Source: Streptomyces cadmiisoli
GTDB lineage: Bacteria; Actinomycetota; Actinomycetes; Streptomycetales; Streptomycetaceae
Length of the DNA stretch: 64,000 bases
Assembly: GCF_003261055.1 (NCBI RefSeq)
Contig: NZ_CP030073.1
Coordinates: 8,060,001 to 8,124,000, forward strand
Reading direction: 5' to 3'
Part shown: positions 1-64,000 of the stretch, one piece after another
Layout: every line of letters begins with the position of its first letter
How positions within the stretch are numbered: the first letter of the stretch is position 1
Notes under the pieces: generated by a model
What the model was told of the DNA's origin: nothing
Databases searched by the model: none
The model's input: the letters and a program-made list of their open reading frames with translations, nothing else
Program-made: the position numbers and the translations under genes

Positions 1-315
1 CCGCTGGACAGGCTCGGACCGGACGACGGCACCGCCGTCGGGGCCGTCGTGGACGCTTCTCGATGCTGCGTCCACGACGACTCCGACCGCCTGTCGCTGG
101 CGCTGCACACCGACGGTCAGCCGACGTCGATCGCCCTGTGGCGCAACCTCGGCGGCTTCCCCGCCGGGAATCCCTACCGCAGCACGGGTGTCGAGCCCAT
201 GCTCGGCCGGGTCTTCGACCTCGCCGAGGCGGGTCCCGGCGACGCCGCCCGCGTACCCGCCTCCGGCGAGGTGCGGTGGCGGCTCGCGCTGACCGCCGAC
301 TGCGGCTGTTCCTGA
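1..315 (+). CDS. C-terminal part of an aldose epimerase-like protein (partial)
   Basis: Open from the first base of the window to TGA at 313-315, so only about 104 C-terminal residues are visible. The stretch around LWRNLGGFP followed by GVEPMLGR resembles the C-terminal region of galactose mutarotase-fold proteins, where a Glu in a 'xEP' context acts on the sugar ring. It lies 28 bases before an aldolase, lactonase and sugar-acid kinase series, so a role in presenting the right anomer of a sugar substrate fits. The family assignment is inference from a short fragment. Confidence 0.55.
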   Translation, partial: PLDRLGPDDGTAVGAVVDASRCCVHDDSDRLSLALHTDGQPTSIALWRNLGGFPAGNPYRSTGVEPMLGRVFDLAEAGPGDAARVPASGEVRWRLALTADCGCS

Positions 316-343
316 ACCGACCTGTGTGACGAAGGAGCCCTCC

Positions 344-976
344 ATGGACCTGCGAGCGGCCCTTGCCGCCCACCGTCTGATCGCGATCGTGCGCGGATCG
401 GACCCCGAGGCCGCGGTGCGTACCGTGCTGGCCCTGGCCGACGAGGGCGTCGAGCTGATCGAGGTGTCGCTGAGCGGCGAGGACGCGCTGTCCGTGATCG
501 AGCGGGCGCGCGCGGCACTCGGCCCCGACCGGGCGCTCGGCGCCGGCACCGTCCTGACCGCCGACGACGCCCGTGCCGCCCAGCGGGCCGGCGCGGACTT
601 CGCGGTCACTCCCGCGGTGGGTGAGGCCGTCGGCGCGGCCCGAGTACTCGGACTGCCCGTTCTGGCCGGGGTGATGACCCCCACCGAGATCCTGTCCGCT
701 CGCGCGCTGGGCGCCGCGGCGCTGAAGATCTTCCCAGCCGCGCAGGCCGGCGGCCCCGGCTATCTCAAGGCCCTGCGCGGCCCGTTCCCGCACGATCCGT
801 TCGTGCCGGTGGGAGGCGTCGACGAGGCAGCAGCCCGGGCGTACCTGTCCGCCGGAGCGACCGCGGTCGGCGTCGGCTCGCCCTTGATCGGCGACGCCGC
901 CGACGGCGGCAGTCTCACCGCGCTGCGGGACCGGGCGCGCGCCTTCCTGGACGCCGTACGCAAGGACACGCAGTGA
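344..976 (+). CDS. KDPG/KDPGal-type 2-keto-3-deoxy-6-phosphosugar-acid aldolase
   Basis: Class I aldolase of 210 aa splitting a 2-keto-3-deoxy-6-phospho sugar acid into pyruvate and glyceraldehyde 3-phosphate. Visible family motifs are IAIVRG near the N-terminus, Glu40 after LI, the GAGTVLT loop near 67-72, and ALKIFPA with the Schiff-base lysine near Lys128. The phosphate-binding region VPVGGV and the GVGSPL turn are also present. The start at 344 is preferred because GAAGGAG sits 6 bases upstream; a GTG at 326 would add six residues but lacks such a site. Downstream genes overlap or abut, so it belongs to an operon with the lactonase and kinase. Whether the substrate is the gluconate or galactonate derivative cannot be told from sequence. 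Confidence 0.9.
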   Translation: MDLRAALAAHRLIAIVRGSDPEAAVRTVLALADEGVELIEVSLSGEDALSVIERARAALGPDRALGAGTVLTADDARAAQRAGADFAVTPAVGEAVGAARVLGLPVLAGVMTPTEILSARALGAAALKIFPAAQAGGPGYLKALRGPFPHDPFVPVGGVDEAAARAYLSAGATAVGVGSPLIGDAADGGSLTALRDRARAFLDAVRKDTQ

Positions 977-1008
977 CCGAAGCCGAAGCACATGCCGAGG
1001 GGATACGA

Positions 1009-1911
1009 ATGGCCGCGGACACGGACACGCCCGGGGCCGAGGTCCTGGGTCCCGACCGTCTGGAACTCGGTGAGGGCATCCGCTGGACCGACCGCGGGAT
1101 CGTGCTCGTGGACATCCTCCAGGGCCGTCTCCTCACCACCGCCGAAAGCGCCGGCGCCCCGCTCCGGGAACTGGTCCGACTGCCCGTCCCCCTGGGCGCG
1201 GTGGCCCCCGTGGCCGGCGCCCCCGGCCATTGGATCGCCGCCGCGGGCACCGGGGTGTGCCTGATCGCGTCCGACGGTTCGACGCGCTGGCTGGACCGGC
1301 CCGAGGCGGATGCCGTACCGCCCCTGCGCATGAACGACGGGACCGCGGACCCGTCGGGCCGGTTCTGGGCGGGCAGCATGGCCTACGACGCGGACGAGGG
1401 ACGCGGTTCGCTCCACCGGGTCGACCACGACGGCACGGTGACCCGCGTCCTCGACGGGATCACCGTGCCCAACGGACCGGCGTTCACGGCCGACGGCCGG
1501 ACGATGTACCTGGCGGACAGCGCCCGGGGCGTCATCCGGCGCTACCCCGTCGACCCGGTCACCGCCGCCCTCGGGACACCCGAGACCTTCGTCACCGTCG
1601 ACGACGGCAGCCCCGACGGCATGGTGGTGGACGCCCAGGGAGCGGTGTGGGTCGCGGTGTGGGGCACGGGCACCGTACGGCGCCATCTGCCGGACGGCCG
1701 CCTCGATCGCGTTCTGCGGCTGCCGGCCCGGCAGCCCGCCGGTGTCTGCCTGCGGGGCGACCTCCTGCACATCACCACCGCCCGAGTGGGGCTCGCCGAG
1801 CCCGGCCCCTACGACGGCGCCGTGTTCACCGTGCGGGTGGACGTGCCCGGCCGGCCCGCCGACTCGTACCGCCACCGGGATCACCTGCCGTCCCCGAGGG
1901 AGTCGTCGTGA
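1009..1911 (+). CDS. SMP-30/gluconolactonase-family sugar lactonase
   Basis: Six-bladed beta-propeller lactonase (about 300 aa) that opens a sugar-acid lactone. Metal-ligand regions of the SMP-30/LRE family are visible: Glu22 in LGEGIRW, RMNDGTADPSGRFWAGSM, VPNGPAFTADG and SPDGMVVDAQG. The ATG at 1009 has GAGGGG 6 bases upstream; an in-frame GTG at 973 overlapping the aldolase stop (GTGA) is the alternative and would add 12 residues. It sits between the aldolase and the kinase, so the three steps (lactone hydrolysis, phosphorylation, aldol cleavage) make a non-phosphorylated entry into an Entner-Doudoroff-like route. Confidence 0.88.
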   Translation: MAADTDTPGAEVLGPDRLELGEGIRWTDRGIVLVDILQGRLLTTAESAGAPLRELVRLPVPLGAVAPVAGAPGHWIAAAGTGVCLIASDGSTRWLDRPEADAVPPLRMNDGTADPSGRFWAGSMAYDADEGRGSLHRVDHDGTVTRVLDGITVPNGPAFTADGRTMYLADSARGVIRRYPVDPVTAALGTPETFVTVDDGSPDGMVVDAQGAVWVAVWGTGTVRRHLPDGRLDRVLRLPARQPAGVCLRGDLLHITTARVGLAEPGPYDGAVFTVRVDVPGRPADSYRHRDHLPSPRESS

Positions 1912-2897
1912 ACAGCGTCCGGCGGCCGGCCGAAGGAGCGGTCGTCTGCATCGGCGAGACCATGGCCGCCCTCGCGCCGGCTCCGTCGCGGTCGCTGGAG
2001 ACCGCCGAGCAGCTGCGGGTGTCGGTGGCCGGGGCGGAGTCGAACGTGGCCATGTACCTGGCGGAGCTGGGTGTCCCGGTCTCCTGGCTCTCGGCGCTGG
2101 GCGACGACGCGCTGGGGCGGCGGGTCCGCGCGGCGGTCGGCGCGGCGGGCGTCGACGTCGACGGGGTGCGGCACGACCCGGAGCGGCCCACGGGCCTCCT
2201 CGTGAAGGAGCCCGTCGGCGGCCGGACCCGTGTCCACTACTACCGCGGCAACTCGGCGGCCTCGGCCCTGGGACCCGAGGTGCTGGGCGACGACCGGCTG
2301 CGGTCGGCGACCCTCGTGCACCTCACGGGCATCACCCCGGCCCTGTCGCCCTCCTGCCGGAGCCTGGTGTCACAGGCGCTCGGCGTCCCGCCGGGCGACC
2401 GCCGCCACGCGATCAGCTTCGACGTCAACCACCGCCCCGCGCTCTGGCCGCCCGGCACGGCCGCGACCGTGCTGCGGAATCTGGCCGATCGCGCGGACAT
2501 CGTCTTCGTCGGGCTCGACGAGGCACAGGAACTGTGGGACGCCGACCTCGAACCGTCCGACGTGCGGGCGCTGCTGCCGCACCCGCGCGTGCTCGTCGTC
2601 AAGGACGGCGGTCGCGCGGCCACCGCCTTCGGCGCGGCGGGCGAGTCGACGACCGTGCCCGCTCTGCGCACGCAGGTGGTGGAGCCCGTCGGCGCCGGTG
2701 ACGCGTTCGCCGCCGGCTTCCTCGCGGGCCTGCTGCGCGGCGGGGACGCTCGGCGCGCTCTGCGGCTCGGACACATCACGGCCGCGTCGGCACTGAAGGT
2801 GACCGGGGACCACGGCCCCCTGCCGGATCGGGCCCGGATCGAGGAGCTGCTCGATCTCCCGAGCCATGAGTGGGCCGCCCGGAGGGGGGACCACTGA
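1908..2897 (+). CDS. PfkB-family sugar-acid kinase (2-keto-3-deoxygluconate kinase-like)
   Basis: Ribokinase/PfkB kinase of about 329 aa. It has the N-terminal CIGETMAAL strand, AGAESNVAMYLAELG (PfkB signature 1 region), a middle DVNHRPALWP stretch typical of KDG kinases, and VEPVGAGDAFAAGFLAGLL with the catalytic Asp of signature 2. The start is GTG at 1908, overlapping the lactonase stop (GTGA), with GAGGGAG 5 bases upstream, indicating translational coupling. It would make the phosphorylated substrate for the aldolase gene at 344. The substrate (KDG or KDGal) is inferred from the operon. Confidence 0.88.
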   Translation: MNSVRRPAEGAVVCIGETMAALAPAPSRSLETAEQLRVSVAGAESNVAMYLAELGVPVSWLSALGDDALGRRVRAAVGAAGVDVDGVRHDPERPTGLLVKEPVGGRTRVHYYRGNSAASALGPEVLGDDRLRSATLVHLTGITPALSPSCRSLVSQALGVPPGDRRHAISFDVNHRPALWPPGTAATVLRNLADRADIVFVGLDEAQELWDADLEPSDVRALLPHPRVLVVKDGGRAATAFGAAGESTTVPALRTQVVEPVGAGDAFAAGFLAGLLRGGDARRALRLGHITAASALKVTGDHGPLPDRARIEELLDLPSHEWAARRGDH

Positions 2898-2909
2898 CAC
2901 GCTCCGCGC

Positions 2910-2925
2910 ACTGGTCCATACCAGA
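2910..2925. promoter_or_regulatory. Putative DasR operator (dre) upstream of the chitinase
   Basis: ACTGGTCCATACCAGA matches the 16-bp dre consensus ACTGGTCTAGACCAGT of the GlcNAc-sensing repressor DasR at 13 of 16 positions. It sits 3 bases upstream of a good -35 box and about 290 bases before the chitinase start. DasR control of chitinases in Streptomyces is established; binding here is inferred. Confidence 0.75.
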
Positions 2926-2928
2926 CTC

Positions 2929-2958
2929 TTGACAGGGGTAATCGCTCACTTCTTAAAT
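2929..2958 (+). promoter_or_regulatory. Sigma-70-type promoter for the chitinase
   Basis: TTGACA (2929-2934) and TTAAAT (2953-2958) are separated by 18 bases and lie in a conspicuously AT-rich patch. The next gene on this strand starts at 3216, which leaves an untranslated leader of about 250 bases. The rest of the 318-base gap after the kinase holds no gene I can support; a short reading frame ending at 3219 is discussed in the findings. Confidence 0.6.
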
Positions 2959-3215
2959 CATCTAGTGAACTAAGCCCCTGCCAGAGCTCGTTCGCCCCCC
3001 ACCTCACGGCGCGGAATCGTGGGCACCCTTCCGCGTCTCGGTTATGTCATGGGCATGCCACCCCCACTCCCTCACGTCGGTCGTCCTCCGATCCGGTGCA
3101 GCGCGCTTCCCGGCCCGCAGCAGCACTCTCCCCCCCATGCCGTCACCGAGGCGGAAGCAGCCGCCTGTCACGGACCCGCACCGGAGCCCCCCAACCAGAA
3201 GTGGACGGTGACCCG

Positions 3216-4601
3216 ATGACCATCAAGCCCACCCGCGGCCCCGCGACGCGCAGCGTCCTGGGCGCCGCGGCCGCCGCCGCTCTCCTCACCGGCCTGACCG
3301 GCACCCCGGCGAGCGGCGCCGCGGCGGCCACCGGGCAGATCACCGGCCTGGGCGGCAAGTGCGTCGACGTCGCCGGCGCGAACAGCGCCAACGGCACGCC
3401 CGTTCAGCTCTACGACTGCAACGGCACGACCGCCCAGCAGTGGACCGTCGGCGGTGACGGGACGATCCGCGCTCTCGGCAAGTGTCTGGACGTCGCCTCG
3501 GGCGGCACGGCGAACGGCACACCCGTGCAGCTGTGGGACTGCAACGGCTCCGCCGCCCAGCAGTGGGCCCTCCCCGCCGCACGCGACATCGTCAACCCGC
3601 AGGCCGGCAAGTGCCTGGACGTCACGGGCAACAGCTCCGCCAACGGCACCCGCCTGCAGATCTGGTCCTGTACGGGAGCCGCCAACCAGAAGTGGACGGC
3701 GCCCGGCGGCGACACCCCGGAGCCCGGCCCGGGAGCGATGGCCGTCGCACCGTACCTCTACAACGGCTGGGGCAGCCCGCCCAGCCCCACCACCGTCATG
3801 AACGCGACCGGCGTCAAGTGGTTCACGCTCGCCTTCGTCCTCAGCAACGGCTACTGCAACCCGCAGTGGGACGGCGGCCGTCCGCTGACCGGGGGAGTCG
3901 ACCAGCAGACCGTCAACACCATCCGCGCGGCCGGCGGTGACGTCATCCCGTCCTTCGGCGGCTGGAGCGGCAACAAGCTGGAGAGCTCCTGCGGCAGCGC
4001 GGGCGAACTCGCCAACGCCTACCAGAAGGTCATCAACGCCTACGGCCTCAAGGCGATCGACATCGACATCGAGGCCGCCGCGTACGACAGCCCGACCGTC
4101 CAGCAGCGCACGGTCGACGCGCTGAAGACCATCAAGGCGAACAACCCGGGGATCAAGGTGTACGTCACCTTCGGCACCGGACAGAACGGCCCCGACAGCA
4201 GCCTGATCAGCAAGGCCGCGGCCTCCGGGCTCACCGTCGACAGCTGGACCATCATGCCGTTCAACTTCGGCGGCGCCGGCCAGAACATGGGGCAGCTCAC
4301 CGTCCGCGCCGCGGAAGGGCTGAAGACGGCCGTCAAGAACGCCTACGGCTACTCCGACGACCAGGCCTACCGGCACACCGGGATCTCCTCCATGAACGGC
4401 ATCACCGACAACAACGAGACGGTGACCGTCAACGACTTCCGCACGATCCTCGCCTACGCCCAGCAGCGGCACCTCGCCCGGCTGACCTTCTGGTCGGTCA
4501 ACCGCGACCGGCCCTGCACCGGTGGAGGCGCCGACACCTGCTCGGGCGTCGCCCAGCAACCCTGGGACTTCACCCGGGTCTTCGCCCAGTACAACGGCTG
4601 A
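3216..4601 (+). CDS. Secreted GH18 chitinase with N-terminal ricin-type lectin domain
   Basis: 461-aa exported glycosidase. Residues 1 to about 35 form a signal peptide ending around ASGAAAA. Residues about 40-165 are a ricin B-type beta-trefoil with three GKCLDV/QQW-type repeats. A Pro-rich linker leads to a GH18 barrel (about 175-460) with the catalytic motif DIDIE, in which Glu286 is the proton donor; the family's usual DGxDxDxE has Ala-Ile in place of Asp-Gly. FGGWSG and the late FWSVNRD segment also fit GH18. The start is the ATG at 3216; a GTG at 3201 is in frame. The upstream dre site and strong promoter suggest induction by chitin breakdown products through DasR. Confidence 0.9.
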   Translation: MTIKPTRGPATRSVLGAAAAAALLTGLTGTPASGAAAATGQITGLGGKCVDVAGANSANGTPVQLYDCNGTTAQQWTVGGDGTIRALGKCLDVASGGTANGTPVQLWDCNGSAAQQWALPAARDIVNPQAGKCLDVTGNSSANGTRLQIWSCTGAANQKWTAPGGDTPEPGPGAMAVAPYLYNGWGSPPSPTTVMNATGVKWFTLAFVLSNGYCNPQWDGGRPLTGGVDQQTVNTIRAAGGDVIPSFGGWSGNKLESSCGSAGELANAYQKVINAYGLKAIDIDIEAAAYDSPTVQQRTVDALKTIKANNPGIKVYVTFGTGQNGPDSSLISKAAASGLTVDSWTIMPFNFGGAGQNMGQLTVRAAEGLKTAVKNAYGYSDDQAYRHTGISSMNGITDNNETVTVNDFRTILAYAQQRHLARLTFWSVNRDRPCTGGGADTCSGVAQQPWDFTRVFAQYNG

Positions 4602-4653
4602 CCGCGCGCTTTTCGCCCACCCACCCGACGCCCGCGCCCGTACAGGAGAAGAC

Positions 4654-6933
4654 GTGCTCCGACGAACTTCGAGACCGCCCACCGCCGGCCGCTCCGCATC
4701 GGCGGCCGCACTCATGACCCTGCCACGGACCGCGGCCCTCGTGGCCGCGGCCACGATCGCCTCGCTCCTGACCGCCGCCCAGCCCGGTCAGGCCGCGGCC
4801 CGCGACGCGGCCGACGCGGCCCCCCGGGCCGCCGAGGCGGGGATCGCCGCCCTGCCCACCGGCTGGTCCACGGTCGTGAACAGCGGCAGCGGAAAGTGCC
4901 TGGACGCCCGGGCCGCCGGAACCGCGAACGGCACGGCGGTGCAGCAGTACACCTGCAACAGCACCACCGCGCAGCAGTGGAGCTTCACGACGACCAGCGA
5001 CGGCTACGTGCGGATCAACAACCGCAACGACGCCCAGCAGGTGGTGGACGTCAGCGACGTGTCCACGGCCGACAACGCGGCCGTCCACCTGTGGACGTAC
5101 GGCGGCGGCAACAACCAGCAGTGGCAGCCCGTCGACGAGGGCGGTGGCGCCTACCGCTTCGTCAACCGGCACAGCGGCAAGTGCCTCGACGTACCGTCCG
5201 CCTCCACCGCGGACGGCGTGCAACTGGTGCAGTACACCTGCAACGGCACCGCCGCGCAGCGCTTCCAGGTGACGCCCGTGAGCACAGCCCCCGGTGATGT
5301 CGACCTCGGTCCCAACGTCGTGGTCTTCGATCCGTCGATGCCGTCGTCGTCGATCCAGAGCCGGCTGAACTCGATCTTCCAGCAGCAGGAGACCAACCAG
5401 TTCGGCTCGCAGCGCTACGCAGTCATGTTCAAGCCGGGCACGTACAACAACGACGTCAACGTCGGCTTCTACACACAGGTCCTCGGTCTCGGGCAGTCGC
5501 CCGACTCGGTCACCATCAACGGCGCCGTGCACGTGGAGGCGGACTGGTTCCCGCCGCAGAACGCCACCCACAACTTCTGGCGCGGCGCCGAGAACCTGTC
5601 GGTGAACCCCACGGGCGGTACCGACCGGTGGGCGGTCTCACAGGCGTCCGGCTACCGGCGGATGCACGTCCGCGGCAACCTGGAGCTGAGTGACGGCGGC
5701 TGGTCCAGCGGCGGCTTCATGGCCGACAGCAAGATCGACGGTCAGGTGCGCTCCGGCACCCAGCAGCAGTGGCTGACCCGCAACTCCCAGCTGGGCAGCT
5801 GGACGGGCTCCAACTGGAACATGGTCTTCGTCGGCAGCCAGGGCGTGCCCGGCAACACCTTCCCCAACCCGCCGTACACCACGGTCAACCAGACCCCCAC
5901 GGTCCGGGAGAAGCCCTTCCTCTACGTGGACACCGCGGGCGCCTACCGGGTGTTCGTTCCCGCCCTGCGCACCGACTCGTCGGCCACCACCTGGGCGAAC
6001 GGCAACGCCCCCGGTAACTCGCTGGGCATCGACCAGTTCTTCGTGGTCAAGCCGGGAGCGACCGCCGCGCAGATCAACGCCGCCCTTGCCGAGGGCAAGA
6101 ACCTGCTGGTCACGCCCGGTGTCTACCATCTGAACCAGACCCTGCGGGTGACCCGGCCCGACACCGTGGTGCTCGGTCTCGGCCTGGCCACGTTCATCCC
6201 GGACAACGGCATCACGGCCATGACGGTCGCCGACGTCGACGGTGTGAAGATCGCGGGCGTCCTCATCGACGCCGGCACCACCAACTCGCAGACGCTCATG
6301 GAGGTCGGCCCGGCGGGCTCCTCCGCGAGTCACGCGGCCAACCCCACCTCCCTGCACGACGTGTACTTCCGGGTCGGCGGCGCGGCCGTCGGCAAGGCGA
6401 CCACCAGCCTGGTCGTCAACAGCGACAACGTCATCGGCGACCACATGTGGATCTGGCGCGGCGACCACGGCTCCGGCATAGGCTGGAACACCAACACCGG
6501 GGACACGGGACTCGTCGTCAACGGCGACAACGTCACCATGTACGGCCTGTTCGTCGAGCACTACCAGAAGCACCAGACCATCTGGAACGGCAACGGCGGG
6601 CGGACGTACTTCTACCAGAACGAGATGCCGTACGACCCGCCCAACCAGGCCGCCTGGATGAACGGCTCCACACAGGGCTACGCCGCCTACAAGGTCGCGG
6701 ACTCCGTCACCACTCACCAGGCGTACGGGCTCGGCAGCTACTGCTTCTTCAACGTCAACCCGTCGGTCACCGCCGAGCACGCCTTCGAGGTGCCCAACCG
6801 GCCGAACGTCCGCTTCCAGAACATGGTGACCGTCTCCCTCGGTGGCACCGGGACCATCCGGCATGTCATCAACGACCGAGGCGGCCCCTCCAACTCCACG
6901 ACCAACGTGGCCAATCTGGTGAGCTACCCGTGA
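4654..6933 (+). CDS. Secreted ricin-lectin plus right-handed beta-helix protein (probable glycan-active enzyme)
   Basis: 759 aa starting at GTG with AGGAGA 5 bases upstream. A long signal peptide (about residues 1-50, hydrophobic core LVAAATIASLLTAA) is followed by a ricin-type beta-trefoil (about 70-210: GKCLDAR, QQVVDVSDVSTADN, GKCLDVPS repeats). The remainder is rich in Asn-ladder turns typical of a pectate-lyase-type beta-helix (MFKPGTYNNDV, VVNSDNVIGDHMWIWRGDHGSG, NGDNVTMYGLFVEHYQKHQTIWNG). Relatives are often annotated 'adenylyl cyclase' or 'coagulation factor 5/8 domain' proteins, and the layout resembles GH55/GH87-like glycanases; I cannot assign a family with certainty. It lies 52 bases after the chitinase and overlaps the next gene by 4 bases. 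Confidence 0.75.
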   Translation: MLRRTSRPPTAGRSASAAALMTLPRTAALVAAATIASLLTAAQPGQAAARDAADAAPRAAEAGIAALPTGWSTVVNSGSGKCLDARAAGTANGTAVQQYTCNSTTAQQWSFTTTSDGYVRINNRNDAQQVVDVSDVSTADNAAVHLWTYGGGNNQQWQPVDEGGGAYRFVNRHSGKCLDVPSASTADGVQLVQYTCNGTAAQRFQVTPVSTAPGDVDLGPNVVVFDPSMPSSSIQSRLNSIFQQQETNQFGSQRYAVMFKPGTYNNDVNVGFYTQVLGLGQSPDSVTINGAVHVEADWFPPQNATHNFWRGAENLSVNPTGGTDRWAVSQASGYRRMHVRGNLELSDGGWSSGGFMADSKIDGQVRSGTQQQWLTRNSQLGSWTGSNWNMVFVGSQGVPGNTFPNPPYTTVNQTPTVREKPFLYVDTAGAYRVFVPALRTDSSATTWANGNAPGNSLGIDQFFVVKPGATAAQINAALAEGKNLLVTPGVYHLNQTLRVTRPDTVVLGLGLATFIPDNGITAMTVADVDGVKIAGVLIDAGTTNSQTLMEVGPAGSSASHAANPTSLHDVYFRVGGAAVGKATTSLVVNSDNVIGDHMWIWRGDHGSGIGWNTNTGDTGLVVNGDNVTMYGLFVEHYQKHQTIWNGNGGRTYFYQNEMPYDPPNQAAWMNGSTQGYAAYKVADSVTTHQAYGLGSYCFFNVNPSVTAEHAFEVPNRPNVRFQNMVTVSLGGTGTIRHVINDRGGPSNSTTNVANLVSYP

Positions 6934-8213
6934 GGCGGCACGCAGCACGTCTGCTGCTTCTGCTGGCCCTGGTGCTGGGGCTGACCGCCCCGGCCCACAC
7001 CGGGCCCGCGGCCACCGCGGCGCCCCGGGCGCCCGCGTTCCGGGTGCTCGCCCTCTACAGTGGCACCTGGGACCCCGCGCACATCGACTTCGTCGAGGAA
7101 GCCAACACGTGGTTCCCGCAGGCCGCCGCGCAGAACAACTTCAGCTACACCGCGAGCACCGACTGGAACCTGCTCGCGAACGGCGGGGTGAACGCCTACC
7201 AGGTCGTCCTGTTCCTCGACGACGCACCGCACACCCAGGCACAGCGCGCCGGATTCGAGCAGTACATGCGGGCCGGCGGCGGCTGGTTCGGCTTCCACGT
7301 CTCGGCGTTCACCACCGACGCCGGCTCCTGGCCCTGGTACTACAACCAGCTCCTCGGCAGCGGGAACTTCCGCACCAACACCTGGGGCCCGACGACCGCG
7401 GTGCTGCGCACCGAGGACCGCACCCACCCCGCCACCACCGCGCTGCCGGCGACCTTCACGTCGTCGGTCAGTGAGTGGTACGGCTGGTCCAACGATCTGC
7501 GCACCAACCCGAACATCAAGATCCTGGCCTCCGTCGACCCGTCCAGCTTCCCGCTGGGCACGGACCCGAACCAGTCCTGGTACAGCGGCTACTACCCGAT
7601 CCTGTGGACGAACACCCAGTACAAGATGCTGTACGCCAACTTCGGCCACAACGCGATGGACTACGACACCGACACCCGGCTGTCCTCGACCTTCGCGAGC
7701 CCCACGCAGAACCGCTTCCTGATCGACGGCCTCAAATGGCTGGGCGGGGCGGGCAGCGGTCCCGACCCGACCGAGCCGATCTCCGAGACCGCGTGGTACT
7801 CACTGGCCGACGACGCGCACGGCACCTGCGTCGACGCGCGAGCGGCGGCCACGGCCAACGGCACGGCGATCCAGCAGTACACCTGCAACGGCACCCTGGC
7901 CCAGCAGTTCCAGTTCCGCTCCACCGACAGCGGGTACACGCGGATCGCGATCCGCGGCAATCCGCAGCAGGTCGTCGACGTCACCGATGTGTCGACCGCC
8001 GACAACGCGCGCCTTCAACTGTGGTCCTACGGCGGTGGCGGCAACCAGCAGTGGCTGCCGGTACGGGAGGCCTCCGGCCGGTACCACTTCGTCGCCCGGC
8101 ACAGCGGCAAGTGCCTGAGCACCACGGGAGGTTCGGCGATCGGAGTGCAGCTCGTGCAACGCGCCTGCGACAACTCGGCGGCGCAGAGCTTCCGACTGAC
8201 CGTACAACCCTGA
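6930..8213 (+). CDS. Secreted ThuA-domain protein with C-terminal ricin-type lectin
   Basis: 427 aa. GTG at 6930 overlaps the preceding stop (GTGA), so translation is coupled. A signal peptide (RLLLLLALVLGLTAPAH) is followed by a ThuA-like class I glutamine-amidotransferase fold (about residues 35-265: FRVLALYSGTWDPAH, VVLFLDDAP, GGGWFGFHVSAFT, HPATTALP) and a beta-trefoil lectin (about 285-425). The lectin is clearly paralogous to that of the preceding gene (QQVVDVTDVSTADN, RHSGKCL). ThuA domains occur in sugar (trehalose) metabolism and in secreted multidomain sugar-binding proteins; the reaction here is unknown. The domain order is the reverse of its neighbour: catalytic-like domain first, lectin last. 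Confidence 0.82.
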   Translation: MRRHAARLLLLLALVLGLTAPAHTGPAATAAPRAPAFRVLALYSGTWDPAHIDFVEEANTWFPQAAAQNNFSYTASTDWNLLANGGVNAYQVVLFLDDAPHTQAQRAGFEQYMRAGGGWFGFHVSAFTTDAGSWPWYYNQLLGSGNFRTNTWGPTTAVLRTEDRTHPATTALPATFTSSVSEWYGWSNDLRTNPNIKILASVDPSSFPLGTDPNQSWYSGYYPILWTNTQYKMLYANFGHNAMDYDTDTRLSSTFASPTQNRFLIDGLKWLGGAGSGPDPTEPISETAWYSLADDAHGTCVDARAAATANGTAIQQYTCNGTLAQQFQFRSTDSGYTRIAIRGNPQQVVDVTDVSTADNARLQLWSYGGGGNQQWLPVREASGRYHFVARHSGKCLSTTGGSAIGVQLVQRACDNSAAQSFRLTVQP

Positions 8214-8221
8214 GGCCGTGA

Positions 8222-8266
8222 GCCGCCCGTCCGCTCCGGGTGACACACCCGCAGCGGGCGGGCGGC
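8222..8266. terminator. Bidirectional hairpin terminator between convergent genes
   Basis: Outer 14-bp stem 8222-8235 / 8253-8266 (one G-T pair) enclosing an inner CGGGTG-ACA-CACCCG stem. It lies between the ThuA gene (+) and the SpoIIE-type gene (-). There is no T run, as is common in Streptomyces. Confidence 0.7.
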
Positions 8267-8278
8267 CGCACAAGGCCA

Positions 8279-10675
8279 CTACGGGCGTACGTCGCCCTCG
8301 ACGCCCTGCTCGGTCCAGATGGTCTTGCCCGTCCCGCTGAACCGGGTGCCCCAACGCCGGGTGAGCTGGGCGACGAGGAACAGTCCGCGTCCGCCCTCGT
8401 CCCCGGAGCGCGCGTGGCGCAGGTGGGGAGCCGTGGTGCTCGCGTCGGAGACTTCGCAGATCAGCGCGTCCTGATCACGGATGACCCGCAGCCGGACGGG
8501 GCCCTCCGCATGGCGGATGGCGTTGGTGACCAACTCGCTCACCACCAGCTCCGTCACGAACGCCGTCTCCTCGAGCCCCCAGACCTCCAGTTGCCGCTGC
8601 ACGAGGCTGCGTGCCGTGGCGACCACCGCCGGATCGCTGGGCAGGTCCCAAGTGCTCATGCGGTCGTCGTCCAGACGCTGCGTGCGGGCCAGCAGCAGGA
8701 CGGAGCCTCGCCGCGAGGCCTCCTCCGGGGGCGAGGCCTTCACCACCTCGTTGCGCAGCTGCTCCAGGAAGGCGTCGGACGACGAGGCCATCGCCCGGGT
8801 GAGCCACTGCGGAGCCTCACGCGTCGGCCGCCCGTCGGCCGTGACGGCCGGGGCGTAGAACAGGAGCGTACTGTCGGCGGGAAGTTCGACTTCCTGTGAG
8901 CTCCGCTCGCGGTCCGACGTTCCCAGGGGAGCGCCCACGGCGCCGGTGAGGGCCTGCACGCTTCCATCGGGTCGTGCCACGACAGGCGGAGCATGACCGG
9001 CGCCGGCCAGGGTCAGCCGCCCGGTGGCCGGGTCGTAGACCGCGTACACACAGGTGATCGCGGCTCCGGTGCCGTCGTCCCGCGGAGCGGTTCCCGCCCG
9101 TTGTTCGCCCGCGATCCGGACGACGAGGGTGTCCAGACGGGCCAGTACCTCCTCCGGATCGAGATCCAGGTCCGCCAAGGCGTGTACGGCCGCTGCCAGC
9201 CGTCCGATGGCGGCGGCGCCGGAGAGCCCGGCTTCGTCCGTGGTGCCGACGACCAGGGCGACGCGCGCCCCCGACAGCGGGATCACGTCGAACCAGTTCG
9301 CGCCCGATCCGGCCGGGACGAAGTGGTCGGCGGTCTGCACGGCACTCTGCGGGGCGACGTGCTGGGGGAGGAGCTCGCGCTGCATGGCGCGCGCGGCGAT
9401 GTGTTCGCGGGTGTAGCGGCGTGCGTTGTCGAAGCTCAGCGCGGCCCGGGTGGCGAGGTCACGCGCCGTCAGGACGTCGAAGTCGGAGAACGGGCTGCTC
9501 AGGCCGAGGCGGTAGAACGTCACCACACCGAGCACGACGCCGCGTGCCTTCATCGGCACGACGAGGGAGTGAGCGGGGCGCAGCCCGGTCGTTCCCCGGT
9601 ACAGCGGCTCCCCGTCGTCTCCGGGAAGCATGATCTCCACTCGTCGGGGCTCGACGTCGGTCAGGCGTTCCCCCGCGGACACCGGGTAGGGGAAGCGCGG
9701 TTGGCCAGCCGGTGCGGGGCCCTCGCGGCAGGCGGCAGCGGGCACGTACCGCAGGCCCGTCCTGAGGAGGTCGTCGCGTGCGGGGTCGGGTTCCTCCCCG
9801 GCGATGACCGGCGCGAACACATCGACCGCGGTGGCGTCGGCGAAACGCGGGACCGCGACGGCGGCGAGCTGCTGACCCGTCTCGACCACGTCCAGGGAGG
9901 TTCCGATCAGGGCGCTGGCGTCGGCCAGCAACGCGATGCGCTCCTCCGCGGTCCGCCGCTCCGTGATCTCGACGGCGGTGGTGGCCAGTCCCACCACTCG
10001 GCCCCCGGGGTCCTCCAGCCGGAAGATCGAGTTGGCGTGTACGTGCTCGTGCTCCGGATCGTCCGGAGGCCGCCCCCGCTTGTCGAAGTTGACGACCGGC
10101 ACCCCTGACTCCAGGACGTCCTGCATACGCTCCTCGAACTCGTCGGAGTTCGAATCGGGCCACAACTCGTGCGGCATGAGGCCGAGCGAGCCGGCCGCGA
10201 ACACGCCCTGCATCCCCTCCGCCGCGGGATTGAACCGGCGAAGGCGCAGATCGGAGCCGTAGACACACAGGCTCGTGGGGGACTGGGTGAACAGCGCGTT
10301 CAGCACGGCCTCGTCGACGACCTGCGCCTCCGACTCGTCCGCGGCGGCGGTCACCTGCACCGTCCAGCTGCCCGGAGCGTGGCCGGCGGGGCGGATCCGT
10401 ACCCGGCACGGCTCGGTGTGCCCGTCACGGCAGCGCAGCACCACCGGCGCGGTGAGGTCCCGTCCGTCCGGGCCGCCGCCGAGGGCCACCGGCTGCTCCG
10501 GGGCCAGAAGGCCGCTCACCGGCCTGCCGCGCATCTCGGCCGCGGTGAACCCCAGCAGGTCGTGCGCGGCCCTGCTCCAGTGGGTGACCGCTCCGTGCCG
10601 GTCGACGACCAGATCGGCGTCGGCGTGGACACCGGGCGCGGACGACCGTCGATCCGCTGCGTGTGAGGTGCTCAC
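8279..10675 (-). CDS. PAS-GAF-SpoIIE/PP2C-like regulator with C-terminal anti-sigma-type ATPase; phosphatase motifs degenerate
   Basis: About 798 aa. Order: PAS (about 20-100), second PAS ending in the PAC-like EITERRTAEER, GAF (about 265-425), SpoIIE/PP2C-like domain (about 430-645), HATPase_c (about 680-795). The ATPase boxes look intact: ELVVSELVTNAIRHA (N box), EVSDAS (G1) and GGRGLFLV (G2), so ATP binding and sigma/anti-sigma-type kinase activity are plausible. The PP2C metal sites are not intact: the usual GGDWYD reads GANWFD, IGDVxGHG reads VGTTDEAG, YTDGL reads YAPAV, and the final DD reads GS. The start is taken at GTG 10675 with AGGGGA upstream; ATG at 10693 is the alternative. It faces away from the hydrolase operon. 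Confidence 0.88.
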   Translation of the reverse strand: MSTSHAADRRSSAPGVHADADLVVDRHGAVTHWSRAAHDLLGFTAAEMRGRPVSGLLAPEQPVALGGGPDGRDLTAPVVLRCRDGHTEPCRVRIRPAGHAPGSWTVQVTAAADESEAQVVDEAVLNALFTQSPTSLCVYGSDLRLRRFNPAAEGMQGVFAAGSLGLMPHELWPDSNSDEFEERMQDVLESGVPVVNFDKRGRPPDDPEHEHVHANSIFRLEDPGGRVVGLATTAVEITERRTAEERIALLADASALIGTSLDVVETGQQLAAVAVPRFADATAVDVFAPVIAGEEPDPARDDLLRTGLRYVPAAACREGPAPAGQPRFPYPVSAGERLTDVEPRRVEIMLPGDDGEPLYRGTTGLRPAHSLVVPMKARGVVLGVVTFYRLGLSSPFSDFDVLTARDLATRAALSFDNARRYTREHIAARAMQRELLPQHVAPQSAVQTADHFVPAGSGANWFDVIPLSGARVALVVGTTDEAGLSGAAAIGRLAAAVHALADLDLDPEEVLARLDTLVVRIAGEQRAGTAPRDDGTGAAITCVYAVYDPATGRLTLAGAGHAPPVVARPDGSVQALTGAVGAPLGTSDRERSSQEVELPADSTLLFYAPAVTADGRPTREAPQWLTRAMASSSDAFLEQLRNEVVKASPPEEASRRGSVLLLARTQRLDDDRMSTWDLPSDPAVVATARSLVQRQLEVWGLEETAFVTELVVSELVTNAIRHAEGPVRLRVIRDQDALICEVSDASTTAPHLRHARSGDEGGRGLFLVAQLTRRWGTRFSGTGKTIWTEQGVEGDVRP

Positions 10676-10755
10676 AGCAACCAGTCCCCTCATGGTTCCG
10701 TGAGCCAGCATGGCAAAGAACGACATATAAGGCATCCGGGGCACCGGACAGTGCG

Positions 10756-10785
10756 TTGGACACTGTGTCCGATTCGACCTACGCT
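10756..10785 (+). promoter_or_regulatory. Promoter with overlapping palindromic operator, likely for the TetR encoded downstream
   Basis: TTGGAC (10756-10761), 18-base spacer, TACGCT (10780-10785). The 13-base palindrome GGACACTGTGTCC (10758-10770) covers the -35 box, and an imperfect outer half-site GGACAGTG lies at 10746-10753. TetR-family repressors typically bind such palindromes; the TetR gene at 12914 in the same operon is the natural candidate. Confidence 0.5.
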
Positions 10786-10838
10786 CGTCTTCACGCGCAC
10801 GAGCGCCCAAGTCGAATGATCAGGAAAGTGGATCTTCT

Positions 10839-11528
10839 GTGGTTCCAGATGTGACAGCCCCGCCCACACTGCTCCTCGTGCACGGGGCCTGGCACGGCGG
10901 CTGGTGCTGGGACAGGTTGCGGGCGGCGATGGAGGCCGAGGGGGTGGACACCCGTACGGTGGACCTGCCGAGCGCCGGGGGCCTGGGCGGAATCGCGGAG
11001 GACACCCGTGTCGTCCGCGAGGCCCTGGCCGCGATGGCGGGTCCGGTCGTGGTCGTGGCCCACTCCTACGGCGGAATCCCCGCCGGACAGGCCGTCGCCG
11101 ACGCCCCCGACGTGGTGCGGGTGGTGTATCTGGCGGCGTTCCAGCTGGATGTGGGCGAGAGCCTGCTCGGCTTCTACGGCGCTCCCGTGCCGCCGGCCTC
11201 GCACGAGGTCGAAGCCGTTCCCGGCGACCCGGTCGACCTCTTCTACGCCGACGTGCCGCGCACGGTGGCCGAAGAGGCCGCCGCGCGGCTGGTGCCGCAG
11301 AGCGCGAAGGCGTTCAGCGACGTCGTGGAACGGGCGGGCTGGCACCACGTGCCCTCGACCTACATCGTCTGCGAGCACGACCGGGCGATTCCCGTGCAGA
11401 GCCAGGAGACCCTCGCCGCCAGGGCGGACGAGGTCCACCGCATGGCGACCAGTCACTCGCCGTTCCTCTCGGCGCCGGCCGAACTCGCTGCTCTCCTGTC
11501 GAAGATCGCGCGGGAAATCCCCGCGTAG
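10839..11528 (+). CDS. Alpha/beta-fold hydrolase
   Basis: 229 aa. It has the oxyanion HGAWHGGW region near 14-20 and the nucleophile elbow AHSYGGIP (Ser near 75), typical of the esterase/hydroxynitrile lyase-like 'HGAWHG' group. Late catalytic regions CEHDRAIP (Asp) and SHSPF (His) complete the triad. GTG at 10839 has AGGAAAG 10 bases upstream; GTG at 10851 is an alternative. It is followed 84 bases later by a flavin-dependent hydroxylase and then TetR, so it likely works on an aromatic or polyketide-like ester or lactone, perhaps for detoxification. The substrate is unknown. Confidence 0.85.
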   Translation: MVPDVTAPPTLLLVHGAWHGGWCWDRLRAAMEAEGVDTRTVDLPSAGGLGGIAEDTRVVREALAAMAGPVVVVAHSYGGIPAGQAVADAPDVVRVVYLAAFQLDVGESLLGFYGAPVPPASHEVEAVPGDPVDLFYADVPRTVAEEAAARLVPQSAKAFSDVVERAGWHHVPSTYIVCEHDRAIPVQSQETLAARADEVHRMATSHSPFLSAPAELAALLSKIAREIPA

Positions 11529-11612
11529 CGCTGTCCGCCATCCGCGGCAGCACTCCCATCAGGCCCAGCGGGTCCGCGCCCGGCTGGCAAGCACACGCAC
11601 AAGGAGTACTTG

Positions 11613-12821
11613 GTGACCACCGGCGGCGACGGCACGGCGAACGTGCCGTCCACGGAACAGATCAGGGCGGAACTCGTCGAGCGTGCCCGTGCCCTGCAGC
11701 CCCTGCTGCGGGCGTGGGCGGCGCAGGGCGAATCGGACCGGGTCGTACCCCAAGAAGTCATCGACGAACTGGCCGCGGCCGGCGTCTTCCGGCTGCTGAC
11801 CCCCCGGCGCTTCGGAGGGTACGAGACCGACCTGCGCACCCTGACGGAGGTCTCCGAGGCGCTGGGCGAGGCGGACGGCTCGACCGCCTGGACCGCGATG
11901 ATCATCTCGGTGACGAACTGGCTGGCGAGCCTCTTCCCGGACAAGGCCCAGGAAGAGGTCTTCGGGGCCGACCCGGACGCCCGCGTGACCGGCGTCGCCG
12001 CCCCCACCGGCATGGGCCGCCGGGTGCCCGGCGGCTGGATCGTCTCCGGCAAGTGGTCCTACAACTCGGGTGCCCCCTACGCCACATGGGCCGCCGTCGG
12101 CGCCCTCCTTCAGGACGAGGCGGGCCAGGTCGTGGACCAGGCCCTGGTGCTCGTCCCGGCCTCGGAGCTCGTCATCGAGGACACCTGGCACACCGCGGGC
12201 ATGAAGGCGACGGCCAGCAACACCTTGGTCGGCCAGGACGTCTTCGTGCCCGAGCACCGGGTGTTGTCGGTGCCCGCCGCCGCGCAGGGCAGCTACCCCC
12301 GCTCGCTCCGCGAGGACGAGCCGCTCTACTCGTCGGTGTTCGGCTCGATGCTGTTGCTCTGCCTGGCCGGGCCGCTGCTCGGCCTGGGCAGGGCGGCCCT
12401 CGACGCGGTCACGGAGGCGGCGCCGCACAAGCCGCTCTCCTTCACCGTGCACGTCCGGCAGGCGGACTCCGTCGGCGTCCAGATCCAGGTCGCCGAGGCG
12501 GCACTCGGCCTGCGCACGGCCCGGCTGCACGTCTACGACGCCGTGGACCTGATCGACCTGCGCGGCGGCTCTCTCGACCACGCCGCGCGCACGCAGGTCA
12601 GGGCGCAGGCCGGTTACGCCGCCCAGCAGGTGCTCGCGGCCGTCGGCACCCTGTTGAACGTGCACGGAGCGGGTGCCTTCGCCGAATCCAACCCGCTGCA
12701 GCGGATCTGGCGTGACGCCAACGTCGCCGCCCGGCACGCCGGCCTGGTGCCGGCCGTCGGGCTGGAGGCCTACGGCAAGACGCTGCTGGGCATCGGCGAA
12801 CCCGTGAGCCTGATGCTGTGA
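11613..12821 (+). CDS. Acyl-CoA dehydrogenase-fold flavin-dependent hydroxylase/monooxygenase
   Basis: 402 aa with the ACAD fold of two-component flavin hydroxylases (HsaA/pigment-hydroxylase type). Motifs: FRLLTPRRFGGYE (about 48-60), DGSTAWTAMIISVTNW, GGWIVSGKWSYNSGAPYATWA (typical of this group) and the C-terminal HGAGAFAESNPLQRIWRDANVAARHAG. Such enzymes hydroxylate phenolic substrates using reduced flavin from a separate reductase; no reductase is encoded next to it. GTG at 11613 lies 6 bases after AAGGAG; a TTG at 11610 is too close. In line with an upstream hydrolase and downstream TetR, a xenobiotic or aromatic detoxification unit is likely. Confidence 0.85.
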   Translation: MTTGGDGTANVPSTEQIRAELVERARALQPLLRAWAAQGESDRVVPQEVIDELAAAGVFRLLTPRRFGGYETDLRTLTEVSEALGEADGSTAWTAMIISVTNWLASLFPDKAQEEVFGADPDARVTGVAAPTGMGRRVPGGWIVSGKWSYNSGAPYATWAAVGALLQDEAGQVVDQALVLVPASELVIEDTWHTAGMKATASNTLVGQDVFVPEHRVLSVPAAAQGSYPRSLREDEPLYSSVFGSMLLLCLAGPLLGLGRAALDAVTEAAPHKPLSFTVHVRQADSVGVQIQVAEAALGLRTARLHVYDAVDLIDLRGGSLDHAARTQVRAQAGYAAQQVLAAVGTLLNVHGAGAFAESNPLQRIWRDANVAARHAGLVPAVGLEAYGKTLLGIGEPVSLML

Positions 12822-12830
12822 TGCTTCGGG

Positions 12831-12859
12831 ACGGCCACCGGTCGCACACCGGTGGCCGT
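12831..12859. terminator. Hairpin terminator after the hydroxylase gene
   Basis: Perfect 11-bp stem ACGGCCACCGG / CCGGTGGCCGT around the 7-base loop TCGCACA, 9 bases after the hydroxylase stop and before the TetR gene. It may attenuate rather than fully stop transcription into the regulator. Confidence 0.65.
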
Positions 12860-12913
12860 CCCCGCCGCGACCTCGGGAAACTCGGCCCACCGACTGTTGC
12901 CTAGGATGACAGC

Positions 12914-13564
12914 ATGGCTTCCACCACCCGACGACCCTCCAGTGCCGCCGATCGACGGGCCGCGCTCGAAGAGCGGATTCTCGCCGTGATCGAGGGGCTC
13001 CTCCAGGGTGGTGTGACCTACACCGAGTTGAGCGTGGAGCAGATCGCGCAGGCCGCGGGCATCTCTCGTTCCACCTTCTACCTCTACTTCCGCGACAAGG
13101 TCGATGTCCTGCTCCGGCTGAGCGGTGCCCTCAAGAGCGAGAGCCTCGCGATCGCGTCCGGCTGGCGGCCGACGGGTCCCGACGGCGGTGTCGATGGTCT
13201 GACGCGCACCTACGAGCGCATCCTGCGGCACTACCGCACGTACGCGGCACTGCTGTCGGCGATCAATGAGGTGGCCGCGTACGACCCCGCCGTGCGCGAG
13301 GTGTGGACCGCGTACCAGGAGCAGTTCGTGGACAACCTGGTCACGGTGCTGGAGGAGGAGCAGGAGGCCGGTCGCACGCCGGCCGACATCGACCCCGTAC
13401 TGGCCGCGAGGCTGATCGTGCGGGGAGGCGGTCAGGTCATCGCCGGACAGGTCGCCGGCAGCGACGGCGACGACGACGCCGCGGTGGCGCGGGAACTGGC
13501 TCTCGGCTACTGGTACGGCGTGTACCGCCGCCCCGGGGCCGGCAGCCCGGACCACGGCGACTGA
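12914..13564 (+). CDS. TetR-family transcriptional regulator
   Basis: 216 aa. The N-terminal HTH is evident at about residues 40-75 (TELSVEQIAQAAGISRSTFYLYFRDKVDVLLRL), the standard TetR helix-turn-helix followed by the YxYF helix. The all-helical C-terminus is the usual ligand-binding and dimerisation domain. It lies in the same direction as the hydrolase and hydroxylase and probably controls them through the palindrome at 10758-10770. An inverted repeat just downstream (13599-13620) could be a second target, ahead of the broken SDR. Confidence 0.93.
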   Translation: MASTTRRPSSAADRRAALEERILAVIEGLLQGGVTYTELSVEQIAQAAGISRSTFYLYFRDKVDVLLRLSGALKSESLAIASGWRPTGPDGGVDGLTRTYERILRHYRTYAALLSAINEVAAYDPAVREVWTAYQEQFVDNLVTVLEEEQEAGRTPADIDPVLAARLIVRGGGQVIAGQVAGSDGDDDAAVARELALGYWYGVYRRPGAGSPDHGD

Positions 13565-13598
13565 ACTCCGGACCGCGGAGTATGTGACCGATCATTGG

Positions 13599-13620
13599 TA
13601 TGTCAGGCATTACGGACATA
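13599..13620. promoter_or_regulatory. Inverted repeat, possible operator before the SDR pseudogene
   Basis: TATGTC and GACATA half-sites with a 10-base spacer; a further half-site-like TATGTGAC lies at 13581. It is placed between TetR and the SDR start at 13726. The cognate protein is unknown. Confidence 0.35.
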
Positions 13621-13725
13621 CTCTCGCGGTGTGCCGGTGCGGCGCACCGGTGCCGCACTCGGCGGATCGACGGCGGTGTGGTCATGAGCGATCGCATTCC
13701 CACCGTCCGGCAGGAGAACGAAGCC

Positions 13726-14423
13726 ATGACGACCACGCTCATCACCGGAGCCGACAAAGGACTCGGCCACGAGACCGTTCGCCGGCTCGTCGCCGCGGGC
13801 CACACGGTCTGCGTGAGCGCGCGGAACGCCGAGCCGGGCCGCCGCGCCGCCGACCTGCTGGGGGCGCGGTTCGTCCAGCTCGACGTCACCGACGACACCT
13901 CGGTCGCGGCCGCCGCGAAGACCGTCGAGGACGACGGCGGTCTCGACATGCTGTCAACAACGCCGGCATCGAGCCGCGCACGGCCGGCGGCGGCTTCGTC
14001 CCCGTCTCCGAGGTGACGGCCGACGCGGTCCGCGCCGTCCTCGAGACGAATGTGTTCGGACAGGTCCGCGTACTCCACGCGTTCCTCCCGCTCTCCGCCG
14101 CCCCGGTCGTGGTCGATGTCAGCAGCGGTGCTTCGCTGACACGGGACCCGGTGAACCCGGAGTCGCCCGCGCACTTCTACCCCGACATCGCGCACCCGTC
14201 GTCGAAGGCCGCGGTCAACATGCTCACGGTCCAGTACTCGAAAGCCCATCCCGCGATGCGGATCGACGCCGTGGATCCGGGGTTCACCGACACCGACCTG
14301 AACCACCACGCCGGTGACCAGACCGTCGAGGAGGGCGCCGAGATCATCGTGCGGATGGCCCGGATCGGACCGGACGGCCCGACCGGTGGCTTCTTCGACG
14401 CCCACGGGACCATTCCCTGGTAG
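13726..14423 (+). pseudogene. Frameshifted short-chain dehydrogenase/reductase
   Basis: Begins as a normal SDR (MTTTLITGADKGLGHETVRRL, Rossmann TGxxxGxG) behind CAGGAG. Near 13951-13955, where the family has DxLVNNAG, the sequence reads GACATGCTGTCAACAACGCC: one base (a G) is missing, and the rest of the protein (VNNAGIEPRT ... GGFFDAHGTIPW) continues in the next frame to 14423. In addition, the active-site YxxxK has become HPSSK (CAC for TAC), so even a restored frame would lack the catalytic Tyr. Two independent lesions point to real decay, although a sequencing error could explain the frameshift alone. Close intact relatives use NAD(P) to reduce or oxidise small carbonyl/alcohol compounds. 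Confidence 0.8.
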
Positions 14424-14471
14424 GTGGCGGGACCGGATCGATGTCCGAGACGACGAGCCGTCGGACCGGAG

Positions 14472-15362
14472 TCATCCGTCCTTCGTGACATTCCGGGTCG
14501 TCGCGGGCCGGGCCTGCGTGGAGGCCCAACTCGTCAGGAACGCCAGCGCCTCCGCGGAACTCGTGCCCGGCCCGGCCGTGTAGATGAGCAGCGACTGGTC
14601 GTTCCCACCGCGGACCTCCAGGACCTGGAAGTCGAGGTCCAGGTCTCCCACGACCTGGTGGTGGAAGGCCTTGCGGCCCTGTCGCTGTGCTCGCACCCGG
14701 TGGTCGGACCACCAGGTGCCGAAGTCGGTGTCCTTCAGGGACAGTTCGCCGACGAGCTGCGCAAGTTCGGGATCGTCCGGGTAGCGCGCCGCGTCCATCC
14801 GCAGATAGGCGACGCACTCCCTCGCCACCCGGGTCCAGTCCCGGTACATGTCGCGTACCTGGGGGTGCAGGAACGTCAGCCAGATGTGGTTGCGCTGCTT
14901 GGGTGGGAGCTTTGCGAAGTCGGTGAACAGGGCGGCGCCCAGGTCGTTCCAGGCGATGATGTCCATGCGGCGGCCGAGGACCAGGGCGGGCACGTTGACC
15001 ATGCTGTCGAGCAGGACCCGGACGGCCGGGGAGATCTGCTGGCGCCGTGGGGCGGCGTGGGTGGTGGCCGGTTTGGATCCGGCCGGGGTGGTGCTGCTGC
15101 GCTCGGCGACGCGCAGCAGGTATTCCTCTTCGTCGGGGCGGAGGTGGAGGGCCTGTGCCAGCGCGGAGAGGATCGCGGGGGAGGCGGACTTCACGCGGCC
15201 CTGTTCGAGGCGCACGATGTAGTCCACGCTGATCCCCGCGAGGGAGGCCAGTTCCTCTCGTCGCAGGCCGGGTACGCGGCGGCGTCCGCTGGTGGGCAGG
15301 CCCAGGTCCTGGGCGCTGATCCGGGCCCGGCAGGCGCGCAGGTAGTCGCCCAGTTCCGTCAT
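14472..15362 (-). CDS. XRE-family regulator with MmyB-like ligand-binding domain
   Basis: 296 aa. The N-terminal HTH (about 10-80) includes RRVPGLRREELASLAGISVDYIVRLEQGR, the hallmark of the MmyB-type XRE regulators common in Streptomyces. The C-terminal part (about 110-280; ALVLGRRMDIIAWNDLGAALF, DPELAQLVGELSLKDTDFGTWW, HHQVVGDLDLDFQVLEV) is the PAS-like MmyB ligand-binding fold. ATG at 15362 follows AGGAGG. Genes of this type usually neighbour and regulate an SDR gene, exactly as here (SDR stop is 41 bases upstream, same strand). Confidence 0.92.
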   Translation of the reverse strand: MTELGDYLRACRARISAQDLGLPTSGRRRVPGLRREELASLAGISVDYIVRLEQGRVKSASPAILSALAQALHLRPDEEEYLLRVAERSSTTPAGSKPATTHAAPRRQQISPAVRVLLDSMVNVPALVLGRRMDIIAWNDLGAALFTDFAKLPPKQRNHIWLTFLHPQVRDMYRDWTRVARECVAYLRMDAARYPDDPELAQLVGELSLKDTDFGTWWSDHRVRAQRQGRKAFHHQVVGDLDLDFQVLEVRGGNDQSLLIYTAGPGTSSAEALAFLTSWASTQARPATTRNVTKDG

Positions 15363-15403
15363 GGGGGCCTCCTGGTGGGTGGGGGTTTGCGGGCCGGTGC
15401 GGG

Positions 15404-16252
15404 TCAGTTCTGTGCGGGGACCTCGTCGTGGTCGGTCGAGACCGCCAGCGGGCGCCAGGCGTTCGCCTCGTCGCGCAGTTGTGCGACCTTGCGGTTCATC
15501 TCGTCGGCGCTGTCCGTGCCGAGCTGGAGGCGCAGCGGGGGTGCTTCGGCGGCGGCGATCGCGAGGATGGCCGCGGCGCCCTTGACCGGGTCGCCGGGCT
15601 GGGCGTGGTTCAGGCCGGGCACGGCGTCGCGGACCGCGCCGGAGGTCGCCGCGTAGTCGGTGATGGTCCGCTCCTGGACGTCCAGGCTCGTTGCGTCGAG
15701 GAAGTCGGTGCGGAAGTAGCCGGGCTCGATGATGGTCACGTTCACGCCCAGGGGTGCCAGTTCCTGCCGCATGGCTTCGGAGAGGCCTTCGACGGCGAAT
15801 TTCGTGGAGCAGTAGACGCCGAATCCGGCGACGCTGCTGAAGCCGCCGATCGAGCTCAGGTTGATGATGTGTCCCTGATTCTGGTTCCGCATCACCGGCA
15901 GCACGGCCCGGGTCACATGCAGCAGGCCGAAGACGTTGGTGTCGTACACGGCGCGCACGGCGTCGGCGGAGGTCTCCTCGACGGCGCCCAGCACCCCGCG
16001 GCCCGCGTTGTTGACCAGGACGTCGATCCCGCCGAACGCGTCGACCGCCGCGGCGACCGCCGAAACCGCCGCCGCCTCGTCGGTCACGTCCAGGGCGAGC
16101 GCGAGCAGACGGTCGCCGTACCCGGTCAGCGCCTCCTCGACCTGCTCGGGCTTACGAGCGGTCGCCACGACCCGGTCGCCCTGCTCCAGGGCCTGGCGGG
16201 CGATCTCCAGCCCGAAGCCACGGGATGCACCGGTGATGAACCACGTCGTCAT
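15404..16252 (-). CDS. Short-chain dehydrogenase/reductase
   Basis: 282 aa classical SDR: TGASRGFGLEIA cofactor loop (about 7-18), DVTD, NNAGRG (about 85-90), catalytic Ser in NLSSIGG and YCSTK active-site Tyr/Lys (about 151-155), then EPGYFRTDF. The NADP-type Arg near position 33 (ATARKPEQ) suggests NADP preference. It is encoded directly before the XRE regulator and after an MFS exporter, all on the same strand, making a probable regulator-enzyme-exporter unit. The substrate is unknown. Confidence 0.92.
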   Translation of the reverse strand: MTTWFITGASRGFGLEIARQALEQGDRVVATARKPEQVEEALTGYGDRLLALALDVTDEAAAVSAVAAAVDAFGGIDVLVNNAGRGVLGAVEETSADAVRAVYDTNVFGLLHVTRAVLPVMRNQNQGHIINLSSIGGFSSVAGFGVYCSTKFAVEGLSEAMRQELAPLGVNVTIIEPGYFRTDFLDATSLDVQERTITDYAATSGAVRDAVPGLNHAQPGDPVKGAAAILAIAAAEAPPLRLQLGTDSADEMNRKVAQLRDEANAWRPLAVSTDHDEVPAQN

Positions 16253-16349
16253 GAGAAACCTCGTTCGTCATAGGAGAAGAAATGAGCGGGGTGCGCGAGG
16301 CGCGTGATTCCATCGTCTGCCGGACGCCCAGGACCAGCCAGGGAAGGAT

Positions 16350-17615
16350 TTACACAGGCTCCGCCTTCCGCCCCACGGCCGGCGGCGAGCACAGGGCGAG
16401 GACCGCCGCGGCCACCGCGACGAGCCCGACGGCGAGTCCGAACCCCGCGTAGGCCGACCGCACACTCAGCCAGGACGAGGCGACACCCAGAGCGACGACG
16501 GGGACGCTCACCGCGACGTAGGCCATGGCGAAGAAGAGGGGGAGCACGGCACCGTCGTCCGAGTCCCGCGCGGCCGCGGTCACGGTGCTCATGGACGCCA
16601 TGAAGCAGAGGCCGAACCCGGCTCCGGTGACGGCCGCGCCGGTGAAGAAGACGCCGGCGTCGGCGTTGCCGTAGGCCCACACGGACATCGCCAGCCCCGC
16701 CACGAGCGAGGCGCTCCCCGTCACCGACGCCGAGCGGTCGCTCATCCGCCCCAGGAGCATGGGTGCGAGGCCTCCGCAGCCCTGGACCACCAGGATCACC
16801 AGCGCGGACAGCGCGCGGTCGCGCGTATGCAGCAGCGTGGAGGTCATCTCCACGCCCAGGGCCAGATACAGGCCCACGACGGCCCAGCTCGCCGTGACGA
16901 CGGGCGCGGCGCGCAGGAGCACCTTGCCGGAGCCGGCGCGGAGCCGGGTCAGCCGTGGACGCCAGGTCCACAGGGGACGTGCGGGACGCGCCTCCCAGGC
17001 CGGGATGGCGGCCACCGCCAGCAGTCCGGCCGTGGACAGGACCGCGAGGACGACGAACGGGACGAGGAGCGGCGCGGGCGCGTGCTCGACCACGAGTCCC
17101 GAACAGACGGCGCCCAGGGCGATGCCCGTCGACGTCGCCGCGCTGTTGACCGCGGCGGCTCTCTTGCGGTCCTCGTTCCGGTGGAGCCGGCCGAGGGCCG
17201 TACCGGCGCTGCTGGTGAGCAGTCCGACGCCCACCCCCTGCACGAGTCGCGCCAGCCCCAGCACCCAGGCGCCCGTGGCCAGCATGAACGCCAGGAAGCA
17301 GCACACGATGACGGCCAGCGAGACGATGATGGTCCGCTTGGAGCCGATGTGCTCCGACAGGCTGCCCGCGAGCAGCAGGGTGAGGACGGCGCCGACCGCG
17401 TAGCAGGCGTAGATGACGGTCGTGGTCATCGTGTCGAGGTGCCAGCGCTGCTGGTAGAGGCCGTACAGCGCGGACGGCGCGCTGCTGGCGGCCATGACCA
17501 CGAAGACGGCGCCCGCCACGGTCCAGAACTCCCAGCGCCGGCGTGCCCGTTCGGCGCTCCGGATGCGAGGAGGGCGCTGGTCGCGTCGCACCCGCGACAC
17601 CGCGCTGGAGATCAT
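16350..17615 (-). CDS. MFS transporter (probable drug/metabolite exporter)
   Basis: 421 aa with about 12 hydrophobic segments. The MFS signature between TM2 and TM3 reads LAGSLSEHIGSKRTIIVSL, and the symmetric loop LLGRMSDRSAS lies between TM8 and TM9. The start at 17615 (MISSAVSRVRRDQ) follows GAAGGA at 6 bases on the minus strand. It is encoded upstream of the SDR and the XRE regulator with a 97-base gap. No substrate can be inferred beyond the general exporter type. Its promoter region (17616-17995) is shared with the divergent molybdenum oxidoreductase operon. Confidence 0.9.
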   Translation of the reverse strand: MISSAVSRVRRDQRPPRIRSAERARRRWEFWTVAGAVFVVMAASSAPSALYGLYQQRWHLDTMTTTVIYACYAVGAVLTLLLAGSLSEHIGSKRTIIVSLAVIVCCFLAFMLATGAWVLGLARLVQGVGVGLLTSSAGTALGRLHRNEDRKRAAAVNSAATSTGIALGAVCSGLVVEHAPAPLLVPFVVLAVLSTAGLLAVAAIPAWEARPARPLWTWRPRLTRLRAGSGKVLLRAAPVVTASWAVVGLYLALGVEMTSTLLHTRDRALSALVILVVQGCGGLAPMLLGRMSDRSASVTGSASLVAGLAMSVWAYGNADAGVFFTGAAVTGAGFGLCFMASMSTVTAAARDSDDGAVLPLFFAMAYVAVSVPVVALGVASSWLSVRSAYAGFGLAVGLVAVAAAVLALCSPPAVGRKAEPV

Positions 17616-17768
17616 GGAACGTCCTTCCCCGCACCGCCGGTGCCGGCTCTTCGGGCCGCCCGGGGCACTTCGCGATTTCAGGTGCACTCATGGTCGGCGC
17701 GGTCGGCGCGGGCATCCAGGCACATGTCTTCCTGGGCAGGCGAACCTGGGAAAGCCAGTACCAGGATC

Positions 17769-17804
17769 CGGAAATTCCGCGATGGGTGGCCGGCGGAAAT
17801 TCCG
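17769..17804. promoter_or_regulatory. Two direct copies of CGGAAATTCCG in the divergent promoter region
   Basis: The near-palindrome CGGAAATTCCG occurs at 17769-17779 and 17794-17804, start-to-start distance 25 bases, with similar flanks (C-CG-TGG after each). They sit in the 380-base gap between the MFS gene (-) and the oxidoreductase operon (+), where I see no gene. An operator for an unidentified regulator is likely. Confidence 0.5.
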
Positions 17805-17995
17805 TCGTGGAAAGGGAAGTTGCGGTCCGTGTGCGATCTGAGTCCCCGGACCGGGGCCGGGGGTTCGTCGGTGCCGCGGTTTCCTTGGATGGCGAGTGCG
17901 CCGACCCGGTTCTACCATCAAACAAATACTGCCCGAGTGATGAACGATTCCTGCCCATGCCTCGCCATGGCAAGCATCAATCGAATCGAGGCGCT

Positions 17996-18526
17996 ATGAA
18001 GCATGCCGAGACCGCGGCGCGCACCAGGGGAACGACATCAGAGATTCCGGACGTGGACGTCACGCTGAACATCAACGGCGAGTCGTACCGTCTGCGGTTC
18101 GACTCGCGCGTGACGCTGCTCGACGCCTTGCGAGATCACCTCGGGCTCACCGGGGCGAAGAAGGGCTGTGACCAGGGCGCTTGCGGTGCCTGCACGGTCC
18201 TGGTCGACGGGAAGCGCATCGTGGCCTGTCTCGCGTTGGCCGCTCAGTACGAAGGCCGCGAGATCACCACGATCGAAGGGCTCGCCGAGAACGGCGAGCC
18301 CCATCCGATGCAGGAGGCATTCGCCCGGCACGACGCGTTCCAGTGCGGCTACTGCACACCGGGGCAGATCATGTCGGCGGTGTCCTTGATGGCCGAGGGC
18401 CGGGCCGGCACCGACGACGACATCTGCGAGTACATGAGCGGCAACATCTGTCGTTGCGGGGCCTATCCCAATATTCGTGCGGCGATCCGCGAAGTGGTGA
18501 CGGAGGGAAACGATGCATCCCTTTGA
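17996..18526 (+). CDS. Molybdenum hydroxylase, 2Fe-2S subunit (PaoA/YagT type)
   Basis: 176-aa iron-sulfur subunit of a xanthine oxidase-family aldehyde oxidoreductase. The first [2Fe-2S] site is CDQGACGACTVLVDG (Cys about 62-70) with a later Cys at VACLAL; the second is QCGYCTPGQ with CRCGAYPNI. It passes electrons from the Mo site to FAD. The N-terminal extension (about 20 aa) has no twin-Arg export signal, unlike the periplasmic E. coli PaoA, so the enzyme is probably cytoplasmic. ATG at 17996 has GAGG upstream; ATG at 17957 is possible. It overlaps the FAD-subunit gene by 14 bases. Confidence 0.93.
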   Translation: MKHAETAARTRGTTSEIPDVDVTLNINGESYRLRFDSRVTLLDALRDHLGLTGAKKGCDQGACGACTVLVDGKRIVACLALAAQYEGREITTIEGLAENGEPHPMQEAFARHDAFQCGYCTPGQIMSAVSLMAEGRAGTDDDICEYMSGNICRCGAYPNIRAAIREVVTEGNDASL

Positions 18527-19502
18527 ATACGTCCGAATCGCCGACGCCGAACAGGCGGTCGCGGTGGTGACCGCGGACCCGGACGCGTCGTTTCTCGCCG
18601 GGGGCACCACACAACTGGATCTGATGAAGGACGGGGTGCTGGAGCCCGACCGGCTCGTCGACATCACGCGGCTGCCGCTGCGGGGCATCATGCACGGGGA
18701 GACGTCCGTGCATGTGGGTGCGCTGACGAGCATGGAGGAACTGGCGGCGGACACCCTGCTGCGCGAACGGCTCCCCTTCGTGCGTGAGGCGCTGCTGCTG
18801 GGCGCCTCCACTCAGTTGCGGAACATGGCCACCATCGGCGGCAACCTGTTGCAGCGTGCCCGCTGCCGGTACTTCCGCGACCCGACGGTCGCCGCGTGCA
18901 ACAAGCGCAGCCCCGGTTCGGGGTGTGCCGCGATCACCGGCAACCAGCACATGCACGCGATCCTGGGGACGAGCGAGCACTGCATCGCGCTGCACGCCTC
19001 GGACGTGGCGGTGCCCTTCGTCGCGCTGGACGCCGTGGTGCACGTGCAGGGCAGGAACGGCTCGCGGTCGATCCCCCTGACGCGGTTCTACCTCCCGCCG
19101 GGCACGACACCGCACATCGAGAACGTGCTGGAGCACGGTGAGCTGATCACCGAGGTCGAGATCCCGCTGCTGCCGGAAGGAACGAGGTCGCACTATCTCA
19201 AGGTGCGCGACCGCGTGTCCTACGAGTTCGCGCTGACCTCGGCCGGCGTGGCTCTGCTGCTGGACGGTGACACCGTCCGGGAGGCCCGCGTCGGTCTGGG
19301 CGGGGTGGGTACCGTCCCGTGGCGGGCCTGGGGTGCCGAAGAGGTGCTCCGCGGGGCCGCGGTGAGCGGTGAGACGTTCCGCGCGGCGGCCGAGGCGGCG
19401 CTGGAGGGAGCCAGGACGCTGCCCGGAATCGCGTTCAAGGTGGAGTTGGCCAAGCGCACCCTGGTGCGTGCGCTGGAGACCGTCGCGGGAGTTCCGTCAT
19501 GA
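18513..19502 (+). CDS. Molybdenum hydroxylase, FAD (and probable [4Fe-4S]) subunit (PaoB/YagS type)
   Basis: 329 aa. The N-terminal FAD-binding PCMH fold is marked by FLAGGTTQLDLMK (about 29-41) and TIGGNLLQRARCRYFRDP (about 108-125). The Cys residues in RARCRYFRD, ACNKRSPGSGC and SEHC correspond to the inserted [4Fe-4S] loop known in PaoB/YagS and 4-hydroxybenzoyl-CoA reductase-like proteins and absent from ordinary xanthine dehydrogenases. The C-terminus (GVGTVPWRAWGAEEVL) is the CO dehydrogenase flavoprotein C domain. Overlaps on both sides indicate a coupled operon. Confidence 0.92.
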   Translation: MHPFEYVRIADAEQAVAVVTADPDASFLAGGTTQLDLMKDGVLEPDRLVDITRLPLRGIMHGETSVHVGALTSMEELAADTLLRERLPFVREALLLGASTQLRNMATIGGNLLQRARCRYFRDPTVAACNKRSPGSGCAAITGNQHMHAILGTSEHCIALHASDVAVPFVALDAVVHVQGRNGSRSIPLTRFYLPPGTTPHIENVLEHGELITEVEIPLLPEGTRSHYLKVRDRVSYEFALTSAGVALLLDGDTVREARVGLGGVGTVPWRAWGAEEVLRGAAVSGETFRAAAEAALEGARTLPGIAFKVELAKRTLVRALETVAGVPS

Positions 19503-21709
19503 CCACTGTCGAAGGCGCTCGCACGGTCGTCGGTGCAGGGCTGGACCGTGTGGAAGCCCCACTGAAGGTCACGGGGTCGGCCCCCTACCCCAACGACTTC
19601 AGCTACCCGGGCATGGTGCACGCCGCCCTCGTGGGCAGCACGATCGCCGCGGGACGCATCCGCCGCATCGACGCGTCCGCGGCCCAGTCCGCTCCCGGCG
19701 TCCTCACGGTGATCACACATCTGACCGCGCCGCAGCTGGAACGCGGGCCGATGACGCTGCTCGGCCCGTCGCCGCCGGCGCCCATGCAGGACGACCGGAT
19801 TCTGCATTACGGCCAGCCCGTCGCCGTCGTCGTGGCCGCCAGTCTCGAACAGGCCCGGCACGCCGCCTCCCTGGTGCGGGTGGAGTACGAGCCGACCGAG
19901 GCGCTGCTGGACGTGGAGGATCCCCGGGCGGAGATCCTGGTCGATCCCTGGGGACTGGACACCGAGCGCGGCGACGTCGCGGCCGGGTTCGCCGCCGCGG
20001 ACGCCGTGGTCGAGGGCCGGTACACGACCCCTGACAACACCAACAACCCGCTCGGTCTGATGGCGACGATCGCATCCTGGCACGGTGACTCGCTGACGGT
20101 CCACGACTCCACCCAGTGGCCGCATAACGTACGCAACTCACTCGCCGCGATCTTCAAGATCCCCGAGAGCGGCATCCGGGTCCTCGCGCCGTACGTGGGC
20201 GGCGGCTTCGGCGCCGGCCTGCGGGTGTGGCCCCACACCGTGCTGACCGCGCTGGCCGCCCGCGAGGTCAGGCACCCGGTGAAGCTGGTGCTGACCCGGC
20301 CGCAGATGTTCACCTCGGTGGGACACCGGCCCAACAGCGTCCAGCACATCAAGATCGGCGTCACCGCGGCCGGCGACCTCGTCGCCATCGAGCACCGCGG
20401 CATCTCGTCGGTGGCGATGGAGGACGACGACTACGAGCCGGTCTCCCTCGGTTCGGCGGTCGCCTACACGTGCCCCAACGTGTTGACCCGTGACCGGCAG
20501 GCGCGGCTGAACGTCCCCTGCCCGGGGTCCATGCGCGCCCCCGCCGAGGGACAGGGGAACTTCGCCCTCGAGTGCGCCATCGACGAAGCGGCCCACGCCG
20601 TCGGCATGGATCCGCTGGAGTTCCGTCTGCGGAACTACACCGAGGTCCACCCCGTGCTCGGACTGCCCTGGTCGAGCAAGGCCCTGCGGGAGTGCTACAC
20701 GCGGGGCGCGGAACGGTTCGGCTGGTCCCGACGCACCCCGGAAACCGGGTCCATGCGCGACGGCCGCTGGCTGATCGGATACGGCATGGCCGGGGTGAGC
20801 TACCCCTTCTACCAGGTGCCCTGCCAGGCGCGGGTCTCCGTGCGCCGCGACGGGTCGGCCTTCGTGCGCAGCGCCGCCACCGACATCGGCACCGGGACTT
20901 ACACGGTGATGACGCAACTCGCCGCCGAGCTCCTCGGTCTGGACATCGACCGGGTCCGGTTCGACCTCGGGGACTCCGACATGCCCTACGCGCCGCAGGC
21001 CGGCGGTTCCGGTCTGACCGGGGCGCTGGGCAACGCGCTGCACACCGCGTGCGGCAACCTCGTCAGGGAGTTCCTCGAGATCGTCCGCGACGACGAGGCG
21101 TCGCCGCTGCGCGGTGCCGGCCCCGATGACGTGACGACGGGGGAGGGCCGTCTGTACCGTACCGACGCCCCCGACCGGGGCGAGAGCTTCACCGACATCC
21201 TCGGCCGGCACGGGCTCGAGGAGATCAGCGCCGACGGCCGGAGCACTCCGCCCGAGGCGCAGCAGCTGGGCAAGGCCACGGCCGGTGCCTTCGCGGCCAA
21301 GTTCGTGGAGGTGCGGATCGACCCCGGGCTGGGTCTGCTGCGGGTCACCCGGGCGGTCTCCGCCGTCGACGGCGGCCGGATCCTCAACGAGAAGACCGCC
21401 GCGAGCCAGATCGTCGGCGGCACCGTGGGCGGCATCAGTCAGGCCCTGTTCGAGGAGACCGCGACCGACCCCGGCACCGGACGTATCGCCAACGCGACCT
21501 TCGGCGACTACCTCGTGCCCGTCAACGCGGATGTTCCCGACATGGACGTCATCTTCTGCGGCGCGCCGGACCCGGCCAGCGCACTGGGTACCAAGGGCGT
21601 CGGAGAGATCGGACTGGTCGGCGTCGCGGCAGCCATCGGCAACGCGATCCACCACGCCACGGGCCGCCGTCTGCGCTCCCTCCCGTTCACGATCGACCAA
21701 CTCCTCTGA
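19499..21709 (+). CDS. Molybdenum hydroxylase, molybdopterin-binding catalytic subunit (PaoC/YagR type)
   Basis: 736 aa. The Ald_Xan_dh N-terminal domain (about 15-125) is followed by MoCoBD domains. Cofactor-contact stretches are visible: GGGFGAGLRVWPHT (about 222-235), PCPGSMRAPAEGQGNFALECAIDE (about 340-363), DIGTGTYTVMTQLAAELLG and QAGGSGLTGALG. The C-terminal ALGTKGVGEIGLVGVAAAIGNAIHHATG carries the catalytic Glu of this family (in GVGEIG). It oxidises an aldehyde or N-heterocycle to the acid with water-derived oxygen. ATG at 19499 overlaps the FAD subunit stop (ATGA). An IclR gene converges from the other side 18 bases downstream. No XdhC-type chaperone is encoded here. Confidence 0.93.
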   Translation: MTTVEGARTVVGAGLDRVEAPLKVTGSAPYPNDFSYPGMVHAALVGSTIAAGRIRRIDASAAQSAPGVLTVITHLTAPQLERGPMTLLGPSPPAPMQDDRILHYGQPVAVVVAASLEQARHAASLVRVEYEPTEALLDVEDPRAEILVDPWGLDTERGDVAAGFAAADAVVEGRYTTPDNTNNPLGLMATIASWHGDSLTVHDSTQWPHNVRNSLAAIFKIPESGIRVLAPYVGGGFGAGLRVWPHTVLTALAAREVRHPVKLVLTRPQMFTSVGHRPNSVQHIKIGVTAAGDLVAIEHRGISSVAMEDDDYEPVSLGSAVAYTCPNVLTRDRQARLNVPCPGSMRAPAEGQGNFALECAIDEAAHAVGMDPLEFRLRNYTEVHPVLGLPWSSKALRECYTRGAERFGWSRRTPETGSMRDGRWLIGYGMAGVSYPFYQVPCQARVSVRRDGSAFVRSAATDIGTGTYTVMTQLAAELLGLDIDRVRFDLGDSDMPYAPQAGGSGLTGALGNALHTACGNLVREFLEIVRDDEASPLRGAGPDDVTTGEGRLYRTDAPDRGESFTDILGRHGLEEISADGRSTPPEAQQLGKATAGAFAAKFVEVRIDPGLGLLRVTRAVSAVDGGRILNEKTAASQIVGGTVGGISQALFEETATDPGTGRIANATFGDYLVPVNADVPDMDVIFCGAPDPASALGTKGVGEIGLVGVAAAIGNAIHHATGRRLRSLPFTIDQLL

Positions 21710-21727
21710 GCCGACGAGGTGCCGCCG

Positions 21728-22543
21728 CTACTTCCCGTTCCTGCGGCGCTGTTCGAAGTCGCGGATCTCGTCGATGGTGCGCAGCGGAACCGTGTCCTCG
21801 GCGGCGCCCAACTGCCGTGAGATCTGCGCAGCCGCGAGCGACATGGCCGAGACGACGAACGGCAGCCGGTCCGCGGAGAGGCGTCCCCTGGGAGCGGACA
21901 CGTGCACCGCGGCGCTGACGGAGCCGGCGGCGTCGACGATCGGCGTCGCCAGGCCGAGGATGCCCTCGACGCTCTCCCCGTCGCTGACGCTGTACGACCG
22001 GGCGCGAATGATCTCGTACTCGGTGCGCAGCCGCTCGCGGTCCACCAGGGTGTGCGGGGTGAACTGTTCGAGTCGGGCGGCCTGAAGGACCCGCTGCTCC
22101 AGGTCCGGGTTGTAGGCGGCCATCAGCTTGCCGACGCTGGAGCCGTGCAGGGGGCGGCCGCCGCCGAGCTTCATCACCACGGACAGGGTCTGCCCCGCCT
22201 CGTGCCGGTCGGCGTAGACGACGCTCGACCCGCTGCGCACGGCCAGATACGTGTTCTCGTTGATCTCCTCGCACAGGTCGGCGAGGTACGGCTGGCTGAC
22301 ATGCCGTAGATCGACACTGTCGACGATCGACAGCGCGAGGACGACCGACCGCGGTCCCAGCGCGTAGGTGCGCTGGCCCAGCATCTTCACCGCGTCCAGC
22401 CCGACGAGCGTCTGCAGCAGGTCGTGCGCGCTGCTCATCGGCAGCTCGAGATCGTCACTGAGGCGCTTGAGCGTGCACCCCTCCTGGTGCTGGGCCAGAT
22501 AACCCAGGATCCCCAGCGCCCTGTCGATGCGGGCCGGATTCAT
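21728..22543 (-). CDS. IclR-family transcriptional regulator
   Basis: 271 aa. The N-terminal winged HTH (about 5-65: RALGILGYLAQHQEGCTLKRLSDDLELPMSSAHDLLQTLV) is followed by the IclR effector domain (about 85-250: LCEEINENTYLAVRSGSSVVYADRHE, GGGRPLHGSSVGKLMAAY, ILGLATPIVDAAGSVSAAVHVSAP). It is transcribed away from the eight-gene CoA operon that starts at 22901; a perfect 20-bp palindrome at 22787-22806 lies between them. By family precedent it senses an intermediate of the operon's pathway; activation or repression cannot be read from sequence alone. Confidence 0.94.
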   Translation of the reverse strand: MNPARIDRALGILGYLAQHQEGCTLKRLSDDLELPMSSAHDLLQTLVGLDAVKMLGQRTYALGPRSVVLALSIVDSVDLRHVSQPYLADLCEEINENTYLAVRSGSSVVYADRHEAGQTLSVVMKLGGGRPLHGSSVGKLMAAYNPDLEQRVLQAARLEQFTPHTLVDRERLRTEYEIIRARSYSVSDGESVEGILGLATPIVDAAGSVSAAVHVSAPRGRLSADRLPFVVSAMSLAAAQISRQLGAAEDTVPLRTIDEIRDFEQRRRNGK

Positions 22544-22734
22544 CGACGACTCCTCTTTCTGCGGCGGTCGACGGGACCGGTACGCGTGCGCCGGCCGTCT
22601 CGGCAGAAACCCTATTCGAGTCCGGGTCCCACCCGGTGCGGGCTCTGCCCGTCGCCCGTTCCCCCTGCTCGGGCCTTTGGGGCGTCGAAGGAGCAGATGA
22701 GGCCCGCAGGAGGCGGGCCACGGGATCCGGCCTC

Positions 22735-22763
22735 TTGACGGCTCCTTGCTGCCTCCTTAGCAT
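22735..22763 (+). promoter_or_regulatory. Promoter of the bbs-like operon
   Basis: TTGACG (22735-22740), 17-base spacer, TAGCAT (22758-22763). It is the best sigma-70-like signal in the 357-base gap between the IclR gene and the transporter and points toward the operon. The 20-bp palindrome begins about 24 bases beyond the -10 box. No gene is seen in the rest of the gap. Confidence 0.55.
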
Positions 22764-22786
22764 CACTGCTACGTAAATGCGGAGTT

Positions 22787-22806
22787 AACTTCGAGATCTC
22801 GAAGTT
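22787..22806. promoter_or_regulatory. Perfect 20-bp palindrome, probable IclR operator
   Basis: AACTTCGAGATCTCGAAGTT is identical to its own reverse complement over all 20 bases. It lies downstream of the operon's -10 box, where a bound dimer would block transcription, and next to the only regulator gene of the locus. IclR-family proteins bind palindromes of about this length; the pairing is inferred. Confidence 0.65.
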
Positions 22807-22900
22807 TCTGGTGCCGATGCCCTCCGTCCGATGCCTCCGTCCGTGCCCGCAGCGGACGTCCGGCCGGACGGCAGCAAGATCCGGTTTCAAGGAGACACGC

Positions 22901-24235
22901 TTGTCCGAACAACTCGTGTCGATCGTCGCGTTGCTGGCGATCTTCCTGATAGGCACGCTTCGCGCCGTCAACCTCGGTGCTCTCGCCCTGGTCGCGTCGT
23001 TCGCCGTGGGGGCCGCGACGCTGGGGATGGAGACTCCCGAAGTGCTCGCGGGCTTTCCGGCCGAGCTGTTCGTGATCCTGGTCGGTGTCACCTACCTCTT
23101 CGCCATCGCCAGGAACAACGGCACGGTCGAGTGGCTCGTCCAGGCCGCCGTACGAGTCGTCGGCGGCAGGGTGGCCGCGATTCCCTGGGTGATGTTCACC
23201 ATCAGCTGCGTGCTCGTCTCGCTGGGCGCGGTCAGCCCGGCGGCCGTCGCGATCATCGCCCCGATCGGGATGACCTTCGCCGTCCGGTACGGCATCAACC
23301 CCCTGCTGATGGGCCTGATGGTCGTCCACGGCTCCGCCGCCGGGAACTTCTCCCCCATCGGAGTCCTGGGTGTCGTGACCAACGGTGTCGTCGACAGCAG
23401 CGGGATCGCCGGCGACCCGACCGTCCTGTTCCTGGCGAACCTGATCTTCAACGTGCTGCTGGGGGTCGGCATCTACCTGGCGTTCGGCGGCCGGCAGCTC
23501 ATGACCGTCGGAGTCAAGGGCTCCGACAGCGGCGGCACCGGAGGCACGTCCGGCCGCCGCGAGCCGCACCACTCGCCGTCCGGCACCACCACCGTCCTCG
23601 CCACCGAGCCGCCGCAGACCGCCGTCACCGACGGGCTGTCGCTGAACCGGGACCGCGTCGTCACCCTGTGCAGCATGGTCGCGCTCGTCGTCGGCGCCCT
23701 GGTGTTCGACCTCGACGTCGGGCTGATGTCCCTGACCGCGGCCGTGCTGCTGACCCTTCTGTCACCCGGCAGCGCCAAGGACGCCGTCAGCCAGATCAAC
23801 TGGGGTGTCGTGCTGCTGGTGTGCGGCATCGTCACCTACGTCGCGCTGATGCAGGAGATGGGCACCGTCGAGTACCTCGGCGACGCGATCTCCGAGGTGG
23901 ACGCCCCGCTCCTGGCCGCCCTGCTGATCTGCTACATCGGCGCCGTCGTGTCGGCCTTCGCCTCGACGACCGGGATCCTCGGCGCGCTCATCCCGCTGGC
24001 CGTACCGCTGCTCGCCACCGGCCAGGTCAGCGCGATCGGTCTGGTGGCCGCCCTGTCCATCTCCTCCTCGGTCGTGGACAGCAGCCCCTTCTCCACCAAC
24101 GGCGCCATGGTGGTCGCCAACGCTCCCAAGGAACAACAGGCCATGGTCTATCGGCAACTCATGAAGTGGGGCTTCGGCCTCGTCCTGGCCGCACCGGTCG
24201 TCAGCTGGGCCGCGCTCACGGTGGTGGCGGGGTGA
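22901..24235 (+). CDS. MatC-like dicarboxylate transporter
   Basis: 444-aa integral membrane protein with about 11-12 hydrophobic segments and a hydrophilic central loop (residues about 205-245, rich in Ser/Gly/Thr). The N-terminal half (GALALVASFAVGAATLGMETPEVLAGFP) matches the MatC_N dicarboxylate carrier type, and the C-terminal ASTTGILGALIPL and SSSVVDSSPFSTNGA match the DASS/ArsB-like ion-transporter fold with SNTG-like motifs. The start is TTG at 22901, 6 bases after AAGGAG. It is the first gene of the CoA operon and its stop overlaps the next start (GTGA). A dicarboxylate substrate is inferred and agrees with downstream CoA-transfer from succinyl-CoA. Confidence 0.85.
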   Translation: MSEQLVSIVALLAIFLIGTLRAVNLGALALVASFAVGAATLGMETPEVLAGFPAELFVILVGVTYLFAIARNNGTVEWLVQAAVRVVGGRVAAIPWVMFTISCVLVSLGAVSPAAVAIIAPIGMTFAVRYGINPLLMGLMVVHGSAAGNFSPIGVLGVVTNGVVDSSGIAGDPTVLFLANLIFNVLLGVGIYLAFGGRQLMTVGVKGSDSGGTGGTSGRREPHHSPSGTTTVLATEPPQTAVTDGLSLNRDRVVTLCSMVALVVGALVFDLDVGLMSLTAAVLLTLLSPGSAKDAVSQINWGVVLLVCGIVTYVALMQEMGTVEYLGDAISEVDAPLLAALLICYIGAVVSAFASTTGILGALIPLAVPLLATGQVSAIGLVAALSISSSVVDSSPFSTNGAMVVANAPKEQQAMVYRQLMKWGFGLVLAAPVVSWAALTVVAG

Positions 24236-25449
24236 CGACCGTGAACGCCACGACGCCCCTCACCCCGCTCGACGGCATCCGGGTCGTCGACCTCAGCACC
24301 GGCCTCGGCACCTACGCGGGACGGCTGTTCGCCGATCTGGGAGCCGACGTCATCAAGGTCGAACCAGCGGGCGGCGCCCCCGAACGGGCCGTCCCCCCGC
24401 TCACCGAGGGGGGCCTGAGCCTCGCCTTCGCCTTCACCGAGGCCGGCAAGCGCAGCGTGATCCTCGAAGGGTCCGACGCCGACCGGGCCGAGCAGTTGGA
24501 GAACCTGCTCGGCACGGCACAGGTCCTGCTCACCAGTGAGGGGCCGGGACGGCTGCGCGAGCGCGGTCTGCGCCCGGCGGACGTCACGCGGCGGCACCCG
24601 GCGCTGGTCCATGTGTCCATCAGCCCCTTCGGCCTCACCGGGCCCTGGGCCGACCGCCCCGCCTCCGACCTCACCCTGCTCGCCGCGGGCGGCCTGCTCG
24701 CGCTGGCCGGGGACCCCGACCTGCCGCCCGTCCGCGCTTGGGGCAACCAGACCTCGATCATCTCGGGCGTGCACGCCGCCACGGCCGCCCTGATCGCCGT
24801 ACTGGTCCTGGAGGAGACGGGACGCGGACAGATCGTGGACGTCTCGGCGCAGGAAGCCGTGGCCCATTCGCTGGAGAACGCCGTGCAGTACGTCGACCTG
24901 GAGCAGTCCGTGCGCCACCGCGTCGGGTCGGGTCCGGTGGAAGCCGGTACCGGGCTGTTCGCCTGCTCGGACGGGTGGGTCTACCTGGTGGGCGGCCTCG
25001 GCGGACTGCCCCTCGCCTGGAACGCGATCACCGAGTGGCTGGAGGGCGCCGGTGTCGCGGGCGCCGCGACGCTGCGCGAGCCCCGCTGGCTGGCGCGCGA
25101 CTGGCGGCGCAGCGCCGAGGGGGTGCGTACGTTCCGGGATCTCTTCGAGCGTTTCGCGGCGCCGCGCACGAAGCGGGAGCTGTACGAGGACGGGCAGAGC
25201 AGGGGCATCAGCATCGCCCCCGTCTCGACGCCGGACGATCTCCTGGCCAGCCCGCAGCTGGTCGAACGCGGCTTCTTCCGCCCGATGACGGTCGACGGCA
25301 GGACCCTCGCCTTCCCGGGTTCCCCCTACCGCTTCGAGGGTCTCGACGTCGCGCCCGGCATCCCCCCGGCACGACCGGGCGCCGACACACGGGCCGTGCT
25401 GGACGCGCTGCCCGCGGCCGCCCGAACCACCGCACACAGCAAGGAGTAG
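24232..25449 (+). CDS. Family III CoA-transferase, subunit with catalytic Asp (BbsF/BbsE-like partner 1)
   Basis: 405 aa CaiB/BaiF-type. N-terminal LDGIRVVDLSTGLGTYAGRLFADLGADVIKVEP (about 11-43) is the CoA-binding Rossmann start. The active-site region reads GPWADRPASDLTLLAAGGL, retaining the Asp that forms the acyl-anhydride in family III transferases. GRGQIVDVSAQEAVAHSLENA and the C-terminal GADTRAVLDAL fit the family. The next gene is a second, clearly different CaiB protein that has Gly at this Asp position, so the two may form a heteromer, as known for benzylsuccinate CoA-transferase BbsEF. GTG at 24232 overlaps the transporter stop. Confidence 0.9.
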   Translation: MTTVNATTPLTPLDGIRVVDLSTGLGTYAGRLFADLGADVIKVEPAGGAPERAVPPLTEGGLSLAFAFTEAGKRSVILEGSDADRAEQLENLLGTAQVLLTSEGPGRLRERGLRPADVTRRHPALVHVSISPFGLTGPWADRPASDLTLLAAGGLLALAGDPDLPPVRAWGNQTSIISGVHAATAALIAVLVLEETGRGQIVDVSAQEAVAHSLENAVQYVDLEQSVRHRVGSGPVEAGTGLFACSDGWVYLVGGLGGLPLAWNAITEWLEGAGVAGAATLREPRWLARDWRRSAEGVRTFRDLFERFAAPRTKRELYEDGQSRGISIAPVSTPDDLLASPQLVERGFFRPMTVDGRTLAFPGSPYRFEGLDVAPGIPPARPGADTRAVLDALPAAARTTAHSKE

Positions 25450-25452
25450 CCG

Positions 25453-26670
25453 ATGTCCTCCCGACTGCCGCTCGAAGGGGTGCGCGTCGCCGACTTCACC
25501 TGGGTCGGTGCCGGGCCCTTCCTGACCAAACCGCTCGCCGACCACGGCGCCGACGTCATCAAGATCGAATCACGGACCCGCACGGACCCCATCCGCAGCA
25601 TGGCGCCGTTCCGCGACGGCCGCCCCGGCCCGAACCGCAGCGGCTACTTCGCCAACCGCAATTCGAGCAAGCGCTCCGTCTGCCTGGACCTCAAGTCCCC
25701 TCGGGGCAAGGAACTGGCGCTCGACCTGATGGCCAGGAGCGACGTCGTCGCCAGCAACTTCACACCCGGCACCATGGACCGGCTCGGGCTGGGCTACCAG
25801 GACGCCGTCGCGGTGAAGCCGGACATCGTGTACCTCGAAATGCCCATGCAGGGAAACACCGGGCCGCACCGGGACTTTCGCGGTTACGGCCTGACCATCG
25901 CGGCGGCCGGCGGGCTGCTGGGTCTCACCGGCCACCCCGAGCGGCCGCCGGTCGGAACGGGGACCAACTACCCCGACCACGTGCCCAACCCCCTGCACGC
26001 CGCCGTCGCGGTACTCGCGGCTCTGCGCCGCCGGCGCCGGACCGGCCAGGGCCAGTACATCGAGCTCGCGCAACTGGAGTCGACCACCAACGTCATCGGC
26101 CCCGCGCTGCTGGCGGCGGCGGCCGGCCGGCGCGTCGACCGCTCGGCCAACGAGGACGGCGCCGCAGCCCCGCACGGCGTCTACCCGTGTGCGGGGGAGG
26201 ACCGCTGGTGCGCCGTCGGCGTGTTCACCGACCAGCAGTGGCAGGCCCTGGTCGAGGTGCTCGGCGCTCCGGAATGGGCGGCGAAACCCGGTCACACCAC
26301 GCCGGGCGGCCGCTGGGCGGCCCGACGGGAACTCGACGCGCTCGTCGCCGACGCCACCTCGACCTGGGAAGCGTCGGAACTGGCCGACGCCCTGAGCGCC
26401 GCGGGAGTTCCGGCGGCGGTCGTCAGCGACGCGGCGCAGATCCTCGCGGATCCCCAGCTGAACGCGCGCGACCACTGGAAGACCCTGGAGCACCCCGAGA
26501 TGGGCTCCAGCGTGTACGACAACATCCCCTACCGGCTGTCCGAGACCCCTGGCCACCTTCGCGGGCCGGCCCCTGTGCTGGGCGCCGACACCCGCGACGT
26601 CTGCCTGGACCTGCTGGGACTGACACCGGACGAGTACGAGCACCTCGCAGCACAAGGAGTCGTGGGCTGA
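25453..26670 (+). CDS. Family III CoA-transferase, subunit lacking the catalytic Asp (partner 2)
   Basis: 405 aa CaiB/BaiF-type: LEGVRVADFTWVGAGPFLTKPLADHGADVIKIES (about 7-40), NRNSSKRSVCLDLKSPRGKELALDLMARSDVV, then the active-site segment TGPHRDFRGYGLTIAAAGGLLGL where the expected Asp after Gly-Tyr is Gly. RTGQGQYIELAQLESTTNVI and GADTRDVCLDLLGL complete the fold. Three bases separate it from the partner gene. In the heteromeric BbsEF enzyme one subunit lacks the catalytic Asp and plays a structural role; the same split is inferred here. An alternative is two independent homodimeric transferases, with this one using another residue or inactive. Confidence 0.9.
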   Translation: MSSRLPLEGVRVADFTWVGAGPFLTKPLADHGADVIKIESRTRTDPIRSMAPFRDGRPGPNRSGYFANRNSSKRSVCLDLKSPRGKELALDLMARSDVVASNFTPGTMDRLGLGYQDAVAVKPDIVYLEMPMQGNTGPHRDFRGYGLTIAAAGGLLGLTGHPERPPVGTGTNYPDHVPNPLHAAVAVLAALRRRRRTGQGQYIELAQLESTTNVIGPALLAAAAGRRVDRSANEDGAAAPHGVYPCAGEDRWCAVGVFTDQQWQALVEVLGAPEWAAKPGHTTPGGRWAARRELDALVADATSTWEASELADALSAAGVPAAVVSDAAQILADPQLNARDHWKTLEHPEMGSSVYDNIPYRLSETPGHLRGPAPVLGADTRDVCLDLLGLTPDEYEHLAAQGVVG

Positions 26671-26671
26671 C

Positions 26672-27475
26672 ATGGCCATCGAGACAGAGCGCGCCGGCCG
26701 GACCCTGGTCGTCCGGCTCAACCGCCCGGAAGCGCTGAACGCCCTGGACGTCGAGGCGATGCGCGCCCTCAACCAGGTCCTGCGCGACTTCCGCGACGAC
26801 CCGACGCTCGCCGTCGGCATCATCACCGGCACCGGTGACCGTGCCTTCTGCACGGGCGCGGACCTGAAGAAGACGCTTCCCCCGCAGACCTCCTTCGCAC
26901 AGGCGTACTTCGCGCCCTACGAGCAGAGCGTCGACGACGGTCTGTACGTACGGGCCATCACGCTCAGCGAACTGAACATCGGCAAGCCGCTCATCGCCGC
27001 CGTCAACGGGCACGCGCTGGGGGGCGGAGCCGAGATCGCACTCGACTGCGATCTGCGGATCGCCAGTGAGAACGCCACGTTCGGCCTGCCGGAGGCCCGT
27101 TGGGCGAGTGTGCCCGCGGTGGGCGGGGTCTCCAAGCTGCTGCGCGCGGTCCCGCGGGCCGTGGCGATGAAGATGATCCTCACCGGTGACCGCATCGGCG
27201 CCGAGGAGGCCCACCGCGTCGGCCTCGTCAGCGACCTCGTCCCGGCCGAGGACCTGCTGCCCGCGGCCCTGAAGCTGGCCGACCGGATCACCGCCAACGG
27301 ACCCCTCGCGATCAAGAGCCTGAAGGCTCTCGCCGACCGCACCCAGGACATGCCCCTGACCCAGTCCGTGGCCGTCGAACAACTCCTGTGGGGTGTCCTG
27401 CGAGACACCGACGACCGGGTGGAGGGACGGACCGCTTTCGCCGAGCGGCGTCCCCCCGAGTACCACGGCCGCTGA
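26672..27475 (+). CDS. Enoyl-CoA hydratase (BbsH-like position)
   Basis: 267-aa crotonase-fold protein. The CoA oxyanion region reads GTGDRAFCTGADLKK (about 52-66) and NGHALGGGAEIALDCDLRIAS (about 111-131). Both catalytic glutamates of hydratases are present: GGGAEIA and FGLPEARW. C-terminal PLAIKSLKAL is typical. It would add water to the double bond of the CoA-activated substrate. It starts 2 bases after the CoA-transferase stop codon and precedes the Zn-ribbon/thiolase pair. No acyl-CoA dehydrogenase that would make its substrate is encoded in this operon. Confidence 0.93.
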   Translation: MAIETERAGRTLVVRLNRPEALNALDVEAMRALNQVLRDFRDDPTLAVGIITGTGDRAFCTGADLKKTLPPQTSFAQAYFAPYEQSVDDGLYVRAITLSELNIGKPLIAAVNGHALGGGAEIALDCDLRIASENATFGLPEARWASVPAVGGVSKLLRAVPRAVAMKMILTGDRIGAEEAHRVGLVSDLVPAEDLLPAALKLADRITANGPLAIKSLKALADRTQDMPLTQSVAVEQLLWGVLRDTDDRVEGRTAFAERRPPEYHGR

Positions 27476-27501
27476 AGCGGCCCGAGGAAGGACAAGAACC
27501 C

Positions 27502-27939
27502 ATGTCAGCATCCCCGACACCCGCGGTGGCCCGCCAGGTCGGCGCCGCCTGGACCCAGCAGGACGGTGAGCGCACCACCCTCACCGTCACCGTCTGCCGT
27601 GCCTGCGCCGGCCGCTGGTTCCCGCCCCGCGACACCTGCTCGACCTGCGCCTCCGACGATGTGGAGGACGTCACCAGCGACACCCGCGGCACCGTCTACG
27701 CCTCCAGCGTCGTCAGGACCGCCCCGCGCGGCTTCCAGGCGCCCTACGTGCTGGCGTACGTCGACATCAGCGGTGTCCGCATTCTCGCCCACAGCCCCTC
27801 GTCCGACCGTGCCCTGACCCCCGGCACCGAGGTGGAACTGACGGTCGCACCGATCGCCGACTCCGCCGAAGGCGCGGTCCTGTCCTACGCCGTGACCCCG
27901 ATCGACGACCAGCCCGCACCCACCGGAGAACAGCGATGA
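27502..27939 (+). CDS. DUF35 Zn-ribbon/OB-fold protein (BbsA-like thiolase partner)
   Basis: 145 aa. Rubredoxin-like Zn ribbon CRACAGRWFPPRDTCSTC (about 31-48; two CxxC knuckles) followed by an OB fold (about 60-125: GTVYASSVVRTAPRGFQAPYVLAYVDI). DUF35 proteins pair with thiolase-fold partners; in BbsAB the Zn-finger subunit is an integral part of the thiolase, and in steroid catabolism related proteins partner an aldolase. Its stop overlaps the thiolase start (ATGA), supporting a fixed 1:1 complex. Confidence 0.92.
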   Translation: MSASPTPAVARQVGAAWTQQDGERTTLTVTVCRACAGRWFPPRDTCSTCASDDVEDVTSDTRGTVYASSVVRTAPRGFQAPYVLAYVDISGVRILAHSPSSDRALTPGTEVELTVAPIADSAEGAVLSYAVTPIDDQPAPTGEQR

Positions 27940-29078
27940 AGCCCGTCCATGTCGCCGGCGCCGCCGTCCACCCCTTCGGCAAGCACCGCGACCTCAACGC
28001 GGCCGAGCTCGGCCACCGTGCCGTCCGCGCCCTGCTCGACACGACGGGGATCACCCCGGACGCCGTGGACACCGGTTTCGTCGGCTCGTCCTACGGCGGT
28101 TCCCTGCTGGCCCAGCGGATCCTGCAGCGCGTGGGCGTGTCGGGGCAACCCGTCTTCACCGTGGAGAACGCCTGCGCGAGCGGCGCGTCCGCGGTGCATC
28201 TCGCCTGGCAGGCGGTGGCCTCCGGTGCCGCGCAGGCCGTGATCGCGGTGGGCGCAGAGAACCTGTCGGGCTTCGGCGGGGGCACCTTGCCCCTGACGAC
28301 CAATGACATCGAGATCGAGCAGGGCGTCATCATGCCCGCCGCCTACGCCATGCGCGCCCAGCGCTATCTGCACGACTTCGGTGCCACGGTGGACGATCTG
28401 ACCGCGGTCTCCGTGAAGAACCGGGCCAACGGCGCCGACAACGAGCGGGCGCACTTCCAGCGCGAGATCTCCGCACAGGACGTCGCCGAGTCCCGGCCCG
28501 TCGCCGACCCGCTCCGCCTGCTGCACTGCTGCCCCAACAGCGACGGCGCCGCCGCGGTGCTGCTGTGCTCCGAGGAGTTCGCCGCGCAGCTGGACACGCC
28601 GAGCGTCCGGCTCCGCGCCAGCGTGGTCCGCTCCGGCACCTTCCACACCCAGTACCGGGACATGACATGGCCCGACATCACCGAGCGCACCGCGAAGGCG
28701 GCCTACGCGATGGCGGGACTGGGCCCGGCCGACCTCGACCTGGTCGAGCTGCACGACGCCTTCAGCATCGCCGAGCTCCTGCACTCCGAGGCGCTCGGCC
28801 TCGTCGAGCGCGGCAAGGCGTACCAGGCCGTGCGCGACGGTGAGTTCGACCGGCACGGCCGGGTCGCGGTCAGCCCGAGCGGCGGCCTGATGTCCCGCGG
28901 CCACCCGGTGGGCGCCACCGGAACCACCCAGATCTGCGAGGCGTACTGGCAGCTCACCGGCCAGGCGGGCGCGTTGCAGGTGCCCGGCGCCTCCGTGGCG
29001 CTCACCCATGTGACGGGTGGCGGCATCTTCGGTGTCGACAACGGTGCTTGCTCCGTGCACATCCTCACCGCCGACTGA
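27936..29078 (+). CDS. Thiolase/lipid-transfer-type acetyl-CoA acyltransferase (BbsB-like)
   Basis: 380 aa. Nucleophile Cys in VENACASGASAV (near residue 85) and active-site His in MSRGHPVGATG (near 328) are present. The C-terminal CxG motif of ordinary thiolases is replaced by HVTGGGIF, as in SCP2/lipid-transfer-like thiolases and in Zn-finger-partnered enzymes. It probably cleaves a 3-oxoacyl-CoA with CoA, producing succinyl-CoA and/or an acyl-CoA if the route parallels Bbs. It is coupled to the DUF35 gene upstream; two SDR genes follow. Confidence 0.9.
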   Translation: MKPVHVAGAAVHPFGKHRDLNAAELGHRAVRALLDTTGITPDAVDTGFVGSSYGGSLLAQRILQRVGVSGQPVFTVENACASGASAVHLAWQAVASGAAQAVIAVGAENLSGFGGGTLPLTTNDIEIEQGVIMPAAYAMRAQRYLHDFGATVDDLTAVSVKNRANGADNERAHFQREISAQDVAESRPVADPLRLLHCCPNSDGAAAVLLCSEEFAAQLDTPSVRLRASVVRSGTFHTQYRDMTWPDITERTAKAAYAMAGLGPADLDLVELHDAFSIAELLHSEALGLVERGKAYQAVRDGEFDRHGRVAVSPSGGLMSRGHPVGATGTTQICEAYWQLTGQAGALQVPGASVALTHVTGGGIFGVDNGACSVHILTAD

Positions 29079-29091
29079 AAGGCCCAGTTCG

Positions 29092-29715
29092 ATGTCCGCC
29101 CCACTCACCTCCCGTCGCGCCCTCGTCCTGGACCCGGCCGGCACCGCCACGGCGAGCGCCATCACGACCCGTCTGAAGTCGGCGGGTCACGTCGTCGAGA
29201 CCCACGCGGTCTTCGCCGATCCCACCGGCCCGGTCGACGCGTTCGTCTACGAACCCGGCCTCCTGGACGGCACACCCACCCGCAACTCCGCCGAGCGGCT
29301 GCTCACCGTCGTGTCACGGCTGACCCCCTTCCTGCGCACACCCGAGGAGGGCGGGTCCCGGATCGTGGTCGTCGCGAGCCGTGACGGCCTCGGCTGGCCG
29401 AGCCGGCCGGAACTGGCGGCGCAGAGCGGTGCGCTCGTCTCCGCGGCACGCAGCCTCGCGCTGCAGCTGGGCCGTACGGGCACCACGGTGAACGTGGTCT
29501 CCGCGCTGCCCCCGCAGGGCAGTCCCCTGCGCGCGGCCGGACGCCCCGAGAACACGCACCTGTACGAGCCCGAGGCGCTGACCCCGCAGCCGGTCACCGT
29601 GGACGACATCGCGGAGACCACCGCCTTCTTCCTGGACTCCCGCAGCGGCTACATCACCGGCCAGGTGCTCAACTGCTGCGGCGGCGCGAGTCTTCTGTCG
29701 AGCCTCTCCGTCTAG
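29092..29715 (+). CDS. Degenerate SDR-fold protein, probable non-catalytic partner (BbsC-like)
   Basis: 207 aa, shorter than classical SDRs. It keeps the overall fold pattern (RALVLDPAG strand, SRIVVVASRDGLG in place of the Ser strand, a helix with SAARSLALQLGRTGTTVNVV, C-terminal SGYITGQVLNCCGG). The nucleotide-binding TGxxxGxG reads DPAGTATAS, NNAG is missing, and YxxxK reads LAAQS, so neither cofactor binding nor catalysis is expected. An intact SDR follows 32 bases later. In the toluene pathway the BbsCD dehydrogenase is a heteromer of an inactive BbsC and an active BbsD subunit; this pair looks the same. Confidence 0.82.
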   Translation: MSAPLTSRRALVLDPAGTATASAITTRLKSAGHVVETHAVFADPTGPVDAFVYEPGLLDGTPTRNSAERLLTVVSRLTPFLRTPEEGGSRIVVVASRDGLGWPSRPELAAQSGALVSAARSLALQLGRTGTTVNVVSALPPQGSPLRAAGRPENTHLYEPEALTPQPVTVDDIAETTAFFLDSRSGYITGQVLNCCGGASLLSSLSV

Positions 29716-29747
29716 GACCCACCATGATCAATACCGAAGGACACACC

Positions 29748-30506
29748 ATGGATCTCGACGGACAGGTCGCGGTGGTCACCGGCGGAGCCAGCGGCATCGG
29801 CTGGGCCATCGCCCGCGACTTCGCCGCAGCCGGCGCGAAGGTGGCGATAGCCGACATCGACGAGGAACGGGCCCGGACCGCGGCCCGGGAGATCGCCGAC
29901 ACCGGTGCCACGGCCGTCGGGCTGCCCGTCGACGTCAGCTCGCGCGCGGCGGTCACCGGACTGTTCGCCGCGGTCGACGCGCAACTCGGCCCGGTGGACA
30001 TCCTCGTCAACAACGCGGGCATCAGCGTCGACCGGGGAGTCCGCCGCATCACGGACGAGGAGTGGGACCGGACGCAGGCCATCAACCAGACCGGCGTGTT
30101 CCTGTGCAGCCAGGCCGCGGCCGGCTCCATGATCCCCCGTCGTACCGGGCGCATCATCAACATCGCCTCCCGGGCCTGGCTCGGCTGGTACGGGCAGCTC
30201 GCCTACGCCACCTCCAAGGGCGGCGTGGTCTCCGCCACACGGTCCCTCGCCATCGAGCTGGCGAAGTACGGCATCACCGTGAACTGCCTGGCGCCCGGAC
30301 TGATCGACACACCGCTGCTGCGCCGGGAACCGCAGGAGGTCATGGACCGGCTCCTGACGGCACAGCCCATGGGGACGATCGGTGCCCCGGCCGACGTCGC
30401 CTGGGCCGCCCACTACTTCGCGGGTCCCGCCAGCCGTGCCGTCACCGGTCAGGTGATGTACGTCTGCGGCGGCAAGAGCCTCTACGCCCAACCGGCCAGG
30501 GGCTGA
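29748..30506 (+). CDS. SDR dehydrogenase, active subunit (BbsD-like 3-hydroxyacyl-CoA dehydrogenase)
   Basis: 252 aa classical SDR: VTGGASGIGWAIA (about 11-23), Asp near 37 (IADIDEER) favouring NAD, NNAGIS (about 87-92), catalytic Ser in NIASRAWLG, YATSKGGVV (Tyr about 152, Lys about 156), and the C-terminal AVTGQVMYVCGGKSL. It would oxidise the 3-hydroxyacyl-CoA made by the hydratase. ATG at 29748 has GAAGGA 6 bases upstream; ATG at 29724 (eight residues longer) is possible. It is the last gene of the operon; a strong hairpin follows at 30659. Confidence 0.93.
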   Translation: MDLDGQVAVVTGGASGIGWAIARDFAAAGAKVAIADIDEERARTAAREIADTGATAVGLPVDVSSRAAVTGLFAAVDAQLGPVDILVNNAGISVDRGVRRITDEEWDRTQAINQTGVFLCSQAAAGSMIPRRTGRIINIASRAWLGWYGQLAYATSKGGVVSATRSLAIELAKYGITVNCLAPGLIDTPLLRREPQEVMDRLLTAQPMGTIGAPADVAWAAHYFAGPASRAVTGQVMYVCGGKSLYAQPARG

Positions 30507-30639
30507 ACCGGCCGGCACGCCGAGGGCAGTTCGACGATGCCTGTGCGGCGTGTCCTCGATCTCCGGTTCATTTCGTTCTCCCCGTTCTCCCGTTCTCCTC
30601 GCACCCCGTTTCCGTTCCGGAGACACGGATGAGGATTCG

Positions 30640-30690
30640 GTGTTCCGGAACACGGCCCGGCCGTGTGCGGACTTCGGTCCGTGCGCGGCC
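30640..30690 (+). terminator. Palindrome plus UUCG-loop terminator hairpin after the bbs-like operon
   Basis: GTGTTCCGGAACAC (30640-30653) is a perfect 14-base palindrome. Directly after it, 30659-30672 pairs with 30677-30690 over 14 positions (three G-U in RNA) closed by a TTCG tetraloop inside CGGAC-TTCG-GTCCG, a very stable terminator shape. The remaining bases from 30507 to 30841 show no supportable gene. Confidence 0.7.
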
Positions 30691-30841
30691 GGGCCGCTCC
30701 GTTCGGCGGCCGCCCGTGCCGTCTGCCGCCGTTCGTCTGTGATGAGGCCAACAGAAAGCGGAGGGGTGCCTCGGGTTATTGTGGCCGAGTGAATATGAGG
30801 TACCCCTCGATTTCATTGCTCCCTTCGACGGGAGCGATCCG

Positions 30842-31486
30842 GTGAGCTCGGTCGGCATACGCCCTCGTCGAGTGCGTCACCGGACGGAACCCGACCCCGG
30901 ACCGACGCGGGAGACGGCCGTGCGGCGGCCGGCCCGCGACGCCGCGGCGGCAGCGGGCGCCGCCCTGATCCCCGCAGTGCTCCTGGCCATGAACGGGAAC
31001 CCGGCGGTCTCCGCCGTCCAGACCGTCGCCCACTGGCCCCTGATGGCACTGACCCTGTTCTGGACGGCCCAGCGGCGCCAGGACCTCTACGCCCGCGGCG
31101 CCCTGGCCCTGCTGCTGGCCAGCGCCGCGGGCTTCGGCGTCTTCGCCTCGACCCGGCCGTGGTCGCCGCATGAGACAGCGCTCATCGAGGGCTATCTGGA
31201 CATGCCCGGTGTGCGAGCGAGCTGGTACGTGCTGACGGCACTCGTGCTGGGCGCCGCCGTCACGGCGGCCTGGGCCCGTGCCGCTGTCGTGGCGGTGATC
31301 GCGCTGGTCGTCGCCTCGGCGGCGCTCACCGCGGAACGCCCAGTGCTCGGCGCACTGCTGGCCGGTGGCGTGCCGGTGCTGGCCTGGCAGGCCACGGCGC
31401 TCCTGCCTGACCGGCGTCCCGACCGCAGGCACGCCCGCGGCGCGTCGCCCGGCGCGGACTCCACGGCGCACCGGCAGGTGGACTGA
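30842..31486 (+). CDS. Small integral membrane protein of unknown function
   Basis: About 214 aa beginning at GTG 30842 with GGGAG 7 bases upstream; a GTG at 30779 is in frame but has a poorer site. The first 45 residues are Arg-rich and cytoplasmic-like. Hydrophobic segments follow: AAAAAGAALIPAVLLAM, ALALLLASAAGFGVFA, YVLTALVLGAAVTAAW, AVVAVIALVVASAAL and VLGALLAGGVPVLAW. No catalytic motif is recognised. It ends 2 bases before a DedA-family gene, so the two may be co-transcribed. Confidence 0.6.
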   Translation: MSSVGIRPRRVRHRTEPDPGPTRETAVRRPARDAAAAAGAALIPAVLLAMNGNPAVSAVQTVAHWPLMALTLFWTAQRRQDLYARGALALLLASAAGFGVFASTRPWSPHETALIEGYLDMPGVRASWYVLTALVLGAAVTAAWARAAVVAVIALVVASAALTAERPVLGALLAGGVPVLAWQATALLPDRRPDRRHARGASPGADSTAHRQVD

Positions 31487-31488
31487 CC

Positions 31489-32136
31489 ATGGACCTCGAC
31501 GCCCTGATCGAAGCGGCCGGCTGGTGGTCGTATCTCATCGTGTTCGCCGTGACGGTCGGCGAGACCAGTGCCTTCGTCGGCCTGCTGGTTCCCGGTGAGA
31601 CCGTCATCCTCCTCGCCGCCGCTCTCGCCGGCCGGGGCGACCTCGATCCGGTGGCTCTCGCCGTCGCCGTGGTGGCCGGGGGCATCCTCGGTGACAACGC
31701 CGGGTACGCGCTGGGCCGCCGGTGCCGTCGACGTCCGAGGAAGGCACGACGGCCTCGACCCCGTCTGGACCCGCATGTGCGGCGGTCACAGGAGTTCCTG
31801 GTGAGACACGGAGGAACGGCCGTGTTCACCGGCCGGTTCATCGGGTTCGTCCGGGCCTTTCTCCCCTTCGCCGCCGGTGCGTCCGCCACGCCCTACCGCC
31901 GCTTTTTCGTCTTCAGCTCTCTCGCGTCGATCGTGTGGGGGATCGGCAGCGTGCTCCTCGGATACTTCGCGGGCGCGGCCGCCACCGAGTTCCTGCACTC
32001 AGCGGGCCTTCTCAGCGTGCTCGCCGCCGCCGTCGCCGCCTTGGCCATCCTCGCGGGACTGCGGACGTTCAGGCGGCGCCGGCGCTCCGCCGGCGGCGCG
32101 AGTGTCCGTCCGGGTCAGCCGACCGGACCGGGGTAG
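31489..32136 (+). CDS. DedA/VTT-family membrane protein
   Basis: 215 aa. Family features: EtsaFVGLLVPGE re-entrant region (FVGLLVPGETVILLA, about 26-40), GDNAGYALGRR (about 67-77), and the conserved GRFIGFVRAFLPFAAGAS (about 116-133) with the Arg-Pro pattern. The family acts in lipid scrambling and membrane homeostasis. The connecting segment around 75-100 is unusually Arg/Pro-rich for the family, which might hide a local pair of compensating frameshifts, but no alternative frame reads clearly better. Confidence 0.82.
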   Translation: MDLDALIEAAGWWSYLIVFAVTVGETSAFVGLLVPGETVILLAAALAGRGDLDPVALAVAVVAGGILGDNAGYALGRRCRRRPRKARRPRPRLDPHVRRSQEFLVRHGGTAVFTGRFIGFVRAFLPFAAGASATPYRRFFVFSSLASIVWGIGSVLLGYFAGAAATEFLHSAGLLSVLAAAVAALAILAGLRTFRRRRRSAGGASVRPGQPTGPG

Positions 32137-32209
32137 GCCGGCCGCGGACGCCCTCGCGAGCGGCACGCCCGGGAGAACCGCCCGACGGGCATGTCCTAGG
32201 GTGGCCGAC

Positions 32210-32773
32210 GTGACTTCGAAACGTGCGGGTGGTCCTGCAGACTCTTCGACCGGGGCTCCTCAGCTGGAGGAGGAGTTCGGGTTCGCCATCGGTGTGATCT
32301 TCCGTGCGTACGCGAAGGCCGTCGAGGCGACCGTGGCGGACCTGCCCGGTGGCCCGCGGGGCTACTTCATCCTCGCGGCTGCCGTCCGGGGGCAGGCCGG
32401 CAGCCAGCGTGCCATCGCCGATCGGCTCGGCATCGACCGTACGGTGATGACGTATCTGCTCGACGACCTGGAAGAGGCCGGACTCGTCGAACGCAAGCCG
32501 GACCCCGCCGACCGCAGAAGCCGCCACATCGTCGCCACCGAACGGGGCGCGGAACTCTGGGACGAACTGCACTCCCAGGTCGACCGGATCGACCGGCAAC
32601 TGCTCTCCGTCCTGCCCGAGAAGTCGCAAACCGCGTTCCGGGACATGCTCACAGTGATGGCACGAGATGTCGACGCCATCGAACGCACTCTCCTCGGTGA
32701 CCGGGCCGGAGAGCCGAGCGGCCCCGACAAGCCCGTGCGCGCCTCGCGCAGACGAGCCCGCCCCAACGTCTGA
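32210..32773 (+). CDS. MarR-family transcriptional regulator
   Basis: 187 aa. Winged HTH at about 60-125: RAIADRLGIDRTVMTYLLDDLEEAGLVERKPDPADRRSRHIVATERG, which includes the DxRS-type wing. GTG at 32210 follows AGGGTGG; GTG at 32201 is three codons longer. The C-terminal tail is Arg-rich. The direct target is not evident; it follows the DedA gene on the same strand with a 73-base gap and may regulate that pair or itself. Confidence 0.88.
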   Translation: MTSKRAGGPADSSTGAPQLEEEFGFAIGVIFRAYAKAVEATVADLPGGPRGYFILAAAVRGQAGSQRAIADRLGIDRTVMTYLLDDLEEAGLVERKPDPADRRSRHIVATERGAELWDELHSQVDRIDRQLLSVLPEKSQTAFRDMLTVMARDVDAIERTLLGDRAGEPSGPDKPVRASRRRARPNV

Positions 32774-33095
32774 CGCCGCGACCGCCGCGGGGCCGAAGCC
32801 TCGCGTCCCGACGGCGTCGAGGGCAGGGGAGGCCCACTGCGGATACCCGGCCAGGGTGTGCGGGCCCGCGACGAGGCGTTCGACAGCATCCGAGGGGGCC
32901 GGGACACCGAGGAAGCCGGGCCGGTACGCCGCGCCCGCGAGTACCGCTCGGTGCGTGCGACGCGGCGCGGTCCTCGCTCCGTGCGCCGGGTCCCCGGCTG
33001 CGGCCTCAACATCCCCCGACCGTGCCCCGGTCGCCGGCGGCGCACGTGGGCCTGGCCGCATCCTGGCAGCCGGACGCGCGACACGCCGCCCAGTT
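32774..33095. other. Intergenic stretch without a supportable gene
   Basis: About 320 bases between the MarR gene and the dre-like site. The minus strand has a long open frame here (through about 33061) with coding-like but unrecognised residues such as AAYRPGFLGVP; there is no convincing start or homology, so a decayed gene is only a possibility. Confidence 0.3.
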
Positions 33096-33111
33096 GGTGG
33101 TCTAGACCGCC
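33096..33111. promoter_or_regulatory. Putative DasR operator (dre) upstream of the metallophosphoesterase gene
   Basis: GGTGGTCTAGACCGCC contains the full dre core TGGTCTAGACC and is palindromic apart from one base pair. It is centred about 108 bases before the ATG at 33212. The spacing and match suggest GlcNAc/DasR control of this secreted protein; inferred from the known consensus. Confidence 0.65.
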
Positions 33112-33211
33112 TTCATGTGTCGGGTGTTCAGAAACGCTTCGCCCAACGCTTCCCACCGGCGCTCACGATCTTCGACGACGGGTGATGAATCAACGCACTT
33201 GTGGAGATCGT

Positions 33212-35095
33212 ATGAGCAACTCGACCGACCCCGGACCGGGACGCCGCAGCCTGCTGCAGGCAGCGGTCGCCGTCCCCGCGGCTGGAGCCGCCGCCACCGT
33301 GCTGGGCGCCGGTACCGCCAGTGCGGCGCCGTCCTCCGGACCCGGCGTACAGGGCGGCCGCTTCGACACGGAGAGCCCGCGCTTCGCGCTGGCGGTGCTC
33401 CCGGACACGCAGTACCTCTTCGACGCCGACAGCGCCGACCCGCAGCCGCTGACGGCGACCTTCCAGTACCTGGTGTCCGAGCGCGCGGAGGCGAACATCG
33501 CCTTCATGACGCATCTCGGCGATGTGACCGAGCACGGTACGGAAGACGAGATCGAACTCGCCGCGGACACCTTCCGGACCATCCACGGCAAGGTCCCCTA
33601 CAGCGTGCTCGCGGGCAACCACGACATCGCGGGCGGCACGGACGACCAGCGCGGCGACACCGCGTACCTGAGGGCGTTCGGGCCCAAGCGGTTCAGCGGC
33701 ATGCCGACCTTCGGCGGGGCTTCCCCCGACGGCTACAACAGCTACCACGTGCTTCGGGCCGCGGACCGGGAATGGCTGGTGCTGGCCCTGGACTGGCGGG
33801 CCTCCGACAAGGGCCTGGCCTGGGCGCAGGGCGTGCTCGACAAGCACGCGACCCTTCCCACCATCCTGACCACTCACGACATCGCCTGGGCCGGCGACGA
33901 CGGTGAGGCGCACCTGTCCGGCAACGGACAGCGGCTCTGGGACAGGATCGTCCGCGGCAACGACCAGATCTTCCTGGCGCTGGGCGGCCACTACTGGCCG
34001 CCGGGACGCACGGTGCTCACCAACGACGCCGGGCACGACGTGCACGTGCACATCACCAACTACCAGGACCGCTACTACGGTGGCGCCGGAATGATCCGGC
34101 TCTACGCCTTCGACATGGTCCGCAACGTCATCGACGTCGAGACGTTCGCACCCTGGTTCCTCAGCCGGGACCCGGCCAAGCGGACTCCGCTGGGCGCGGA
34201 GAACCTCGAACTGACCGGTTCGACGGACCGCTTCAGCCTCCCGATCGACTTCGCGGACCGCTTCGAGGGCTTCGCCCCGGTCGTCCCGCCGAAGCCGCGC
34301 CCGGCGCACCGCGTGATGCCGCGCGGCACGGTGGCCTACTGGCGCTTCGACAAGGACGGACTGGACGGTGCCGGTCGCCCCGGCTCCCCCGTCTCCGCGG
34401 GCACGGTGGCCCGCGACCTGAGCGGGAACGGCAACGACCTGGCCGTGCGGCTGCTGCACACCAGCGCCGCCGAGGTCCTGACCTGGTCCGGCGACCACCA
34501 CGTCGACCAGCCCGCCCACGCCAGCCTGCGCTTCGACGGCGGCAAGCAGCCGGACCGGGGCGCGATCCTCACCACGAAGCCCACGGCACCCCTGAACGGC
34601 ATGAAGTTCCGGGCCGGCTTCACCATCGAGACGTTCATCAAGCTGCCGGAGCCGTTCGAGGGCGACCACGCCTGGATGGGCATCCTGAGCTGGGAAGGCC
34701 GCAACGGCGACGCGGGCAAGACCACGGGATGGTCGAAGGAGGAACCCACCTGCAGCCTCAACGTCACGCCGGAGCGGTTCCTCCAGTTCGTCCTTTACCC
34801 GGACGTGCAGGACGCCGACCCCACCTCGTGGAGCCACGCCCTGCCCGTGGGCCGCTGGACCCACATCGCCCTGGTCAACGACGGCCGGCGCACCGTGATG
34901 TACGTGGACGGCTCGAAGATCGCCCGCAACCCGTCCCAGCCGGCCACCGGCATCGAGACGATGGGCAAGCCGTTCGTCATCGGCGGCACCCAGTTCGCGG
35001 AGAAGTACGGCCAGGGCTTCTACGGCTGGATCGGCGACACCCGGATCGTCGACCGCGCCCTCAGCCCGAAGGACTTCATGTTCCCCGGCGAGTGA
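33212..35095 (+). CDS. Tat-exported metallophosphoesterase with C-terminal LamG-like domain
   Basis: 627 aa. Twin-arginine signal GRRSLLQAAVAVPAAGAAATV with cleavage after TASA (about residue 38). The calcineurin-like phosphoesterase domain (about 55-300) shows LPDTQY, HLGDVTEHG (Asp/His metal ligands), AGNHDI (Asn-His) and TTHDI; the last metal motif, usually GHxH, reads GGHYW. The C-terminal part (about 375-625) is a laminin-G/concanavalin-like fold: GTVAYWRFD, ARDLSGNGNDL, FTIETFIKLP, GRWTHIALVNDGRRTVMYVDG, IGDTRIVDRAL. It likely cleaves an extracellular phosphoester, with the LamG part binding a glycan. GGAGA precedes the ATG. Confidence 0.9.
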   Translation: MSNSTDPGPGRRSLLQAAVAVPAAGAAATVLGAGTASAAPSSGPGVQGGRFDTESPRFALAVLPDTQYLFDADSADPQPLTATFQYLVSERAEANIAFMTHLGDVTEHGTEDEIELAADTFRTIHGKVPYSVLAGNHDIAGGTDDQRGDTAYLRAFGPKRFSGMPTFGGASPDGYNSYHVLRAADREWLVLALDWRASDKGLAWAQGVLDKHATLPTILTTHDIAWAGDDGEAHLSGNGQRLWDRIVRGNDQIFLALGGHYWPPGRTVLTNDAGHDVHVHITNYQDRYYGGAGMIRLYAFDMVRNVIDVETFAPWFLSRDPAKRTPLGAENLELTGSTDRFSLPIDFADRFEGFAPVVPPKPRPAHRVMPRGTVAYWRFDKDGLDGAGRPGSPVSAGTVARDLSGNGNDLAVRLLHTSAAEVLTWSGDHHVDQPAHASLRFDGGKQPDRGAILTTKPTAPLNGMKFRAGFTIETFIKLPEPFEGDHAWMGILSWEGRNGDAGKTTGWSKEEPTCSLNVTPERFLQFVLYPDVQDADPTSWSHALPVGRWTHIALVNDGRRTVMYVDGSKIARNPSQPATGIETMGKPFVIGGTQFAEKYGQGFYGWIGDTRIVDRALSPKDFMFPGE

Positions 35096-35142
35096 CGTCG
35101 GTGCCCGCCGCCCGACGGGGTTCCGGGGCGGCGGGAACGAAC

Positions 35143-35185
35143 GACGGCCGACCATGGCGCCAGCCATGGTCGGCCGTCAGTTTTT
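35143..35185. terminator. Strong rho-independent terminator between convergent genes
   Basis: Perfect 16-bp stem 35143-35158 / 35163-35178 (GACGGCCGACCATGGC and its complement), loop GCCA, followed by AG and TTTTT at 35181-35185. It ends the phosphoesterase gene (+) and probably the MarR gene from the other side. Confidence 0.92.
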
Positions 35186-35230
35186 CGACCAAGGGTGGCG
35201 ACGCGTCACCCTTCCGCGCGTCCGTTTCGA

Positions 35231-35704
35231 TCAGTCGCCCGCCGATTCCCGCTCCCTGATGTTCTCCAGCACCGCCTCGGACAGGGCGGCCAGCGCGTCG
35301 AGTTGCCGCGGGCTGACCGCGTCGAGGAAGGTGCGGCGCACGTCGCCCAGATACAGGGGCGTGGCCTTGCTGATCGACTCACGCCCCTGCGGGGTGAGGG
35401 CGACATGGCTGCCCCGGGTGTCCTCGGCGCAGGTCCGCCGTTCGAGCAGCCCGCGCGAGATCATCCGCGAGATCTGGTGGGTGAGGCGACTCTTCTCCCA
35501 TCGGAGGCGCTCGCGCAGTTCGAAGACCCGCAGTGACTCGTCCGGTTGCATGGCCAGGGTGCTCAGCACCGCGTAGTCCGGCAGTGACAGGCCCGAGTCC
35601 TGGAGGAGTTGCCGGTTCAGATGGCGGCGAAGGTCCTCCTGCATGGTGAGGAATCCGTGCCAGGCGCGGCGCTCACGCTCGCTCAGCTCCGCGGGATCGG
35701 TCAT
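35231..35704 (-). CDS. MarR-family transcriptional regulator
   Basis: 157 aa starting at MTDPAELSERE. Winged HTH at about 50-110: LPDYAVLSTLAMQPDESLRVFELRERLRWEKSRLTHQISRMISRGLLERRTCAEDTRGSHVALTPQG, very typical of Streptomyces MarR proteins beside SDR or FMN-reductase genes. It diverges from the SDR gene at 35929 across a 224-base gap holding repeated AAGGGTGAC/GTCACCCTT-type sites, which are its likely operators. It belongs to a different branch from the MarR at 32210. Confidence 0.92.
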   Translation of the reverse strand: MTDPAELSERERRAWHGFLTMQEDLRRHLNRQLLQDSGLSLPDYAVLSTLAMQPDESLRVFELRERLRWEKSRLTHQISRMISRGLLERRTCAEDTRGSHVALTPQGRESISKATPLYLGDVRRTFLDAVSPRQLDALAALSEAVLENIRERESAGD

Positions 35705-35812
35705 GCGCCGAAGTTTAGCAAGGGGATGACGTGTCCACCTGGGGGCGCGGCGCGGACGGAACCCGCCCGGCGGCCACGTCCACCACTGACCGGCCATTGA
35801 ACCGGACCTACA

Positions 35813-35900
35813 GGATGATGTGTCATCCATCTCTTGTCGTTGCCCTGCCTCCGAAGGGTGAGGCATCATCCCGCTACATCAAGGGTGACACGTCACCCTT
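35813..35900. promoter_or_regulatory. Cluster of MarR-type operator repeats upstream of the SDR gene
   Basis: Three related inverted repeats: GGATGATG/TGTCATCC (35813-35828), AGGGTGAGGCATCATCCC (about 35855-35871, imperfect) and AAGGGTGAC-AC-GTCACCCTT (35881-35900, 9-bp arms). The last lies 28 bases before the SDR start. A spaced-out copy, AAGGGTG...CACCCTT (35191-35213), is near the end of the marR gene. The set suggests cooperative autoregulation by the divergent MarR. Confidence 0.6.
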
Positions 35901-35928
35901 TCGTTTCGGATGTGAGAGGAAGATCGTC

Positions 35929-36762
35929 ATGGGACGAATCTGGTTGGTCACGGGCGCGGCCTCGGGGCTCGGTCGTGAAATCGCGCGGGTGGCGCTGGAC
36001 GCCGGTGACACGGTCGTGCTGGCCGATCGCCGCACCGAGGGTGCCGGGGAACTGGCGTCCGCCCACCCCGGCCGGGCTCAGGCGGTCGGTATGGACGTCA
36101 CGGACCCGGAGCGCGTCGAGGCGGTCGTGGACGGCGTCATCGAGCGGTACGGACGGATCGACGTGCTCGTCAACGCCGCCGGCCGGGGCCACATCGGTGC
36201 CGTCGAGGAGACCACGGAGGCCGAGCTCCGGCCGCTGATGGAGCTCCACTTCTTCGGCCCCGCCGCGCTCACCAGGGCGGTCCTGCCGCACATGCGCGAG
36301 CGGCGCAGCGGCGCGATCGTCCAGATCAGCAGCCTCGGCGGGCAGATATCGGTGCCGGGGATGTCGGCCTGCTCGGCCGGCAAGTTCGCTCTGGAGGGCC
36401 TGTCCATCTCGCTGGCCCAGGAGGTCGCACCGCTGGGGATCAAAGTGCTGATCGCACAGCCGGGAGCGATGCGGACGAACTTCGCCGGTGCGGCGATCAG
36501 CGAGTCCGCACGCATCGCCGACTACGAGGCCACGGTGGGCGGTCTGCGGGCCCACGTGGAGGAGGTCACGGGCAGGCAGCCGGGCGACCCCGTGAAGATC
36601 GCCACCGCGATCGTGTCCGCGCTGGCCGACGAGAGGACGCCGTTGCGGCTGGCGTTCGGCAACGACACCGTCGACCGGCTCAACGAGGCGGCCAAGTCGA
36701 CGCAGGACGAGCGCGACGCCTGGGAGCACGTGACCCGGAGCACCGACTTCACCGACGTGTGA
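35929..36762 (+). CDS. SDR-fold oxidoreductase with Cys in place of the catalytic Tyr
   Basis: 277 aa. The cofactor loop VTGAASGLGREIA (about 7-19) and NAAGRG (about 81-86) are normal, and the Ser strand reads QISSLGG. At the active site the expected YxxxK reads CSAGK (within SACSAGKFALEG), so the general-base Tyr is Cys. The paralogue at 15404 in this window has YCSTKFAVEG at the same place. Activity may be lost or changed. The start has GAGAGGAAG upstream; expression is probably controlled by the divergent MarR through the repeats at 35813-35900. Confidence 0.88.
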   Translation: MGRIWLVTGAASGLGREIARVALDAGDTVVLADRRTEGAGELASAHPGRAQAVGMDVTDPERVEAVVDGVIERYGRIDVLVNAAGRGHIGAVEETTEAELRPLMELHFFGPAALTRAVLPHMRERRSGAIVQISSLGGQISVPGMSACSAGKFALEGLSISLAQEVAPLGIKVLIAQPGAMRTNFAGAAISESARIADYEATVGGLRAHVEEVTGRQPGDPVKIATAIVSALADERTPLRLAFGNDTVDRLNEAAKSTQDERDAWEHVTRSTDFTDV

Positions 36763-36810
36763 GGCCGGTCCGGCACGGTCCGACGCCGGAGTTTCCCGGC
36801 CGGTGGGGTT

Positions 36811-36838
36811 CCGCCCGCCGGGAAACCCCGGCGGGCGG
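36811..36838. terminator. Bidirectional hairpin between SDR and azoreductase genes
   Basis: Perfect 12-bp GC stem 36811-36822 / 36827-36838 with loop AAAC, located between two convergent stop codons (36762 and 36845). There is no T tract. Confidence 0.75.
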
Positions 36839-36844
36839 GGTGAC

Positions 36845-37492
36845 TCACGCGGCGAGCGGACCCCGTGCCCACCGTGCGTCGATGTCCTCCTCGGCGCGCG
36901 CCAGGCTCTTCTCCGCGAGCGGGATCAACTCCGACATGGCGGGGGTGACGTGAGCCAGGGTCAGTTCGGCGATGATGAACTCCGGCTCCAGGCCCGCCAT
37001 GGACACACCGTGCGGCAGCCACTGTTCGGCGTGGTCCCAGCCCTCGCGGGGAGTACCGGCGCCGTAGCCGCCACCACGCGTGGCGATCACCAGGAACTCC
37101 CGGCCGCCGAGGAGCGGTTCACGGGTCTCCGGGTCGAGAGAGAGCCCCGGGGCGATCAGGTGGTCCACCCAGGCCTTGACGCTGCTGGGCGCGCCGTAGT
37201 TGTAGAGCGGAAGGCCGAGGACGATGGTGTCGGCGTCCTTGATCTCCCCGACGACCTCTTCGACCAGAGCCCAGGAGGCGGCCTGCGCGGGCGTCCTGTC
37301 GTCCGGCGCGACGAAACCGGCGTGCGCGGTCGTGCTGTCGAGGTGGGGCAGCGGGTTGCTGCCCAGGTCACGATAGGTGACCGACCCGCCTGGGTTGGCC
37401 GCCTTCCACGCCTCGACGGCACGCGCGGTCAGCTTCCGGCTGACGCTCTGGTCGCCCTGGATGCTGGAGTCGATGTGCAGCAGGTGTGCCAT
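36845..37492 (-). CDS. azoR: FMN-dependent NADH azoreductase (AzoR family)
   Basis: 215 aa flavodoxin-like fold. MAHLLHIDSSIQGDQSVSRKLT (about 1-22) forms the FMN phosphate loop; VLGLPLYNYGAPSSVKAWVDHL (about 88-110) and ATRGGGYG (about 134-141) are the characteristic AzoR motifs (MYNF-like and SRGG-like). The enzyme reduces quinones and azo compounds with NAD(P)H, guarding against thiol and redox stress. ATG at 37492 has GGAGAC about 9 bases upstream. It is encoded 147 bases downstream of an FAD oxidoreductase gene on the same strand. Confidence 0.92.
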   Translation of the reverse strand: MAHLLHIDSSIQGDQSVSRKLTARAVEAWKAANPGGSVTYRDLGSNPLPHLDSTTAHAGFVAPDDRTPAQAASWALVEEVVGEIKDADTIVLGLPLYNYGAPSSVKAWVDHLIAPGLSLDPETREPLLGGREFLVIATRGGGYGAGTPREGWDHAEQWLPHGVSMAGLEPEFIIAELTLAHVTPAMSELIPLAEKSLARAEEDIDARWARGPLAA

Positions 37493-37639
37493 GTCTGTGA
37501 TGTCTCCTGAGTACAGATTTCTTTGCATGCGGAGGACCGGCGCGATGGAGATCCGTCCTCCGGGTCTGGAGGGGGTCCGCCGGCTCGGCGGCGGTCCTCG
37601 GCGGCACGGTGGGAGTGCGGCCGGTGAAGGGGGCCCGGT

Positions 37640-38941
37640 CTACTTGCCGGGGCGGAGGACGCCCTCGGGGTCGTAGCGCTTCCACAGTTCGGTGACGCGC
37701 ACGCCGGTCGGCCCCGGGTAGGCGAGGTCGAACGTGGCCTCGTCGGGGTGGCTCTCGAAGTTCACGTACGCGCCGTCCGCCTGAGCGGCGACGGGCCGCC
37801 AGGCGGTGGCCAGGGTCCTGCGGTTGTACGGCGGGAAGGTCGAGGCGACCACGAGGGTCCGCTGATGCCGGTGCGCGTAGGCGGTGGCCGACGGAGCGAG
37901 GTCATGGGTGGCGCCGCCGAGCGACCGCATCTGGACCAGTACGGGCGTGGATCCGCTCGCCGTTCCCACGATGGCGCGGGCCGCGGCGGGCGTGATCGTG
38001 GTCAGCAGCCCGTTGGTGGTGGTGGAGGGCATCTGGCCCGTGTTGGGGTGCAGATGCTGGGGCGGGACCAGGCTCGTGTACGGGGCCACGACTGCCTGCT
38101 GGAGTGTCACGTCACCGATGCCGAGCAGGGGTTCGAGCGCCCGGCGGATGGCGTCCGTGCTGTCGGTGGCGACGATCGCGGTGATGAACGCCGCGGTCAT
38201 CGATCCCTGGGAGGACACTGTCACCGCGGTCGAGAGCTCTCGGGGGGCTTCCTTCATGGCGGAGTCCCAGCGCCGCAGCACCCGGCCCTCGGCGTCGACC
38301 CGGGCGACGAGCTGCGCGTACCCCACGTTGAGCAGCTCGACGGCCTCGATCTCGAAGGCCACCGCGATGCCCGCGCCGGCGCCCGCACCGCGCATCACCC
38401 ACAGCAGGTCGGGCTCGTCACGGGCGTCGGCGCGCACCACGGAACCGTCGGCCAGCACCACCTCGACGGCGCGGATCCGGTCCACGGTGAGCCCGTAGTG
38501 CCGGACCAGCCAGCCGATGCCGCCCGCCGTCGCCAGACCACCCACGCCGACGTTGCCGTGGTCGCCCGAACTGATGGCGAGTCCGTGCGGCGTCAGTTCC
38601 TGCGCGACCTCCGCCCAGCGGGCGCCCGCCTCGACCCGTACCAGGCGCTGGGCGCGGTCGATCACGTGCACGCGGCTCATGCGCCGCAGGTCGATGACCA
38701 GCCCTCCGGTGTTGGTCGCGCTGCCGGCCAGTCCGTGCCCGCCGCTGCGCACGGCCACGGCGAGTCCGCGCTCCCGCGCCAGCTCCAGGGCCGCCGCGAC
38801 GTCGCGGGCGGACTCCGGCACCACCACGACAGCCGGACGGCCCACCGTGGTGTACGTGGACCGGTACGCTCCGTAGCGGCTGTCGGACGGAGTGATCAGC
38901 TTGCCGGACAGCTCGGCCGGCACCGTGCCCTCCGTCGTCAT
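37640..38941 (-). CDS. FAD-binding oxidoreductase (berberine bridge enzyme-like/BBE family)
   Basis: 433 aa. The PCMH-type FAD domain (about 35-210) has VVVVPESARDVAAALELARERGLAVAVRSGGHGLAG with the SGGH motif whose His can carry covalent FAD, and GLATAGGIGWLVRHYGLTVDRIRAVEVVLADG. The BBE C-terminal motif is degenerate: AYVNFESHPDEATFDLAYPG followed by RVTELWKRYDPEGVLRPGK (usually the 'KxxYDPxNxF' end). It overlaps the LLM gene by 4 bases (ATGA), so both are translated together. Such enzymes oxidise sugars, alkaloids or other secondary alcohols. Confidence 0.9.
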   Translation of the reverse strand: MTTEGTVPAELSGKLITPSDSRYGAYRSTYTTVGRPAVVVVPESARDVAAALELARERGLAVAVRSGGHGLAGSATNTGGLVIDLRRMSRVHVIDRAQRLVRVEAGARWAEVAQELTPHGLAISSGDHGNVGVGGLATAGGIGWLVRHYGLTVDRIRAVEVVLADGSVVRADARDEPDLLWVMRGAGAGAGIAVAFEIEAVELLNVGYAQLVARVDAEGRVLRRWDSAMKEAPRELSTAVTVSSQGSMTAAFITAIVATDSTDAIRRALEPLLGIGDVTLQQAVVAPYTSLVPPQHLHPNTGQMPSTTTNGLLTTITPAAARAIVGTASGSTPVLVQMRSLGGATHDLAPSATAYAHRHQRTLVVASTFPPYNRRTLATAWRPVAAQADGAYVNFESHPDEATFDLAYPGPTGVRVTELWKRYDPEGVLRPGK

Positions 38942-39837
38942 CGCTGCCCTCGGAGGGACGCCACACGTGCGCGTACGGCCGGAACCACTTCCGAAGTGAA
39001 GAGGGAGAGCTGCTCCTCGGCGTCGGCGGCCGGCCAGAAGACGAAGGTGTCGAAGCCCAGCCGCACCGCCCAGTCGCTGAGCGTCTCCGCCCACATGTCG
39101 GCGGACCCGTTCAGCCCCGGACCCTCGCCGTGCGCGCCGATCGTGCCGATGACGTTGTAGATGCGCCGCACGGAACTCGGCTCGCGTCCCGCCGCCGTCG
39201 CGGCGTCGTCGATGAGCTGCTGGCGCCAGGGCACCTCCTCGGGAGGCACATAGATGTTCAGCGGGGAGATCCAGCCGTCCGCCGAGCGGCCGGTCACCGC
39301 GAGCATCCGGTTCTTCTGGGCACCCAGCCACAGCTGCACCGGCGCGGGCGGCCGGGGGCCGGCGTGGTAGCCGGTTACCGCGTGATGAGCGGTCTGCATC
39401 CGCACCACGCCACCGGCGAGCGCCTGGTGCATCAGGTGCAGCGACTCCTCGGTGAAGGCCACCATCTTCTCGCCGCGTCGCGGCAGGCCGCCCATCGAGG
39501 CGATTGCTTCGGCGAAGGCGCCGCCGCCGACACCGAGCTGCACCCGGCCGCCGGTGATGAGGCTCAGCGAAGCGGCCGCCTTGGCGAGCATCGTGGGCGG
39601 CCGCAGCTGCAGATCGGCGACATCGGTCATGAAGGAGATGCGGCTCGTCGACGCCGACAGGTGACTGATCAGCGTCCAGGTCTCCAGGTAGCCGGCCTGG
39701 TAGGGGTGGTCCTGGACGGCGAGATAGTCCAGTCCGTCGTCGTCGGCCCGGCGGGCGAGTCGCTGAGCCTGTTCGAAGGCGTCCGCTGCCGGGGTGAGGC
39801 TCAAGCCGAACGACAGGCGGTGTCCGTAGTCGGTCAT
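38938..39837 (-). CDS. LLM-class flavin/F420-dependent oxidoreductase
   Basis: 299 aa bacterial luciferase-like TIM barrel. Landmarks: LSFGLSLTPAADAFEQAQRLARRADDDGLDYLAVQDHPY (about 8-45), the TILAKA-type stretch PPTMLAKAAASLSLITGGRVQLGVGGG (about 85-110), and ADGWISPLN. The DHP...LITGGR pattern is typical of F420-dependent members, which are frequent in actinomycetes. Start at MTDYGHRL (39837). It is divergent from the HxlR regulator at 39930 and coupled to the BBE gene, so the pair is probably controlled by that regulator. Confidence 0.9.
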   Translation of the reverse strand: MTDYGHRLSFGLSLTPAADAFEQAQRLARRADDDGLDYLAVQDHPYQAGYLETWTLISHLSASTSRISFMTDVADLQLRPPTMLAKAAASLSLITGGRVQLGVGGGAFAEAIASMGGLPRRGEKMVAFTEESLHLMHQALAGGVVRMQTAHHAVTGYHAGPRPPAPVQLWLGAQKNRMLAVTGRSADGWISPLNIYVPPEEVPWRQQLIDDAATAAGREPSSVRRIYNVIGTIGAHGEGPGLNGSADMWAETLSDWAVRLGFDTFVFWPAADAEEQLSLFTSEVVPAVRARVASLRGQR

Positions 39838-39929
39838 GTCCACCACGGTGCGGGCAGCCGTCCCCACCGGGCAAAAGGCCGGTGAGTTGCTAATCTTTAG
39901 TAAGTAAGTGTGTGAAGGGAGATCGTCAG

Positions 39930-40316
39930 GTGTCGCAGCTCGAGCGCAGTTCCATCCACGACGACTCGTGCCCGAGTCTCCAAGAGGCTCTTGAGCTGGT
40001 CGGACGTCGCTGGGTGGGCGCGATCCTGGTCGCCGCGGAGCACGGTGCGCGGCGCTTCGGTGAGTACCGGGGCGTGATCGACGGCATCTCCGACCGGCTG
40101 CTGTCCCAGCGGCTGAAGGAACTGGAGAAGCTGGGCATCATCGAGCGCACCGTGATTCCGACCACACCCGTTCAGGTGCATTACGCCCTCACCGACACAG
40201 GGCAGTCCCTCATCGACGCGCTGCAACCCCTGGCGCAGTGGAGCAGGCAGCGTGCGGCCGGTATCGGGGCCGTGGGCGTGGGCGCGACGACCGCGCCGGT
40301 GCAACTCCCGCACTGA
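39930..40316 (+). CDS. HxlR-family transcriptional regulator
   Basis: 128 aa. HxlR winged HTH with the N-terminal Cys (DDSCPSLQEALELVGRRWVGAILVAAEHGARRFGEYRGVIDGISDRLLSQRLKELEKLGIIERTV, about 10-75). The single Cys near residue 14 is typical of redox- or aldehyde-sensing HxlR proteins. GTG at 39930 lies 8 bases after AAGGGAG. The 92-base divergent gap contains TTTAGTAAGTAAGTGTG (39896-39912), an AT-rich repeat of TAAG that is the best candidate operator shared with the LLM/BBE genes. Confidence 0.9.
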   Translation: MSQLERSSIHDDSCPSLQEALELVGRRWVGAILVAAEHGARRFGEYRGVIDGISDRLLSQRLKELEKLGIIERTVIPTTPVQVHYALTDTGQSLIDALQPLAQWSRQRAAGIGAVGVGATTAPVQLPH

Positions 40317-40735
40317 CCGGGGACCGCCTTTGGATCTCCTCGCGTGGCGAGCGCGCCACAGCCGAGGCACGATGACCATGGCTGAGTAATCGGCAGCGGA
40401 GCTCAGGGCGATCACTGCCTCTGTCAGGTCCTCGACGTCGGTTGCCCGGTCCAGGTATGCGCTGTGCCGCCCCGGACGCGCCAGTGCGCGCCGGGGCGTT
40501 GCCCCGGGCGACGGGCACGGCGGCGCAGTGAGCGGTGGCGCGACACAGACCACCCGTGCCTGGCCGGGCGATGTGAGAGGTATCCGGCGATCGGCACCAG
40601 GGCTCACAGAGTCGGTGTCACCTATCGAGACGGGGTGCTCACGATGCAAGAAGCCGCCCGGCACCTTCATACCTCATCCCCTTGGCAACGAATACGTGGC
40701 AGGACGGTCGGCGGAAGCCAGCCGGAGGAGTGCCG
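40317..40735. other. Intergenic region upstream of the diaminopropionate cluster
   Basis: About 420 bases with no clear gene or promoter. The minus strand from about 40490 to 40330 reads coding-like residues (AYLDRATDVEDLTEAVIAL) without a good start, which could be a gene remnant. The biosynthetic operon's promoter must lie here or be weak, since no TTGACA-like box is visible. Confidence 0.3.
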
Positions 40736-43225
40736 ATGACGGGACAGCAGCTGAAGGCAGTGGAGACTGCCGCCGTCCCGGACACGGAAGTCGCGCTCGC
40801 CGGGTTGCTCGCGGACGTCGCCAAGCTGGACGAGGTGCCGTTCGACAGCCACTTCTTCAACGACCTCGGGGCCGACTCCCTGGTCATGGCGCATTTCTGC
40901 GCCCGTGTCAGGAAGCGCCCCGACCTGCCGTCGGTGTCGATGCGCGACATCTACCGGTATCCGACCATCAGCGCACTGGTCGCCGCGCTGGCCGGCGGTA
41001 CGCCGCAGGACACGGACCTCGGCGCACCACCGATCACCGCCCTCGACACCCGGCCGCCCGCCGAGCCGATCGGCCGGCCCCACTTCGTGCTCTGCGGCGT
41101 GCTGCAGGCGCTGTGCTATCTCGGCTACGCCTCCCTCGTCGCCGTCATCACCACGCGCGGCTACGAATGGATCGCGGGCGGAAAGAGCGTGCTGGCGAGC
41201 TACGCGCGGTCCGTCGTGTTCGGCGCCGTTCTGCTGGTCGTCCTGTGCGCGCTGCCCATCGTCATGAAGTGGCTGCTGATCGGCCGGTGGAAACCGCAGC
41301 GGATCCGCATCTGGAGTCTGCCCTACGTCCGCTTCTGGCTGGTCAGGACCCTGGTCCGGTCGAGCCCGGCCCGACTGTTCGCCGGGTCGCCGCTGTACCC
41401 GCTCTACCTCAGGGCGCTGGGCGCCCGGGTCGGCCGGGGAGTGACCTTCCTGTCGCGGAGCGTGCCCGTCTGCACCGATCTGCTGACGATCGGCGAGAAC
41501 ACGGTGGTCCGCAAGGATTCGCTGATCAGCTGCTACCACGCACATGACGGCGTGATCGAGACGGGTCCGGTCACCCTGGGCCGGGACGCGGTCGTCAGCG
41601 AGGCGACGGTGCTGGACATCGGCACCCGCCTCGGCGACGGGTCCCAGCTCGGCCACGCCTCCTCGCTGCACACCGGTCAGCAGGTCCCGGACGGCGAGCG
41701 CTGGCACGGATCACCGGGCGAGCCCACGGACGCCGAGTTCCAGCCGCTGGAGGCCGCCCGCTGCGGCACTCTGCGCCGTGCGGTCCACGGAGTGCTCCTG
41801 CTGCTGGTCCTGGTGACGGTGTACGTCCCGCTGGCGGTGGGCTGTCTGGACGTGCTGCTCACGCGCGTCCTGGCGAGCAACGCGATGCTGCGGGAGCAGA
41901 CCTCCGCGATCGGCTGGAACTACTACGGGGACCTGTTCGTGGTGACGGTCGTGGGCTTCGCCCTCGCGTTGCCCGCCTCCCTCGTCCTCATGGCAACCGT
42001 CCCGCGGCTGCTCGCCCGGTTCGTCACCCTGGGCCGGACGTATCCGCTGTACGGCTTCCATCATGGCGTGCACCGGGCGATCCTCCTGCTGACCAACAGC
42101 CGCTTCCTCACGCGCCTGTTCGGCGACAGCAGCGCCATCGTGTACTACCTGCGCTGGATCGGCTACGACCTCCGGCACGTGGAGCAGTCCGGGTCGAACT
42201 TCGGCACCGGGGTCAAGCACGAGAGCCCCTTCGCCAGCAAGGTCGGCAGCGGGACGATGGTCGCCGACGGCCTGTCTTTGATGAACGCCGACTACTCCAG
42301 CACGTCCTTCCGTGTCTCGCGGATCGAGATCGGGGCGCACAACTTCCTCGGGAACCGGATCTCCTACCCCGCGCGCGGCAGAACCGGTGACAACTGCCTC
42401 CTGGCGACCAAGGTGATGGTCCCCGTCGACGGCCCGGTCCGGCACGACGTGGGACTGCTGGGATCTCCCAGTTTCGAGATCCCGCGGTCAGTGGTGCGGG
42501 ACAGTACCTTCGACGAAGTGGCCGGCGGAGACGGACTGCGTCGAGGCCTGGCGGGAAAGAACCGGCACAACGCCGCCACGGTGGCGTGGACGCTGTTCGT
42601 CGCCTGGCTGTACCTCTTCTGCGTCGCGGCGCTCTATTCGACCGCGGCGAGCCTGTACGCCCGGTGGGGCACGACGACCGTCGCGCTGGCCAATGCCCTC
42701 GCATTGCCCTTCACGGTCTTCTATTTCGTCGTGGTCGAACGGATCGTGGCCGTCCGGCATCGTCCGGGACCGCTGTTCTGCTCCATTTACGACCGCCGCT
42801 TCTGGCAGCGGGAACGGTATTGGAAAGTTCCTGCGGAAACGTATCTCCAGGTCCTCAACGGCACGCCGTTCAAGGGATTCGTGTGGCGGATGCTCGGAGC
42901 CGACGTCGGCACCAGGCTGTTCGACGACGGCTGCCACCTCACCGATCGCTGGATGGTGCGGATCGGTGACAACTGCACGATCAACGCGGGAACCGTCATC
43001 CAGTGCCACTCGCAGGAGGACGGCGCGTTCAAGTCGGACCGCGTCGAGATCGGCTCCGGCTGCACCTTCAGCGTCGGAGCTTATGTGCACTACGGAGTGC
43101 GGATCGGCGACGGTGCCGTGCTCGCGACGGACTCCTTTCTCATGAAGGGCGAGGTGGTCCCCGAGCGCGCGCGCTGGGCGGGAAATCCGGCTCGCCCCGC
43201 ACTCGAAGGTGGTGGTGAAGCGTGA
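40736..43225 (+). CDS. Carrier-protein/transmembrane/hexapeptide-repeat protein, C-terminal half of a Pls-type NRPS
   Basis: 829 aa starting at ATG 5 bases after GGAGGAG. Order: peptidyl-carrier domain (about 15-85) with phosphopantetheine Ser48 in NDLGADSLV; TM pairs near 120-185, 350-420 and 615-672 (six segments in all); and left-handed beta-helix/hexapeptide-like acyltransferase blocks after each pair (ALGARVGRGVTFLSRSVPV; GTGVKHESPFASKVGSGTMVADG; VRIGDNCTINAGTVIQCH). This T-TM-LbH layout is the NRPS terminal domain found at the end of epsilon-polylysine synthetase-like (Pls/PosA) proteins, where it links amino acids without a classical C domain. Here the A domain is on the next gene, so the synthetase is split. 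Confidence 0.85.
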   Translation: MTGQQLKAVETAAVPDTEVALAGLLADVAKLDEVPFDSHFFNDLGADSLVMAHFCARVRKRPDLPSVSMRDIYRYPTISALVAALAGGTPQDTDLGAPPITALDTRPPAEPIGRPHFVLCGVLQALCYLGYASLVAVITTRGYEWIAGGKSVLASYARSVVFGAVLLVVLCALPIVMKWLLIGRWKPQRIRIWSLPYVRFWLVRTLVRSSPARLFAGSPLYPLYLRALGARVGRGVTFLSRSVPVCTDLLTIGENTVVRKDSLISCYHAHDGVIETGPVTLGRDAVVSEATVLDIGTRLGDGSQLGHASSLHTGQQVPDGERWHGSPGEPTDAEFQPLEAARCGTLRRAVHGVLLLLVLVTVYVPLAVGCLDVLLTRVLASNAMLREQTSAIGWNYYGDLFVVTVVGFALALPASLVLMATVPRLLARFVTLGRTYPLYGFHHGVHRAILLLTNSRFLTRLFGDSSAIVYYLRWIGYDLRHVEQSGSNFGTGVKHESPFASKVGSGTMVADGLSLMNADYSSTSFRVSRIEIGAHNFLGNRISYPARGRTGDNCLLATKVMVPVDGPVRHDVGLLGSPSFEIPRSVVRDSTFDEVAGGDGLRRGLAGKNRHNAATVAWTLFVAWLYLFCVAALYSTAASLYARWGTTTVALANALALPFTVFYFVVVERIVAVRHRPGPLFCSIYDRRFWQRERYWKVPAETYLQVLNGTPFKGFVWRMLGADVGTRLFDDGCHLTDRWMVRIGDNCTINAGTVIQCHSQEDGAFKSDRVEIGSGCTFSVGAYVHYGVRIGDGAVLATDSFLMKGEVVPERARWAGNPARPALEGGGEA

Positions 43226-45906
43226 TGGCAAGGGCGACGGCGTTGACCGACGGCCGACCCCACGGCGAAGCGGGATCCGGCGGGGGAGCCGCGGTCGACG
43301 ACTCGGCACGGGCCGACGACACGACCCGGGCCGAGGACGCCGCACGGACCGAGGGTGCCGCGCCCGGCGGCGGCACACCCGCCGAGGGCGGCTTCAGCGC
43401 GGTACCGCGCTGGACGCTCTCCCCGGTGCCGGGCACCGCCGAGCACATGGTGCCCGTCCCCGCGGACGTGACGGCGACACTGCACCGGCGGGCCCGCCAG
43501 ATCGGCGTGCCCCTGTCCGCGGTCCACCTCGCCGCGCACGCCAAGGTGCTCGCCGCCCTCTCCGGCGACCCCGTCGTCCGCACCGGCCTGCTGTCCGGCG
43601 AGTCCACCGTCCCCCTGCACATCGAGCTGACCGTCGAGACGGGCACCTGGCGGCGGCTGGCGCTGGCGTCCCACCGGGCCGAATCGGGACTGCCCTCCTC
43701 CCCGAAGGCCGCGCCACCGGGCGCCGACGGCTCCGCGGAACGCCCGGAGGTCGTGTTCGACCCGACCGGCCGCGGTCCCGCGGGCGCGAGCGGCACCGTC
43801 CTCACCGTGACCGTGCTGGAGGAGGACGCGGGCAGCGCCCTGCGCGTGCGCTACCGCACCGACGCGATGGACGCGGACGCCGCGACCCGGATCGCCGGCT
43901 ACCACCTCACCGCGCTCGAACGGATCGCCGACAACCCCGACGTACCGCACGACCAGCACACGCTGCTGTCCGACGAGGAGATCCGCTTCCAGATCGACGG
44001 GCTCGCCGGACCGCACCGCGAGCTCCCCGACCGGCGCTGCCACGAACTCTTCGAGGAGCGCGCCCGCAGCCGGCCGGACGCCGTCGCCGCCGTGCACCGT
44101 GACCGGCAGTGGACGTACGGGGAACTGAACGTGCGGGCCAACCGACTGGCCCGGGCCCTGCTCGCCGAAGGGCTGCGGCCCGAGGACACGGTCGCGGTGG
44201 TGACCGGCCGCGACCTGAACTGGCTCGCCGGCGTGCTCGCCGTGTTCAAGGCGGGCGGTGCCTACCTGCCCGTCGATCCGAACTACCCGCCCGGCCGCAT
44301 CACCACCATGCTCACCCGGGCAGGCTGCCGCTTCGTGCTCACCGAGCCGGGCGCCACCACGAACCTGGAACCGGCGCTGGAGCCGCTGTCCGGCACCCGA
44401 ACGCTGCACATCCCGGACATCACCGAGCAGGCCACCGACGGAACCGACCCGGGCGTCGACGTGCCGGCGAACGGGCTCGCGTACGTGTTCTTCACCTCCG
44501 GCTCCACCGGTGAGCCCAAGGGCGCGATGTGTGAGCACGCGGGCCTGCTCAACCACCTCTACGCCAAGATCGACGACCTGGGGATGGACGCCGGTTCGGT
44601 CGTGGCGCAGACCGCCTCGCAGTGCTTCGACATCTCGCTGTGGCAGTTGCTGTCCGGACTGCTGACCGGAGGTCGGACCCTGCTGATCGAGCAGGAGGCG
44701 ATCCTCGACGCCGACCGGTTCCTCGACACGATCGCCGAAGGCCGGGTCACCGTGCTCCAGGTCGTGCCCTCCTACCTCGACGTCCTGTTGTCCGCGCTCG
44801 AACGCAGCCCCCGCGACCTGCCGGACCTGCGCTGCGTGTCGGTCACCGGGGAAGCGCTCAAGAGCGAGCTGGCCCAGCGGTGGTTCACCTCCGGGCCCGC
44901 GATCCGACTGGTCAACGCCTACGGACTGACCGAGACGTCCGACGACACCAATCACGAGGTGATGGACCGGGCGCCCGTCGGCGACCGGGTCCCGCTCGGC
45001 CCGCCCGTGCACAACGTGCGCGTCTATGTCGTCGACGACCAGCTGATGCCGGTCCCGCTCGGCGCCCCCGGAGCCATCGTCTTCTCCGGCGTCTGCGTCG
45101 GCCGCGGCTATGTCAACGACGCCGAGCGCACCCGGCTCGCCTATCTCGCCGACCCCCACCGTCCCGGTCAGCGGCTCTACCAGGGCGGCGACTTCGGCCG
45201 CTGGCTGCCCGACGGGAAGCTCGAATACCTCGGCCGAAGGGACGCACAGGTCAAGATCCGCGGATTCCGCGTCGAGATCGGTGAGATCGAGAACACGCTG
45301 CTCCGGGTCCCCGGCGTCCGTGACGGCGCGGTGGTGGTGACGGGAGAGGGGCACAGCAGGCAACTGGCCGCGTTCTGCACCAGCGAGGACGGCACCCTGA
45401 CCACCGAGGAAGTCCGTGCGCGCCTCGGGGACCTGCTGCCCGAATTCATGGTCCCGGCCGTCCTCCACCAGGTGGCCCGACTGCCGCTCACGGCCAACGG
45501 CAAGATCGACAAGAAGGCGCTGACCGCGCTGGCGGACGAACTCGCTACGACCGGCGAAGCCCGCCAGGAGCCCCGGACGCCGACCGAGCGGCGGCTCGCG
45601 GAGAAGTTCGCGTCGGTCCTCGGTGTACCGCCGGACCGCGTCGGCCGGGACGACAGCTTCTTCGACCTGGGCGGCACCTCCCTGTCCGCCGTCCGCCTCG
45701 CGGTGTCCCTGGACCGGTTGATCTCCCTGCCCGACCTCACCAGCCATCCGGTCCTGGCGGACCTGGCCCGTCTCCTCGACACCCGGACGTCCGGTCCGGC
45801 CGGCACCCGGACATCGGACCGGACCGCGACACCCGCCGAGGACACCTCCCCACCGGTGGCCGCCACGTCCCGCGCACCCGCCCGGCCGAAGTCGCCGAGA
45901 CCCTGA
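43225..45906 (+). CDS. NRPS adenylation-carrier protein (predicted to load diaminopropionate)
   Basis: 893 aa. Low-complexity start (1-60), a region of about 65-245 resembling only the C-terminal lobe of a condensation domain, A domain (about 270-770) with A3 FFTSGSTGEPKG, A4 CFDISLWQL, A5 NAYGLTETSDD, A7 YQGGDFGRW, A8 GRRDAQVKIRGFRVEIGEIE, A10 LTANGKIDKK, then a carrier with Ser819 in DLGGTSLS. By-eye pocket residues give about DIWQSTADDK, two acids at positions 330/331, suiting a cationic side chain. The start overlaps the previous stop (TGATG; GTG at 43222 is also possible). Function with the carrier/hexapeptide protein and SbnAB is inferred. Confidence 0.88.
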   Translation: MARATALTDGRPHGEAGSGGGAAVDDSARADDTTRAEDAARTEGAAPGGGTPAEGGFSAVPRWTLSPVPGTAEHMVPVPADVTATLHRRARQIGVPLSAVHLAAHAKVLAALSGDPVVRTGLLSGESTVPLHIELTVETGTWRRLALASHRAESGLPSSPKAAPPGADGSAERPEVVFDPTGRGPAGASGTVLTVTVLEEDAGSALRVRYRTDAMDADAATRIAGYHLTALERIADNPDVPHDQHTLLSDEEIRFQIDGLAGPHRELPDRRCHELFEERARSRPDAVAAVHRDRQWTYGELNVRANRLARALLAEGLRPEDTVAVVTGRDLNWLAGVLAVFKAGGAYLPVDPNYPPGRITTMLTRAGCRFVLTEPGATTNLEPALEPLSGTRTLHIPDITEQATDGTDPGVDVPANGLAYVFFTSGSTGEPKGAMCEHAGLLNHLYAKIDDLGMDAGSVVAQTASQCFDISLWQLLSGLLTGGRTLLIEQEAILDADRFLDTIAEGRVTVLQVVPSYLDVLLSALERSPRDLPDLRCVSVTGEALKSELAQRWFTSGPAIRLVNAYGLTETSDDTNHEVMDRAPVGDRVPLGPPVHNVRVYVVDDQLMPVPLGAPGAIVFSGVCVGRGYVNDAERTRLAYLADPHRPGQRLYQGGDFGRWLPDGKLEYLGRRDAQVKIRGFRVEIGEIENTLLRVPGVRDGAVVVTGEGHSRQLAAFCTSEDGTLTTEEVRARLGDLLPEFMVPAVLHQVARLPLTANGKIDKKALTALADELATTGEARQEPRTPTERRLAEKFASVLGVPPDRVGRDDSFFDLGGTSLSAVRLAVSLDRLISLPDLTSHPVLADLARLLDTRTSGPAGTRTSDRTATPAEDTSPPVAATSRAPARPKSPRP

Positions 45907-45964
45907 TCCGGGCCCCCGCCGCGCCGGCCGCCCCCTGAACCCGCGCATCCCGAGGAGAAACCAC

Positions 45965-46999
45965 ATGCTGTCCGCACTGTTCCGCAAACGCCCGGCCCCC
46001 GAGGCGCCGGCTCAGAACGCCGGGAGCACCACCCCTCCGGCCCCCGGCGCGCCGCCGGTCCTTCAGGCCGAGGCCGTCTCGGACGCCGCGGCCTGGGTGG
46101 GCGTCCGGCGCGACAGACTGCGCGACCTGGTCGCCGAGCACGGCGTCGTCACGGTCCAGGGGCTCGGTCTGCGCACACCGGCGGACGTCGAAGCGGTCCT
46201 GCACCAGGTGGCCGACCGACCCGTGACCGAACGGGAGGCGTTCGCCGCCCGCGACCGTCACGCCGAAGGCGTCTACTCGTCGTCGGCATGGCCGCCCAAC
46301 CAGCCCATGTGCATGCACCACGAACTCAGTTACACGCTGGAGTGCCCCAGCCTGCTGCTGTTCGCGTGCCTCGAGCCGCCCACCGAGGGCGGCGCCACCG
46401 CCGTGGCCGACTCGGCCGCCGTGCTGGAGGCGCTGCCGGCCGAACTCGTCGACCGGTTCGAACGGGAGGGCTGGCTGCTCACCCGCAGTTACAACGACGA
46501 GATCGGTGCCACGCTGAGCCAGTCCTTCGGCACCGACGACCACGACGCCGTCGAGGCGTACTGCCGCGCCAACGCCATCGACTGGTCCTGGCAGCCGGAC
46601 GGCTCGCTGCGGACCCGGCAGCACCGGCCCGCCGTGGTGCGGCACCCCGAGTCCGGCCGGCGCTGCTGGTTCAACCAGATCGCCTTCCTCAACGAGTGGA
46701 CGATGGCCCCCGAGGTGCGGGAGTTCCTCGTCGAGGAGTACGGCCCCGACGGCCTTCCCTTCAACACCCGCTACGGCAACGGAGACCCCGTGCCCCGCGA
46801 GGTCGTCGAGCAGATCAACACCGTCTACGACGCGCACACCGTGCGTCGCCCCTGGAACTCCGGAGACCTGATGCTCGTGGACAACATCCGCACTGCTCAC
46901 AGCCGCGAGGCGTACCAAGGACCGCGGGATGTGGTGGTGGCCCTGGCGGACCCGGTGCGACCGGACCGCCCCTCAGCGACGGGAAGGGCGGCGGCATGA
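45965..46999 (+). CDS. TauD/SyrP-like Fe(II)/2-oxoglutarate-dependent oxygenase
   Basis: 344 aa double-stranded beta-helix oxygenase. The metal triad is visible as HHE (in CMHHELSYT, about 115-123) and the distal His in NIRTAHSREAY (about 307-317). The 2OG-binding Arg follows in the family's 'R' position, probably in the ValAla-rich C-terminal strand (PRDVVVALADPVRP). SyrP-type members beta-hydroxylate Asp or other amino acids bound to NRPS carriers. It starts after GAGGAGA and overlaps the SbnB-like gene (ATGA). It may hydroxylate the diaminopropionate or a tethered residue. Confidence 0.87.
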   Translation: MLSALFRKRPAPEAPAQNAGSTTPPAPGAPPVLQAEAVSDAAAWVGVRRDRLRDLVAEHGVVTVQGLGLRTPADVEAVLHQVADRPVTEREAFAARDRHAEGVYSSSAWPPNQPMCMHHELSYTLECPSLLLFACLEPPTEGGATAVADSAAVLEALPAELVDRFEREGWLLTRSYNDEIGATLSQSFGTDDHDAVEAYCRANAIDWSWQPDGSLRTRQHRPAVVRHPESGRRCWFNQIAFLNEWTMAPEVREFLVEEYGPDGLPFNTRYGNGDPVPREVVEQINTVYDAHTVRRPWNSGDLMLVDNIRTAHSREAYQGPRDVVVALADPVRPDRPSATGRAAA

Positions 47000-48066
47000 G
47001 CGCAGTACGTCCCGCTCCCGAGCACGCGGCCCCGGCCGGGACGCCGGCCGTCCCGTCCTTCGCGGTCATCCCCGGGGACGAGGTCAAGAACGTGCTCGAA
47101 GGCCGTGAGAAGGCCGTGGTCGAGGTGGTCGAGGCGACCTACCGCCTGCACGGGGCCGGCCGTACGGTCAATCCGCCGTCCTACTTCCTGCGCTTCCCCG
47201 ACCGGCCCTCCTCACGGATCATCGCCCTGCCCGCCTCACTCGGCGGCGAGAACCAGGTGGACGGCCTGAAGTGGATCTCCAGCTTCCCCGCCAACGTCGA
47301 GTCGGGCATCCCGAGGGCGTCGGCCGTGCTGATCCTCAACGACCCCGGCACGGGCTATCCCTACGCCTGTCTGGAGAGCTCGATCATCAGCGCCGTCAGG
47401 ACCGCCGCGTCCGCCGCGGCGGCCGCCGACCGGCTCAGCAGCGGGCGCCCGCGCCCGACCCGCCTCGGGTTCGTCGGAGCCGGTCTGATCGCCCGGTACA
47501 TCCACACGTACCTGGAGGGCACCGGCTGGTCCTTCGACGCCGTCGGTGTGCACGATCTGTCCACCGACAGCGCGGCGGGATTCCGGACCTACCTGGAGCA
47601 GTCCGGAGCCGCCGGGCGCGTCACCGTGCACGGCAGCGCGGAAGAACTGATCCGCAACAGCGACCTGATCGTCTTCGCCACCGTCGCCGACCGGCCGCAC
47701 ATCGACGAACCCTCGTGGTTCCGCCACAACCCGGTGGTGCTGCACGTGTCCCTGCGCGACCTCGCGCCGCAGGTGCTGCTGTCCGCCGCGAACGTCGTCG
47801 ACGACGTCGACCACTGCCTCAGGGCGGCGACGTCACCGGCGCTCACGGAAGACCTCACCGGAAACCGTGACTTCCTGCTCGGCACGCTGGACGACGTGAT
47901 GGCCGGCCGGGTGACCGTGCCCGCCGACCGACCCGTCGTGTTCTCACCGTTCGGCCTGGGAGTGCTCGACCTCGCGGTCGGCAAGTTCGTCTACGAGGAG
48001 GTGGCCCGTTCCGGCGAACTACGGATCATCGACAACTTCTTCCACGAACTGCGCCGGCACGGCTGA
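46996..48066 (+). CDS. sbnB: SbnB-like N-(2-amino-2-carboxyethyl)-L-glutamate dehydrogenase
   Basis: 356 aa of the ornithine cyclodeaminase/mu-crystallin family. ADP-binding GFVGAGLIARYIHTYLEG (about 157-174) and the substrate region GLKWISSFPANVESGIPRASAVLILND (about 90-116) are typical. SbnB oxidatively splits N-(2-amino-2-carboxyethyl)-glutamate into L-2,3-diaminopropionate and 2-oxoglutarate with NAD. The presence of an SbnA-like gene 53 bases downstream makes diaminopropionate formation far more likely than ornithine cyclodeaminase activity. The 2-oxoglutarate released could feed the neighbouring oxygenase. Confidence 0.9.
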   Translation: MSAVRPAPEHAAPAGTPAVPSFAVIPGDEVKNVLEGREKAVVEVVEATYRLHGAGRTVNPPSYFLRFPDRPSSRIIALPASLGGENQVDGLKWISSFPANVESGIPRASAVLILNDPGTGYPYACLESSIISAVRTAASAAAAADRLSSGRPRPTRLGFVGAGLIARYIHTYLEGTGWSFDAVGVHDLSTDSAAGFRTYLEQSGAAGRVTVHGSAEELIRNSDLIVFATVADRPHIDEPSWFRHNPVVLHVSLRDLAPQVLLSAANVVDDVDHCLRAATSPALTEDLTGNRDFLLGTLDDVMAGRVTVPADRPVVFSPFGLGVLDLAVGKFVYEEVARSGELRIIDNFFHELRRHG

Positions 48067-48119
48067 GGACGGCACAGCACCGTTCGGCCGGCGTTCCGGT
48101 CACAGACTCGGAGGCCATC

Positions 48120-49142
48120 GTGCCAGTCATATCCGTTCCCGAGGCCTTCAACGAGGAGGATCTGTACATCGACCTCGAGTCGATGTTCGGACGCCGCCTG
48201 TTCCTCAAGTGCGAGGGATTCAACTTCGCCGGTTCGATCAAACTGAAGGCCGCGACCGAGATGGTGGAGTCCGCCGAACGGCGCGGAGTCCTCACCCGCA
48301 ACTCGATCCTGGTGGAGTCCTCGTCGGGCAATCTCGGGGTGGCCCTGAGCATGATCGCGGCAAGCAAGGGCTACCGGTTCGTCTGTGTGACGGACTCCCG
48401 CTGCAATCTTGCCACCCGACAGATGATGGAGGCGCTCGGCAGCCAGGTGCACGTCATCGCCCATGAGCACGCCGCCGGGGGCGGCCTGCTGGGAGCACGG
48501 CTGGAGTACGTGCGCAGCCTGTGTGCCGCGGACGACCGGTACGTGTGGCTGAGCCAGTACACCAACCCGGAGAACTGGAAGGCGCACTACCGCCGAACGG
48601 CTCCGGCCATCGCCCGCTTCTTCCCGAAGCTGGACGTGCTGTTCATCGGTGTCGGCACCACCGGCACCCTGATGGGGTGCGCACGCTGGTTCCGGTCCTG
48701 GCACCGGCCGGTGCGGATCGTCGCCGTGGACAGCGTCGGCTCCGCCATCTTCGGCGACCCGCCGGGCCGCCGTATGATCCCCGGCCTCGGTATGAGCGTC
48801 CGGCCGCCGCTGCTGGACGAGTCGTACGTGGACGAGGCGGTGCACGTCGAGGAGACCGACACCATCCGCACCTGCCGGCAACTGGCCAAGCGGGGCTTCC
48901 TCTTCGGCGGCTCCACCGGCACGGTGGTCAGCGGGGCGATGAGCTGGCTGGACCGGCACGACTCCCGCGGCCTCACCACGGTGGCGATCGCCCCCGACCT
49001 CGGTGAGCGCTACCTCGACACGATCTACCAGACCAACTGGGTGCAGGCACTCTACGGTGCCGATTTCCTCGCCCAGGAGGCGCCGGCGGCCCCGGGTACC
49101 ACGGCCCGTGAGCCGAGCACGGTGCACGGCCGGCCCAGCTGA
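48120..49142 (+). CDS. sbnA: SbnA-like N-(2-amino-2-carboxyethyl)-L-glutamate synthase (PLP)
   Basis: 340 aa cysteine synthase-fold enzyme. The PLP lysine is in FAGSIKLKAA (about 37-46), the Asn loop is SSSGNLGVALS (about 69-79), and the phosphate-binding loop is GVGTTGTLMG (about 178-187). SbnA joins O-phospho-L-serine and L-glutamate to the SbnB substrate. GTG at 48120 follows GGAGG at 5 bases. It is the last gene of the five-gene cluster; a strong hairpin follows. Ordinary cysteine synthases carry SxKDR-type PLP motifs; here GSIKLKAA matches the SbnA branch. Confidence 0.9.
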   Translation: MPVISVPEAFNEEDLYIDLESMFGRRLFLKCEGFNFAGSIKLKAATEMVESAERRGVLTRNSILVESSSGNLGVALSMIAASKGYRFVCVTDSRCNLATRQMMEALGSQVHVIAHEHAAGGGLLGARLEYVRSLCAADDRYVWLSQYTNPENWKAHYRRTAPAIARFFPKLDVLFIGVGTTGTLMGCARWFRSWHRPVRIVAVDSVGSAIFGDPPGRRMIPGLGMSVRPPLLDESYVDEAVHVEETDTIRTCRQLAKRGFLFGGSTGTVVSGAMSWLDRHDSRGLTTVAIAPDLGERYLDTIYQTNWVQALYGADFLAQEAPAAPGTTAREPSTVHGRPS

Positions 49143-49214
49143 GGGGCGACCCGCCGGGCCGGTCCGTGCAAGGCGGGTCGGCGGCCCCGGCGGGAGCCCG
49201 GCAGATTCGTCACC

Positions 49215-49248
49215 GTCCGCCGCCGGAACGTCGGTTCCGGCGGCGGAC
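49215..49248. terminator. Bidirectional terminator after the diaminopropionate cluster
   Basis: Perfect 15-bp stem 49215-49229 / 49234-49248 (GTCCGCCGCCGGAAC and complement) with loop GTCG, between the SbnA-like gene (+) and the anti-sigma gene (-). A second weaker hairpin (GACCCGCC...GGCGGGTC) lies at about 49148-49179. Confidence 0.85.
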
Positions 49249-49390
49249 CGGTGCGTCCGTACCCGGTGGTGGACGGTCGCGGTGGCCGGGCGGGCGACGC
49301 AGGTGACGACGGTCCGAGCGCGGGCCGCAGACCGTCGCGGTCGCCGGCACACCGTGAACGGTGGGCGCCGGGTGACGCGTCCAGCCGTCC

Positions 49391-50128
49391 TCAGGCGGCC
49401 ACCGGGATCCTGGCGATCGGTTCGGTGGTCGGCTGCGGTGAGCCGCCGGCCGGCTCGACAGTGACGCAGACGGCGGTGGACTCCCCGAGCCGCCCGTCGA
49501 GGACGCGTGCCTGACGGCCGCCCGCGGCGGGCAGCAGACCGGCGGGACGGTAGCTGCCCTCGTACGCGTACCAGAGTTCGTAGACCCGGTCACGACCGAG
49601 GGCCGGCAGGCCCGAGGCGATGAACGCGGTCCGGCCCTGGGCCCGGGAGGCGATCACGCTCGCCGTCCCGCCGTGCGGCAGTGCGGAGGTGCTGATCGTG
49701 GCGTCGGCCGCGGTCACCACATCGGCCAGCGTCCCGGCCTCGGCGCGGACCTCGGCGACCTGCCGGCGTGCTGTCTCGGCCTCGGAGTACTGCCACCGGA
49801 CGACTCCGCCCAGAGCGGTGGCGGCCGCCAGGCACGCGGCGAGCGCCAACCCGAGGACCCGCTGCCGCCGACGCTGCCGCGGTGCGGGGGCGGGCGGCTC
49901 CTGGCGGACGGCCGCGATCCGTTCGAGGACGACGCCGCGCAGGTCCGGGGAGGGGGGCCGGGCCTCGGCGGCGCCCATCCGGGCGGCGGTCCGTGCCATC
50001 TCCGCCGCCTCGCGCCGGCACGCCGCGCAGCCCGCCAGGTGGTTCTCGAAGGCGGCCTCCTCGCCCGGGGGCAGAGCGTGCAGGACGTAGGCGCCCACGT
50101 CGGCGTGCGGGTCGTCGGAGCCGCTCAT
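49391..50128 (-). CDS. RskA-type transmembrane anti-sigma factor
   Basis: 245 aa. The N-terminal zinc-binding anti-sigma (ZAS) motif HLAGCAACRRE (HxxxCxxC, about 29-39), a single TM (VLGLALAACLAAATALGGVV, about 95-115), and an extracytoplasmic RskA domain (about 140-240: AFIASGLPALGRDRVYELWYAYEG, RPAGLLPAAGG, CVTVEPAGGSPQPTTEPIARIP). It holds the ECF sigma factor encoded just upstream; start and sigma stop overlap (ATGA on the minus strand). Signals acting on the outer domain would release the sigma factor. Confidence 0.93.
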   Translation of the reverse strand: MSGSDDPHADVGAYVLHALPPGEEAAFENHLAGCAACRREAAEMARTAARMGAAEARPPSPDLRGVVLERIAAVRQEPPAPAPRQRRRQRVLGLALAACLAAATALGGVVRWQYSEAETARRQVAEVRAEAGTLADVVTAADATISTSALPHGGTASVIASRAQGRTAFIASGLPALGRDRVYELWYAYEGSYRPAGLLPAAGGRQARVLDGRLGESTAVCVTVEPAGGSPQPTTEPIARIPVAA

Positions 50129-50737
50129 GACGCTCTCTCCAGACACTCGCGCAGGCGATGCAGCCCCTGGCGCATGCGGGACTTGACGGTGCCGACGGGT
50201 GTGGCCAGGGAATCGGCCACCTCCGCGTACGTCAGGCCCTCGTAGTAGGCGAGGACGAGGGGCAGCCGCAGACGCGCGGCCAGCTCCGACAGACAGCGGA
50301 ACACGATCCGGTAGTCCTCGCGCACCTCGACCTCCTCGGCCACCGGGTCGAAGGGCCGCTCGTGCTCCAGGGCCCAGTCGCGCAGCTCGCGGGCCCGGCT
50401 CGCCGCCACCGACCGCACGCGGTCCACCGCCCTGCGGTGGGCGAGGGTGAGCACCCAGACGCGGGCGGCGCCCCGCTCCGCCCGGGAACCGGCCGGCGGT
50501 GCGCCACACCTCCACCATGACGTCCTGCGTCACCTCCTCCGCCTGCGCCTCGTTCCTCAGCACCCGGCAGACCAGTCCCATCACCGGCGGCGCCAGCGCG
50601 TCGTACACCCCGGCGAACGCCTGCTCGTCGCCCTCGGCGGCGCGCAGGAGCAGATCGTCGACCCGGGCATCGTCCGGTGACCGAGTCCGCCGGATCGGCG
50701 CGTCGCCGTGCGCGCCCGAGTCGTCTCCACGCTCCAT
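50125..50737 (-). pseudogene. SigK-like ECF sigma factor with a +1 frameshift
   Basis: The N-terminus (MERGDDSGAH..., region 2: EGDEQAFAGVYDALAPPVMGLVCRVLRNEAQAEEVTQDVMVEVWRTAGRF) and the C-terminus (LTLAHRRAVDRVRS, region 4: LPLVLAYYEGLTYAEVADSLATPVGTVKSRMRQGLHRLRECL) lie in different frames. The shift is at the CCCGGG at 50481-50486; removing one G restores TTC CCG GCG GAG CGG ... GTC TGG GTG CTC ACC, i.e. FPAERGAARVWVLTL, the expected SigK linker. Either the gene is broken, leaving an orphan anti-sigma, or one base is an assembly error; slippage on the G run is less likely. About 203 aa if repaired, the normal ECF length. Confidence 0.85.
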
Positions 50738-50940
50738 GGCCGCTCCTCAGCTCTGCTCGACAGTGGCCTCGGTTCGCGGGGAGCGCACCTCGTCCGGAGC
50801 CGTCCGCCTGACAGATTTCACCTTTCTGCTGGAGGCGGCCGGAGCGGGGGCGAACGAGGCCCTGTCAGTTGTTCGGAGCCGCGGCGTCCGAGGATCGGCG
50901 AACCTGCCGTACTTCGACGGATTCTGCGAGGTGAACAGGA

Positions 50941-50959
50941 GTTGTACACCGCACAACTT
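50941..50959. promoter_or_regulatory. Inverted repeat in the sigma / FG-GAP divergent region
   Basis: AGTTGT-N7-ACAACT. It lies in the 309-base gap between the sigma gene (-) and the FG-GAP gene (+); no gene is seen in the gap. It could be a regulator site or part of an ECF-type promoter for the secreted protein. Confidence 0.3.
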
Positions 50960-51046
50960 TTCGGATCCGCGGCGAGTCTTGCGGGGGTGTACGGGCCGAA
51001 GGTGATCACAGGACACCTCGGCGTCGACTCTGAGCAGGAGGAACGG

Positions 51047-52549
51047 GTGCCCCAGCGCGCACTTCTCATCACGGCGGCCGTCGCCGTGGCCATGGCGGCC
51101 ACCGCCGCGACCGCACCCGCCGCGTGGGCGGATCTGCCGTCCGCCCCGGCCGGCGGGAACGCGTCGGGCGCCGAGCGGAACGACTTCAACGGCGACGGTG
51201 TCGCGGATGTGGCGACCGCGGCGCCGCAGGGGACGGTGAGCGGCAGGACCGGGGCCGGCTACATCGCCGTGTCCTACGGCATCAAGTCGGCAGGGCTGGA
51301 CGCCGCGGCCAGGAAGGTCTACCACCAGGACTCGCCCGGAATACCGGGCGGCGCGGAAGAGGGCGACAACTTCGGCACCGCGCTGACGACCGGTGACCTC
51401 GACGGCGACGGCTACACCGACCTCGTCGCAGGTTCGCCGTACGAGGACGCCGGCACACTCCAGGAGGCCGGCAGCCTCACCGTGCTGTGGGGCGGTCCCG
51501 GCGGGCTTTCCGGGGCCACCGTCGTCAAGGGCACGGAGTACGGTCAGTACCTGGGCGAGGCGCTGACTGCGGGCGACTTCGACGGAGACGGCCGACCGGA
51601 CCTGGCCACCGGTACCACCGTCGCGTACGGGCCTATCGGCCGGACCACGGGGCCGGCCCGCACGGAGACCATGGACGTCGAGGTGGGCGGCTCACCGGAC
51701 GTGCTGTGGAACCGCCCCGCGCTCGCCGCGGGCGACGTGAACGGCGACGGCATCAGCGATCTGCTCGCCGTCGTCTCGCACGGCTCGGGAGAACTGCCGT
51801 ACCACGGCCCTCGGCTCGTGCAGTACCTGGAGGGCAGCCGTTCCGGGCTCACCGCGGCGCGGACCCTGAAGGACGCCACCACCGGCGAGCACCTCGACGG
51901 GGGCCGGGCCGTGGCGGTGGGCGACCTCGACCGCGACGGCCACGCCGAGGTCGTGCTCGGCCGCGCCGACGACGAGGACATGCGGGGCACCGACGACGTC
52001 AACTCTCTCGGCGGCGCCGTGGAGATCGTGCCCGGCAGTGCTTCGGGGCCGGACACCCGGGCTGCGCGCCCGTTCCTCCACCAGGGCACCGCCGGTGTCC
52101 CGGGCACGCCCGAGAAGACGGACGAATTCGGCGGCAGCCTGTCCCTCGGCGATGTGAACGGCGACGGTCGGCCGGATCTCGCGGTCGGCGCGGCAGGTGA
52201 GGCCGTGGGGACGGCGGCCGACGCGGGCTCGGTCACCGTCCTGCTGGGCACCGCCTCGGGCCTGACCGGTGCGGGCGCCAGGTCCTTCACCCAGAGCACG
52301 GCTTCGGTGCCCGGGAGGGCCGAGGCTCGGGACGCCTTCGGTGCCGCTGTCCGGCTGGCGGACACGAACGGGGACGGCCGGGCGGACCTGTTCGTCGGCG
52401 GTCCGGGTGAGAACACCCGGGCCGGTGGGGTGTGGGTCCTGCCGGCCGGCGCCTCACAGGTGACCGGGACGGGCTCCGTCTCGTTCGGCCCGGGTTCCCT
52501 GGGGGCCGTGGCCGCGCAGGCGTACCTGGGCGCCGCCTTCGACGACTGA
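51047..52549 (+). CDS. Secreted FG-GAP/VCBS-repeat (integrin alpha-like) protein
   Basis: 500 aa starting at GTG after AGGAGGAA. Signal peptide about 1-28 (LLITAAVAVAMAATAATAPAAWA). The mature protein has at least six FG-GAP blades, each with a Ca-binding DxDxDGxxD-type loop: DFNGDGVADV, DLDGDGYTDL, DFDGDGRPDL, DVNGDGISDL, DLDRDGHAEV, DVNGDGRPDL and DTNGDGRADL, i.e. a seven-bladed propeller. Such proteins are common extracellular proteins of Streptomyces with an adhesive or unknown role. No enzymatic motif is seen. It diverges from the sigma/anti-sigma pair, which may control it. Confidence 0.9.
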   Translation: MPQRALLITAAVAVAMAATAATAPAAWADLPSAPAGGNASGAERNDFNGDGVADVATAAPQGTVSGRTGAGYIAVSYGIKSAGLDAAARKVYHQDSPGIPGGAEEGDNFGTALTTGDLDGDGYTDLVAGSPYEDAGTLQEAGSLTVLWGGPGGLSGATVVKGTEYGQYLGEALTAGDFDGDGRPDLATGTTVAYGPIGRTTGPARTETMDVEVGGSPDVLWNRPALAAGDVNGDGISDLLAVVSHGSGELPYHGPRLVQYLEGSRSGLTAARTLKDATTGEHLDGGRAVAVGDLDRDGHAEVVLGRADDEDMRGTDDVNSLGGAVEIVPGSASGPDTRAARPFLHQGTAGVPGTPEKTDEFGGSLSLGDVNGDGRPDLAVGAAGEAVGTAADAGSVTVLLGTASGLTGAGARSFTQSTASVPGRAEARDAFGAAVRLADTNGDGRADLFVGGPGENTRAGGVWVLPAGASQVTGTGSVSFGPGSLGAVAAQAYLGAAFDD

Positions 52550-52720
52550 CACCCGATCCGGTGCGACCGGCCGCCGACGACTGCGGGTCGGCGGCCGCTC
52601 GCACGGGTCCTTGTTCGTGGTCGCCGTCGACCGGAACGCGGCGGCGAGGAATCATGACGAACCGTCAAATCATCGGCGCTCAGCTCGTGTTCACGGATTC
52701 GCCCGAGTCCGTCACGGCCA

Positions 52721-52759
52721 TTGACTGCCTCCCCGTCCACTGATTGGGTGGATCACCCA
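52721..52759 (+). promoter_or_regulatory. Promoter and GntR-type operator before the gntR operon
   Basis: A -35-like TTGACT (52721-52726) precedes the inverted repeat TGGGTG-GAT-CACCCA (52745-52759), which covers the -10 position and lies 23 bases before the GTG start. Autoregulation by the GntR protein is the simplest reading. Confidence 0.5.
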
Positions 52760-52781
52760 CTGAGCCACTGGGGAGGACCGC

Positions 52782-53468
52782 GTGGAAGCACTGCCCCGCG
52801 AGACCATCGTCGATGTCCTGGAGAGCCGCCTGCGCGAGGACATCCTCACCGGACGCCACCCGGCCGGCAGCTACCTGCCGCCGGAGCGCACCCTCGCCGA
52901 CGGTTACGGCGTCACCCGCAACACCCTCAAGCACGCCTTCGCCCGTCTGATGCAGGCGGGCCTGCTGGAGACCCGGCACGGCGTCGGCACCCGCGTGCGG
53001 GACTATCTCCGCCTGGGCGGAGCCGACCTGCTGCCCATGCTCGTCCGGCACAGCCCCGACTGGATCGGTGAGATCTTCGAAGTACGGCGGAGCATCGGCG
53101 CGTTGATCGCCGAGCGCGCCGCGACGCGGGCGACGGGCAAGCAACAGGCCGAGCTGCGAGCCCTGCTGGCCGCGGTGCGCGAGGCACCGGACGCGGATGC
53201 CGTGCAGCTCGCGGACATCGAGGTGCACCGGGCCCTGGCCCGAGCCACCGGGAACCGCGTCTACGTACTGCTGACCAACACCCTTTTCAACGCCTATCTC
53301 CCGGTGCGCGCGGCTCTCGCGGGCCCCTTCGAGGACCCGGGTGCGGCCCACGGGCGGCTGGAGCCCGTGGTGGAGGCGGTGGCCGCGGGCGACGCGGACA
53401 CCGCCCGGCGGGCGGCCGAGGAGTACCTGACCGTGACCGAGCGGATCATGCTGGAGGGCCTGGCATGA
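52782..53468 (+). CDS. GntR/FadR-family transcriptional regulator
   Basis: 228 aa. Winged HTH (about 10-70): LESRLREDILTGRHPAGSYLPPERTLADGYGVTRNTLKHAFARLMQAGLLETRHGVGTRV. FCD-type helical effector domain (about 95-220) with metal-site-like Asp/His residues in ADIEVHRALARATGN and AAHGRLEPVVEAVAAGD. GTG at 52782 with GGGAGG upstream. Its stop overlaps the start of the next gene (ATGA), and that gene overlaps the GMC oxidoreductase, so the three form one unit probably under its control. Confidence 0.92.
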   Translation: MEALPRETIVDVLESRLREDILTGRHPAGSYLPPERTLADGYGVTRNTLKHAFARLMQAGLLETRHGVGTRVRDYLRLGGADLLPMLVRHSPDWIGEIFEVRRSIGALIAERAATRATGKQQAELRALLAAVREAPDADAVQLADIEVHRALARATGNRVYVLLTNTLFNAYLPVRAALAGPFEDPGAAHGRLEPVVEAVAAGDADTARRAAEEYLTVTERIMLEGLA

Positions 53469-54904
53469 GCGCGCACCCCACCCCGGACCGGAGCGCGCCG
53501 GCCGCCGCCTCGCGCCGCGGGACGGACTTCTCCGAGACGATGCTCGGCACGCTGTGGCTCGACGGCGAGGACCGCACCCGCGCCGTGCGCCTCGATCTGC
53601 GGGTGTCGGCGGACCGTGTCCTGCGACCTCTCGGTACGACCGAGGCACGCGCCACCGGCCGCGTGCGGATCCACGGCTGGGCCGACGACCAGCACGCCGA
53701 GGGCGAGTTGGAGATCGCCCCCCTCGCGCGGCGCCGCATCCGCTACCGCATCACCTTCACCGCCGAGGGCCGCCGACTGCTGCTGGACGGCTGGAAGTCC
53801 GTCACACCACGCCGTCCCGTGGCCTCGATGACCGTCCTGCCGTACACGCTGTACGAGGACGGCGAGCAGATCGGCACCGGCACCCTCCGCTTCCCCCTGG
53901 CCACGGGACTCCTCCCCTTCCTCGCCGGCTTCCGATTCCCTCGGCGCGAGGACACGGACGCGCTGCTGGCACCCCGCTGGAACGGCGAGCCGGGTCGCAC
54001 CGAGGTGTGGTACACGACCGTCACCGACCCCGCCACCGGCACCGGACTGTGGCTGCACCACGAACTCACCGCGCCCACCGACGGATCAGCGCCCCGCGCA
54101 CACGGCTGGGCCGCGGTGTTCCCCAAGGACGGACCCGTACGGCACGCACGCTTCGGCCCCACCGCGTGGACCGGCGGCGGAACCGGGTTCCACGCGGACG
54201 GCATCGCGGTACGGCCCGGACACCTGAGCGGCTCAGCGCAGGACGGCGCCCTGCGCTGGGAACTCACGGAACGCCCGCTGGACGAACCGCTGTACACCTT
54301 CCCCCGCTGGTCCTGGCGGCGCCCGCTGCTGCCCGCCGCCCAGATGCTCCCCGCCGCGCGGGCCGCCTACCACGGCACCTTCACCCACGACGGCACGACG
54401 CTGACGCTGACCGGCGCTCCGGGCGCCTCCGCCCGGATCTACGGCCACGGCAACGCCCGCCGCTGGGCCTGGCTGCACGCCGACCTCGGCGGCGGAGACG
54501 TGCTGGAGATCGTCGCCGCGGTCTCCATGCGGCCGGGTCTGTGCAGACTTCCCCCCTTGGTCTTCCTGCGGCTGCGCCGCGGGGGCCGCACCTGGCCGCG
54601 CCGTCCCGAACGTCCTGCGGTCGGCTGGGCGGGATGGGGCCGGTTCCGCGCCGCCGTCGACCTGCCCACCTGGACGGTCACCGGCCGTGCCGGACTGCGC
54701 CGGATCCGCGTCGAGGTCACCCAGCCCCCGGACCGCACCCTCGCCCTGGACTACTCCGACCCCGACGGCGCCCGCGCGGTCTGCCGCAACAGTGAACGCG
54801 CCGACACCCATGTGCTGCTCGAGCGGTGGTGGTTCGGCGGCTGGCGCACCGAGGCCGAATGGACACTCGACGGCACGGCGCACGCGGAGGTGGGCACACG
54901 ATGA
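53465..54904 (+). CDS. Unknown protein with lipocalin/CrtC-like features, partner of a GMC oxidoreductase
   Basis: 479 aa. The N-terminal third (ETMLGTLWLDGEDRTRAVRLDLRVSADRVLRPLGTTEARATGRVRIHGWADDQHAEGELEIAPL) resembles domains found beside or fused to large cholesterol oxidase-type GMC enzymes. The rest has Trp-rich beta strands (GWAAVFPKDGPVRHARFGPTAWTG, RRWAWLHADLGGGDVLEIVAA, LERWWFGGWRTEAEWTLDG) like hydroxyneurosporene-synthase/AttH-type double lipocalin folds that handle hydrophobic ligands. No signal peptide. It overlaps genes on both sides by 4 bases. A role presenting a lipid or terpenoid substrate is inference. Confidence 0.6.
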   Translation: MSAHPTPDRSAPAAASRRGTDFSETMLGTLWLDGEDRTRAVRLDLRVSADRVLRPLGTTEARATGRVRIHGWADDQHAEGELEIAPLARRRIRYRITFTAEGRRLLLDGWKSVTPRRPVASMTVLPYTLYEDGEQIGTGTLRFPLATGLLPFLAGFRFPRREDTDALLAPRWNGEPGRTEVWYTTVTDPATGTGLWLHHELTAPTDGSAPRAHGWAAVFPKDGPVRHARFGPTAWTGGGTGFHADGIAVRPGHLSGSAQDGALRWELTERPLDEPLYTFPRWSWRRPLLPAAQMLPAARAAYHGTFTHDGTTLTLTGAPGASARIYGHGNARRWAWLHADLGGGDVLEIVAAVSMRPGLCRLPPLVFLRLRRGGRTWPRRPERPAVGWAGWGRFRAAVDLPTWTVTGRAGLRRIRVEVTQPPDRTLALDYSDPDGARAVCRNSERADTHVLLERWWFGGWRTEAEWTLDGTAHAEVGTR

Positions 54905-56742
54905 GCGTCGACGGCCTGGTGTCCGCTCTCCTCGCCGACGACGGCGGCGCCGACTGGCCCGCGCGCGTCCCGGCCAGGCTGGAGACGTTCCTCGCCGCGC
55001 TGCCGCTCCCCGCGCGGGCCGGCGTACGGGCTGCCGCACGCGGCCTCGACGCGTACGCGCTGCTCCGCACCGGACGCCGACTGACCGCGCTCAGCGTCCC
55101 CGAGCGCGAAAGGGTGCTCGGTGAACTCTGCGCCCGGCCCACGCTCCTTCAGGCGCTGGACGTGCTCAAGGTTCCCGTTCTCCTCGCCGCCGGAACCGAG
55201 CGGCTGCTCCAGGACGGACTGCCGGGACGGGAAGGGACACCGGGGCCGGAGGACCCGCCGCTCGACTGCACGCCCGCCGACGAGTGGCCCGCCCGCTCCA
55301 CCGCCGACGCCGTCGTCATCGGCTCGGGCGCGGGCGGAGCGACAGCCGCCCGGACCCTGGCACGCGCCGGGCTCCACGTCGTCGTCCTGGAAGAGGGCCG
55401 GCACCACTCCACGCGCTCGTTCGGCCGACGCACCCCACTGGACCGGTTCGCGGAGCTCTACCGGGACGGCGGCGCGACCATGGCCGTGGGCAGCCCGCCG
55501 CTGCTGCTGCCGGTGGGGCGTGCCGTGGGCGGCACCACCCTGGTCAACTCCGGTACCTGCTACCGCACTCCGGACCACGTTCTCACCCGGTGGGTCCGGG
55601 ACTGCGGGTTCACACTCGCCGAGGACTTCGGCCGTCACCTCGACGAGGCCGAGCGCACCCTGCGTGTCGCCCCCCAGCCTCTGGACGTCCTCGGCAACAA
55701 CGGCCGTATCGCGCTGGAGGGCGCACGTGCCCTCGGCTGGCACGCGGCGCCCCTGCGCCGCAACGCGCCCGGGTGCCGCGGATCCTGCGAGTGCGTGGTC
55801 GGCTGCCCGACCGGAGCGAAACAGAGCGTGCAGCTCTCCGTGCTGCCCGACGCCTGCGCGGCGGGGGCCCGTATCGTCACCGGAGCGCGCGTGACGCGGA
55901 TCCTCGTCGACGGGGACCGGCCCGGCGGGCCGCGGGCGGCGGGGGTGCGGGTACGACGGGAGGGCGGCGGTGTGTTCGAGATCCTCGCGCCCCTGGTCGT
56001 GGTCGCCGCGGGTGCCCTGCAGTCACCGCCGCTGCTGCGCCGTTCCGGTCTCGGCCGCCACCCGCGGATCGGGCGCAACCTCAGCGTCCATCCGGCCACC
56101 AGTGTCGCCGGCCGCTTCCCCGAACCGGTCACCGCCTGGCGGGGGGTGCTGCAGAGCGTGGGAGTGGAGGAGCACCACGACGAGGGGATCCTCATCGAGG
56201 CCACCGCCACTCCGCCCGGCATGGGCTCCTTCATCCTCCCCGGACTGGGTGGCGAACTGCGCCGCGAACTGGACCGTGCCGACCATCTCGCCACCCTCGG
56301 CGCGATGATCGCCGACCGGCCCTCGGGCCGGGTCCTCGGGCGGGACCGGACTCTGGTCCAGTACGACCTGGACCCCCGTGACGCGGGACGGCTGATGCGG
56401 GCGGTGCGCGCGATGGGCCGGCTGTTGTTCGCCGCAGGTGCCGAGGAGGTGCTCACCGGCATCGCCACGGCCCCCCGGGTCCGTGACGTCGAGGAACTGG
56501 ACGCCGCCCTGGCCGGCACCGGCGCGCGCGGCCTTCACCTGTCCGCGTACCACCCCACCGGCACCGTTCCCGCCGGCGCCGACCCCCAGCGCCACCCCAC
56601 CGACCCCACCGGGCATCTGCGCGGCGTCCACGGAGTGCTCGTGGCGGACGCCTCGGTCCTCCCCAACTGCCCCGAGGTCAACCCGCAGCTCACCATCATG
56701 GCCGCCGCCCACGCGGTGACCACCGCCCACGTCGAGCGTTGA
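54901..56742 (+). CDS. GMC-family FAD oxidoreductase (cholesterol oxidase-like)
   Basis: 613 aa. An extended N-terminus (about 130 aa, helical) precedes the FAD-binding VVIGSGAGGATAARTLARAGLHVVVLEEG (about 137-165). AVGGTTLVNSGTCYRTP (about 210-226), the Cys-rich CRGSCECVVGCPTGAKQSV (about 296-314) typical of the long-chain alcohol/cholesterol-oxidase branch, and the C-terminal SAYHPTGTVPAG and VADASVLPNCPEVNPQLTIMAAAHAV carry the catalytic His/Asn region of GMC enzymes. It oxidises a hydrophobic alcohol with FAD. Its stop codon lies inside the first copy of the 7-bp tandem repeat. Confidence 0.9.
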   Translation: MSVDGLVSALLADDGGADWPARVPARLETFLAALPLPARAGVRAAARGLDAYALLRTGRRLTALSVPERERVLGELCARPTLLQALDVLKVPVLLAAGTERLLQDGLPGREGTPGPEDPPLDCTPADEWPARSTADAVVIGSGAGGATAARTLARAGLHVVVLEEGRHHSTRSFGRRTPLDRFAELYRDGGATMAVGSPPLLLPVGRAVGGTTLVNSGTCYRTPDHVLTRWVRDCGFTLAEDFGRHLDEAERTLRVAPQPLDVLGNNGRIALEGARALGWHAAPLRRNAPGCRGSCECVVGCPTGAKQSVQLSVLPDACAAGARIVTGARVTRILVDGDRPGGPRAAGVRVRREGGGVFEILAPLVVVAAGALQSPPLLRRSGLGRHPRIGRNLSVHPATSVAGRFPEPVTAWRGVLQSVGVEEHHDEGILIEATATPPGMGSFILPGLGGELRRELDRADHLATLGAMIADRPSGRVLGRDRTLVQYDLDPRDAGRLMRAVRAMGRLLFAAGAEEVLTGIATAPRVRDVEELDAALAGTGARGLHLSAYHPTGTVPAGADPQRHPTDPTGHLRGVHGVLVADASVLPNCPEVNPQLTIMAAAHAVTTAHVER

Positions 56743-56861
56743 CGCCGGACGCCGGACGCCGGACGCCGGACGCCGGACGCCGGACGCCGGACGCCGGACG
56801 CCGGACGCCGGACGCCGGACGCCGGACGCCGGACGCCGGACGCCGGACGCCGGACGCCGGC
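56741..56861. repeat. Tandem repeat of GACGCCG, about 17 copies
   Basis: Uninterrupted 7-bp unit GACGCCG (equivalently CCGGACG) over 121 bases, about 17.3 copies with no visible variation. It begins within the GMC stop codon (TGA at 56740-56742) and ends at the stop codon of the opposite-strand lipoprotein gene (56861-56863 on the plus strand reads CTA), filling the entire gap between two convergent genes. Confidence 0.97.
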
Positions 56862-57361
56862 TAGCGGTCGGCCGGCGTGAAGCCGCTGATGACGTACAGA
56901 GCCTCGTCGTCGATCGTGTTCTTCTCCCGGTCCAAGGAGATCCGCACCGGGTGGCCGTCGGCCGCGTACTCCGCCTCGGCGGTGTGCGCGGCGTCCCGCC
57001 GGGCCTGTTCCAGATCCTCCAACAACATGCCGATGGTGGGCACTTCAGCGAGCCCGCGCCGCACCACCTGACGGCCGCTGTCGTCGAGACCGACCGCCCG
57101 CGCCACCTCTCCGTCCCGGACCGTCACCCGGAACGTCCCGATCAGGGCACGTTCTCCCTGACTCGACACCAAGGTGTAGGTGTAGGAGGACGGCTCCTCC
57201 CAGGCGCCAGAACTCCCGGACGTGGCACCTGCCCCGCCGGACCGCGCGGCGGAACCCGTGGAAGCGGCTTCCTCGCTGCCGCAGGCGACGGTCGCGCACA
57301 TCAGTGCCCCGATCAGCGCTGTGGTGCGGAGGCGGGGGCGGCTGCGGTGTACGGCGGTCAT
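56861..57361 (-). CDS. Lipoprotein of the DUF6174 type
   Basis: 166 aa. Signal peptide with lipobox: RTTALIGALMCATVACGSEEA, lipidated Cys near residue 28. The mature domain (WEEPSSYTYTLVSSQGERALIGTFRVTVRDGEVARAVGLDD..., ending HPVRISLDREKNTIDDEALYVISGFTPA) matches the DUF6174 pattern of small actinobacterial lipoproteins with 'Y-x-Y-x-L' and 'ID...E..Y.I..F' strands. Unknown function. GGAGGGGAC precedes the ATG. It is convergent with the GMC gene across the tandem repeat. Confidence 0.85.
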   Translation of the reverse strand: MTAVHRSRPRLRTTALIGALMCATVACGSEEAASTGSAARSGGAGATSGSSGAWEEPSSYTYTLVSSQGERALIGTFRVTVRDGEVARAVGLDDSGRQVVRRGLAEVPTIGMLLEDLEQARRDAAHTAEAEYAADGHPVRISLDREKNTIDDEALYVISGFTPADR

Positions 57362-57599
57362 GTCGGAAGTCCCCTCCTGGCGGCTGACCCTGTGACGGCG
57401 GACCGCGGGGGAACGTTCAGTGCCGGTGCCAGCCCTGTCTGGAACGGCGCGGGTGTGCCATGCTGCCTCAGCCGGCCGGTCACCGCCGAAACAGGCTGAA
57501 CCGTGGGGCTCGCGAGCACGTATACCCGAGAGAAAGTGATCACAGCCGCGCTGTCGCGGCCAGATCACGCACCAGCTGTTTTCGTAGAGCTCAGGAGCA

Positions 57600-58034
57600 A
57601 TGGTGGACCCCTCGAAGCTGACCAGGCATCAACCCCTGGCCCTCGGCCTGTTTCGCATCGTGTTCGGACTTCTCTTCGCCAGCCAGGGCGCGGCGAGCGT
57701 GTTCGGCGTGCTGGGCCGCAAGGCCGAGGAGGTGGGGGACTGGCCCTACTGGTACGCCGGTGTGATCGAGGTGGTGTGCGGAGTGCTCATCATGGTGGGC
57801 ATAGGGACGCGTTCCGCGGCCTTCCTGAGTTCGGGCGCCATGGCCTTCGCCTACTTCACCGTCCACCAGAAGGACGGACTGTTCCCGTTGCAGAACGGCG
57901 GCGAGAGCCCCGCTCTGTACTGCTGGGCCTTCCTCCTGTTGGTCTTCACCGGTCCCGGCGCCCTGTCGCTGAGCGGTCTCCTCGGTGCGCGCCGCCGGGC
58001 AGCCGCACCGGAGCCCAGCGCTTCGTCGATCTGA
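57600..58034 (+). CDS. DoxX-family membrane protein
   Basis: 144 aa with four TM segments: LALGLFRIVFGLLFASQGAASVFG, YWYAGVIEVVCGVLIMVGIGT, AAFLSSGAMAFAYFTVHQ and ALYCWAFLLLVFTGPGALSL. The G-x-E-x-x-x-G pattern in GVIEVVCG and the FxxHQxxG loop are DoxX features. Related proteins act in redox/thiol stress complexes in actinobacteria. AGGAG is just upstream of ATG. The 238-base gap before it (57362-57599) holds no gene. Confidence 0.88.
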   Translation: MVDPSKLTRHQPLALGLFRIVFGLLFASQGAASVFGVLGRKAEEVGDWPYWYAGVIEVVCGVLIMVGIGTRSAAFLSSGAMAFAYFTVHQKDGLFPLQNGGESPALYCWAFLLLVFTGPGALSLSGLLGARRRAAAPEPSASSI

Positions 58035-58166
58035 CGTCACGGTTCCCCGTCCTCCGCGGCCCCGGCACCGAGGTGTCCGCGTCGCGGAGGAGCCCCGCCC
58101 CCGTTCGGTGGAAGCCCATGCGTGGCGTGCGGGGCCCCGGTGGCAGAAGTCGTATGTTCGGGTCGT

Positions 58167-59576
58167 ATGAGAGACGTATCCGGAGAGAGCACGCATACGC
58201 CCACCCGCCGCTCCGCGCTCGCCGGACTCGTCGGTGGGGCCGGGGCCGTGCTGGCCGCCGGATGCTCCTGGTCGGGCGCCACCTCCGCGAGCGTGCCCAC
58301 CCCCGGCTCCGCGACGCCGTCCGGCGCGGCGGGCGACCCCACCCCCGGCGTGATGACGCTGTTCGAGGACCCGGCGTTCAACTTCAACGGGCTGCTCGCG
58401 CTCGGCAGTTCCGGTGCCGGCGCGGGTGAGGTGGGCGAGGTGCTCACCGCCGTCAACGCGATCAACAAGGCGGGGCTGTCGTCACAGTCGTACGTCGAGA
58501 CCTTCAGGAAGCTCGGCGACCAGCTGATGGCGGCGCCCGAGGGCAGCGCCGCCGACGACCAGACCACGCGCCTCCGGGCGCTGCGAGCCGCGCAGTACTA
58601 CGGCCAGGCGCTGTTCTTCGTCCTCGGTTCCGACGACCCGGGCAGCGAGGAGCAGCTGTACAAGTCGGGTCGCGGCGCCTGGGACAAGTTCTGCGACCTG
58701 TGCGACCCGGCGCCGGTGAAGACGAACGTCCCGTACGGGAAGACGCCGCTGCCGGTCTGGTTCTTCCGGCCGGACGAGTCCGAACAGCGCCGCCCCACCG
58801 TGATCCTGACGAACGGCAGCGACGGGCAGAACGTCGACATGTGGACGTACGGCGTCCCGGCCGCCCTGAACCGCGGCTGGAACGCCCTCGTGTACGACGG
58901 GCCGGGCCAGGGGCAGTTGCTCTTCGTGGACCAGGTGACCTTCACACCCACCTGGGAGAAGGTCGTCTCCCCGCTCGTCGACTGGCTGGTCGCCCGCTCG
59001 GACGTGGACACCGAGAAGATCGCCCTGACGGGGCTGAGCATGGCGGGCGACCTGGCGCCGAGAGCCGCGGCCTTCGAGGACCGGCTCGCCGCCGTGGTCG
59101 CGATGCCCGGCTGCCTGACACCGTGGCTGGGCTTCCCTCCGGAGGTCCGGGAGATCCTCACCCCGAACAAGGAGGAGACCAACACCGTCTGGAACGAGGA
59201 GGTCGTGCCCGAGCTGTCCGCGGCCGACGCCGCGACGTTGAAGAAGCGCTTCGAGCCCTTCTCCGCGCAGGCGATGCTCGACGCCCGCGAAGGCAAGATG
59301 TTCACCGACTTCTACACACCGGCCAGGGCCGTCGAGGCGCTGGACATCACGGATGTCGTGAGCCGTATCAAGATGCCCGCGCTGGTCCTGGACTACGAGT
59401 TCGAGCAGTTCTACCCGGGCCAGGCGCGCCAGATGTTCGACAAGCTGACCTCGCCCAAGGACTACGTGAAGCTCACGGCCGCCACCGGCGCCCAGCTCCA
59501 TTGCTCCCCGATGGCACCGCAGCAGCACTGCGAGGTCGTCTTCGACTGGCTGGACGAGACGCTGTCAGGTCAGTGA
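58167..59576 (+). CDS. Tat/lipobox-exported alpha/beta hydrolase (dipeptidyl-peptidase/2,6-DHPON hydrolase-like)
   Basis: 469 aa. N-terminal TRRSALAGLVGGAGAVLAAGCSW combines a twin Arg with a lipobox Cys (about residue 33), suggesting a Tat-exported lipoprotein. The alpha/beta hydrolase domain occupies about 180-465: PTVILTNGSDGQNVDMWTYG (oxyanion region), YDGPGQGQ, the nucleophile elbow ALTGLSMAGDLAPRAAAFE (Ser about 291; GxSxA instead of the more usual GxSxG), Asp in LDYEFEQFYPGQ and His in QLHCSP or PQQHCE. The C-terminal region resembles FrsA/DUF1100-type hydrolases. The substrate is unknown. Confidence 0.85.
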   Translation: MRDVSGESTHTPTRRSALAGLVGGAGAVLAAGCSWSGATSASVPTPGSATPSGAAGDPTPGVMTLFEDPAFNFNGLLALGSSGAGAGEVGEVLTAVNAINKAGLSSQSYVETFRKLGDQLMAAPEGSAADDQTTRLRALRAAQYYGQALFFVLGSDDPGSEEQLYKSGRGAWDKFCDLCDPAPVKTNVPYGKTPLPVWFFRPDESEQRRPTVILTNGSDGQNVDMWTYGVPAALNRGWNALVYDGPGQGQLLFVDQVTFTPTWEKVVSPLVDWLVARSDVDTEKIALTGLSMAGDLAPRAAAFEDRLAAVVAMPGCLTPWLGFPPEVREILTPNKEETNTVWNEEVVPELSAADAATLKKRFEPFSAQAMLDAREGKMFTDFYTPARAVEALDITDVVSRIKMPALVLDYEFEQFYPGQARQMFDKLTSPKDYVKLTAATGAQLHCSPMAPQQHCEVVFDWLDETLSGQ

Positions 59577-59680
59577 GCGGCAGGTGCTGCCCCGCCGGTC
59601 GGGCATCTGCACCGCCTGACGCCGATCACCACGATCCGTGACCAGCCTCCTGGTCCTGCTCGCTCACCGGAAGGGTCGTG

Positions 59681-60625
59681 TCACTGGAAGTACTCAAGGC
59701 GCCGGGGATCGCATTCGAGCGTGGCCCGGTCCCAGCCGCCGCGTTCGGCTGCCGCCTCGTAGGTCGTCTGGAGGAACGACAGGAGCGCGGCATCCGGTTC
59801 ACGGGCGGTGCGTACGGCCTCGTACGGCAGCAGGAACTGTCCGTACTCCCCGCTGTAGAAGGCCTCGGACGGTGTGACCGGATGGTCGGCGAAGCCTTCG
59901 GGCTCCGGGTAGGCGTAGGCGTAGAAGGCGCCCTCCTCACCGCCGCCCGGCCAGAAGCCGCAGCTGCTCAGTTCGTGGGAGTAGCCCTCCACCATCACCC
60001 AGTCCCCGCAGTTGGGCGCGCCGCCCGGGTGCGGTGGGGCCGCGCGGCCGGAGAACCTCGTGCATGCCAGGTCCATGGCCCCCCAGAAGAAGTGCACGGG
60101 ACTGACCTTGCCGGTGAAGCGTGCCCGGAAGACCTCCATGACACGGCGGGCCTGGAGCAGTTGGCGCCAGAACAGGCGGGCCGCGTCCGGGTCGTAGGAG
60201 GCGTGGCGATGGTCCTCGGCGAACGGGATCGCCGGTTCGACTTCGTTCGGGTGGCCCTGGATCCGCGCCTCGACGCCAACCTCGTCCAGGGCGCGCATCG
60301 TTTCGGCGTAGAACCGGGCCACCGGCTTGGGCTCCAGCGCCACCGTGCGGACACCGCCGTCGCTGGTCAGGACGCGCAACTGGTGATCGATGAAGTCGAA
60401 CTCGATCTCAAAGGCTCCGGACCCGTACGGGACGGCCGAGGTGGTCAGGCCGCGTGGACCGACGTACAGGGTCACCTGCCACCAGTGGTTGAGCAGCGGT
60501 GCGTGTGCCAGCCGAACCTTGCCGACGATCTGGGTCCACATGTGCAGTGTGTCCCGGGTTTCGGCCCAGTCGGTCACCCGGAGCTTCGGCCATGCCTGGC
60601 GCGTGTGCGTTGTCTGCTGGGTCAC
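59681..60625 (-). CDS. DUF5996-family protein of unknown function
   Basis: 314 aa from GTG 60625 (AAAGGCAC 8 bases upstream). Characteristic stretches are WPKLRVTDWAETRDTLHMWTQIVGKVRLAHAPLLNHWWQVTLYVGPRGLTTSAVPYG near the N-terminus, FEIEFDFIDHQL, HFFWGAMDLACTRFSGRAAPPHPGG, YSHELSSCGFWPGGG and FYAYAYPEP, the conserved blocks of DUF5996. His/Trp-rich conserved positions suggest metal or aromatic ligand binding, but no role is established. It is a single gene, convergent with the hydrolase at 58167. Confidence 0.88.
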   Translation of the reverse strand: MTQQTTHTRQAWPKLRVTDWAETRDTLHMWTQIVGKVRLAHAPLLNHWWQVTLYVGPRGLTTSAVPYGSGAFEIEFDFIDHQLRVLTSDGGVRTVALEPKPVARFYAETMRALDEVGVEARIQGHPNEVEPAIPFAEDHRHASYDPDAARLFWRQLLQARRVMEVFRARFTGKVSPVHFFWGAMDLACTRFSGRAAPPHPGGAPNCGDWVMVEGYSHELSSCGFWPGGGEEGAFYAYAYPEPEGFADHPVTPSEAFYSGEYGQFLLPYEAVRTAREPDAALLSFLQTTYEAAAERGGWDRATLECDPRRLEYFQ

Positions 60626-60916
60626 CGTCGTGCCTTTCGGATCGGCGTCGTCGTGGCGCCTGCCGTGAAGGGTTCCTTTCAGGCTCGCCTCCCCGAGCCG
60701 GGTGGGCAACTCGAACGGGTGCACGGCCGCCGGTGCGGCCCGGGCCGTCCGAGGCGTGCCGGTGACCTGGGTGAACGCTGACCGTCCGCGCCGTCGCTTG
60801 TGGCCGGAACGAGCGGGAACCCGGTCCGAGCCGGTCGGGGCACGAAAGGGTCGGGGCCACGCGACACGGTCCTGGTGTGCCGACCGGCTCCGCACCCGTA
60901 CGAGAGGAGCACGGCG

Positions 60917-61375
60917 ATGACGGCTCCCGGCGATCTGCCCGCGCCTGAGCAAGGGCTGGTCCTGACCCATTTCCTCACTGTGCGCGACGTGGCGAGATCA
61001 CGTCGCTTCTACGCGGAGGTCCTCGGCGGTGAGGTCGTACTGGAGGAGAACCCGGCCATCGTGAAGGTGGCCAACAGCTGGATCATCATGAACCCCGGCG
61101 GCGGCCCCACTCCGGACAAGCCCGGGGTGACCCTCGTGCCGCCGGAGGACGGCGACACCGTCTCCAGCTTCCTGAACGTCCGGGTCGCCGACATCGAGGC
61201 CTTCCACACCGCGGCGGTGGCCAAGGGCGCACGGTTCCTGACCGAACCGCTCGACCGGAAGGCCGAGCTGCGCTGCTACATGCGCGATCCCGACGGCTAC
61301 CTCATCGAGGTCGGGCAGGCCACGGGCATGCTCCACGGCGTGTTCGCCGACCGGCCCGCCGGGGAGGACCGCTGA
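60917..61375 (+). CDS. VOC-family (glyoxalase/dioxygenase-fold) protein
   Basis: 152 aa, two beta-alpha-beta-beta-beta modules. VLTHFLTVRDVARSRRFYAEVLGGEVVLEE (about 14-43) carries the first metal-ligand region with His17, and CYMRDPDGYLIEVGQ (about 118-132) carries the Glu ligand (EVGQ). Such proteins include glyoxalases, extradiol dioxygenases and antibiotic-binding proteins; nothing selects among them here. GAGAGGAG lies 7 bases before ATG 60917. Confidence 0.9.
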   Translation: MTAPGDLPAPEQGLVLTHFLTVRDVARSRRFYAEVLGGEVVLEENPAIVKVANSWIIMNPGGGPTPDKPGVTLVPPEDGDTVSSFLNVRVADIEAFHTAAVAKGARFLTEPLDRKAELRCYMRDPDGYLIEVGQATGMLHGVFADRPAGEDR

Positions 61376-61431
61376 CGTCCGACCGGCCCCACCCGTCCCC
61401 CTGCCGCTGCCGGTCCCGGCGCCGATGCGGG

Positions 61432-62043
61432 TCAGCGCAGCGTCGCGACGGCCGTGCGGTACAGGACTTCCTCGGCGCGGTCCCACGACCAGCCGTTCTC
61501 GGCCACGAGCGTGCGCCAGCCGGTCGGTCCGAACCAGAACCACAGCAGGTCCGCCGTCTCGTCCGGCGAGTAGGGCGGCGGTGGACTCAGGGTGTGCAAG
61601 TGCCGGGCGGTGGCGTGGAGTGCGTCCCGGTAGGCCGCGGTGGCGCGTTCCCACAGCGTCTCGGCGTTCTCGTGGACGGGGAGGGCCTTGCGGATCGCCT
61701 CGTGCACCGAGAACTGACTCTCGTTGCCCGTCCGGGTGCCACGAGCCAGCGCTTCGAGGACCGACTCCGGGGTGTGCAGGGTGAACACCTGCTCCATCGC
61801 CTGTTGGTAACCGGAGGCGATCACGCCCTGGTCGACGATCCGGTCCAGGACGTCACCCTTGCTTCCCACGCTCGCGAAGACGGTCTTCGGGGCGACGCCG
61901 GCCGCGGAGGCGATGTCCGCGACGGTCACTCGTCCGTAGCCGCGGTCGGCGAACAGTTCGGTCGCTCGCTGGAGGATCAGCTCGCGCGTGCGCGCGGCCG
62001 CCTGTTCGCGCAGGGGAGAGGCGTAGGGGCGCTTGGTGGGCAT
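61432..62043 (-). CDS. TetR-family transcriptional regulator
   Basis: 203 aa. HTH at about 15-60: RELILQRATELFADRGYGRVTVADIASAAGVAPKTVFASVGSKGDVLDRIV. The C-terminal domain contains the usual Trp-rich helices (LLWFWFGPTGWRTLV). It is divergent from the SnoaL-like gene; the palindrome CCTAATCATTAGG (62078-62090) in the 179-base gap is the probable operator. Confidence 0.93.
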   Translation of the reverse strand: MPTKRPYASPLREQAAARTRELILQRATELFADRGYGRVTVADIASAAGVAPKTVFASVGSKGDVLDRIVDQGVIASGYQQAMEQVFTLHTPESVLEALARGTRTGNESQFSVHEAIRKALPVHENAETLWERATAAYRDALHATARHLHTLSPPPPYSPDETADLLWFWFGPTGWRTLVAENGWSWDRAEEVLYRTAVATLR

Positions 62044-62077
62044 GAGGCCATCCTAGTCATCTTGATCACATGCCTAC

Positions 62078-62090
62078 CCTAATCATTAGG
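62078..62090. promoter_or_regulatory. Palindromic TetR operator
   Basis: CCTAATCATTAGG is a perfect 13-base palindrome around a central C, 35 bases upstream of the tetR start. A related half-site CCTAGTCAT lies at 62052-62060. It sits in an AT-rich patch that should hold both divergent promoters. Confidence 0.6.
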
Positions 62091-62222
62091 TGCTGTGTAA
62101 CCTCAAATCACGGCTCGACGATCACGCTCGACACAGCTGTCACCCCCGCCCGCCGGGCAGGCCGACGTCGATGTCGACGCCGACGTCGTGAAGTCGGAGA
62201 ACGTACGACCGTCGTGAGAGGT

Positions 62223-62795
62223 ATGAACGCCATGGGAATGGACGCCACGCAGCTGGCCCACGGACTCTTCCGGGTCCTCGAGACGGGTGATCCGGCGCTG
62301 GCCGTCGAGGTCGTCGGCGACGACTTCCACAACCGGGAGGCGGCCGTGTCGCCCAAGGCCTGTTCGCTTCCCGGGCCCGCGGGCGTTCTCGCCTCCGGTG
62401 CGTGGATGCGGTCCGCCTTCAGCGACCTGCGCTTCGCCGTGCTCGGAGTCGCGGGCAACGACGAGCAGATCTGGGTGCGGCTGCGTATGCAGGGTCGTCA
62501 CACCGGTCCGTTCGTCCGCTTCCGGCACGGCTCTCTCGATCAAGCCGTTCCGCCCACGGGCCGCGAGATCGACTTCGAGCAGATCCATGTGCTCCACCTC
62601 CGTGACGGCAAGGTGGTCGGGCACGAGGCGGTCCGTGACGACGTGACCATGCTGGGGCAGCTCGGTGTCTTTCCTCCGGCGCCGGCCACCGGGCTGAACA
62701 TGCTGGCCTGGCGAGTGACCGGACGGTCCGCCCGCGCCGCCGCCGATGTCACGGAGCGGGCGGCCGAAGCCGCCGCTCAGGTGCGCTCCCGGTAG
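62223..62795 (+). CDS. SnoaL-like/NTF2-fold protein (ester cyclase or dehydratase-like)
   Basis: 190 aa. NTF2-like features: LAHGLFRVLETGDPALAVEVVGDDFHNREA, AFSDLRFAVLGVAGNDEQIWVRLRMQGRHTGPF and PTGREIDFEQIHVLHLRDGKVVGHEAVRDDVTMLGQLGV, the conserved strands of SnoaL-like polyketide cyclase/ester cyclase proteins, which often sit under a TetR. ATG 62223 has AGAGG very close (2 bases); ATGs at 62232 or 62238 are alternative starts. Probably acts on a small hydrophobic compound sensed by the divergent TetR. Confidence 0.8.
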   Translation: MNAMGMDATQLAHGLFRVLETGDPALAVEVVGDDFHNREAAVSPKACSLPGPAGVLASGAWMRSAFSDLRFAVLGVAGNDEQIWVRLRMQGRHTGPFVRFRHGSLDQAVPPTGREIDFEQIHVLHLRDGKVVGHEAVRDDVTMLGQLGVFPPAPATGLNMLAWRVTGRSARAAADVTERAAEAAAQVRSR

Positions 62796-62957
62796 CCCGG
62801 AGCCGGGCGCTTCGTCTCGGCGGGCGAAGCCTGCCTGGTGCGGGGTGCGTTCCCCGGTGGTCGTTCGTGCCGCCGGTCCAGGCCGTCCCGGTGCCGGCGC
62901 CGGACCGCGCCGCACCCGCTCGTACCCTTGGCTGAGGCTTTCCAGCTCAGTTTTTTC

Positions 62958-62968
62958 GTGAGACTCAC
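62958..62968. promoter_or_regulatory. Operator-like palindrome before the hxlR gene
   Basis: GTGAGACTCAC is a perfect 11-base palindrome, 12 bases before the HxlR start. The half-site GTGAGACT recurs in inverted orientation (AGTCTCAC) at 63510-63517 in the promoter of the next gene, suggesting one regulator for both. Confidence 0.55.
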
Positions 62969-62980
62969 TAGGGTATGGGC

Positions 62981-63481
62981 ATGAAACGTACGTCGTTCGC
63001 CGACTGGCCGTGCTCGATCGCACGGACCGCCGACCTGCTGGGTGACCACTGGACGCCGCTCGTCGTGCGCGAGGCGTTCTACGGGATCCGTCGCTTCGAC
63101 GAGTTCCAACAGGAACTGGGCATCGCCCGCAACACCCTGACCGACCGGCTGCGACGCCTGGTCGACGAGGGGGTGCTGGAGAAGAGGCTCTACGAGACCG
63201 AGCCGCCACGCCATGAGTACCTCCTCACGGAGAAGGGGCGCGACCTGTTCGCCGTGCTGCTGACCATGTCCCGTTGGGGGGACCGGTGGCTGGCCGGCGA
63301 GGAGGGCGTCCCGGTCGTGGTGCACCACGACGCGTGCGGCCACGACACCAGCGCCGAACTGGTCTGTTCCGTATGCCGCAAGCCCCTGGTGGCCCAGGAG
63401 ACCTCGATGCGGATGGGGCCCGGCTACCCCGAGCGCCTCAGACGACGGCCGGACGTGCAGCGCCGGTTCGGAACGGCGTGA
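62981..63481 (+). CDS. HxlR-family transcriptional regulator
   Basis: 166 aa. HxlR HTH: WPCSIARTADLLGDHWTPLVVREAFYGIRRFDEFQQELGIARNTLTDRLRRLVDEGVLEKRLYETEPPRHEYLLTEKGRDL (about 7-90), with the family Cys at residue 10. The C-terminal extension has CGHDTSAELVCSVCRKPL, a potential zinc-binding set (CxxC). ATG at 62981 has AGGG 7 bases upstream; ATG at 62975 is too close to it. It precedes an SRPBCC gene and both share the GTGAGACT motif. Confidence 0.93.
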   Translation: MKRTSFADWPCSIARTADLLGDHWTPLVVREAFYGIRRFDEFQQELGIARNTLTDRLRRLVDEGVLEKRLYETEPPRHEYLLTEKGRDLFAVLLTMSRWGDRWLAGEEGVPVVVHHDACGHDTSAELVCSVCRKPLVAQETSMRMGPGYPERLRRRPDVQRRFGTA

Positions 63482-63499
63482 GCCCCACCGTCGCGCCTC

Positions 63500-63528
63500 T
63501 TGACAGGTAAGTCTCACAAAGAAACTCT
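63500..63528 (+). promoter_or_regulatory. Promoter of the SRPBCC gene with embedded HxlR-type half-site
   Basis: TTGACA (63500-63505), 17-base spacer, AACTCT (63523-63528, weak -10). AAGTCTCAC (63509-63517) lies between the boxes and matches the inverted half-site of the palindrome at 62958, positioned to block polymerase. Confidence 0.55.
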
Positions 63529-63565
63529 GTTGGCCACATTCTCGATGGCGAGGAGGCCGAGGGAC

Positions 63566-64000
63566 GTGGAGTGGACGGGCGCGCGTTACGCCGACAAACC
63601 CACTGTGGAGGTGCGGACCTGGATCGATGCCACGCCGGACCGCGTCTGGGCCCTGGTGAGCGACATCGCGGTGATGCCGACGATGAGCGAGGAACTCCAG
63701 TCGGTGGAATGGCTCGACGGCGCCGAAGGACCGGCCGTGGGCGCCCGGTTCCTCGGCCGCAGCAGGCACGATTCGTTCGGGGAGTGGTCGACGACCTCGC
63801 ACGTGATCGAGTGCGAGCCGGGACATGTGCTCGCCTGGGCGGTGGAGGACCCCACCGACCCCTCCGCGGTCTGGCGCTTCCGGCTCCGGCCGCGGGACGG
63901 CGGGACGGAACTGTCCGAGTGGATGCAGCTCGGCCCGGGACGCTCCGGCCTGTCCTTCGCCATCGACACGATGCCGGACAAGGAGCAGAAGATCGTGTTC
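63566..64000 (+). CDS. SRPBCC-family (START/polyketide cyclase-like) protein, cut by window end
   Basis: At least 145 residues, open to the last base. VEVRTWIDATPDRVWALVSDIAVMPTMSEELQSVEWLDG is the start of the SRPBCC helix-grip fold, followed by GARFLGRSRHDSFGEWSTTSHVIECEPGHVLAWAVED and WRFRLRPRDGGTELSEWMQLGPG. The fold binds hydrophobic ligands; many members sit beside HxlR or ArsR regulators. GTG at 63566 is taken as start with AGGAGG (63551-63556) upstream; an ATG at 63545 is in frame. The C-terminus is missing. Confidence 0.85.
   Translation, partial: MEWTGARYADKPTVEVRTWIDATPDRVWALVSDIAVMPTMSEELQSVEWLDGAEGPAVGARFLGRSRHDSFGEWSTTSHVIECEPGHVLAWAVEDPTDPSAVWRFRLRPRDGGTELSEWMQLGPGRSGLSFAIDTMPDKEQKIVF

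Follow-up and report, generated by a model that had tools for sequence, protein, structure and literature searches.

In the 64,000-nt stretch of Streptomyces cadmiisoli DNA analysed here (the window, whose coordinates are used throughout), an IclR gene diverges from eight tightly packed genes (22901-30506) that encode, in order, a carrier (T) and the proteins E, F, H, A, B, C and D, with gaps from T through D of -4, 3, 1, 26, -4, 13 and 8 bases. Pfam and NCBIfam profiles recognised an IclR regulator, a MatC_N/CitMHS carrier, two CoA_transf_3 proteins, ECH_1, zf-ChsH2 with OB_ChsH2_C, a thiolase, a partial SDR and a full SDR. All genes of the ordered, IclR-divergent operon described in the initial annotation were found in place, with only small start corrections: a TTG at 22901, preceded by AAGGAG, as the probable start of T, 27502 for the DUF35 gene and 29092 for the short SDR gene (207 aa). 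The features of the locus are as follows.

21728..22543, minus strand: IclR-family regulator (IclR_C 2e-36, HTH_IclR); its orthologue adjoins the operon in relatives, at 61-81% identity
22735..22763, plus strand: promoter-like site TTGACG-17-TAGCAT, the sole promoter-like match in 22400-31000 (mean of 0.3 in shuffles)
22788..22805, palindromic and without strand: putative operator ACTTCG-N6-CGAAGT, with 12/12 specified bases; 0/394 equal-length random windows were as good
22901..24235, plus strand: T, dicarboxylate carrier of the MatC_N/CitMHS type, 444 aa (MatC_N 1.7e-55)
24232..25449, plus strand: E, BbsE-like family III CoA-transferase subunit without the catalytic Asp (PDB match, sequence)
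25453..26670, plus strand: F, BbsF-like catalytic CoA-transferase subunit (PDB match, sequence)
26672..27475, plus strand: H, BbsH-like enoyl-CoA hydratase (identity to BbsH, tree)
27502..27939, plus strand: A, BbsA-like DUF35 Zn-ribbon/OB protein (NCBIfam, PDB, four Cys)
27936..29078, plus strand: B, BbsB-like thiolase (PDB match, NCBIfam, motifs)
29092..29715, plus strand: C, BbsC-like truncated SDR pseudoenzyme (motif loss, tail, Foldseek)
29724..30506, plus strand: D, BbsD-like intact SDR (PDB match, motifs)

The same gene set was found at 14 loci, the window included, in eight actinobacterial genera (Streptomyces, Arthrobacter, Kribbella, Prauserella, Nocardioides, Mycolicibacterium, Amycolatopsis and Rhodococcus) plus one MAG and two further genomes; this count includes a contig fragment carrying E-F-H-A-B only (L009) and two loci of one strain (L002 and L003). 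Because it recurs at 14 loci, the gene set goes beyond chance. E-F-H-A-B-C-D is contiguous on one strand in nine of the 14 (the window, L001-L005, L007, L008 and G734), and in four (L006, L010, L105 and G701) E is divergent and lies beside IclR, with F-H-A-B-C-D on the opposite strand. Searches of 198 other Streptomyces genomes returned no locus at lineage-level similarity and one distant match (42%), 393 other genomes of the class gave one distant match only (41%), and 244 other genomes of the Nocardioides family gave no further locus, while 297 genomes of the Prauserella family contributed two additional loci, G701 and G734. A further cluster, L011 (52, 57 and 60% identity for E, F and H), was not counted in the lineage, as it carries another kind of thiolase and no C/D pair was detected.

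As the initial annotation had proposed, the enzyme set resembles that of the bbs operon of anaerobic toluene degraders (Aromatoleum, Desulfosarcina, Peptococcaceae), and its subunits are correctly paired, with E, F, B and D each having the cognate Bbs subunit as best PDB match. E best matched 9fn0_A, a benzylsuccinate CoA-transferase subunit (3.2e-68; next 5.6e-31), and F best matched 9fn0_B (2.4e-97; next 5.4e-54), with 40% and 42% identity to Aromatoleum BbsE and BbsF, respectively; by these matches, E and F are true E-type and F-type CoA-transferases. F retains within GTGTNYPDH the Asp of YPDH that we take to be catalytic, and the alignment of E has a gap opposite YPDH, the same asymmetry as in the heteromeric family III CoA-transferase of Bbs, where the Asp is in F only. 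H is 45% identical to Aromatoleum BbsH; its PDB matches were generic, with BbsH not the top one. For A, BbsA was the best NCBIfam family (4.4e-15) but scored 56 bits against a cut-off of 250; 6esq_E ranked first in the PDB, followed by 7pxp_A (BbsA), and the protein retains the four Cys at 29% identity to Aromatoleum BbsA. B best matched 7pxp_C, the benzoylsuccinyl-CoA thiolase (1.5e-84; next 6.6e-60), and had BbsB as its best NCBIfam family but at 325 bits against a cut-off of 750; it retains the ENAC and GHP motifs and is 44% identical to Aromatoleum BbsB.

The initial annotation had named tree placement of the parts in unrelated clades as evidence against its reading. In the trees, the thiolase, the intact SDR and the hydratase grouped with Bbs: the lineage was placed beside Bbs among 79 thiolases, and H fell into one clade with BbsH, L011 and L017 (support 97). 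The CoA-transferase trees, by contrast, gave the lineage no particular link to the Bbs set of the anaerobes, and L011 was its nearest neighbour in the E, F and H trees. A generic fatty-acid or steroid side-chain degradation cluster that resembles Bbs by chance would explain the DUF35-thiolase pair, since steroid side-chain cleavage uses such a pair as well (6ok1 matches). However, thiolase B scores 287 bits for the Bbs match versus 101 for the steroid-type one, and the CoA-transferase pair with no ligase, the SDR pair with its pseudoenzyme and the dicarboxylate carrier likewise speak against such a cluster, which we consider very improbable.

The SDR pair, too, repeats the Bbs arrangement of an inactive C beside an intact D, and the subunits that keep or lose their catalytic residues are those that do so in Bbs. 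D of the window carries the motif TGGASGIG with Ser-Tyr-Lys, best matched 7pcs_B (BbsD, 2e-66; next 1.8e-53) and is 46% identical to Aromatoleum BbsD. In 12/12 aligned loci (the window and 11 relatives), D retains Ser-Tyr-Lys and TGxxxGxG, whereas C lacks the catalytic Tyr and Lys as well as TGxxxGxG; the C/D pair of L010 is known from tblastn matches only. The best PDB match of C was 7pcs_B (BbsD) by sequence and 7pcs_A (BbsC) by fold, the latter being the top Foldseek match of a structure model with a pLDDT of 83; identity was 37% to BbsD over 126 columns versus 28% to BbsC over 145, and in the tree C did not group with BbsC and had a branch length of 3. Window C ends in SSLSV, as in the C lineage, whose tail recurs in the intact C of Firmicutes, the degenerate BbsC and the truncated C of Actinobacteria. 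Among 3948 candidates restricted to 114-362 aa, 107 C homologues were recovered at 1e-10, with lengths of 117-224 aa.

The palindrome at 22788-22805 is probably the IclR site. An operator matching at least 10 of the 12 bases lies beside IclR in 12/13 loci, and by eye a TTGAC stands at a similar place in the intergenic sequences of L001, L002, L004 and L007. Allowing two mismatches, the window holds three sites, no commoner than chance (mean 1.8). The host genome contains three exact sites: the one in the window plus two, at C1:162770 and C1:9106585, that mirror each other. By eye, the genes flanking C1:162770 appeared unrelated. A regulon of the host defined by the operator pattern was rejected as too noisy, one mismatch giving 52 sites versus 22 in the reversed control.

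The lineage departs from Bbs in its acyl-CoA dehydrogenase. BbsG is present in 23/25 Bbs-type loci, but none was detected near the operon at 1e-8 in 13 of the 14 lineage loci, and the 14th (G701) has, about 10 kb off, an acyl-CoA dehydrogenase that is 30% identical and outside the BbsG clade. Thus, the initial annotation was right that the cluster has no BbsG, while its statement that the bbs operon encodes "exactly these functions" was too strong because this core enzyme is missing near the operon lineage-wide. It was also borne out in finding no glycyl-radical benzylsuccinate synthase: a search for PFL-like glycyl-radical enzymes gave 0 PF02901 matches in the host, with 3/14 control genomes positive. 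Its suggestion that the dehydrogenase is supplied from elsewhere fared less well, since the best of thirty host stretches matching BbsG has 38% identity, is located at a distance of 7.7 Mb and, like all of the 12 best that were placed in a tree, stands outside the BbsG clade.

These observations bear on where the double bond comes from. The substrate could be a saturated alkyl- or arylsuccinate, as in Bbs, with an acyl-CoA dehydrogenase encoded elsewhere replacing BbsG. The thirty host stretches are consistent with this, and acyl-CoA dehydrogenases can have a broad range, but the best candidate is unlinked and none of the 12 best falls in the BbsG clade, the BbsG-like genes that accompany E/F in other aerobes mostly reach 45-50% identity, and every other enzyme was kept together while the dehydrogenase was not; we judge this reading quite possible, if short of an even chance. 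Alternatively, the free acid could be desaturated before CoA transfer, with a hydroxyacid dehydrogenase, an aldehyde dehydrogenase and a TcuA-like flavoprotein making an unsaturated acid in some relatives, and with T importing an unsaturated, itaconate- or alkylidene-succinate-like acid in loci of the window type; either way BbsG would not be needed. An operon of these three genes adjoins the cluster in four loci (L006, L010, L105 and G701), and the cluster operator lies upstream of it in all four, albeit weakly in G701, where 12/394 random windows were as good. The aldehyde dehydrogenase-TcuA pair was also found on other contigs of both Arthrobacter genomes, and the L010 and L105 proteins had TcuA as best family, at 350.5 and 336.2 bits, below the cut-off of 369. 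Salmonella TcuA converts tricarballylate to cis-aconitate, according to a title in the reference list of PMC10468695, and tricarballylate is itself a substituted succinate. Several relatives thus share with tricarballylate utilisation a TcuA-family flavoprotein in a shared regulon, but their TcuA-like genes are linked to CoA-dependent cleavage genes. Moreover, a search at 1e-30 detected no TcuA-like protein in the genome of the window and none in four of eight other genomes searched, so the TcuA-like route is not a general answer, and in an alignment to fumarate reductase the expected active-site residues were not clearly kept. We regard desaturation or unsaturated import ahead of CoA transfer as a tentative reading, with the balance somewhat against it.

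A molybdenum hydroxylase trio (PaoABC-like, about 17993-21709) upstream of the operon might catalyse a first pathway step from aldehyde to acid. The trio is also adjacent in Kribbella (64-72% identity) and about 7 kb downstream in S. albiflavescens, and aldehyde dehydrogenases lie beside the cluster in L001, L006, L007, L010, L105 and G701. However, no operator precedes it, random windows being as good in 396/396 cases for the window and 351/384 for Kribbella; S. albiflavescens has a second copy in another block; and close orthologues (at least 77%) occur in 11/294 other Streptomyces genomes, S. albiflavescens among them, with none of the six also among the 198 Streptomyces sampled carrying the operon. 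In NCBIfam, PaoC of the periplasmic aldehyde oxidoreductase PaoABC was the best family for this neighbour, though at 590 bits against a cut-off of 1180. Without an operator and common without the operon, the trio is not supported as a core part, and its role as first step is unlikely.

Judged by its sequences, the lineage is a sister system to Bbs and not a member of it. It lacks BbsG and Bss, has the order T-E-F-H-A-B-C-D under IclR control, has C cut to about 200 aa, and shows 29-46% identity; its hosts are aerobic, unlike the anaerobes carrying the bbs operon. The E/F-H-thiolase clusters of Betaproteobacteria and some Actinobacteria (e.g. L026, L025 and L011) share the E/F pair and hydratase but have another thiolase (about 30%) and no C/D pair, many with a BbsG-like dehydrogenase. 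Closer in content is the cluster of an Alkalihalobacillus macyae MAG (L015), which has A-B-C-D-E-F-H without BbsG in the 16 kb examined, a thiolase sister to the actinobacterial lineage and a MatC-like carrier (34%), but differs in a C with intact catalytic motifs and in nearby electron-transfer-flavoprotein-like and PrpD-like genes (named by eye).

Taken together, these results make this probably a catabolic operon under IclR control, by which an imported acid of the 2-substituted succinate type is beta-oxidised aerobically in a chemistry that parallels benzylsuccinate degradation. T would import the acid and E/F would move CoA onto it from succinyl-CoA; H would hydrate the alpha,beta-double bond, which may derive from a distant acyl-CoA dehydrogenase, from a TcuA-like free-acid dehydrogenase (in relatives only) or from uptake of an acid that already carries the unsaturation or a hydroxyl (in the window type). 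C/D would then oxidise the hydroxyl to a ketone, with D as catalyst and C as structural pseudo-subunit, and A/B would cleave the ketone with CoA to acyl-CoA and succinyl-CoA, the latter priming the next CoA transfer. IclR probably represses through the palindrome just downstream of the promoter. The likeliest substrate is a 2-substituted succinate or an alkylidene-succinate that yields acyl-CoA and succinyl-CoA on cleavage; one expected enzyme is missing, and therefore a different, still unnamed substituted succinic acid is probably digested, in agreement with the initial annotation that it is not benzylsuccinate. Lignan- and dibenzylsuccinate-type substrates were considered, but we found no evidence and, in a literature search, no paper for them; among the open-access matches listed, no title or opening of an abstract describes this operon in aerobes.

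More speculatively, and on balance rather doubtful, the lineage may represent a widespread aerobic actinobacterial pathway for an undescribed natural substituted succinate or itaconate, desaturated by a TcuA-like enzyme or taken up in unsaturated form ahead of CoA transfer and then processed by Bbs-type chemistry without an acyl-CoA dehydrogenase; it may also record three stages of BbsC, which would have been an intact enzyme in Firmicutes, then inactive in other anaerobes and finally, in Actinobacteria, a truncated scaffold with its C-terminal tail preserved. The C series offers a natural case of pseudoenzyme evolution, and the conserved operator a direct handle on the inducer and regulon. 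Bbs-type beta-oxidation is known as the follow-up of oxygen-sensitive fumarate addition, and its conservation under regulation in aerobes that have neither the radical enzyme nor BbsG implies a still unnamed soil substrate.

The initial annotation had described an IclR gene divergent from eight packed co-directional genes, an arrangement that was borne out, with gaps between the eight operon genes of −4 to 26 bases. The gene labels T, E, F, H, A, B, C and D are taken from Bbs names and stand for a carrier, two family III CoA-transferases, a hydratase, a DUF35 protein, a thiolase, a truncated SDR and an intact SDR. The regulatory features are:

21728-22543, minus strand: IclR gene, divergent from the operon
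22788-22805: candidate operator, a perfect match to ACTTCG-N6-CGAAGT
Immediately upstream of the 22788-22805 operator: promoter-like site TTGACG/TAGCAT

PDB searches returned the cognate Bbs subunit as top match for E (9fn0_A, 3.2e-68; next 5.6e-31), F (9fn0_B, 2.4e-97; next 5.4e-54), B (7pxp_C, 1.5e-84; next 6.6e-60) and D (7pcs_B, 2e-66; next 1.8e-53), the 9fn0 chains being assigned to BbsE or BbsF by comparison with Aromatoleum E and F. For A, a different DUF35 protein scored slightly above BbsA, and for H only generic hydratases matched. Identities to the Aromatoleum locus were 40% (E), 42% (F), 45% (H), 29% (A), 44% (B) and 46% (D). In alignments, F retained the Asp of GTGTNYPDH, E had a gap at that position, as does BbsE, and D carried Ser-Tyr-Lys and TGGASGIG in 12/12 aligned loci.

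The truncated SDR, C, has some 40 residues fewer than BbsC and lacked the Tyr, Lys and glycine motif in all 12 aligned loci; inactive pseudoenzyme subunits of BbsCD have already been published, as the title of a paper cited by PMC10818641 shows. By sequence, C matched BbsD (8.3e-13) better than BbsC (6e-8) in the PDB, while its AlphaFold model (pLDDT 83) had BbsC 7pcs_A as top hit (1.2e-9, TM 0.65), by a modest margin over the next (5.5e-9). C proteins of the lineage end in SSLSV (SSMSV in L001, a relative's locus), BbsC proteins in SMSI, SMSV or SMSM, and the motif-intact C paralogues of four further loci (L015, L023, L027, L028) also in SSLSV; the ends of D proteins are unlike those of C. 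From these tails and the motif state we read C as a single lineage that may have lost catalysis stepwise; branches in the C tree were too long to display such loss.

Searching for related loci recovered at least 80. Ten of these (L001-L010) make up a 14-member lineage together with the window, R. opacus plasmid pLPS8 (L105), G701 and G734. E, F, H, A and B were present in 14/14, and C and D in 13/14 (in L010 as tblastn matches), the exception being the contig fragment L009. Homologues among the best 120 of 559 (E) and best 120 of 1873 (B) added many more Streptomyces, Amycolatopsis, Rhodococcus, Mycolicibacterium and Nocardioides names. Many E homologues are already labelled BbsE in JGI annotation, so resemblance to Bbs is not in itself new. 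Six Alcaligenaceae loci (L026, L021, L029, L049, L051, L064) carry E-F-H-G clusters with a BbsG-like dehydrogenase (47-50%) and a thiolase of another kind (~30%); the C/D pair was not found there. On R. opacus pRop44186_a (L104), a distant E/F pair (39%) lies in a cluster annotated with a P450, a mycofactocin-coupled SDR, three acyl-CoA dehydrogenases and an AMP-binding protein.

Of the 21 loci classed as Bbs-type and the four classed as Firmicute Bbs-type, 23 carried BbsG, the acyl-CoA dehydrogenase of the anaerobic route; it was not found in L067, whose contig stops after F, or in L015. A tblastn search of the lineage loci with BbsG (1e-8) gave no match in 13/14, over flanks of at most 10-20 kb (3.8 kb for L009); in G701 an acyl-CoA dehydrogenase (30%) lies roughly 10 kb away from the operon and falls outside the BbsG clade. 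The host genome (10.24 Mb, two contigs) yielded 30 BbsG matches, the best at 38%, and none of the 12 best fell inside the BbsG clade of a tree with 20 BbsG rows, each >330 aa, in which these 12 were entered twice under two labels with the clade unchanged. L015 (139-15776), from an Alkalihalobacillus MAG, encodes A-B-C-D-E-F-H, with F in two separate frames, and a MatC-like carrier, alongside PAS-like, PrpD-like and electron-transfer-flavoprotein-like genes named by eye; BbsG was not found within its 16 kb. The window itself holds, at 10839-21709, an alpha/beta hydrolase, an Acyl-CoA_dh_2 flavoprotein (acyl-CoA-dehydrogenase fold), a TetR-like gene, SDRs and a Mo-hydroxylase trio, a block that, judged by protein starts, recurs in S. 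albiflavescens about 30 kb from the operon. A PALP-family pyridoxal-phosphate enzyme at 48120-49142 is not part of the operon.

The operator matched at least 10/12 bases next to IclR in 12 loci, with L006 the one exception among the 13 that include the region; L009 is without it. Further sites lie upstream of HADH-ALDH-TcuA in four loci, where same-locus random windows, which may contain other true sites, were as good in 0/389 (L006), 0/388 (L010), 5/395 (L105) and 12/394 (G701) cases; corresponding counts were 4/396 for the site before an MFS gene and 25/396 for that before a second carrier, both in L105, and 14/378 for that before a transporter-aldehyde dehydrogenase pair in L001. Both Arthrobacter ALDH-TcuA contigs start inside ALDH or just before it. 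The Mo-hydroxylase had no operator in the window or Kribbella. With two mismatches allowed, pattern frequency in the window was not above chance; the case for the operator rests on the exact match in the window and the conservation of that site. In Arthrobacter L002 (4601-6133), an operator-like site (11/12, at 6116) precedes a small gene and an SDR-like gene, a possible additional regulon member. Exact operator-like palindromes at C1:162770 and C1:9106585 of the host are mirror-image copies near both chromosome ends, which suggests terminal inverted repeats.

The FAD_binding_2 proteins of L010 and L105 scored best, slightly below cut-off, as TcuA (tricarballylate dehydrogenase). TcuA-like proteins (66-75% identity) occurred in 4/9 genomes searched and were absent from five, including the window's own; G701 also has one. 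Being found in only some lineage genomes, this flavoprotein is an optional member of the predicted regulon.

Phylogenies, proposed as the refuting test of the Bbs reading, placed the thiolase, SDR and hydratase with Bbs but E and F in a wider family. The 13 lineage B rows, with L015 beside them (support 94), were sister to Bbs plus Firmicute Bbs (95), and the whole grouping (89) stood apart from 37 other E/F-cluster thiolases in a tree whose outgroups came from the E/F loci only; five further rows, including a second R. opacus thiolase, adjoin it, and the nearest host paralogue of B is at 39%. D grouped with BbsD and Firmicute SDRs against other SDRs, and H with BbsH, L011 and L017 (97). Under midpoint rooting, lineage E joined L011, then L090, L104, L080 and L108, with 41 other rows on the Bbs side, and lineage F joined L011 and L017, with 42 other aerobic rows next and Bbs only after those. 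The thiolase, SDR and hydratase parts are thus Bbs-like by descent while E and F are members of the wider family, and we therefore term the operon a sister system of Bbs. The initial interpretation was largely right. Two rival routes could supply the double bond needed for hydration, one acting on the free acid ahead of CoA transfer and the other drawing on an acyl-CoA dehydrogenase from another part of the genome. Modelled on the established Bbs route as presented in PMC10818641, the substrate would be imported, receive CoA from succinyl-CoA, and be hydrated, oxidized and thiolytically cleaved to an acyl-CoA and succinyl-CoA.
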